A stretch of 28,789 nt of DNA. It comes from a virus. Made by a program: the position numbers and the translations under genes. How positions within the stretch are numbered: the first letter of the stretch is position 1; each line of letters starts with the position of its first letter. The stretch is taken from the IMG/VR virus record IMGVR_UViG_3300050821_016262, positions 1-28,789 of that record; one strand, given 5' to 3'. Of this stretch, positions 1 through 28,789 are shown piece after piece. The notes under the pieces are model-generated. The model saw only the letters and a program-made list of their open reading frames with translations, was not told the DNA's origin and did not search any database.

Positions 1-1973
1 TAATACTGAATAGCATTATGAGGGCCAGCACTAGAAGCAGGTGGTCCTGGAACAATTGGTAGAGTCACCTGAAAATCCTGGTTCGCCCCAATCACAATGG
101 GACCAAACTCCTGGCTCTTGTAGAACTTATTCTGAGCGTCCTGCATGTAGAGAATTACATAGTAAGTGCCTGCAGGAAATGGTATTGCTAGTCCTCCTAT
201 ATTGTTAGCTACAATAGAGGTAACATTGAGAGTTCCTAGAGTAGTAGAAGGCTGTACCGGCACTGCACATACATACATGGGAGGACTGGCAGTCAACGCC
301 CCACGACAGTTCCAAATGAAGTTCCAGTCCACCGGCTGAATGTCGCTCTGCCCACCAAAGATGTATGGTCTGATCTCTTCTGACAGCAGCCGGTCTCTGA
401 CTCCATCAAACATGGCAATTCCCAAGTGGGTCATTCTAACAATGCCGAATCCCGGCACAAACTGAATCGTCCGGGGAGCCACGCAGCCCAAATCAGTCTG
501 GGCCCGCTGAATAGAAAAGTTCGAGGCTCCAAACACGCCATTGATCTGGAAGGTAGAAAACTCCTTGAAGGCTACCAGCGACCCAGTCGGCGGAATCCCA
601 CTCTCAGCAATGGTATAGGTAGCCAGTCCCATTCCCTGCGATCCATCATCTTTATCCAGAAAGGCCACATTCAGGGGATTCCAGGAATTGGGATTATTAA
701 GATCTGACATCTTGAGGCATGAGGGCCCATCAAAGTTATCGCTGGTATTGTTGGGGGAAGTATTGAATACCCATAGTGACCCGGCATAGACAATGGCATG
801 AGCAGCCCCCCGAGGCGCTGGCACCGCATTCACCGGGCCCTGGCTGACCCAGATCACCGTGCCATCAGCGGTTGACTGGCCCAAGGCAGTATTGAAAGCA
901 GGGGCCCCAGCAGCCGTGGTGCCACTCTGGGTAGCCTTGTAGAGCACGCCTCCCAGCGTCATCAGATCCCCGGCTACTTGGGCGGTGGAATTCGTTCGGG
1001 CTGGGTAACTGGCAGTGAAGCTATTAGTCAACGGCACCGTTCCCACTGTGGTTCCATCAGACTGATATGGGGCAAACCCATTGCCCAACGCCAGAATCAT
1101 CTTGTTGGTAAATTGCACAATCTGTGGCAGAGGACTAATATTCCCAGAAATCCCACCCGTTGGCGTAGGCGGCTGGCTGCCAGAAGTTTGCCCACCGATA
1201 CCACTACCACCTCTTCCACCAATGGGATCTCCACCTTGGTTTACTGGTAGATCGGCAGGGAAGTTGAGGATCAGATTTGCTGTTCCATAGACTGGAACCA
1301 CCATGTTATAGAACTGAGTTAACTGAGTGGTATCAGCTACCGGTGGTCCTATGGCAAGGCGGGCACCATCAGCAATATTATCCAAATAGGTAGGAGTGGT
1401 AACCGGAGAAGAATTCAGCCTCTGATAGGTTGGTCCCGGCCCTACTGCAGTCCGGTAAATATTGAAGCCTACTGCATATTGAACAGTGGGCAAGGTCAGA
1501 AGTGCCTTATGGCCTGCCGGGACTACTGCACCTACTCCCAAGAAACCAGGGAATAGACTACTCTCTCCACCGGCTCCATCGAGTGCAGTCACTGCCCAAA
1601 GATAGCTCCCTCCTAGAACTCCACCTGCTCCTCCATCAGCAATAGTAAGGTTTCCAGAAGCCCCTATAAGAATATTGACATTGGGGTTTTTGATCAGACT
1701 AAAGTAGCTGGCAGGCAAACCAGTGGGCTGGAACAGAATAAGCTCTGTAATGGGACCAAATCCTAGAGATGATTGCTGGGGCCCGGTACCCAAGCCAAGG
1801 TTGTTATATACACTGATCAGAAAAGTACCATCAGCAGTGATCAGCCCACCGCGCTTGGTCAACACCAGATTCGAACTTCTGGGATGCGAGCCCGGAGGCT
1901 GGGCAAAAGTGGTCGAGGCTGCATTGACACCCTTGAGCCACTTCTTCTGCGATACTTTTTGAGACTTTGCCAT
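1..1973 (-). CDS. Partial large structural protein, gp10-like stabilisation/tail-hub candidate
   Basis: This reading frame stays open from an ATG at 1973 to the left edge, giving 657 codons with the C-terminus missing. It begins MAKSQKVSQKKWLKGVNAAS and is a beta-rich, Gly/Thr/Asn-rich protein without a signal peptide. Around 1973-1750 it has a segment like the start of phage beta-propeller stem proteins. Around 430-560 a stretch containing LVAFKEFSTFQI and LGCVAPRTIQFVPGFGIVRM recalls packaged-DNA stabilisation proteins of the P22 gp10 type. Around 840-990 it carries a GDLM...DGTVIW module. Its ATG overlaps the upstream stop by 1 nt (TAATG), so it is probably translationally coupled to the adaptor-like gene. 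The coding call is firm; the gp10-like role is inferred from weak motif resemblance plus gene order. A tail fibre or hub protein is the alternative. Confidence 0.85.
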   Translation of the reverse strand, partial: MAKSQKVSQKKWLKGVNAASTTFAQPPGSHPRSSNLVLTKRGGLITADGTFLISVYNNLGLGTGPQQSSLGFGPITELILFQPTGLPASYFSLIKNPNVNILIGASGNLTIADGGAGGVLGGSYLWAVTALDGAGGESSLFPGFLGVGAVVPAGHKALLTLPTVQYAVGFNIYRTAVGPGPTYQRLNSSPVTTPTYLDNIADGARLAIGPPVADTTQLTQFYNMVVPVYGTANLILNFPADLPVNQGGDPIGGRGGSGIGGQTSGSQPPTPTGGISGNISPLPQIVQFTNKMILALGNGFAPYQSDGTTVGTVPLTNSFTASYPARTNSTAQVAGDLMTLGGVLYKATQSGTTAAGAPAFNTALGQSTADGTVIWVSQGPVNAVPAPRGAAHAIVYAGSLWVFNTSPNNTSDNFDGPSCLKMSDLNNPNSWNPLNVAFLDKDDGSQGMGLATYTIAESGIPPTGSLVAFKEFSTFQINGVFGASNFSIQRAQTDLGCVAPRTIQFVPGFGIVRMTHLGIAMFDGVRDRLLSEEIRPYIFGGQSDIQPVDWNFIWNCRGALTASPPMYVCAVPVQPSTTLGTLNVTSIVANNIGGLAIPFPAGTYYVILYMQDAQNKFYKSQEFGPIVIGANQDFQVTLPIVPGPPASSAGPHNAIQY

Positions 1974-3229
1974 TACGGTATGATAATCGGCCCGGTCAGT
2001 CCGCCGGGAACCGTTCCCCTCAATCCATAGTCCCCATACATTCTCATTTGCCGGGGTCCTGCCACCGGCTTATTCGACTTCACCCAAGACTCCAAGGCTT
2101 TCGCTGCTTCTGCCTTCAGGGCCTGGGCTTCCTGACGCTCCTGCTCGGCCTCCCGGAAGGTGCCCAGCATGTAATCCTTGAGAAATGGCTCCCAGCCCGG
2201 AGGCACGCCCAAGGTCACTGCTGCCTGTCCCACTGAATACACATAAGGCATGCGATAACCATTGAGCTCCACGTTGAGCTCTGTGACAGTGGCACCCGTA
2301 CCAAACGCAAAGGGCTGTGTCCCTGCCCAGCCCCGAATACAGTTCTGTAACTGACTCGGAGTCTGTGCGGAGTAGCTGACCACCTCGGAATTGGTGCCAT
2401 CCGAGATCAGTGCATAGCCATCGGCCAGCAACCAGCCTGAGACTCCCGTAATGGGAACATTAATGTCAGTAGCCAGAATTGGGGCCGTGGTGGTAGCCGT
2501 GCCTGCGGTCCGGGAAGGCGTCCAGTAGAGCTCCAACCGAGTTGTATCCGATTGCGCATCTGTCATCAGGGAGATGGAAATATTGGCAGTCAGATTTCTA
2601 TTTCTAAAGGTCTCTGCCTTATTGCCCAGATCCAGCTCCCAACCATCATAGAAGCACTGATCGAGCCGCAACCACTGGCCCTGCAGGGTAGTCACATAGC
2701 GACGCTGGCCCGAGACGGAAGCAATTCCCACAGCATCCTGGATACCACCAGTAATACGAGCTGCTGCTTTCAAGGCGTCATTTAACCAGCGATACATGGT
2801 GGCAGCAGAAACAAATCCACCATCGGTATCTGGTAGATAAGCCGAAGACCTGACTGGAGGAATGCCCGGTACGATGCCATTAAAGTTGAGAATATTCACC
2901 GTACCAAAAGTGGTGATTGGCAAATAGAATGATTCTCCACCAGGAGCGAATCCAAAATAAACTCGCGATGAAACTGTTCCAGCTATTGCACCGTAATTAA
3001 TCTGAATAGCATTATTAAGACCAGACAAGACTACAGATAATTCAGCACTTGGAACTGATTCTCCCCACTGATTTATCTCAGTAACAACAATATAGTATGT
3101 TGTTGCAGAAAGAGTGCCCCCAGTAGTTGGAATGGCACTATTAAGCATAGGTGGTAGTAACACTTGGGGGTTGTCTGGCCCCAGTGCCCTGACATTCATG
3201 ATCAGATCGCCAACCAGTCCCTTAGGCAT
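1973..3229 (-). CDS. Putative head-tail adaptor protein
   Basis: A 418-aa protein with no signal peptide. The N-terminal third is beta-rich (residues about 35-125). The middle contains TMYRWLNDALKAAARITGG (about 143-161) followed by a YVTTLQGQWLRLDQ segment, the helix-then-strand pattern seen in podovirus adaptor/tail-tubular-A-like proteins. Near the C-terminus a charged helix with many Glu, Ala and Lys (about 350-385) follows a FLKDYMLGTFREAEQE segment, which is also usual in this group. The ATG overlaps the upstream stop as TGATG and only a weak GGTGG precedes it, suggesting coupling. It lies just before the hub-like gene, the P22-type order of adaptor then stabilisation protein. The function is inferred from layout and fold pattern. 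Confidence 0.75.
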   Translation of the reverse strand: MPKGLVGDLIMNVRALGPDNPQVLLPPMLNSAIPTTGGTLSATTYYIVVTEINQWGESVPSAELSVVLSGLNNAIQINYGAIAGTVSSRVYFGFAPGGESFYLPITTFGTVNILNFNGIVPGIPPVRSSAYLPDTDGGFVSAATMYRWLNDALKAAARITGGIQDAVGIASVSGQRRYVTTLQGQWLRLDQCFYDGWELDLGNKAETFRNRNLTANISISLMTDAQSDTTRLELYWTPSRTAGTATTTAPILATDINVPITGVSGWLLADGYALISDGTNSEVVSYSAQTPSQLQNCIRGWAGTQPFAFGTGATVTELNVELNGYRMPYVYSVGQAAVTLGVPPGWEPFLKDYMLGTFREAEQERQEAQALKAEAAKALESWVKSNKPVAGPRQMRMYGDYGLRGTVPGGLTGPIIIP

Positions 3230-3558
3230 CAGTTCACCACCGCGCTGAGTGTCACCACAAACGGTCCAACTACTGGATTCACGGAATTCGATGGAGCACT
3301 CTCAATGGCGCTAAACACTGCCGTAACAATATAGCAATAATTTCCTACCGCCACCGTAGAGTCCGTAAAGGTCTTCACTGCTACCGCACTGGCAATAGTT
3401 GAGAATGCGGGCGTGCCGCTACACGTCCCAGTGGCTCGCTTCACATTGTAGGTAGTCCCAGCTGGATTCTGGGTATCCACCCAAGTGAGCGTCACACTGT
3501 GGCTGGTCTGGGCTAACAAAGAAATCGAGAGTAGTAATAGAATTACTAGATATCGCAT
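3229..3558 (-). CDS. Secreted-type fibronectin type III domain protein
   Basis: A 109-aa protein. Residues 1-17 (MRYLVILLLLSISLLAQ) form a textbook Sec signal peptide with a likely cleavage after AQ. The remainder is a single fibronectin type III domain: SVTLTWVDTQNP opens the sandwich, YNVKRATG is the central strand, and YCYIVTAVFSAIESAPSN is the F-G region. Two cysteines at about 46 and 75 could pair after export. GAGG-type ribosome binding (AGAGGTATTT) precedes the ATG and the gap to the upstream gene is 8 nt. FN3 domains are common on phage surfaces and in secreted bacterial proteins; here the leader peptide suggests export. A surface adhesin or accessory fibre is likely, but the ligand is unknown. 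Confidence 0.85.
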   Translation of the reverse strand: MRYLVILLLLSISLLAQTSHSVTLTWVDTQNPAGTTYNVKRATGTCSGTPAFSTIASAVAVKTFTDSTVAVGNYCYIVTAVFSAIESAPSNSVNPVVGPFVVTLSAVVN

Positions 3559-3566
3559 AAATACCT

Positions 3567-6158
3567 CTAATCAGGCGTGGGCCCACTTCCACAATAGCTC
3601 TGGCAAACGTACTGGGTAGCGGTTTGGGCTGAATCAATGGCAGTGAAATTGGCTCCCATGTCTTGCCCATCCGAGCCCGCATTGTGAGCTACCGAGCTTG
3701 CATCCAGCTTGTAGCCATGCCAGTCATTAAGATCAATGGCCGAATTTACTGATGGGCTTACTTGAGTACCGCCACCGCAAAAGTTGGTACCCGTAGTAGG
3801 CGCATTCAGTGCTCCCGAGAAGCCCACTGATTTCCCGTCTGCAGCACTAGCCCCAAAAGTATAAGCCGTGGCCGGGAACTTGAAAGTAGTGGGTGGGCTT
3901 GTTCCCACGCCAATGGTGGCATACTCGGTATAGGCAGGTAGCCCACCGACTTGCGAAATCTTGGTACCATTCTCCTGCCAAGTCACCGTGCCATCCACGG
4001 CACAGCTGAATAGACCACCGCTCAGCGATGGGCTGGACCCCGAGGTTCCATTGGTCACCGCCAGATAATTGTGAGTAGGCGAATTCACTGCCATCACATC
4101 ACCCAGCCGGTAGACGGTGGTATTCACCCGCAATGCAGCATTACGATCTGCCCACATGTTGTGATGAGCGGTCAGTGTAGTGGTATCGAGATTGGCACTC
4201 TCAAAGGCTGTGCCATCCGAGCCACCTAAAGTAGACCACCCAGTCGTTCCGGTCATCACGTTATTGATGAGCGTAAGATTGCGCTCCCTTGAACCGCCAC
4301 CCGGACTAGAGATCCAGGCATCGCCCACCAATGTGTTGTGCTGGATGAGCGCAAAATTGGGCCAGCCGGTGCCATTCGAGAAGGACGTGCAGGTAGTAGT
4401 GGCATTGGCAGTACCAGCATTGGCATAGGTAATAGTCGTGCCTGAGACAGTGGCTGCCGTAGTAAAAGGATAGGTTGCTACATTGAATGTAGTATCTGTG
4501 CAGCCTGACAAGGTAATGGGATCGCCCGCTACCAGGCCAGTCTGATTCTCGCCTACTCCTCCTGCCAGTTGAATAGTTGCAATGGTGCCTGTATTGTTAC
4601 GAGTGACCGAGGTAACCGTGAAACTGTGAGATCCTGACAGCACATTCAGAGTGAAGGCATTGGTCGGACAACTCCACGAACTGCGCAAGCCTATGTCATA
4701 CACCAGATTGTTCTGGAAGGTCACATTGCGGCCTGGAGTAGAAGCCGAAGCACCGTTACCGGTACCATCGCTATTTGCATCGTAGCCAATCCCGGCACAG
4801 CCATGCCGCACCACGTTGGTCTCAAACGTGATGTTGGCCATGGTCTGCACGTAGTTGTCGCAGGGATTCGGCGTACAAGCCCGGTTATTGAGGCCTACTA
4901 CCCGGCCTGCTTGCCCACCTGAGTTATCGCTGTTCTCAAAGATATTGCCTGCCATCAAACACTGATTGCAGCCCTTCAGCTCAAACGAGTTCTTGCGCAC
5001 GCAACTGATATTGACACCACAGACCGATCCCGCTCCCTGCCCATTCCCAAGCCATGCCCACGGATAAGTAAAGCGATTGCGGCGTACTTCAATGTTGACT
5101 GCCGAGACCCCTACTGGCGTGGTTCCAGTCACGCCCCCATCGAAGACTGGGATCGAAGTTCCATCAATCCAGTTATGAACAATCTTAGCTTGCTGAGCCC
5201 CAATCCAGTAGATGCCATGGCCCTCAGCTCCAGGGCGAATGGACTTGGAAATCTGGGAATTCACTACCCAGCAGTTCTTGCCACAGTCAAACTGGATATC
5301 ATTCGATAAAGAGTTCGTGCCAGCTCCCGCATCTGTGGCATCTCCATGCACCCAGACTCGATCAAAGCCATAGTCATGTGGCATGCCCGCAACGGTAGAG
5401 GAATTGTTGCCCATGGAAATCGGCACGCAACAGGCAATTGTGTTGGAGAGTCTCACCTCAGCATCCCGAATAACAATATGATTGGGGCCATTGCCATTCA
5501 CGTCAGCATTGCCACCCTTGATAGCGCTACCATTCACAGTTGCGGTCTCAAGCGTGTACATGGATGAGACATCGTTGTAGGCCGAGGTGTTGGTCATTGT
5601 GCCGTTGGCTAGAGTAAAAGCTCCAGGTCCAACGGTGGTAATCGTGGTCCCTAGCTGATAGCTCATCCCGGTTGCATTACAGTCCGGGTTTCGAATCCCG
5701 GGATCAGTGGACTGCGACAAGTTGTCCTGGATGCCGTGAGTACAAACCGTTTGGCCTACCGTAAGGGGAGTATCCGATTCAAACACAATGCACTTGGTAG
5801 GCATGCCTGCACCCACAGGCTTGGCCAGCAACGTCAGGTTACTATTCCCAGTAATCAACGTCCCATGAGCTATCACCACATGCCACCACTGGTCCGCTGC
5901 TGCCACCCAGTCAGTCATGGCATTGTTAATTCCTGCCCAAGTTGCTGGATAGCTACCCGGGATAGTCTTGGTCACGTCGTAAGTACCACCGGGAGGATTG
6001 CAGGTCTGATCATTGGCCCATGCCTGAGGAAGCTGAGCTATCGTTTGGACTGGTGGTGTTCCCGGAGTATTGATAGATACCCCAGTAATCTTCACACCTT
6101 TTACTGTAACCTGAGACCAGCAGGCCGTAGTGAGAAGAATGATAAGAATGACTCGCAC
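3567..6158 (-). CDS. Exported right-handed beta-helix (pectate-lyase-like) spike protein
   Basis: An 863-aa protein starting with GTG, preceded by GGGAGA at good spacing and directly abutting the upstream TGA. Residues 1-16 (MRVILIILLTTACWSQ) are a signal peptide; a weak lipobox (TTAC) leaves lipoprotein processing possible. Residues about 150-510 have the repeated short hydrophobic turns with Asn ladders (for example IVIRDAEVRLSNT, IEVRRNRF, ITFETNVV, VTFQNNLV) of parallel beta-helix proteins. A roughly 80-residue beta module (about 506-585) interrupts the helix, which then resumes with FALIQHNTLVGD. Near residue 680-730 is a GDVM...GTSG...DGTVTW module. Many cysteines suggest disulphides formed outside the cytoplasm. 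It could be a tailspike that binds or cleaves surface polysaccharide; no catalytic residues can be assigned by eye. Confidence 0.85.
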   Translation of the reverse strand: MRVILIILLTTACWSQVTVKGVKITGVSINTPGTPPVQTIAQLPQAWANDQTCNPPGGTYDVTKTIPGSYPATWAGINNAMTDWVAAADQWWHVVIAHGTLITGNSNLTLLAKPVGAGMPTKCIVFESDTPLTVGQTVCTHGIQDNLSQSTDPGIRNPDCNATGMSYQLGTTITTVGPGAFTLANGTMTNTSAYNDVSSMYTLETATVNGSAIKGGNADVNGNGPNHIVIRDAEVRLSNTIACCVPISMGNNSSTVAGMPHDYGFDRVWVHGDATDAGAGTNSLSNDIQFDCGKNCWVVNSQISKSIRPGAEGHGIYWIGAQQAKIVHNWIDGTSIPVFDGGVTGTTPVGVSAVNIEVRRNRFTYPWAWLGNGQGAGSVCGVNISCVRKNSFELKGCNQCLMAGNIFENSDNSGGQAGRVVGLNNRACTPNPCDNYVQTMANITFETNVVRHGCAGIGYDANSDGTGNGASASTPGRNVTFQNNLVYDIGLRSSWSCPTNAFTLNVLSGSHSFTVTSVTRNNTGTIATIQLAGGVGENQTGLVAGDPITLSGCTDTTFNVATYPFTTAATVSGTTITYANAGTANATTTCTSFSNGTGWPNFALIQHNTLVGDAWISSPGGGSRERNLTLINNVMTGTTGWSTLGGSDGTAFESANLDTTTLTAHHNMWADRNAALRVNTTVYRLGDVMAVNSPTHNYLAVTNGTSGSSPSLSGGLFSCAVDGTVTWQENGTKISQVGGLPAYTEYATIGVGTSPPTTFKFPATAYTFGASAADGKSVGFSGALNAPTTGTNFCGGGTQVSPSVNSAIDLNDWHGYKLDASSVAHNAGSDGQDMGANFTAIDSAQTATQYVCQSYCGSGPTPD

Positions 6159-9100
6159 TCAATTTCTCCCATGACAAATGTAGCTGACTGCTCCGGTCTG
6201 AGCAGCATCAGAGGAAAACTGTAAGGTAGTCGTGTTCAGGGTTGAGATCCAGATACGATGCGCCCCGGGATCAAACTGGATTCCAATAGTGCATTCTGGA
6301 TGGCTAACATAGGTACCAGCAAAAGTATAAGTAGCACTGGTGGTAGCTGCCGAAAAAGCCAACTCTCCTGTCAGATCAGTGTTCGAAGCGGTCCCGGTAT
6401 TGATTCCCGGAGTGCCGGTAAAGGTACCCTGAGCGGCTGTTACCGTGCCCGAAATATAGACATTGCGAGGCCGATTGGCACCTGCGGCTCCAATGTCATA
6501 GGTAGCATCCAGACCTGCAAAGAAGTGACCTGCAGAGTTAATCAGCCAACGCTTGAGAGCAGAGTTAGGAGTAGCACTGGAACCGCTGGGATTTGATATC
6601 CAGAAGTTAATCGCTCCACCGTTGCCTGCTCCAGTCGACGGTCCACCTGTGATATCGGTATCCGTTCCATTCTGATCAGTAGCATTAAAGCTATTCGCCG
6701 CATTTGGCACAGGCACGGCCCGTCCAAGCATCCCACCAAACTCCAAGATGGCGCGGCTGGCAGTATTCCCGGAAGTTGGATCGTTGCGCCCGCCAATCCA
6801 TACATCGTTGGCTGAGTTATTGCCACCTAGCCCGATGCTGCCCGTACTCCAGACTAAAGGCTTGGTTCCCATTTGCTGCTGCAAGGCTCCGGAGTAGGTA
6901 ACACCCGTAATTGAAGGGAGTGACCAGTTCTGGAAATACGTCCCAATGTACGGCGCAGCAGAAGCAGAAATTGTGGTTGCTATGTTGACATCCCACTCAC
7001 GTGGCAGTACACAGCATCCTTGCGGATCACCTGCAGCGGCGTTGTACCAATCAGTTCTGCTCACGCTCACATTCTTGAGGGTGGCCCGCCGTTGGTCTGG
7101 GCGTAATGTACCTCCCGGAACTGACACATCTTGTAATCTTCCAGTAAAGGCAATTCCTCCCTGCCCACTGGCTCCAATCACATCCTCGTTCATATAAACC
7201 AGAGTCATGCCGCCATCCGTGACAGTCCCATGATTCCAGGGCGGCTCGACCACGTAGTTAGAAGTTGAGTCCGGATTCGGGCAAGGCAGGAGACTGTACT
7301 TGGTCACCCAGCCCGCACTGGCAGTGATGGTCTGCGCAGTGTTTGAGGTAATCACTCCGTAACAGCCGATGTTCATCCCGCTAAGTACCGACACCAGCAT
7401 TCCCGTGAACCCGTTCACCGTGTAGTTCGCAACATTGACTGGAGCACCAGTTGGTACAAATGTCGATCCACCAGCATTCGTCCAGTTGTGAGAACTATCT
7501 GGCGAACCGGTTGCAGCTGTCACCAACATCGAAGAGGCTGAGAATGTAGGTGCGGCGTTCGGCGTAAATACACAGCCGCTAGTCGCGCCAGTCCAAGCGT
7601 GAGACGAGTCTGCCGTGCCACTGAGGTTATTCATGGAAAGTGGCACAGGCCCCGAATTATTCGGGGTAGGAAATACTTCCGTCCCAGTGATCCCGGTTAC
7701 GGCCTGAGTCATGGTCTCAGTTCCATTGCAGGTTCCGCTGGTTAATGTACCCGTAACAGTCGCGGTGGAAGTGGCTGCGGTGACTACTGTAGCCGTAGAC
7801 CCGGTTACAGCCTGAGTAAGCGCATCACCTGCCGTAAATAGCTTGATCGTTACTGAGCCAGCAATGGTCTGGTTGGTGTTCGTGATGCTTGTGCTGGTGC
7901 CGCTGCTAGCCCGAATGGGAGCAACTAAAGTTCCGGTACCGTTGGCCGGTCCACCATTGTTTGTGACTTGATAGTATGCCCCGTCTCCACCTACTGGACT
8001 GCCACTGCAAACACTGCCGACTGGAAAGGTTCCTCCGGGAGTAAGGTAGCAAGATTGGTTAATGGTGTTGCTGTCGTAGATTTCAAGCGTGTTGCCAGCC
8101 ACCAGCTTACGACTCTCCGAGCGCACGTCGTACATGACGCATGGACCTTGCGAGAGTTCGCAGTACATATCATAGCCAGTCTGCGTTGTGAATCCATTCT
8201 CAAAACTGACTCCATACATGTAGACGTAGCCGCCACCGTAGTTCGCAAACCCATAGAGAGGGCTGGCTTGAATGTCTCCACCGTACCAGGCTACAGCCAG
8301 CGCGTTTTGAGCGTAAGAACGTCCCGCATTACGCCCGATATTATTGCCACCTAGCTGCCATGCTGCCCCAGTAAATCCGGCCCCGGCACAGTCGTAACAG
8401 TAGATGTTTGAGCCTTGTGCCCCACCCCCGGATTTGGCAATCAGCACGCCCACATCAGTGATGTTGTTGCCTTGAAACGTGTTGTTGTAGAAGTCGATAA
8501 ACTGCGGGCGTAAGTCGTTCCCCTGTGCGCCACTGTAATCCAGATCAACGAGAGCATTGGTATTCGAAGCGCTCGATGCCCAGGAGCAATCATAGAAAGC
8601 TCCATAGGCGTCGGATTGTCCGTCAAGGATGCGCAGGTTGGTGGTGGTCTGGGTGATTCCGCTGAACAGGCGGCTGTCACAAACCACTTTGAAGTTGATA
8701 GCGTGGTAGAACTTTAGCTCCGCGTTGATGTTGTAATTTTGCGGCAGGCGAAGAGTGCGGTTGTAGATATTGAGACCACTACCATTGGTGCGGGCAGTGG
8801 TCAGTCCACCACCAAAAGCAGCATAGATAGCCGCTTGCAGGGCAAGGGTATTGTTGGCAGCAGTAGCGCCGATTCCTGCACCCCACCATTCCGGAAACAC
8901 GTCCTGATGGATTGGTGAGCCAGTGAAATCAATCACGCCATGCCCGGTCGCGCTATCTGCATTCAGAAATATCTGGTGAAAGTCCGGATCTACAATTCCG
9001 CCCCAGATGGTGGCCGTGGCGTTACCCGGCTTCAGCGAGAGCAGACTGTATACCCAGGTTCCCGGAGCCGGATCAACCGTAATGGATTGAGTAGCAGAAG

Positions 9101-10634
9101 TAGATCCGCCTGCGGAGGCATTCTTGTATTCCACGCACATGAATCCCGATGCCGACTGACCAGCCAAGCCTGCTGGTTGGGTGTAGCCCGCCCCGGCAGT
9201 GCAGCCTTCTCCTGTGAATGGCTGCCCACCAAACGCCAGCAGAAATGCACCGGTAAGAGTAGTAGCTGAACCGCTGCTCATGGTGGTTCCGTTGGAGTTG
9301 TTGGAAGCGCTTGTATCCAGCGAGGTCACTGGACCCATCCCGGCAATTTGTGCCACCATCATCATATGCGTAGTCAAAGAGCCGTTGGCAGTGGCTGTAA
9401 TAGTGCATGATCCAGCAGTTGCATTGGAAGCAATCCAGGCACCCTGGTTGCGAGGCTGATTGGGAACAGACTGAAAAACGTGGATATAGAAGTTTCCACA
9501 GTCATCCACAACCTTGGTGGTCTTGAAAGTGAATCCCGGATAAGGAGCTTCCATCACCACCAGCGTATTGCCGCCAGTCACTGTAAAGGCTGGCAGGGAA
9601 CAGGTTGTCCCGGCACCACATTCCGCACTTGTTCCACTGACATACGTTCCACTACCGATGGGAGTAGTCGAGGAAATGAGCTGAAGCGCCCCGCCACCGC
9701 TAAAGTCCAAGGTCACATTGGCCGGGAATAAAGTGTTCGCTATGCGACAGGCTGCTGATGAGGTAGTTGAACCAATAAACCGGATGCTGGCTTCCGTAGA
9801 GCCAATGGTTGATAGCAGTGTGTTCATGCCGTTTGAGGCATCCGTAGACCCATCACAGGTCATCCAGTCACGGGTATCGTAGATAGCTTTAGTCTGAGTG
9901 ACTGGCAATGATCCGGTACCGGTTATGTAGAACGCACGGGCAGGAGTATTAGCAATCGCAGCAGTAGTGTTAAGTCCGGTCCGGAACACCAGGCCATTCG
10001 ATCCCGGATCAGGCAGTCCCCCTCCCCCGCCACCACCTCCACCACCACCTCCACCAGTAGATGAAATGGTTACATTGCCATGACCATCATCCAAGATGGT
10101 GATGTTTGATCCTGCTATCAGATTGAGTAGAGCTTGCGATCCGTTGGGAACTCCGTTGGTCTCAAGAATTACCGTGTAGGGAGGCAGTGTGGCAGCAGCT
10201 GCCTGCAGTTGAGCAGTGACATCCTGAGTAACACCAGTAATAGTGATCAAAGTAGTGAAACAAATGGGTGGTCCCGGGAATACCCCAATCGCGGTACATA
10301 GTGAGAACATCCACTGAGACGGAGTAGGAGTGATTTGTAGATTATCAGCTAGTGAGACTTTGAATTGACCCTTGGAATCGCAAGAGATGGGAACTACGGT
10401 CTGAAATACTGACCCTCCTAGCAAATACGGCCCAGCTCCCGGAGTCGAGTTCTGCCCGGTAAAATTAGCTGATCCACTACAGGTACGATAGATAGCGTTG
10501 AGAGGATCTTTTACTGTGGCAGTAACAGTAGTATGCTGAGCAAGAACACTGATACTCGCGAATAGAATAAAAATTACGATACTTAATTTACGCTGCAAAA
10601 TATCACCCAAAATAAAGATTAGTAGCCTATGCAT
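6159..10634 (-). CDS. Giant exported beta-helix tail fibre/spike with polyglycine linker
   Basis: An open frame of 1,491 codons. The ATG at 10634 has no Shine-Dalgarno and lies 16 nt inside the upstream gene. A TTG at 10598, preceded by GGGTGA, would start exactly at a clean signal peptide (LQRKLSIVIFILFASISVLA) and may be the true start. Order by residue from the ATG: signal peptide about 13-33; beta domain 35-190; 13 consecutive glycines 194-206; first turn of a pectate-lyase-3-like beta-helix about 249-316; inserted beta domain about 330-536; resumption with VFPEWWGA (579-586) and the main helix to about 830; Thr/Gly-rich repeats about 920-1065; a second fibre region; and a C-terminal beta domain ending SYICHGRN. 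The layout is that of a trimeric receptor-binding spike. The enzyme activity, if any, is unknown. Confidence 0.85.
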   Translation of the reverse strand: MHRLLIFILGDILQRKLSIVIFILFASISVLAQHTTVTATVKDPLNAIYRTCSGSANFTGQNSTPGAGPYLLGGSVFQTVVPISCDSKGQFKVSLADNLQITPTPSQWMFSLCTAIGVFPGPPICFTTLITITGVTQDVTAQLQAAAATLPPYTVILETNGVPNGSQALLNLIAGSNITILDDGHGNVTISSTGGGGGGGGGGGGGLPDPGSNGLVFRTGLNTTAAIANTPARAFYITGTGSLPVTQTKAIYDTRDWMTCDGSTDASNGMNTLLSTIGSTEASIRFIGSTTSSAACRIANTLFPANVTLDFSGGGALQLISSTTPIGSGTYVSGTSAECGAGTTCSLPAFTVTGGNTLVVMEAPYPGFTFKTTKVVDDCGNFYIHVFQSVPNQPRNQGAWIASNATAGSCTITATANGSLTTHMMMVAQIAGMGPVTSLDTSASNNSNGTTMSSGSATTLTGAFLLAFGGQPFTGEGCTAGAGYTQPAGLAGQSASGFMCVEYKNASAGGSTSATQSITVDPAPGTWVYSLLSLKPGNATATIWGGIVDPDFHQIFLNADSATGHGVIDFTGSPIHQDVFPEWWGAGIGATAANNTLALQAAIYAAFGGGLTTARTNGSGLNIYNRTLRLPQNYNINAELKFYHAINFKVVCDSRLFSGITQTTTNLRILDGQSDAYGAFYDCSWASSASNTNALVDLDYSGAQGNDLRPQFIDFYNNTFQGNNITDVGVLIAKSGGGAQGSNIYCYDCAGAGFTGAAWQLGGNNIGRNAGRSYAQNALAVAWYGGDIQASPLYGFANYGGGYVYMYGVSFENGFTTQTGYDMYCELSQGPCVMYDVRSESRKLVAGNTLEIYDSNTINQSCYLTPGGTFPVGSVCSGSPVGGDGAYYQVTNNGGPANGTGTLVAPIRASSGTSTSITNTNQTIAGSVTIKLFTAGDALTQAVTGSTATVVTAATSTATVTGTLTSGTCNGTETMTQAVTGITGTEVFPTPNNSGPVPLSMNNLSGTADSSHAWTGATSGCVFTPNAAPTFSASSMLVTAATGSPDSSHNWTNAGGSTFVPTGAPVNVANYTVNGFTGMLVSVLSGMNIGCYGVITSNTAQTITASAGWVTKYSLLPCPNPDSTSNYVVEPPWNHGTVTDGGMTLVYMNEDVIGASGQGGIAFTGRLQDVSVPGGTLRPDQRRATLKNVSVSRTDWYNAAAGDPQGCCVLPREWDVNIATTISASAAPYIGTYFQNWSLPSITGVTYSGALQQQMGTKPLVWSTGSIGLGGNNSANDVWIGGRNDPTSGNTASRAILEFGGMLGRAVPVPNAANSFNATDQNGTDTDITGGPSTGAGNGGAINFWISNPSGSSATPNSALKRWLINSAGHFFAGLDATYDIGAAGANRPRNVYISGTVTAAQGTFTGTPGINTGTASNTDLTGELAFSAATTSATYTFAGTYVSHPECTIGIQFDPGAHRIWISTLNTTTLQFSSDAAQTGAVSYICHGRN
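10017..10055 (-). repeat. GGN triplet microsatellite encoding 13 glycines
   Basis: Thirteen consecutive glycine codons (GGT, GGA, GGC and GGG mixed) form an imperfect triplet repeat inside the giant fibre gene. It joins the N-terminal beta domain to the beta-helix. Slippage here would change linker length in frame without breaking the gene. Confidence 0.9.
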
Positions 10635-11734
10635 GAGAACTGGATCTTGTCTCCTGAGACAACTGTGCCCGTAACAATGGTAGCAGTAGTAGCATTAGAA
10701 GTGGTCTGATGGGGATTAGTCACATCTGCCAAAGTGGTGATATCTACTACTGTACAGCTCCAACCATTCGGAGCGGTGGCCGAATCACCCATGGTGATGA
10801 CTTCAGTGCAACTGGTCGAACCTACCGTAAAGGTTCCCGCTGTGGCCCCACCTGCAGTAGCTGAATCCGTACATCCATTGTTGGTAGTAAACTTAGTACC
10901 AACCGACATGTAACCAGAAGCTTTGACTTTCCCGGTCGTGCTGCCAGCTGTATTGCTGACACCAACTGCGATTACACCCGCTGCTGATCGACTGATAGCA
11001 GTGTCGATAGTGACAGCGTTAAATACACTGTTTGCATTTGCCCACATGAGAGGTACATCAGAGCGGATTACCGGACCATTATTTGAGTCCACGGAAAAGC
11101 CATCAAAGCCACTCGCAGAAAATACCATCTTGCCAGAGTTATTTGCATTGAATCCTATCCCGGTATTCGTGCTACCAGAGAACGAGTAAGCTGGATTTGT
11201 GGTTCCTGAACTGGTCGGAGAAAGAAGTTGAGGGCTGGCACAGTTCGCGCCTCCATACTTAAACTGCCACTGTGTACCCGCCGTGCCGAGTCCCGCCGCA
11301 ATCGAAGCGGTCGCTGCAGCCGTACAGGTGATGTTTGAGAGCCAGTTCGTAAATGCCACTCCAGCAGCATTCCATGTAACTGTCTGCGACATCATGGGGG
11401 CTGATGTAGTGATTGTTCCACCTACCAGAGTGAAATTACCTACTGCATCAGTCGTTAGTCCTGAAGTCCCAGCAAACGATCCTGCACTATTCCACTGCAC
11501 TGAATTTACTGGTGAGCCCGGAGACGATCCAGCCCCAGTTGAAAGAGCAGTCCATGTATTAGCTGGATTACATTGATTTAGACCAATAGTGGTAGCCGTG
11601 CGAAAGTAGATCTGACCAATTACGCAGGTAGCGGGGAGACTAGGACCATTATCAGGGAGCACTCCAATAGTAGGGGTATTTTGCCCCCAAGCCATGCCCG
11701 CTAGAAATATTACTGCCAGTATCCATTTTCCCAT
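10619..11734 (-). CDS. Exported tail-fibre-like protein
   Basis: A 371-aa protein. The start at 11734 is set by a perfect AGGAGG eight to nine bases upstream and by the signal peptide that begins there (MGKWILAVIFLAGMAWGQ, cleavage probably after GQ). The frame is open further upstream, but that would bury the leader. The mature part is Ser/Thr/Gly/Asn-rich with fibre-like strands (SVQWNSAGSFAGTS, FDGFSVDSNNGPVI) and a DTAISRSAAGVIAVG segment of the kind found before the C-terminal domains of phage fibres. The last 90 residues are Cys-containing and end GDKIQFSCIGY, resembling the end of the giant fibre (SYICHGRN). Probably a fibre or shaft protein working with the next gene, whose frame overlaps its end by 16 nt. 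Confidence 0.8.
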   Translation of the reverse strand: MGKWILAVIFLAGMAWGQNTPTIGVLPDNGPSLPATCVIGQIYFRTATTIGLNQCNPANTWTALSTGAGSSPGSPVNSVQWNSAGSFAGTSGLTTDAVGNFTLVGGTITTSAPMMSQTVTWNAAGVAFTNWLSNITCTAAATASIAAGLGTAGTQWQFKYGGANCASPQLLSPTSSGTTNPAYSFSGSTNTGIGFNANNSGKMVFSASGFDGFSVDSNNGPVIRSDVPLMWANANSVFNAVTIDTAISRSAAGVIAVGVSNTAGSTTGKVKASGYMSVGTKFTTNNGCTDSATAGGATAGTFTVGSTSCTEVITMGDSATAPNGWSCTVVDITTLADVTNPHQTTSNATTATIVTGTVVSGDKIQFSCIGY

Positions 11735-11752
11735 TGGCCCTCCTAAAACTTG

Positions 11753-11783
11753 AGGCTGGCAGGCCTTTTGTAGCCCCCAGCCT
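11753..11783 (-). promoter_or_regulatory. Hairpin ahead of the fibre gene
   Basis: On the minus strand AGGCTGG and CCAGCCT form a perfect 7-bp stem around a loop that can pair further (GGGC/GGCC), followed by CAAGTTTT. It lies just upstream of the AGGAGG of the 371-aa fibre gene and after the HNH gene. It could be a weak terminator or a translation-controlling hairpin; the short T run makes termination uncertain. Confidence 0.4.
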
Positions 11784-11813
11784 CCGATTGCTGCCACGAC
11801 TGTCAAAACTAAA

Positions 11814-12293
11814 TCAGCAGGCCAGTCCCTCCAAAACAGATGAAACATCAATGAGGGTGTGTGGGCAGACCGCGCCATAGCGCTGAACCGCATTACAATT
11901 CCAACAAAGCACACGGTACTTATCCTTAGGAAATCCTTCACTCACAATTTCGATATACATTCGATGAATATTGCCTACCCTTCTAACATGATCTTGGCCA
12001 CCACCATTGATATGGTCGATTGTAAGAAATCCACGTTCAGACTCTCCACAACAAGCACACACACTTCCATATGCTTCAATGATCAGATCCCTAAGCAAGG
12101 ATGCTTGATTATGTGAGCCAGCAGGCCTAGGATTCCCATTTCCACACTTGGCCCAATAACGTCGCCGCGAGTACTCATTGATACAAACCTTACAAATGCG
12201 ATTGCGACCATCAGGAGAACGTAACTCACGCGGAAAACACGACAGTGTCTTACTGGCACCGCACTTAGCGCATGATTTAATCAATTCATTCAT
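11814..12293 (-). CDS. HNH endonuclease (free-standing, homing-type)
   Basis: A 159-aa protein with two Cys pairs near the N-terminus (C8/C11, C34/C37) that look like a zinc-binding recognition module. The HNH fold follows: a CACC cluster at 79-82, the catalytic DH at 93-94 in LTIDHINGGG, H102, and a CWNCN motif at 130-134 that closes the zinc site. This is the arrangement of phage and intron HNH homing nucleases. It sits alone between the decoration-like gene and the first fibre gene, has no clear Shine-Dalgarno, and its end leaves an 80-nt non-coding gap in an otherwise compact operon. That is how an invading homing gene looks. The DNA target is unknown. Confidence 0.9.
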   Translation of the reverse strand: MNELIKSCAKCGASKTLSCFPRELRSPDGRNRICKVCINEYSRRRYWAKCGNGNPRPAGSHNQASLLRDLIIEAYGSVCACCGESERGFLTIDHINGGGQDHVRRVGNIHRMYIEIVSEGFPKDKYRVLCWNCNAVQRYGAVCPHTLIDVSSVLEGLAC

Positions 12294-12314
12294 AAGTTAC
12301 TGATTACAAAAGAC

Positions 12315-12713
12315 TTACATGATCCCTGCGACCTCTACGTCATATGTCTGCGAGTTGTTGGTAGTGGCAATATTGGTGATGTTGATATTAGCCACACCCC
12401 AGTCGTAGAAGAAAAAGAATGTGGAATCGTAGAACAGACTGTTGGAGGTCGCTGCTGAATCCCCATTGTAGATATTGGCGGTGTTAGTGCCATCAGTGGC
12501 AGTAATGGCTCCCACCTTGGTATTCACATTCAGACGGATACCAGCCCCTCCAATCTTGATACGCACATAGCCCACCCGGGGACGTACTGGCTGAAAGTTA
12601 CCCGTGGGAGGACAGAGCACGGAGACATTGTTATTCAGATTGATGTTCGAGAAGTAGACAGCCGGGATACCATCTGCTGCCAGCCAATTAGCAATTGAGT
12701 TCTGAAAGCTCAT
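12315..12713 (-). CDS. Putative capsid decoration or head protein
   Basis: A 132-aa protein with an excellent GAAGGAG before the ATG. After a short N-terminal helix (SFQNSIANWLA) the chain is beta-rich and low in charge, with strands such as PRVGYVRIKIGG and SLFYDSTFFFFYDWGVANINITNI, ending YDVEVAGIM. It follows the major capsid gene directly, the usual place for a decoration or head-stabilising protein. No family is recognised from sequence, so the role rests on position and the beta-rich, soluble composition. A tail-shaft protein is the alternative. Confidence 0.75.
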   Translation of the reverse strand: MSFQNSIANWLAADGIPAVYFSNINLNNNVSVLCPPTGNFQPVRPRVGYVRIKIGGAGIRLNVNTKVGAITATDGTNTANIYNGDSAATSNSLFYDSTFFFFYDWGVANINITNIATTNNSQTYDVEVAGIM

Positions 12714-12727
12714 AGTTGTCTCCTTCT

Positions 12728-12808
12728 CTATCCTTTACCTTTTTCTCCCTTACCACCTCGATTGTTGTGGTTAAGGTTACTTGCTCCGCCTTGTAGGCTA
12801 CGCTTCAT
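12728..12808 (-). CDS. Possible 26-aa basic Gly/Lys-rich peptide after capsid
   Basis: A tiny frame whose ATG shares one base with the capsid stop (TAATG), so re-initiation could translate it. The product starts MKRSLQGGASNLNHNNRGGK and ends in KGEKGKG; it is basic, Gly- and Asn-rich and probably disordered. There is no Shine-Dalgarno of its own. It may be a spurious frame, but the overlap geometry matches other real junctions in the operon. Confidence 0.4.
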   Translation of the reverse strand: MKRSLQGGASNLNHNNRGGKGEKGKG

Positions 12809-13833
12809 TATGTGCTCAATACTTTGATTCCCATACGTGGTGCCAGATCTTCTACCTGCCAGGTTAAGAACATCTGCGAGGTGATCACGTCTTGGTTGGT
12901 GGGCCGCAGCCATGGGGTCAACCGGAAGTAACTACCCGGATGAAAGACCGGGTGCAAATACTTGGTGTTGATAATGTAGTAGACCTGGGCTGCGATGAAT
13001 GGGTCATCCAGAACCACGGCATTATTGAACAGGAAGTGGTAACGGAAGCCAGCCTGCACCGCTTCCCGGTCCTGCATGTTGTCGCCGTAGCGGGCAAAGT
13101 AGCTGGTCCCGGCTCCCATGAACTGGGCCTTGAAGTTCACGTAGCGGGTACGGTCGCCCAGAATTAGATCAGGCTCGTCATAGCCCAGTTTGACGGTGGC
13201 GTAGGCCGTGTCCATAATCACGGCTGTAATCGCCGTGGCAGTAGTCGACTGTGGAGTAGGTGGCTGCCAGAAAGAGTTGGCCGCCACTGAGCGGTCAATA
13301 CCCGCAATCACGTTGGTAGCAATAGTGGCTGTGGTAGGCGAAGCAGGTGTGCCCGATCCAATCCAAGACTCGATGTCATCAATGTCATTAGCAGTGTTCT
13401 GGGGAGTGGTATGCCAGAGGGCTCTTGAGAGCTTCTGCAGGAAAGAAGACGATGCCGCTTCTACCTTCATCTGAATGATGTCGAGGCCTGACCCGGCATT
13501 GCGGATTACATCCGTGACCGGAATGGAGATAGCTTCGTAGTAGTCTCGCCACACCTGATTGGCAGGCTGGATGGAGTCTGTCACCGTGGTATTCAGCAAC
13601 TGGGCCCCAACGTAGGCACCACCCGTCAGCTCCTCGGTAAAGAGTAGCGGGTAGATCAGCTCGCCACCCTTGAAGACTTTGCCCTTGCGGCACAGCGCCC
13701 AAAAGGTAGACGAAGGCAGCATCACGTTGTCGGCCAAGACCGGCTCGATGGCCTTCTGGGTTATGGCCTGCATGGTATTCGCAAGCACTGCCGGAGGTGC
13801 GTTAATCCCAGTTCCGAATACGCCGCCTGCCAT
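12808..13833 (-). CDS. Major capsid protein (HK97-fold candidate)
   Basis: A 341-aa protein with a strong AAGGAG upstream of its ATG. It follows the scaffold-like gene and precedes a decoration-like gene, the standard head-module order. The sequence is soluble, mixed alpha/beta, without signal peptide or membrane segment. The N-terminal arm (about 1-50) leads to VFKGGELIYPLLFTEELTGG, an E-loop-like strand pair. A long helix (about 105-145, LDIIQMKVEAASSSFLQKLS) could be the spine helix. A dimeric beta region and a C-terminal strand segment (ITSQMFLTWQVEDL) resembling the end of P-domain/A-domain capsid proteins complete the chain. The family is not identified exactly; the call rests on length, order and general fold. 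Confidence 0.8.
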   Translation of the reverse strand: MAGGVFGTGINAPPAVLANTMQAITQKAIEPVLADNVMLPSSTFWALCRKGKVFKGGELIYPLLFTEELTGGAYVGAQLLNTTVTDSIQPANQVWRDYYEAISIPVTDVIRNAGSGLDIIQMKVEAASSSFLQKLSRALWHTTPQNTANDIDDIESWIGSGTPASPTTATIATNVIAGIDRSVAANSFWQPPTPQSTTATAITAVIMDTAYATVKLGYDEPDLILGDRTRYVNFKAQFMGAGTSYFARYGDNMQDREAVQAGFRYHFLFNNAVVLDDPFIAAQVYYIINTKYLHPVFHPGSYFRLTPWLRPTNQDVITSQMFLTWQVEDLAPRMGIKVLST

Positions 13834-13869
13834 GGTGTTCTCCTTTGTCAGCGCTTACGCGCTTCCTTG

Positions 13870-14664
13870 CTAGTTAGGCTGCCCGGTAAGGCTATAGATC
13901 TGGTTCAAAAATTCTGGGTCTTCCTTGAGACGCTGGAAGCTTTCCCGGATGGTCTTGGGAGCGTTGGCGTCCTTTTGCTCAGGGGCGACTGGCATACCGG
14001 AAGGACGAGAAAGCTGGCTGGACATAAGATCTGCCCGAGCCTTGTCATAGGCTTCCTTCTGGACACGCTCAATCTCGGCTTTCTGCTTGCGAGGGGACTC
14101 CCAGTTCTCATACACCTTGCGAACGTCGGGAACGCCGCCTGAGTCCAAGTACTTCTTCTCGGCGGCTGCCGCAATCGCCTTTTCGTAGGGAGTCTCTTTG
14201 CGGAAGTCTTCCGGCAGCATCTGGTAGCGCTGCTCTGAGATCACGTCAGTGATATATTTCACGCCCAGCCCCAGAGCCTTCTGGAATTGCGCAATCTGCT
14301 CGGCTTGCTTGGCTACCTGGGATTCCACTTTCTCTTTCAGGTACTGAGCAACTGGAGCAAAGAAGGGATCAGTGGTCCAGTCTTGAGCTGCGCTAGCAGG
14401 AGGCTTTGCACCAGCAGCCGCTTCCTCGGCTGCTTTAAGCTGAGTCCACAATCTCACTACTTCCTCCTGGTTTTGAGCCAGCTGCTTCTGATCCGCTACC
14501 AGTTTGGTCCGCTCGGCCTCAATGGCCTTGGCTACATCTTGGCCAGTAGCATCTTGGAAAGCTCGCAGCTCGCCCAACGTGGTCTCAAACCCGTTCTGAG
14601 CAGTAAACTTAGTGTCGTCAGAGAAGTTCTTGCGATCTTTGATTGCTTCTGCCAGGGTTGCCAT
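13870..14664 (-). CDS. Putative scaffolding protein
   Basis: A 264-aa protein with GGAGA before the ATG. It is highly charged and helical: residues 25-90 (Glu/Gln/Lys/Ala heptads such as VRLWTQLKAAEEAAAG) suggest a coiled coil. A Pro-rich break at about 90 is followed by a helical middle, and the C-terminal region has a charged helix (IRESFQRLKEDPEFLNQIYSL). This composition and the place immediately before the capsid gene are typical of phage scaffolding proteins, which guide procapsid assembly and leave before or during packaging. No protease motif is visible. The function is inferred from composition and position. Confidence 0.75.
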   Translation of the reverse strand: MATLAEAIKDRKNFSDDTKFTAQNGFETTLGELRAFQDATGQDVAKAIEAERTKLVADQKQLAQNQEEVVRLWTQLKAAEEAAAGAKPPASAAQDWTTDPFFAPVAQYLKEKVESQVAKQAEQIAQFQKALGLGVKYITDVISEQRYQMLPEDFRKETPYEKAIAAAAEKKYLDSGGVPDVRKVYENWESPRKQKAEIERVQKEAYDKARADLMSSQLSRPSGMPVAPEQKDANAPKTIRESFQRLKEDPEFLNQIYSLTGQPN

Positions 14665-14698
14665 AGATTCTCCTATTTCGCGCTACGCGCCTCACCGC

Positions 14699-14911
14699 TT
14701 ACGCGCTCAATACTGCAAACGCAGTAGATGCGCTGGATGGAGTTGATACCACATACACATTCAGCAGTTTGGTGTAACCGTCATCAGAAGCTTTGGTCAG
14801 TGCAGCATTGGCTTCCGCCACATTGGGAGGTAAAACTACAATCAGATAACGAGTCTTGGCTGCTGGAGCTTCTGCCGCTGGAGTCGTTTTGGGCGTTGTA
14901 GTATCTGACAT
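14699..14911 (-). CDS. Small unknown protein upstream of scaffold
   Basis: A 70-aa protein. The second of two close ATGs is chosen because GGGAGA sits at proper spacing for it. The first 20 residues are Thr/Pro/Ala-rich and probably disordered. The rest (TRYLIVVLPPNVAEANAALT and following) forms an alternating strand-helix pattern ending in small residues. No family recognised. It lies in the run of small genes between portal and scaffold and shares their orientation and compact spacing. Confidence 0.7.
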   Translation of the reverse strand: MSDTTTPKTTPAAEAPAAKTRYLIVVLPPNVAEANAALTKASDDGYTKLLNVYVVSTPSSASTAFAVLSA

Positions 14912-14923
14912 GATCATTCTCCC

Positions 14924-15388
14924 TTACATCGGTGGCCCAACACTTGCCCCAGACTGTGGACCAAATGGGGTAGCGCCGGTACCGGGTTGCTGCTGAGCGG
15001 CTTGGAGACCTAACGGGGGATGCACGTTCTTCAGAGTCTCTTGTGCCTTCTCAAAGGCTTTGATAGCTGCATTCAGACCAGTCACGGCTTGCGAGATTCC
15101 CTTAGCAGCATCCGCTACCCGGTTGACCGCTATAGGAAACAGTGCCGAGATAGCCTGCTTGTACTTCTGGAGATCCCCAACAATCTTGCCGGGATCAACA
15201 TTCTGCAGCTGGGAATACTCTTGCGAGACTGCTGCCCCAATCGCTTCCGGATTGATGCCCCCACCGGGCGATCCCGGAGCAGTAGAGGGTGGGCCACCAC
15301 CCCCCGGGGCACCGGGCGCTCCTCCACCCTGACCGATACGCGCCATCAAGGCAGGAAGCAGCATTGCGGAAATAGGTGAAGAAGACAA
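14924..15388 (-). CDS. Unknown Gly/Pro-rich helical protein
   Basis: A 154-aa protein if it starts with the TTG at 15388, which follows the upstream TAA directly and has AAAGGGA some 12 nt before it; an ATG at 15364 without Shine-Dalgarno is the alternative. Residues about 20-45 are a Gly/Pro-rich flexible segment. Residues about 50-120 are a long amphipathic helical stretch (VGDLQKYKQAISALFPIAVN, ISQAVTGLNAAIKAFEKAQE). The tail is Gln/Gly/Pro-rich. It could be a minor head or assembly protein; no family recognised. Confidence 0.7.
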   Translation of the reverse strand: MSSSPISAMLLPALMARIGQGGGAPGAPGGGGPPSTAPGSPGGGINPEAIGAAVSQEYSQLQNVDPGKIVGDLQKYKQAISALFPIAVNRVADAAKGISQAVTGLNAAIKAFEKAQETLKNVHPPLGLQAAQQQPGTGATPFGPQSGASVGPPM

Positions 15389-15571
15389 TTACTTGGTTCC
15401 CTTTTTGGTGCCTACTTTAGTGGGCTCATCCAGATATCCGCCGATAGAATCATTAGGCTTGATAAGGGGATTGTTCATAATCCCCGGGCCGGGATCGGCC
15501 TTGCCAGGATCGGCGTTGAGTGGGGAAACCAGTGCGGTATTCTTGAATGTGTTGCCCATTTTGTCAGGCAT
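15389..15571 (-). CDS. Small unknown structural-module protein
   Basis: A 60-aa protein beginning MPDKMGNTFKNTALVS. The start is fixed by a near-consensus GGAGG seven to eight nt upstream; an earlier in-frame ATG lacks this. Its composition is Pro/Gly/Asp/Lys-rich with no obvious fold, so it is probably extended. It sits between two other small genes with almost no spacing, so it is likely co-translated. Confidence 0.7.
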   Translation of the reverse strand: MPDKMGNTFKNTALVSPLNADPGKADPGPGIMNNPLIKPNDSIGGYLDEPTKVGTKKGTK

Positions 15572-15573
15572 TG

Positions 15574-15822
15574 TTATTTCCTCCGTTGAGAGCGGTGATA
15601 GCCTAATACACCACCAGTACAATCATTTTCATAGGGTGGCACCATGTCGCCATTCGATGGTAGGTCACCCTCAGTCGCCCATTGATCTTCGTTATGGACT
15701 GTGGGAATACCGGCTGTTTGCGGGCCTACTAGCACGGAATTGCGCCACTGCTCGGCAGGCGTCTTCGGCACCGGATGGCCAGTATTTTGAGGCAGAGTCT
15801 CGGGTTGGTCACGTCTGGCCAT
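15574..15822 (-). CDS. Small unknown hydrophilic protein
   Basis: An 82-aa protein beginning MARRDQPETLPQNTGHPVPK. It is polar, rich in Pro, Gln and Asn, and ends in basic residues (YHRSQRRK). No signal peptide, membrane span or motif is seen. The ATG lies 2 nt after the stop of the basic 43-aa gene and has no strong Shine-Dalgarno, suggesting coupled translation. No family recognised. Confidence 0.6.
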   Translation of the reverse strand: MARRDQPETLPQNTGHPVPKTPAEQWRNSVLVGPQTAGIPTVHNEDQWATEGDLPSNGDMVPPYENDCTGGVLGYHRSQRRK

Positions 15823-15824
15823 GG

Positions 15825-15956
15825 CTAGTATTTGGAGTGATGTCGCTTGCCCCGCTTACGGGTAGAGCGGAACTCGGACTTGCGGGATGCACTGCGCTTG
15901 AGTGCCTTGAATCCGGGCTGCTTAGATGAAACCGGCGTCATGCGAGGATCTTTCAC
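15825..15956 (-). CDS. 43-aa arginine/lysine-rich microprotein
   Basis: Too short to be found by length alone. GTG start at 15956, with AAGGGAG six nt upstream. The product is about one third Arg, Lys or His, ending RSTRKRGKRHHSKY, with no acidic patch beyond two residues. Such composition suggests nucleic-acid binding (a protamine-like or internal virion peptide), but no family is recognised. It follows the terminator at 15975-16007 and precedes the 82-aa gene by 2 nt. Confidence 0.65.
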   Translation of the reverse strand: MKDPRMTPVSSKQPGFKALKRSASRKSEFRSTRKRGKRHHSKY

Positions 15957-15974
15957 ATGAGACTCCCTTCCTAG

Positions 15975-16007
15975 TAAAAGAGGCGACCAGCCCCTGGACC
16001 GGTCGCC
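15975..16007 (-). terminator. Rho-independent-type terminator inside the structural block
   Basis: On the minus strand a perfect 7-bp GC stem (GGCGACC with GGTCGCC) is followed by TCTTTT. The loop is 12 nt and GC-rich. It lies between the two basic microprotein genes, so it would separate transcription of the terminase-portal genes from the scaffold-capsid genes, or attenuate it. Confidence 0.7.
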
Positions 16008-16025
16008 CTGCTCAACCAGCCCTGA

Positions 16026-16091
16026 CTACTTCTTGTGCGAACGCCGACGACCCTTGCGACCACGGTTGCGGACTTCAAACTGATTTAACAT
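16026..16091 (-). CDS. 21-aa arginine/lysine-rich microprotein
   Basis: A micro-ORF with a perfect AAGGAGG six nt before its ATG, among the best ribosome sites in the window. The product starts MLNQFEVRNRGRKGRR and ends SHKK, about half basic residues in its C-terminal two thirds. The strong start site argues that it is made. The terminator follows it immediately. No family recognised; a nucleic-acid-binding peptide or leader peptide is possible. Confidence 0.6.
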   Translation of the reverse strand: MLNQFEVRNRGRKGRRRSHKK

Positions 16092-16155
16092 GAGGCCTCC
16101 TTTCTGCGTCACTTGTCAGTGGCGCTCAATCACTTTCGTGAGAGCTTACTACCCA

Positions 16156-16401
16156 TCACCGAGTTGACGCAGGCGGCACACCGGCCTTCGAAGGTCCATA
16201 TTGCTGAAGCAGATTCTGAGCTGAGTGATAGAGTAATTCCTCGTACTGGGGAGTTCCATCACCAGTCTCTTGAATCTTGGACTTGTGGAGATCAAACATG
16301 GTCGCCACTTGTCCATTGATGGCTAGCTGAATGCCTAACCGCCAATCTTCCCAATCGGTGCCTTGCCTCAGGATTTCTACGGTGTTGCCACGAACGACCA
16401 T
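16156..16401 (-). CDS. Small unknown protein after the portal
   Basis: An 81-aa protein from the ATG at 16401 (a GTG at 16413 would add four residues; neither has a good Shine-Dalgarno). It starts MVVRGNTVEILRQGTDWEDW and is mixed alpha/beta and polar, with a helical middle (YEELLYHSAQNLLQQYG) and a Pro/Ala tail. No motif recognised. Same strand and module as the portal, so it is probably a minor structural or assembly factor. Confidence 0.6.
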   Translation of the reverse strand: MVVRGNTVEILRQGTDWEDWRLGIQLAINGQVATMFDLHKSKIQETGDGTPQYEELLYHSAQNLLQQYGPSKAGVPPASTR

Positions 16402-16461
16402 CTCAGGAACCACAATAGCAGGGGGAGGGAAATGTCAAGATGGTTGATTTCGTGGTTTCGC

Positions 16462-16674
16462 TTACTCCGGCAGGCGAATCCACCAGCGCCCGTTGGGTTC
16501 TTGGTAGGCTGCTACTCCGAATACGATGATCTCTCCACTCTGGCACATCTGCTGAGTACGACGAATAGAACGGCGATAGAGAATGGAGAATTCCTTTAAG
16601 GTAACCCAGTGAGATTCTGGGGCAAGTACCCAAGGAGGAGTAGTAGATTCCAGTCGCTCAAGAATGGTATTCAT
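16462..16674 (-). CDS. Excisionase-like winged-helix DNA-binding protein
   Basis: A 70-aa protein. Residues 23-68 (WVTLKEFSILYRRSIRRTQQ, then GEIIVFG...NGRWWIRLPE) match the pattern of MerR/excisionase-type helix-turn-helix with a wing: a first helix beginning TLKEF, a recognition helix of the RRT type, and a strand pair ending in a basic/aromatic strand. The ATG overlaps the portal stop by 1 nt (TAATG). Small proteins of this fold act in excision or transcription control; its place in the late operon, away from any integrase, is odd. The DNA target is unknown. Confidence 0.75.
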   Translation of the reverse strand: MNTILERLESTTPPWVLAPESHWVTLKEFSILYRRSIRRTQQMCQSGEIIVFGVAAYQEPNGRWWIRLPE

Positions 16675-18389
16675 TACCTCACTGTCCTCCCTTTCTTGAT
16701 AGTAGATAGCAAGCGCATAGCCTGCTCCTGATCAGCCTTCTCGGCAATTTCTTTGGCCCCCGGCCAGCCTAACGTGGTGAGCAAGGTTTCTGTGTCCACC
16801 TTACCTGCCTGATTGAGTGCCAACGCAGTCTTTCTGAGATTCTTGGCTGACATGACTTCAAGGCTTCCCGGGTCAACCATAATGTTCCAGGAAGAGTAGT
16901 CCTGGATGGGAGACCACTCGGTCATTGAGAACTCGCCCTCTTCCATGGTGGGAAACTTCAGGCCACGACGCTCGCCAAAAAATTTGGCCAGCAGGTAGAA
17001 CACTAACTCTGCTGTTTTCTGAGTAGAGCGTGCAGACATTCGCGCACGAAGCTTCGTAAGCTTTGAAGACTCTTCAATAGCCGATTCGTAGAGCTCGACT
17101 GAGAGATTTCCGGCTCCGGGTTGTCCACCTCGGGCCCCAGAATAGCCCTGTAGTTCTGCTTGGGTAGAGAGCGCATATTTGATGTACTCCAGGTAAGAGG
17201 CTGGGAAAGCATTGGGGGTAATGAACTTGGGCTCCCCGTGGTTCATGTTGACAACTTGGATCTCTCCCGGCAAGCCGCCGAACTTGTCGGCATCTAATCC
17301 TGATCCATCGGGTAGAAGCCAGATCCCGTTATTACACCGATAGGCATTCTCAAACGCTTGGGTAAGAGAACGTTCAGCAAACTCCTGCAGAGTACGAGTG
17401 TAACGAATTGGAGGAGGTGCCCAAAATCCCTCCAGTTTAGGAAGACCCCAGTACGGTATAAATGGGAATTTACGATGGGGAGTCGGATTGTCGCCATCGT
17501 AGAGGACGTAGCCGTCACCATCAATAGTAAGACGGCCATTGGGGAACCTCAGTTTGAACTTGGGGGCTGACAAGAATTTATCAGTAGACTTCGAACCAGC
17601 TGCCTCTTTCACCTTTTCAGGCGTAGGATCAAGCGTGTAGCAGAAACGCACGTTGACCAGGCCCGATGAGGGCACGCCCTTGCCTGCTGGTGAGCCTCCC
17701 ATGCTGGTCATGGGACCAAAGGGCATGGACATGGAGGGAACTGTGCCGCCTACCGGGTTACGAGCAGATGGCCGAGGTGGTACCCGGAAGCCCGTGTCGG
17801 GCCAACGACGTCTGACTGCATCGAGTGTCATGGGCCGGGTATAGACCACGTATTCCCAGCTGTCGTCGAGGGCTGTGGGATCAGGATCGAAGTCATCCGG
17901 GTCAATCGCGTCCAGCCATACTGAACCCCTGCCGTTGTAGGCAAACGGGTCTATGCCTGCAGCAAGAATTCCCGTACCCCCAAAGTTAGCCCACAGTTGA
18001 GCCATCATGATGGAGAGGGAATACCATTCCTGCTTCCAGATGCCGCGATAGATGCGCTCCCGCTCGCTGTCACGCTTGCCATCTTCTCCGGTGAGGTAGA
18101 TAACGGGAGTGTTCTCAGAGAGCTCAGCAGTTTCTGACAGCATGAACATCTGCAGCTGGGGCACGTCGACGTGGGGACGGAAGATGAGTGGACCGGTGCC
18201 CTGGGCTGCGTCCAGCGAGTAGAAATCCTTGACGTTGCGGAACCAATCGGGTCCCAGAAGATCCCGCTTGGCATCTTTAGCAATGCGTTGCAGCAGGTCA
18301 ATTTGCTGAATAATAGTGGGGCGTTCGTCAGAGCCAGATTGGTTGGCCTTCATTGACCAACTGGGACCAGTCATGACGGCAGTACTCAT
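16674..18389 (-). CDS. Portal protein
   Basis: A 571-aa protein of normal portal length. The N-terminal region holds ERIYRGIWKQEWYSLSIMMA and YNGRGSVWLDAIDPDDFDPD, the wing strands typical of portals. The middle has IPYWGLPKLEGFWAPPPIRY, where portals commonly carry a Tyr/Pro-rich segment. Helical LYESAIEESSKLTKLRARMS and the following MSARSTQKTAELVFYLLAKFF fit the stem/tunnel helix region, and the C-terminal part contains LEVMSAKNLRKTALALNQAG. The ATG overlaps the upstream stop as ATGA. It is the dodecameric ring through which DNA enters, working with TerL encoded upstream. The assignment rests on length, gene order and these segments. Confidence 0.85.
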   Translation of the reverse strand: MSTAVMTGPSWSMKANQSGSDERPTIIQQIDLLQRIAKDAKRDLLGPDWFRNVKDFYSLDAAQGTGPLIFRPHVDVPQLQMFMLSETAELSENTPVIYLTGEDGKRDSERERIYRGIWKQEWYSLSIMMAQLWANFGGTGILAAGIDPFAYNGRGSVWLDAIDPDDFDPDPTALDDSWEYVVYTRPMTLDAVRRRWPDTGFRVPPRPSARNPVGGTVPSMSMPFGPMTSMGGSPAGKGVPSSGLVNVRFCYTLDPTPEKVKEAAGSKSTDKFLSAPKFKLRFPNGRLTIDGDGYVLYDGDNPTPHRKFPFIPYWGLPKLEGFWAPPPIRYTRTLQEFAERSLTQAFENAYRCNNGIWLLPDGSGLDADKFGGLPGEIQVVNMNHGEPKFITPNAFPASYLEYIKYALSTQAELQGYSGARGGQPGAGNLSVELYESAIEESSKLTKLRARMSARSTQKTAELVFYLLAKFFGERRGLKFPTMEEGEFSMTEWSPIQDYSSWNIMVDPGSLEVMSAKNLRKTALALNQAGKVDTETLLTTLGWPGAKEIAEKADQEQAMRLLSTIKKGRTVR

Positions 18390-18832
18390 TGCAGTTTAGC
18401 TCCCTGGCCCGATAACCACTCTTCCAAGTATTCCTGCGGAGACTGACCAGCATCACCTTGCTGGCCCTTGAGCATCTCTTCAATATTGGCTTCTGCAGAG
18501 ATCAGATCCTTGAGGGAGACTGCGATGGGACACAGTATACCTGCGTTTTCTGCCAAGGCTTGCTGCAACCACATCCAGGCAGCCACTTTTTCCTTCTTAC
18601 GCTTGCTGGCGAATTCCGTGAAGATCTGGGAGAGGGCTTGCTGAGGAGTTATTGTCGTTCGTCCGGAGGGGGCATGTTGCCCACCACTGCCGCTCCCTGC
18701 TCCCGCCACTGGCGTAACTGATCGTCCCGCATGCGCTTCTCCATGGCTGCCAGTATCTGGTCTTCCGTCATGACCCGGTGCTTCGAGGGCTCGGAGGATT
18801 GAGTCGGCTGTTGTGGGTTTGGTTGCGTCCAT
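18386..18832 (-). CDS. Small protein between terminase and portal (start uncertain)
   Basis: The clear part is the C-terminal 90 residues: helical, starting near TTITPQQALSQIFTEFASKR and ending YLEEWLSGQGAKLQ. The ATG at 18832 has AGGGGA upstream but lies 184 nt inside the preceding gene, and the first 58 residues are Gly/Ala/Pro-rich, as an out-of-frame shadow would be. A later GTG (about residue 44) or a non-standard start near the upstream stop is possible. No family recognised; its position suggests a packaging or head accessory protein. Confidence 0.6.
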   Translation of the reverse strand: MDATKPTTADSILRALEAPGHDGRPDTGSHGEAHAGRSVTPVAGAGSGSGGQHAPSGRTTITPQQALSQIFTEFASKRKKEKVAAWMWLQQALAENAGILCPIAVSLKDLISAEANIEEMLKGQQGDAGQSPQEYLEEWLSGQGAKLQ

Positions 18833-19068
18833 CCCGATCCCCTGACTTCAGCTACTACCAGTGATGGTGAACCCGAGCGTAGCACTACCTGTTGGGCTGG
18901 CAGATCCCAATCAATGAGCACTTTACCACCGGAATCTAATTTCTCCAAGGATTGCGCAGAAATCCGAAGTTCACCGCCTGCTTGGTCAATGAGGCCCAGT
19001 ATTAAAAGGGTCAGATAGCTTTCCCGGGAGAGGGCTCCCTGGGTTCTGGGAAATGCGTTCATTATCAC
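18649..19068 (-). CDS. Unknown protein following TerL
   Basis: A 139-aa protein from a GTG overlapping the TerL stop (GTGA), with GAGG at good spacing; an ATG two codons later is the alternative. Residues 10-85 are mixed alpha/beta (ESYLTLLILGLIDQAGGELR, KVLIDWDLPAQQVVLRSG). A Pro/Gln linker follows, then a C-terminal charged helix (TEDQILAAMEKRMRDDQLRQ). No family recognised. Coupling to TerL suggests a packaging or head role. Confidence 0.7.
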   Translation of the reverse strand: MIMNAFPRTQGALSRESYLTLLILGLIDQAGGELRISAQSLEKLDSGGKVLIDWDLPAQQVVLRSGSPSLVVAEVRGSGWTQPNPQQPTQSSEPSKHRVMTEDQILAAMEKRMRDDQLRQWREQGAAVVGNMPPPDERQ

Positions 19069-20870
19069 AGCCAGCCTCGTTTCTTGGCTTCTTCATCGTG
19101 GTCGTAGCGGTCCCGGTCGCGCAGCAACTGCTTATAGACCGCTGCTGTCACTGAGCCCAAATGTTCGAAGGTAGATTGCGGGTGGAGTTTCGATAAGGCC
19201 CGGGAATCGTGTTCGGCATCAGTGGATAGCTTGCTGGTGGCACCCTCTAATCTGCGGGGGTGCCATTCGGATCTGGCGACATTGGCCAGCATGGTGGCCA
19301 TGAGAATATCGTCGTGGCCAAAGGCAATCTCCCAGCGTTCCCAGCTATCCTTGCGAGTGGCCACATCCATCTGGCGAACAACTTCTTCATCGCGAATGGT
19401 GACCATGCGATGGAGAATGGATTCCCGATAGGTGATCAGGAGTCGTTCTCTTGATCTATAGGTAGTTTCCCATCCGTAGGTACCGCCTCGCTTGCCAGCG
19501 GTGAATCCGGGCGCAACCTTATCATCGCGTGTGCCCCGCCAGCGGTAGAGGTTGGGATAATGGAAATAGTCACGGAGACGCATCTGGCACCAGAGCCCGA
19601 GGTTACCGGTAAGCTCAATACAGAGCATCCCCTTATTGTAGTAATGTCCAATGTAGTGGCAGAGTCGGGCCAGATACTCTGGATCAACTCGCTGAGCATA
19701 GCGCAAAACCTGATGGCCTGACTCTCCGTCAACTCCCACGATGGCCGCAAAGTCGCCTTCATCTTTTCCTCGGGCAGCGTCCACGCCGAAATAGTAGCGG
19801 TGATCCTTGATGGGTGGCTCCCACTGAAAGACCGGGGAGACATCGTTGGGTTTGCAGTAGATATGGGAGCTGGTAGAGCTGGCTTCGCCTGCAATCTCCA
19901 CACGCTTATAGGGCTGAATGGTATTGCGGGCAATGGCCATCTCTTCCCGGGTAAAAGCGGGCTCGCCAGTGGAGATAAAGGCCACATCCGGGGTGACCGG
20001 GAATTCCTGGTCGAAGATTTCTACATAGCCCCGGCAGGCCGGGGAATCAATAGTCATCCTCCGCCATGCGATTTGCTGGGGAGTGGCCTTGATTAGCTTG
20101 CCGTCGATATTGATACCTTCAATCATGAGCAGACGTTCATCGTCATCCTTGGGGGCGTCAGGTACTGGATGATCAAAATCAACGCAAGTGGGATCAATCA
20201 GCCATGACAGGAAGATGGGGGTGAATTCCGTGTCGCCACGCACAGAAGCCATCCAGAAGTCGAAAAATACCTGCCCTATTCCGGTTCTTCCATTGGCAGT
20301 CGTTTCTACAATCACCATAGTGTCAGGAGCACGAGGAACCGTTGGCAGTAATGCAGCAAAGGTACCTTGTCCTGGATAAAATGCAGCTTCTGAACAATGA
20401 AGATCAGTAAGCGACATGCCGCGTCCACCTTCTACATTTCCAGCTGTAGCAATAGTTAGATAAGAATCTCCATCGGCATGAGGAAAGGTAATTTTATGTT
20501 GGGTCTGAGCTGGTAAGTTCAAAACAGAACGCAGTGATTTCTTCTTAGGAAGATATTCATTAATAAGCGTCTTGGGATTCTTGAACAACTCCTTCGAGGA
20601 ACGAAAGTCGTGAGTAACTATTAACGAGTTAGTTCCTGATCGTCCTAGTGCATGAGCGCACATCATGTTATCAGTATAAGTAGAGATTCCCTGACGCCTT
20701 GCCTTAAGAACCACTACGCGCATTGGGCGATTCTTTTCATGCTGAGCCTTAAGAGCATTGTGAACTTTGCGCTGAGAAGGATTCAATACAAATGGAATAA
20801 TAGTCTGGGTAAGCTTATCTCTGATAGGAAGCTCAGCGAGAAGCTTTTCTGCGCGGTCGAGAGAAAACAT
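19065..20870 (-). CDS. terL: Terminase large subunit (packaging ATPase-nuclease)
   Basis: A 601-aa protein of typical length. It translocates DNA into the procapsid by ATP hydrolysis and cuts concatemers. Motifs by residue from the ATG at 20870: a Walker A-type loop in LKARRQGIST (55-64); Walker B region LTDLHCSEA (154-162); coupling motif ETTANG (189-194); and an RNase-H-like nuclease with D364 in FGVDAARGK, E419 in LCIELTG and HDD at 519-521. Starts at 20879 (ATG) and 20900 (GTG) are also in frame. 20870 is preferred because GGA sits at better spacing, though the site is weak. The upstream HNH gene overlaps its start by 38 nt. The following gene overlaps its stop (GTGA). Confidence 0.92.
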   Translation of the reverse strand: MFSLDRAEKLLAELPIRDKLTQTIIPFVLNPSQRKVHNALKAQHEKNRPMRVVVLKARRQGISTYTDNMMCAHALGRSGTNSLIVTHDFRSSKELFKNPKTLINEYLPKKKSLRSVLNLPAQTQHKITFPHADGDSYLTIATAGNVEGGRGMSLTDLHCSEAAFYPGQGTFAALLPTVPRAPDTMVIVETTANGRTGIGQVFFDFWMASVRGDTEFTPIFLSWLIDPTCVDFDHPVPDAPKDDDERLLMIEGINIDGKLIKATPQQIAWRRMTIDSPACRGYVEIFDQEFPVTPDVAFISTGEPAFTREEMAIARNTIQPYKRVEIAGEASSTSSHIYCKPNDVSPVFQWEPPIKDHRYYFGVDAARGKDEGDFAAIVGVDGESGHQVLRYAQRVDPEYLARLCHYIGHYYNKGMLCIELTGNLGLWCQMRLRDYFHYPNLYRWRGTRDDKVAPGFTAGKRGGTYGWETTYRSRERLLITYRESILHRMVTIRDEEVVRQMDVATRKDSWERWEIAFGHDDILMATMLANVARSEWHPRRLEGATSKLSTDAEHDSRALSKLHPQSTFEHLGSVTAAVYKQLLRDRDRYDHDEEAKKRGWL

Positions 20871-21213
20871 AGGTTCCATCCCGGAGATAATCTGTAGCAC
20901 ACTTCTTGTGGTACATAGTATTATTGCTGATATTGGGTCTCATATTTTCAGGGTCATCGTACTTCTTGCAGTAAACACACTTCCGCCAATTCGGATTGCC
21001 ACAAGCCTTCTTAGCAGCCATCCGTTGATGAATCAGTAGGTGATATGCCTGGTTAGGAAATATAGCCAGATTACTATTCTCATTGCTCTTTCCAACCCAA
21101 TGATGGACAACAGCACCAGGAGGAAGCTTATGGCCTAAAGCTTTTTCAGCGATAATAATATGTTCTTTTTTATCTCCCACTCTGCGGTATCCTCGATCAT
21201 CAATGTATGTCAT
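20833..21213 (-). CDS. HNH endonuclease next to terminase
   Basis: A 126-aa protein. Residues 30-65 hold the HNH core: LPPGAVVHHWVGKSNENSNL (HH 37-38, Asn 46/48), then FPNQAYHLLIHQRM (H58, H62). A Cys cluster follows (C71, C79, C82, C105) that likely binds zinc. Phage HNH proteins beside terminase can take part in packaging cleavage, while others are homing enzymes; this one has the AYHxLLHxR form common in homing-type phage HNH proteins. It overlaps the upstream gene as ATGA and the TerL start by 38 nt, so it is built into the operon rather than loosely inserted. Confidence 0.85.
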   Translation of the reverse strand: MTYIDDRGYRRVGDKKEHIIIAEKALGHKLPPGAVVHHWVGKSNENSNLAIFPNQAYHLLIHQRMAAKKACGNPNWRKCVYCKKYDDPENMRPNISNNTMYHKKCATDYLRDGTYVFSRPRRKASR

Positions 21214-21797
21214 GCTTGATTCGCCTGTTTTTGTCTAGGAGTCTGGCGGGCATGGCTGGGCATGTTACGGGCCAGCAGGCAATTCTGGCTGCAGTAGTAA
21301 GAGTTCTGCGGCATGTGATGCTCGTCGCGTTCTGTCAGTATCTGAAAGCCTCCGGACTTGGAGATATCAATCATACGGCCACAGGTCTTGCAGAGAGCCC
21401 GGTGAGTACCGGCCTCCAGCTGCTCTTGGCGCTGGCGGCGGGCCAGGGCCACAGCGGTGGAAGCTGCTGATAAAGCGTTCAGTAGTAGACCGCAATCCGG
21501 GTAGGTAATGGTGTCGAGTGGGATATGCTCAAGCTGAGCAATCAGATCCTGGGGAGTGAAGGAGGCTTGCTTTGCCACCTCTTCTACTGGCTTCAGCTTG
21601 CGCACACGGTGAACTGGAGCCACCACTACATCATCAGCAATAGGATTGCTGGGGTCATACGGAGCAGATGCCCCAGCAGTGTCAACCGCGCCCTCTGCAC
21701 TGGACGGCTCCGTGCGTGTCACTTTCTTGGCGGCCCGCAAGGCCCGCATCTTTTCTCCAAACGCTTTCTTCTGGTCTTCAGTCCAGCTACGCGGCAT
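21210..21797 (-). CDS. Zinc-finger protein of unknown role
   Basis: A 195-aa protein with a perfect AAGGAGG before its ATG. It begins with a charged helix (WTEDQKKAFGEKMRALRAAK), then a disordered Pro/Ala linker and a helical middle (residues about 80-125). It ends with a zinc-binding treble-clef-like motif, CKTCGRMI then YYCSQNCLLAR (four Cys). The N-terminal motif is common in small DNA-binding phage proteins. Immediately upstream of the HNH and TerL genes, it could be a small-terminase substitute or a regulator, but no terminase-small-subunit signature is seen. Confidence 0.7.
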   Translation of the reverse strand: MPRSWTEDQKKAFGEKMRALRAAKKVTRTEPSSAEGAVDTAGASAPYDPSNPIADDVVVAPVHRVRKLKPVEEVAKQASFTPQDLIAQLEHIPLDTITYPDCGLLLNALSAASTAVALARRQRQEQLEAGTHRALCKTCGRMIDISKSGGFQILTERDEHHMPQNSYYCSQNCLLARNMPSHARQTPRQKQANQA

Positions 21798-21951
21798 GGA
21801 TTTCCTCCTTGGGCTTCTCAGAAGTTAGAAAGCAAACCGTGCCACACTTGCGGCAGTAAACTTCGGTGATATCTACAAACTGATCAGTTACCGCCAAAGA
21901 AGTTTTCTGCATTTTTACCACGAAATCATGCTGATCGTCAGGACAAGCCAT
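21787..21951 (-). CDS. 54-aa zinc-ribbon microprotein
   Basis: A short gene with AAGGAGA before the ATG, which shares one base with the upstream stop (TAATG). The product starts MACPDDQHDF and carries VYCRKCGTVC at 32-41. C3 with H8 and the CxxC pair at 33/36 fit a small zinc ribbon, like those many phages encode. It ends inside the start of the 195-aa gene (11-nt overlap), so expression is coupled. The partner is unknown. Confidence 0.75.
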   Translation of the reverse strand: MACPDDQHDFVVKMQKTSLAVTDQFVDITEVYCRKCGTVCFLTSEKPKEEIHAA

Positions 21952-22205
21952 TAACGTTCTCCTTTGGGCAAGGAATACTCTGGCCGGGAGGACCAGAAGC
22001 GTTGGCGGGCGCGAATCTCTTCAATGTCGCGCTCATACTTGGCTTGAATGGATTGCTCACGGGTGGAAGGTTTCACCACTGCCCGGGTGGTGCCGCAGCC
22101 GTGGGCAAATAACCAGGCCTCATCAGTTTCGCCCAGCAGAAACATAGTCTTGTCGCGTTGTGGGCAGCTTCCCCAGTGACACTTGGGGGCTTTGAGTTGT
22201 CTCAT
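21951..22205 (-). CDS. 84-aa Cys-rich small protein
   Basis: Starts at 22205 with GGAGAG six nt upstream and an ATGA overlap with the preceding small gene; an earlier in-frame start is not supported. The product begins MRQLKAPKCHWGSCPQRDKT, with CxxxxC, then LFAHGCGTTRAV, suggesting a small zinc ribbon. A charged helix follows (KYERDIEEIRARQRFW). No named family. It neighbours two other zinc-type microproteins, so all three may act in one process such as transcription or host takeover. Confidence 0.7.
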   Translation of the reverse strand: MRQLKAPKCHWGSCPQRDKTMFLLGETDEAWLFAHGCGTTRAVVKPSTREQSIQAKYERDIEEIRARQRFWSSRPEYSLPKGER

Positions 22206-22366
22206 TGAATCTCTCCATGTATGAGCCGCCCCCGGGTAGTGCGGGGGAACTCCAGAGTGAATCCCAGTAGCGTCAGTCCCCAAAAATCCGGGGAGTAGAA
22301 AATTCCCAACATGGAGATGCCCCAGATCCCCAGCGAAGTCCTTCTCCACTGGCTAATGAGTTTCAC
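22202..22366 (-). CDS. 54-aa small membrane-type protein (GTG start)
   Basis: A GTG at 22366 is preceded by AGAGG six nt upstream and lies 14 nt inside the preceding glycosyltransferase gene. The stop overlaps the next ATG (ATGA), which supports its being real. The product starts VKLISQWRRTSLGIWGISML and has one long hydrophobic stretch (about 12-42) after a basic N-terminus. A single membrane span, or a tight hairpin, is likely. No family recognised. Confidence 0.6.
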   Translation of the reverse strand: MKLISQWRRTSLGIWGISMLGIFYSPDFWGLTLLGFTLEFPRTTRGRLIHGEIQ

Positions 22367-23168
22367 TGAGCGCCTCTTCGGTGGCAGCGTCAAGTACCTG
22401 CAATGATCCGGTATAGTCCATGTAGCCAGAGTGAACAAGTTCCACCCAAGGGGCTGCATAAAGCTTGAATCCGGTAATTCTGGCCAGCTCACTAAATCCC
22501 CAGTCTTCAGAGTGATATTGTCGGGCACCTGAACCCAGAGGATAGCGCACATCTGGGCCAATGGGGAAAAAGTCGTAGCCGGTGCGGCCCTGAAAAAGGG
22601 GCTCGTCGCCCGAATAATCGAAAGTGATGGCTTGTCCCAGCTTGCTGATCATGGTCTCAAACACCTGGCGCTGGATGCGCAGAAAGCCCGTGCCCAGGTG
22701 ACGGACTTCGATGGGATAGTCGAGTGAGAAGTCCCCGGGCTGGGACCAGTTCATCACGGGAATGAAGCCATAGTAGGGTAGCTGGTCGGGGCCTACTCCC
22801 GCCTTGGCGGCTTGGATGATGCGTCCCCAATCCAGCTGCTTGCGGGGGTAGACTCCGGCAATGATTGGCTCGGGGCGGGCGATGAGCGAGAGTGCATCTT
22901 CCGTGGAAAAGGAAATATCAGAGTCTATGAATAGCAGGTCAGTGTCTTGGGTGTCGAGAAAATGGGCCACCAGTCGGTTGCGGGCGCGAGGCACGAGTGA
23001 ATCGCAGCCCACATATTTCTGGCCCAGATGGATGCCACTTTTCAGGCAGGACAAGCTGAGATTCATGACAGACTGGAAGAAACCAAAGTGCAGCAGGTTA
23101 CCGTAGAGGGGAGCAGCTAAGAAGATACGATGCTGGCGCAGGGCTTTCCAGTCAATAGCAGGCTTCAT
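22353..23168 (-). CDS. Glycosyltransferase, GT-A type
   Basis: A 271-aa protein. It begins after a short N-terminal segment with IFLAAPLYGNLLHFGFFQSV, typical of phage GT-A enzymes of the Anp1/GT2-like kind. A DSD motif (82-84, in LLFIDSDISF) is the expected metal and nucleotide-sugar binding DxD. IIAGVYPRK (about 101-109) and RHLGTGFLRIQR (about 156-167) lie near the acceptor side, and YHSEDWGFSELA is the usual late acidic motif. It moves a sugar from a nucleotide donor to an unknown acceptor. Its ATG overlaps the upstream stop (ATGA). Candidate acceptors are virion proteins, surface glycans or modified DNA. Confidence 0.85.
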   Translation of the reverse strand: MKPAIDWKALRQHRIFLAAPLYGNLLHFGFFQSVMNLSLSCLKSGIHLGQKYVGCDSLVPRARNRLVAHFLDTQDTDLLFIDSDISFSTEDALSLIARPEPIIAGVYPRKQLDWGRIIQAAKAGVGPDQLPYYGFIPVMNWSQPGDFSLDYPIEVRHLGTGFLRIQRQVFETMISKLGQAITFDYSGDEPLFQGRTGYDFFPIGPDVRYPLGSGARQYHSEDWGFSELARITGFKLYAAPWVELVHSGYMDYTGSLQVLDAATEEALSETH

Positions 23169-24049
23169 GCGGCCTTCCCCAACTCTTGCTGCTGAGTTTC
23201 AATCACGTATTGAGCCAGACGTTCGGTGGTAGAGAAGCAGACAAACTTGAGATGGATTCGGCGGTGCAGTGACAGCCAACGAGATTTGCCCTCTTCCGTT
23301 TCCCAGTACCGGCCATCAAGATGCATGTAAGAGAGAGCTTCCATGAGCTCTGGTCTGGGCAACTGCATACAGGTAGTTGGGGGACACTGATCCAAGTCTA
23401 GAAATAACGGGATGCATCCGTTAGCCATGATCTCATAGTGGCGCAGACAATCCCAGCCACCCTTTTTTACAGTGAAGGCAAACAGTGATTGCGCGTAGTC
23501 GGAGTAGTAATCCTTCTCATTATTATAGATGTAGGTGGTGCGATCTCTTGGGTCGATTAAGGCTCTCACCCGGATGCGGGGCAGGTGCAGAGTGCCGATC
23601 TTTTCCTTGGGAATGGCAAAGTGGATGGGGAAAATTCCGGGCAAGGATTCGGGCAGTTCGCGCTTGAAATAGAGTCCGTGCTTGTGCAGATTGTAGAGTA
23701 AGGATGACTGGTCTTCTCCGTCGATGAGCAGAATCTTTTCTCGCGGGTAAGTGTTGACGACTAGATCAAAGTAAGGCTGGTAGCGCTGGATGGAGCCGTA
23801 GATAATGAGATCGAATTCCCGGGAGGCAATGCGCTCAGGGATGCCGGTGCGGTCGATTGCAGTGTCAGGGAGCAGGCCGTACAGCGTGAAGCCCTTGCCA
23901 TAGAGAGTGGCAGTGGGATAGCCCTGGTAAAGTGGACCCACCTTCTGATGATCAATCACCGAGTCTCCGTAGAGGGTGCGCAGCCCGTGCAGAAGCATGT
24001 CGCACTGATAATCTGCCATCAGGCCTGGGGATAAATAGAGAATTCTCAT
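23165..24049 (-). CDS. Glycosyltransferase-like protein (CgeB/exostosin-like)
   Basis: A 294-aa protein from the ATG at 24049, whose ATGA overlap with the upstream stop fixes the start (earlier codons are open but unsupported). It opens MRILYLSPGLMADYQCDMLL, a Rossmann-like strand. The C-terminal half has LRHYEIMANGCIPLFLDLDQ, the ENxAxGCIPxF-type segment that marks CgeB- and exostosin-like GT-B glycosyltransferases. It ends with a helix near FSTTERLAQYVIETQQQ. With the two neighbours it makes a three-gene glycan-modifying cassette. Donor and acceptor cannot be read from sequence. Confidence 0.8.
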   Translation of the reverse strand: MRILYLSPGLMADYQCDMLLHGLRTLYGDSVIDHQKVGPLYQGYPTATLYGKGFTLYGLLPDTAIDRTGIPERIASREFDLIIYGSIQRYQPYFDLVVNTYPREKILLIDGEDQSSLLYNLHKHGLYFKRELPESLPGIFPIHFAIPKEKIGTLHLPRIRVRALIDPRDRTTYIYNNEKDYYSDYAQSLFAFTVKKGGWDCLRHYEIMANGCIPLFLDLDQCPPTTCMQLPRPELMEALSYMHLDGRYWETEEGKSRWLSLHRRIHLKFVCFSTTERLAQYVIETQQQELGKAA

Positions 24050-25425
24050 TGGGGATCTTTCACAATGACGCCCAAGCCCCAAGTCCCGGGGTAGATGAAG
24101 TAACGCAACTTTTTCTCGCGCACCGCTTTGAAGAATTGCTCGCCTACGTATTGGGAAGGCCAGTCCCCGCCCTTGACTTCGTTGGTAAAGTTGGGAAGTG
24201 GGGTGATGTCATGGCATAAAATCAGGCCGCCCGGGCGAACCCAGCGCAGTGAGTTTTCAAGGTCTTGCTGGAAGCTAGCCTCTGAATGGTCACCGTCGAT
24301 AAGGGCCATGTCAAAGGAGCTATCCGGGAAGACGCAGGCCTTTGAGTCTTGGCAGATGACTCGCCATTGGGGGTGGGTCCAAAGACCAGAGCAGTCCTGG
24401 ATGTCGACGGAGGTAAGGTGCCCGCCTTTTTCTTCTAGGCCCAGCAGGAAGGCAGAAGTTGAAGCCCCGTCGCGGATACCAATCTCTAAGATCTGACCCT
24501 TGGCTAGCGATCTGAGAGTAGGCAAAAAATCTTTCATGTCGCCATCTTGGCAGCCCTCTCGGTAGCGTTCAAGAATGGGATGAGTATGGGTGCCATTGCC
24601 CACCAGCAGCGATCTTACTGAGGCGATGAAATCCATTTTCTGGATGGCTTGGAAGGCTTGTTGCTCACGCTCCTGGCGGTCTGAATCACTACGCAGATAA
24701 ACCAAGCAGGCAGCCAGTAGGTCCTCGTAGCGATGCCACTCCAAAGCTCCGTCTAGGTCTTGGGCATAGACTTCCGTGTCTTGAGCCAGCTCGCTGATCA
24801 CGCATTTGGAGTTGGCCAAGAGAAATGACACTCTCACGATATTGAATAGATTTCTGCCATCGTGGTTTACGTTGAGACAGATCTTTGCTCGGGAGATTAA
24901 CTGATCCCGGCCCCCACCGTAGCAGGAATCAGTGGCTACTACTTTGAGGCCTGCCTGGGTGAGTTGCTGGATGAGCTTGGAGCGTCTGGGAGTCAGCCAA
25001 CCCGCAAAGAACACGTCAATGTCTTGGGTGGCTGCTTTGGGAATGCGAGTCAGATTAGGGGTGTAGCCAATGGGGAGGTGGTGGGCTTCTACGCTCCGGG
25101 CCTGCCAATCGGCCACATTGGATGCTGAGTAGTCCCACACCTGCTTGCCAGCCGCCATGCGTCTGACATTTTCCATGGAGGGATGGGAGGGCTGTTCCAA
25201 GTTGAAGATGACTGAGTTGGGAGGGATCTCGGAGTCCTGGGAGAGCAGTTCTGCTCCGAAGATCACATTGGTAGCGTCTGGGGTAGCCGTGAAGGCATTC
25301 TCAGTGGACATGGTTTGGTGGTTTAGTGAGGCTAAGGCCCAACCCAGGGAGTCCTTGACTTCTTGGAAGGCAGAGGCATGGAGAAAACCTTTGGGTCTAA
25401 TTGTGACCAGATTGAACTTTGCCAT
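24046..25425 (-). CDS. Glycosyltransferase-methyltransferase fusion
   Basis: A 459-aa protein from the ATG at 25425, which has AGAGG five to six nt upstream. Residues about 5-120 form a helix/strand N-domain. Residues about 135-265 (DVFFAGWLTPRRSKLIQQL, then AKICLNVNHDGRNLFNIVRV) are the CgeB-like GT-B C-domain. Residues about 308-459 are a class I SAM methyltransferase of the Methyltransf_24 type: motif I LEIGIRDGAS, then TSVDIQ, the acidic ALIDGDHS motif (about 374-381) and PGGLILCHDI. The enzyme probably glycosylates and methylates one product, perhaps an O-methylated sugar. It overlaps the DUF559 gene by 29 nt and the next by ATGA. Confidence 0.85.
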   Translation of the reverse strand: MAKFNLVTIRPKGFLHASAFQEVKDSLGWALASLNHQTMSTENAFTATPDATNVIFGAELLSQDSEIPPNSVIFNLEQPSHPSMENVRRMAAGKQVWDYSASNVADWQARSVEAHHLPIGYTPNLTRIPKAATQDIDVFFAGWLTPRRSKLIQQLTQAGLKVVATDSCYGGGRDQLISRAKICLNVNHDGRNLFNIVRVSFLLANSKCVISELAQDTEVYAQDLDGALEWHRYEDLLAACLVYLRSDSDRQEREQQAFQAIQKMDFIASVRSLLVGNGTHTHPILERYREGCQDGDMKDFLPTLRSLAKGQILEIGIRDGASTSAFLLGLEEKGGHLTSVDIQDCSGLWTHPQWRVICQDSKACVFPDSSFDMALIDGDHSEASFQQDLENSLRWVRPGGLILCHDITPLPNFTNEVKGGDWPSQYVGEQFFKAVREKKLRYFIYPGTWGLGVIVKDPQ

Positions 25426-25786
25426 CAATGCCTCTAACCCGCAACGCTTGTTTAATGCCTGCAATTATTCTTACGGGATCTAGATTGGAATCGTAACGCA
25501 AGGTGGTTATACCAATTTCCCTTAGGGCCTGATCTCGTTTGTCATCCAAGGCTTTCCGTTTGGGAAGCTTATGATATGGTCCGTCGATCTCGATTGCCAA
25601 GGCTGGCTTCGGAATCCAGAAATCAATAATATAACCACAGATTAGTTTCTGGCGATGGACCCGCACTCCTAACGAACTTCTTCGTACCAGCTCCCATATA
25701 GCACGCTCACTAGTGGTCTGATTCTTTCTGAGCCAACGAGCAAACTTCCATTTCCATGAAGCACACCTACCTCTTCTTAGATTCAT
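25397..25786 (-). CDS. DUF559/Vsr-like PD-(D/E)XK endonuclease
   Basis: A 129-aa protein with GGAGA before the ATG. It has the DUF559 pattern: LRKNQTTSERAIWELVR (E27), LGVRVHRQKLICGYIIDFWI (D55), LAIEIDGPYH (E66, D68), then RDQALREIGITTLRY. These residues match the Vsr-family nuclease core (acidic triad plus conserved His), so nicking or cleaving DNA is likely. Such genes are common near restriction systems and mobile elements, and in phages near control genes. It overlaps the RHH gene upstream by 20 nt. Whether it is homing, defence-related or a repair nicking enzyme is open. Confidence 0.85.
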   Translation of the reverse strand: MNLRRGRCASWKWKFARWLRKNQTTSERAIWELVRRSSLGVRVHRQKLICGYIIDFWIPKPALAIEIDGPYHKLPKRKALDDKRDQALREIGITTLRYDSNLDPVRIIAGIKQALRVRGIDGKVQSGHN

Positions 25787-25925
25787 AGTTGATCTCCATC
25801 AATCTTCCCAATAAAATACGAATCATATCCCCGATCTTACGGTTCTCATTCTTGGCTAGTTGACGAAGCCATTCTCTCATCTCATAGGAGATCTTGAAAG
25901 ACTGCGTATGAGGCAGGTTAGCCAT
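25767..25925 (-). CDS. Ribbon-helix-helix DNA-binding protein
   Basis: A 52-aa protein from the ATG at 25925, with AGAGGA at good spacing; a longer frame upstream is open but its start lacks support. After a short arm, TQSFKIS is the antiparallel ribbon strand, YEMREWLRQLAKNE is helix A and IGDMIRILLGRLMEIN is helix B, the Arc/CopG layout. Such dimers bind operators, often their own. Its overlap with the nuclease gene suggests regulator and effector are co-expressed, an arrangement also seen in toxin-antitoxin pairs, though the partner here is not toxin-like by sequence. Confidence 0.75.
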   Translation of the reverse strand: MANLPHTQSFKISYEMREWLRQLAKNENRKIGDMIRILLGRLMEINYESKKR

Positions 25926-26011
25926 TTTCCTCTTGACAGGTCTGATACGCTGGACAGGACGCGAGCGGGACACGACTTCCCAGCAACCCGATCTCGCCTG
26001 GACCAACCCAG

Positions 26012-26031
26012 AGCTACTACAAGCTACTACA
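26012..26031 (-). repeat. Perfect tandem 10-bp repeat upstream of the RHH gene
   Basis: AGCTACTACA occurs twice head to tail on the plus strand, giving TGTAGTAGCT twice on the minus strand. It lies directly after a minus-strand TTGACA (26035-26040) within the 209-nt gap (25926-26134) ahead of the RHH gene. A good -10 box is not seen at proper spacing, so this is a possible operator rather than a proven promoter. Confidence 0.5.
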
Positions 26032-26134
26032 ACATGTCAAGAAGTAAACCGTGAAATGCTCTGGAATTTCTGTGGGTATGCCAGTCACACCTACAACCAC
26101 ACTCCAGCCGCGCTGGCGATAGGGGCTCGGTGAA

Positions 26135-26464
26135 TCATCTGGGAACATCCCTGAGCGCTAGGTCGATGAGTTCCTGAGTGCTCAGGGCATTCGGGTCACC
26201 ATAGATAGCGATTGCTAGTTGCTTAGCTCTTCTCTTCTTGTGCATGCGGTAGGCTAGACGGGCATTGCGGTTTGGTGGTAGGCCATGGCGTGCAACTGAA
26301 TTAGCTGCAGCACGCAAAGCAGCACGTAAACGCTGAGTAAGTCTATTCACATGCTGAGGTCGACTGCAGTAATCAGCGTACAATTCATCAGCTAACCGAT
26401 ACTCAGAGGCCGTGAGAGGCCGTGAGCGCAAAGACCGTAGGCGTAATACTTTCTGATGATTCAT
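26135..26464 (-). CDS. Basic protein of unknown function
   Basis: A 109-aa protein, highly basic and helical (RLTQRLRAALRAAANSVARH, RLAYRMHKKRRAKQLAIAIY). Probable nucleic-acid binding is inferred from charge only; no HTH or zinc motif is seen. The ATG at 26464 has a weak AGGG before it. It is the first gene of the leftward block and faces the rightward 283-aa gene across a 360-nt divergent control region, a usual place for a regulator. No family recognised. Confidence 0.65.
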   Translation of the reverse strand: MNHQKVLRLRSLRSRPLTASEYRLADELYADYCSRPQHVNRLTQRLRAALRAAANSVARHGLPPNRNARLAYRMHKKRRAKQLAIAIYGDPNALSTQELIDLALRDVPR

Positions 26465-26520
26465 CCGGCCCTAAACTAGCATCTGGATTCGATTCAATCA
26501 ATTACCCGTGATTACATATT

Positions 26521-26539
26521 TACTCCATTTTATGGAGTA
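26521..26539. promoter_or_regulatory. Perfect inverted repeat, candidate operator
   Basis: TACTCCAT and ATGGAGTA form an 8-bp palindrome around TTT. It sits between the leftward promoter and the 109-aa gene, so it could be a dimer-repressor site or a leader hairpin in that transcript. Confidence 0.5.
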
Positions 26540-26564
26540 GCTTGTGGAAAACTCTAAGTAATAG

Positions 26565-26592
26565 ATAATAATATACTTATAGTAATTGTAAA
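26565..26592 (-). promoter_or_regulatory. Leftward sigma70-type promoter
   Basis: On the minus strand TTTACA (one mismatch from consensus) is followed after 16 nt by TATTAT (one mismatch), in AT-rich DNA. It would drive the 109-aa gene and perhaps the leftward block. A start point near 26558 is inferred. Confidence 0.55.
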
Positions 26593-26607
26593 TTCTCTCT
26601 TTACAGC

Positions 26608-26636
26608 TTGACATAGTGCTTACAGTATGCCATACT
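26608..26636 (+). promoter_or_regulatory. Rightward sigma70-type promoter
   Basis: A perfect TTGACA is followed after 17 nt by CATACT (four of six consensus bases). It points at the 283-aa gene and lies back to back with the leftward promoter. A start near 26643 would leave a leader of about 180 nt. Confidence 0.7.
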
Positions 26637-26642
26637 AGGGGC

Positions 26643-26824
26643 GCAGTTGAGGAGTAGCGGCAGGTTAGCAAGTGGCTCGCGTGGCGTACCTGTCCAAAGG
26701 CGATTAACACTCGCGTGCTCTGAGACTTGCGGTACAAACCGCACCAAAGCCGTGATTAAGCACGGAATGGGCCGAGTATCCCGCGATAAGGGAACAATTC
26801 CAATCAATGAAATGAGACACTACA
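26643..26824 (+). promoter_or_regulatory. Hairpin-rich 5' leader of the 283-aa gene
   Basis: No frame of useful length is seen. Instead there are several stems in order: GGCAGGT (26659-26665) with ACCTGTC (26688-26694), one G-U pair; GCGA/TCGC (26700-26714); TGCGGT/ACCGCA with an ACAA loop (26728-26743); CCGTG/CACGG (26750-26765); and TCCC/GGGA (26779-26793). The main ATG has no Shine-Dalgarno, and a two-codon ATG-AAA-TGA lies just before it (26807-26815). A cis-acting RNA switch or a separate small RNA are possibilities; it matches no riboswitch class I recognise. Confidence 0.45.
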
Positions 26825-27676
26825 ATGGCACGCAAAGAAAAATCACAGACTGCTAAGACTATGGCAGCCTTGAAAGATGCGGAAGTGAAGAAAGCCTCCA
26901 AGCCCATATTCACTCCCACGCAAGTAATTGAGCAAATCACTGACAAGATGTCCAAAGAGAATGCCACGTTGACCAAGTCCGAGTTAACGGGTGCGCTCAT
27001 GGACTTTGCAGACGAAGCGAACTCCCGTATTAGTATAGGGATGCATTTTCTTCGCCTGCAGGTTCCCCTTGGAAGTGATTTTACTACCACACTGCAGAAG
27101 TTCGCAGACGCGGTGAATCGTTCCATGACTGCACTCTGGCAGTACATTGGCCTTGCCAGAGCCGCATCTTTCGAGTTTCAGAAGAATCCCACGGCACGGA
27201 TTGAGCTATTCCGCATCTGGGATGCCAAAGGATGCTATGACCCTGCCAATGGCGAACTGAAACCCGTAGTTGCTGAAACTCTCAAGGAGATTCCCATGCC
27301 AGACTCGAAAGATGGCGCAGAATGCGCAGTATGGGCACGTCGCTTTGCCAATGAAATCAACGAACGGGTAAAAGCGACTCGCAAGGCCAACACTGGCAAG
27401 GTCTGGACTGCTGAAATCGTGGCTCAGAAACATGGAAACTTGGTTAAAGCTGCCGTTTCATTCAACAAGAATGCAAGTGGCAGAGCTACTACCAAGATGC
27501 TGTCTGCCATGTTTGTTGCGATGTGCACTACCGAGGGTAAAAACCCGAGTGTAGTGATGTCGATCATTGCAGACGCATTGCGCGACACTCAAGCACAGTT
27601 GCTCGAACTGGGCCTTGAGAAACGCAAGCTGGCAGTCGAAACTGAGACTGATCAGCCCGCCCGCAAGGCTAGCTAG
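26825..27676 (+). CDS. Unknown 283-aa early-type protein
   Basis: A 283-aa soluble protein, first gene of the rightward block. It opens with a Lys/Ala-rich charged arm (MARKEKSQTAKTMAALKDAE), followed by helices. Residues about 59-105 (ANSRISIGMHFLRLQVPLGS, then SMTALWQYIGLARAASFEF) faintly recall DUF3102-like plasmid proteins, which is only a suggestion. The second half is helical with many Lys (KHGNLVKAAVSFNKNASGR) and ends in a charged tail. No signal peptide, HTH or enzyme motif is evident. The long structured leader and absence of a Shine-Dalgarno suggest tight post-transcriptional control. Nucleic-acid binding is possible from charge; the function is unknown. Confidence 0.8.
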   Translation: MARKEKSQTAKTMAALKDAEVKKASKPIFTPTQVIEQITDKMSKENATLTKSELTGALMDFADEANSRISIGMHFLRLQVPLGSDFTTTLQKFADAVNRSMTALWQYIGLARAASFEFQKNPTARIELFRIWDAKGCYDPANGELKPVVAETLKEIPMPDSKDGAECAVWARRFANEINERVKATRKANTGKVWTAEIVAQKHGNLVKAAVSFNKNASGRATTKMLSAMFVAMCTTEGKNPSVVMSIIADALRDTQAQLLELGLEKRKLAVETETDQPARKAS

Positions 27677-27677
27677 T

Positions 27678-27743
27678 ATGGAGCTAGTAATTCTGCTACT
27701 GGCAGAACTACTCTTCCTGCTACTGGCTGCAGGCTACAAATAA
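27678..27743 (+). CDS. Possible 21-aa hydrophobic peptide
   Basis: A micro-ORF beginning one base after the 283-aa stop. The product starts MELVILLLAELLFLLLAAG and is nearly all Leu/Ala/Val/Ile, a likely single membrane helix. There is no Shine-Dalgarno, so it depends on read-through re-initiation; it may be fortuitous. The terminator follows at once. Confidence 0.45.
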   Translation: MELVILLLAELLFLLLAAGYK

Positions 27744-27751
27744 AACTAAAT

Positions 27752-27791
27752 GGCCTGATAGGGTTAGATTCCCTGTCAGGCCTATTTTTTT
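27752..27791 (+). terminator. Rho-independent terminator
   Basis: GGCCTGATAGGG pairs with CCCTGTCAGGCC (12 bp with one G-U pair) around TTAGATT, followed by TATTTTTTT. It ends the transcript of the 283-aa gene. Confidence 0.9.
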
Positions 27792-27801
27792 GTCTAAAAT
27801 C

Positions 27802-27832
27802 AGTGCAAGTACCGAGTAACAAGTACCTAGAA
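27802..27832. repeat. AGTGC..AGTACCG..GTACCTAGAA element, copy 1
   Basis: Shares AGTGC, AGTACCG, then ACCTAGAA in the same order with a second element at 28084-28108; this copy has an extra AAGTACC inside. It lies 15 nt upstream of the -35 box of the next promoter, as an upstream operator or activator site would. Confidence 0.45.
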
Positions 27833-27846
27833 AAACCCCTGTAAAC

Positions 27847-27875
27847 TTGATTTAACTCCTTTGTTATGATATACT
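27847..27875 (+). promoter_or_regulatory. Extended -10 sigma70-type promoter
   Basis: TTGATT is followed after 17 nt by TATACT, with TG one base before the -10 (TGATATACT). It points at the 33-aa gene. The extended -10 compensates for the weaker -35. Confidence 0.65.
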
Positions 27876-27926
27876 TATTATAGAGATGGAAAGAGAGTTA
27901 GTCCTAAGGCGTAAAGGGGAGTTCGT

Positions 27927-28028
27927 ATGGTGCTGGAAATCATTGGAGCTATCTGGGTTATTGCCATTGCCGGTCTCATTTTTTGGGGAGTTCTGGCAGT
28001 GATTGGTGAAGTATTGGGTCTTGACTAG
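27927..28028 (+). CDS. 33-aa single-span membrane microprotein
   Basis: ATG with AGGGGAG about six nt upstream, downstream of a good promoter. The product starts MVLEIIGAIWVIAIAGLIFW and continues with a hydrophobic stretch ending in VLGLD. One transmembrane helix fills nearly the whole chain, with acidic residues at each end. No family recognised; it may insert in the host membrane. Confidence 0.7.
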   Translation: MVLEIIGAIWVIAIAGLIFWGVLAVIGEVLGLD

Positions 28029-28083
28029 AGTTCCTTTCTGCTGTAATCCCACTACACAATTTGAGAGTTAAAAGCGAGTTCTG

Positions 28084-28108
28084 AGTGCCCAGTACCGGGT
28101 ACCTAGAA
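28084..28108. repeat. AGTGC..AGTACCG..GTACCTAGAA element, copy 2
   Basis: Second copy of the element at 27802-27832, here more compact and containing the palindrome GTACC-G-GGTAC. It lies 45 nt before the ATG of the 57-aa gene. Confidence 0.45.
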
Positions 28109-28152
28109 TTGGCGCTTGCCTATTGCTGCTATTACAAAACAAAGGAGTTAGC

Positions 28153-28326
28153 ATGAAAATATGGCTAGTTCTACTGCTGGGCACCAATCTACTGTGGATG
28201 ATCTCCTACCGGGGCCATGGCAAAGTGGAATACCAACGGGGTGCTGCTGCTGGCTACCTGAAAGCAGTCCAGGACGACGAAGCACTCCACCACGAAGATC
28301 TCAAATTGTGTGAGTCTATCCCGTAG
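28153..28326 (+). CDS. 57-aa membrane-anchored small protein
   Basis: The ATG has AAGGAG upstream at good spacing; an earlier ATG in frame lacks one. The product starts MKIWLVLLLGTNLLWMISYR, a membrane anchor or uncleaved signal. A polar C-terminal part follows with YQRGAAAGYLKAVQDDEALH and a single Cys near the end. A small i-spanin-like or other envelope role could be imagined, but no lysis gene is visible nearby. No family recognised. Confidence 0.7.
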   Translation: MKIWLVLLLGTNLLWMISYRGHGKVEYQRGAAAGYLKAVQDDEALHHEDLKLCESIP

Positions 28327-28415
28327 TGGCAGTCAGACCCATCTCTTAAAATCAACGCTAGCCCCATTTCCAGCCACGTGGTAAGGACTTTAGCCCATAA
28401 GGTAGGGGAAACCAT

Positions 28416-28730
28416 ATGCGAATCTCTCTGGGGCCTCTAAACGCTCCGGTATGCGATTTCTGTGGGTCTCCGGAAATTGTCAAAGACTACGATTGTGAGG
28501 ATTATGAGATTCCCGTTACTGGGCCAGATGGTAAGACAGTGGGGTTGGGTTCCACTGGGAAGTGGGCTGCCTGTCGCGAGTGTGCTGATCTCATAGACAC
28601 GGGTGACAGCCAAGGCTTGGCTGATAGAGCAGCTGAGAAGTTTACCGAGAAGTATGGTATCCCCATGGTCAGTGAGCTAAGAGCCTTCTTGCAAGATCTC
28701 CATGGCCAGTTCTGGAGACTCAGAAAATAA
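28416..28730 (+). CDS. Cys4 zinc-binding small phage protein
   Basis: A 104-aa protein with AGGGGAAACC before its ATG. Four Cys (CDFCGSPE near residues 13-20 and WAACRECADLID near 50) form a split zinc site. The stretch between (GSTGKWAACRECADLIDTGD) followed by a helix GLADRAAEKF resembles a small protein family often met in phage and bacterial genomes. No catalytic residues are seen. Its position at the end of the rightward block suggests a regulatory or accessory role. Confidence 0.8.
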   Translation: MRISLGPLNAPVCDFCGSPEIVKDYDCEDYEIPVTGPDGKTVGLGSTGKWAACRECADLIDTGDSQGLADRAAEKFTEKYGIPMVSELRAFLQDLHGQFWRLRK

Positions 28731-28789
28731 TCATTCCATAAGCCCGTAGACCCGAAGGGTTGAGGGCGGTCTCAAGATTACTACTCATA

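Follow-up and report, generated by a model that had tools for sequence, protein, structure and literature searches.

The cytoplasm is where tailed phages are assumed to finish their particles and where the known tail fibres, which carry no leaders, are assembled; in both respects ordinary fibres differ from the module described, and interpreted, here. The coat proteins of filamentous phages do have Sec leaders, but they are membrane-anchored and the particle is extruded. The present module resembles them in that putative virion proteins bear Sec leaders; it differs in belonging to a tailed phage and in having mature chains free of membrane segments. In Bacteroidetes, substrates of signal peptidase I (SPase I) follow a Q-rule, with Gln at position +1 in 71% of them on average (PMC5837995). 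Five prophage genes of Porphyromonas gingivalis, of unknown function and not identified as fibres, carry such Q-rule leaders; like the genes studied here, they are phage genes that would expose a Gln through a host-style SPase I leader (PMC10367356). Tail fibres and signal peptides are thus both known, and it is their combination as the rule of a lineage that appears new; a search of the open-licence literature turned up no account of a tailed phage that exports its tail fibres through Sec.

Four leader-bearing genes in a virion operon

The window analysed here is a whole virus record of 28,789 nucleotides (28.8 kb), with the virion operon of a short-tailed phage on its minus strand. The portal position is followed by a scaffold-like gene and the major head protein (Table 1). 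The original prediction was that four consecutive genes (3229-11734, minus strand) encode proteins with Sec signal peptides and a Gln after the cleavage site, and that the flanking structural genes have none. Leaders were assessed with a home-made scorer of charge, hydrophobic core and small-X-small site (threshold >6), which gives values of 6.8-9.5 for eight signal peptides of E. coli. All four window proteins have strong Sec/SPase-I-like leaders by this scorer, with a basic n-region, a hydrophobic core and a small-X-small site, and the predicted +1 residue is Gln in every one. No other window gene of at least 90 aa scores above 5.9. In related phages, scores above 6 are reached by only 2/214 capsid, adaptor, nozzle and decoration genes and by 10/437 of those lying upstream of the capsid, and all 79 leaderless fibre homologues of another family, that of Mx8 p64, stay below 6. 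Because these null sets rarely or never pass the threshold, chance hydrophobic N-termini are excluded.

Are the start codons right? Comparison with homologues upheld them against the objection that the leaders might be wrong starts, because relatives with divergent leaders share one cleavage position and the mature start. The relatives of the 371-aa protein carry the leaders MKRAIISVLAALALLSALAPLTAW.., MNKWLILLILSGLSGYGLAQ and MKNALWLLTLILAASLPLWAQ, and the L002 homologue of the 1,479-aa protein starts directly with MKRLFILASFILLLSLHAIAQ. Clear ribosome sites precede three of the four genes; for the 1,479-aa protein, upstream alternative starts would extend the chain to as much as 1,491 aa. 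Export of the four proteins through Sec is very likely; both it and oxidative folding are well supported by evidence from the lineage (below), namely leaders that are kept although their sequence is not, Gln at +1 and cysteines that occur in pairs.

The four genes are consecutive and all leadered, as predicted, with two corrections: the gene immediately before the first of them, that of the 371-aa protein, encodes an HNH protein, and leadered genes also occur outside this block in a near-complete relative. In this relative (G001), a leadered 380-aa protein with 3.7% Cys (L206:6007-7149) and a leadered 131-aa protein (L008:21895-22290) lie outside the four-gene block, one of them in the non-virion part. 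The HNH gene of the window extends into the open frame of the 371-aa gene when that frame is taken at its greatest length.

Table 1. Features of the window, with predicted leaders given up to the cleavage site and followed by the first two mature residues (SD, Shine-Dalgarno motif)
Feature	Position	Strand	Remarks
Large terminase	19065-20900	-	virion operon
571-aa gene	16674-18389	-	portal position, from gene order
Major head protein	12808-13833	-	phrog_9953, E 1.8e-20; bait for collecting the phage lineage
132-aa decoration-like protein, no leader	12315-12713	-	
HNH endonuclease gene	11814-12293		between decoration-like gene and first leader-bearing gene
371-aa leader-bearing fibre-like protein	10619-11734	-	first gene of the module; homologues L002, L003, L006, all leadered
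Leader of 371-aa protein, MGKWILAVIFLAGMAWG / QN	11684-11734	-	score 7.5; SD AGGAGG
1,479-aa fibre-like protein	6159-10598	-	TTG start 10598; alternative starts up to 10634
Leader of 1,479-aa protein, MQRKLSIVIFILFASISVLA / QH	10539-10598	-	score 9.9
N-terminal anchor-like domain (~120 aa) of 1,479-aa protein	10179-10538	-	transthyretin-like beta-sandwich (predicted); two covarying Cys pairs
863-aa leader-bearing Cys-rich protein	3567-6158	-	GTG start; SD GGAG
Leader of 863-aa protein, MRVILIILLTTACWS / QV	6114-6158	-	score 6.7, weakest of the four; without lipobox
109-aa leader-bearing protein	3229-3558	-	single fibronectin-III domain; 3mpc_A, E 1.4e-6
Leader of 109-aa protein, MRYLVILLLLSISLLA / QT	3511-3558	-	score 8.6; SD GAGG
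418-aa adaptor-like virion protein, no leader	1973-3229	-	weak SU10 adaptor match
Virion structural protein, cut by window end, no leader	1-1973	-	phrog_3287, E 4.7e-6

Leaders and cysteines across the lineage

With the capsid protein as bait, 80 loci of related phages were collected, with capsid identities of 42-100%. In the close relatives (capsid 93-100%), homologues of the 1,480-aa (1,479 aa in Table 1) and 371-aa proteins are just 26-66% identical, and every one of them is leadered. The long fibre's N-terminal domain (N-domain) is detected by profile in 41/50 related records, in open frames ranging from ~250 to 2,150 aa, a conserved N-domain being joined to a variable distal part. Most relatives examined have a long fibre followed by one to four more leader-bearing proteins. 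In the 80 loci, the leadered fibre genes are placed either between those for decoration and adaptor or behind those for internal virion proteins, as is usual for fibre genes.

Among 58 N-domain homologues, 51 have a leader and seven begin at the domain. The leaders of the homologues are on average 20% identical to those of the window; when unselected substitution of the four window leaders was simulated, only 0.5-6% still scored above 6 at 21-27% identity. Across most of the tree, leaders have been kept at ~20% identity, much more often than drift would allow, and are therefore under selection. By this comparison the leader is a lineage-wide trait, maintained as a leader despite the divergence of its sequence. 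Gln is found at +1 in 41/51 leaders, which is like the 71% average of Bacteroidetes Q-rule substrates; the lineage differs from these in that its leaders belong to phage proteins and that Shine-Dalgarno motifs are frequent (at least four bases at 29/51 leadered genes).

The comparison suggested at the outset, with phages whose fibres lack leaders, turned out to be provided by nature, as the seven leaderless N-domain proteins belong to sister phages. In four of them, an in-frame stop precedes the start by no more than ~20 codons, and the remaining three begin at the very stop codon that ends the gene before. Miscalling and frameshifts were rejected as explanations, given these stops and the failure to see a leader in the frames that were inspected. 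In the tree of the domain, the leaderless proteins occupy three separate positions within leadered ones; this requires three changes, at least two of them forced by well-supported branches. The tree is unrooted, and leader loss rather than gain is the likely direction. In phage L024 (L187:2498-5131 and L187:5128-6012), a leaderless N-domain protein has directly behind it a strongly leadered, fibre-like protein of 877 aa, and it is possible that this pair represents a split into a virion-bound adaptor and an exported fibre.

The mature proteins had also been described as Cys-rich, as if folded outside the cytoplasm. The mature parts of the 371-, 1,479-, 863- and 109-aa proteins hold 8, 28, 22 and 2 cysteines, and leadered module proteins contain 1.9-2.3% Cys vs 0.65% in neighbouring genes, a roughly threefold difference. 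The mature N-domain of the window's group has four invariant cysteines, which co-occur in pairs: across the 58 proteins, Cys1 and Cys2 are both present in 20, both missing in 38 and never found singly, while for Cys3 and Cys4 the corresponding counts are 38, 15 and five. Joint changes on the tree number four for the first pair and five for the second (three and four of these are forced by supported branches), so the pattern is not one inherited event. Such joint gain and loss is what disulfides would give. In a leaderless group (L132, L133, L135), the N-domain is without any cysteine, although almost all leadered proteins of the clade in which this group is nested carry both pairs. Export does not strictly account for the cysteines, however: the leaderless L188 and L189 are equally Cys-rich, and the correlation between cysteines and leader is therefore not a strict one.

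Fibre identity and the place of assembly

The long fibre and the 371- and 863-aa proteins have no counterpart among the families of Pfam and PHROGs, nor was a match for the fibres found in isolate phages; fibres are often too divergent for this. A model of the N-domain (pLDDT 81, mostly ~90 or more over residues 1-120) shows a transthyretin-like sandwich. Its best neighbours include the tail and neck fibres of cyanophage A-1(L) (Z 8.1 and 7.9), phage tail-tip proteins and predicted tail-fibre proteins, matches of middling strength given that a Z of ~8 can reflect a common arrangement and that the best Foldseek PDB match has an E of 0.009. The modelled N-domain thus resembles phage tail-fibre anchor domains. 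Ordinary tail fibres, such as those of A-1(L) (PDB 8kec, 8keg), are like the module in that an anchor-like N-terminal domain, in the module a predicted beta-sandwich, precedes long, variable distal parts rich in Gly, Ser and Thr, and that the genes lie near connectors or after internal virion proteins. The 863-aa protein has the look of a parallel beta-helix by eye only (model pLDDT 26), and an accessory protein of a relative ends in a choice-of-anchor D domain. A run of ~13 glycines (9960-10060), common to the window and L002, lies in the long fibre between the N-terminal domain and the distal part.

The 54-kb record of the near-complete relative was read through most of its length, and the only large proteins of fibre-like composition in it are the leader-bearing ones; the other genes of such composition encode the 132-aa decoration-like protein and small leader-bearing proteins. 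If the leadered proteins were not the fibres of the virion, this phage would be without a recognisable fibre. We consider it probable that they are the virion's own fibres.

How would exported fibres reach the particle? The fibre proteins would be made with a Sec leader and translocated unfolded, and host SPase I would cleave the leader before Gln. The mature fibres would then fold in the periplasm, where the cysteine pairs can oxidise, while fibreless, DNA-filled particles form in the cytoplasm. At cell lysis, the soluble mature fibres would meet these particles and dock via the N-terminal beta-sandwich domain of the long fibre. The docking step seems chemically reasonable, because free fibres or tailspikes of T4 and P22 reportedly dock onto finished particles in vitro. 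Of the readings offered at the outset, that virions acquire fibres during release is the best fit, given the tail-fibre-like domain, the leaderless sister versions and the near-complete relative with no other fibre gene in sight. We infer export with cleavage, disulfide formation, presence in the virion and docking at lysis from features read by sequence comparison (leaders, covarying Cys pairs, missing anchors, leaderless homologues) and from a predicted anchor fold. Against this reading stand the Cys-rich, leaderless L188 and L189, the middling fold matches, the no more than putative link of the 863- and 109-aa proteins to the virion, the need for free fibres to meet particles at dilution after lysis, and the occurrence in other phages of leadered proteins without an assigned function (PMC10367356). 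That the four proteins form an exported fibre module of a short-tailed phage, with the whole chain from Sec export and cleavage before Gln through periplasmic folding to docking at lysis, is an explanation that we favour by a small measure.

Could the module be exported without being part of the virion? As soluble or envelope-bound adhesins, its proteins would alter the infected cell, for example through superinfection exclusion by receptor occupation, clumping or the neutralising of debris. The leaders and the extracellular-type domains (FnIII, and choice-of-anchor D in a relative) would suit this role, and the Q-type leaders on phage genes of P. gingivalis offer a precedent (PMC10367356). 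However, neither a lipobox nor a membrane segment was found in the mature chains of the four window proteins, for which lipoproteins and membrane anchors were rejected on these grounds. Among the leader-bearing module proteins, a lipobox occurs in 1/50 and a membrane-like segment likewise in 1/50. The window proteins also differ in the missing lipobox cysteine from superinfection-exclusion lipoproteins of the T5 Llp and phi80 Cor type. The case for envelope decoration, which the original prediction had put forward, is weakened because both features are absent. Furthermore, the leaderless N-domain homologues of sister phages fit a virion part, and the near-complete relative would be left without a fibre gene. 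An adhesin role outside the virion therefore seems unlikely, if by no means negligible.

It is more doubtful still that the hydrophobic N-termini stay uncleaved, whether to act within the particle or to tether the fibre to the inner membrane as assembly proceeds. The window leaders are indeed short (15-20 aa), and the site in the 863-aa protein, CWS before Q, is unusual. Yet 41 of 51 homologues retain the small-X-small site with its following Q, though their hydrophobic stretches vary without constraint, and the leaderless relatives would then lack an essential part. Least probable of all is passive inheritance, in which the start of a host secreted protein was captured by a fibre gene and has lingered there without any function, or export merely keeps sticky fibres out of the cytoplasm: the leader style is like that of secreted proteins on a Granulicella plasmid, and a Granulicella protein gives a weak profile match over the leader and first strands, but leaders that persist so far above the expectation from drift are selected.

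Leadered fibres in Myxococcus phages, the host and minor loci

The capsid of the window's lineage has distant relatives (22-25%) in cultured isolates, among them the Myxococcus phages Mx8 and Mx9. Among 96 mostly virion genes of six isolates, a single one scores above 6, Mx8 p64, which matches tail-fibre families and whose Mx9 homologue is annotated as a putative tail fibre protein. Its 28-aa leader, ending in ASA before T, precedes a fibre motif (RNxxGTYxLPxGNPVV) at which the homologues of Bradyrhizobium and Stenotrophomonas phages begin. In 80 IMG/VR homologues of p64, the leader is found only in Mx8's own record, and the other 79 sampled begin at the motif. The Mx8 and Mx9 leaders are identical, so selection on them cannot be judged. 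These fibres are like those of the window's lineage in that a leader directly precedes an N-terminal fibre motif that is conserved, and their phages are P22/Mx8-type podoviruses with a distantly related major capsid protein; they differ in the unrelated motif and in a cleavage site without Q. The leadered fibre of Mx8 and Mx9 looks like a separate origin. In the searched passages of papers on Mx8 and Mx9, fibre export goes unmentioned.

In its widest form, the proposal is that virions of the lineage reach completion outside the cytoplasm: every receptor-binding protein would be Sec-exported and oxidised in the periplasm, and would join the fibreless particles only at or after lysis. The route would have arisen separately in Mx8-like Myxococcus phages. 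We put this forward tentatively, as a conjecture with close to even prospects. If true, it would add an extracytoplasmic step to the assembly of tailed phages and give phages disulfide-stabilised receptor-binding proteins, and fibres of co-infecting phages could mix at lysis (phenotypic mixing). The sister phages with a leaderless N-domain, together with the cultivable Mx8 and Mx9, make the question of export directly testable. For phage annotation, it is a warning that fibres could be overlooked, or labelled as secreted proteins of host type.

Which host provides the Sec machinery? In secreted proteins of Granulicella (Acidobacteriota), Gln is at +1 in 11/25 by the home-made scorer, and in more if seemingly miscalled sites are corrected by eye; this enrichment is similar to that of Bacteroidetes, so the host may belong to either phylum. 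On Granulicella plasmids, the N-domain profile gives only a weak match, over a leader and first strands, and the module proteins have no BLAST match in 300 kb of Granulicella plasmid DNA. With the patterns used, a search of genome contigs gave no hit related to either the N-domain or the capsid protein; a 13-member alignment was too divergent for pattern search. The sequence comparisons weakly suggest an acidobacterial host. The suggestion that the genes were taken from a host secretome may hold for the leaders and some accessory domains (FnIII, choice-of-anchor D), but not evidently for the anchor domain.

Some minor loci deserve mention. Three related phages encode short, strongly leadered proteins of ~112-123 aa well upstream of the capsid gene (L054:4454-4822, L059:4448-4819, L066:3545-3883), with the mature start TTPRLIQVTLGTGATQ...; they have the look of virion-type beta proteins and belong to a family different from the fibre module. 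A 123-aa protein with a lipobox-like LAAC (L205:7102-7473), encoded near a putative membrane protein, may be the outer-membrane spanin of a lysis cassette. On the terminase side of the window, three consecutive genes (22353-25464) look by eye glycan-modifying or methyltransferase-like, and they are conserved in L002 and in the record to which it belongs.
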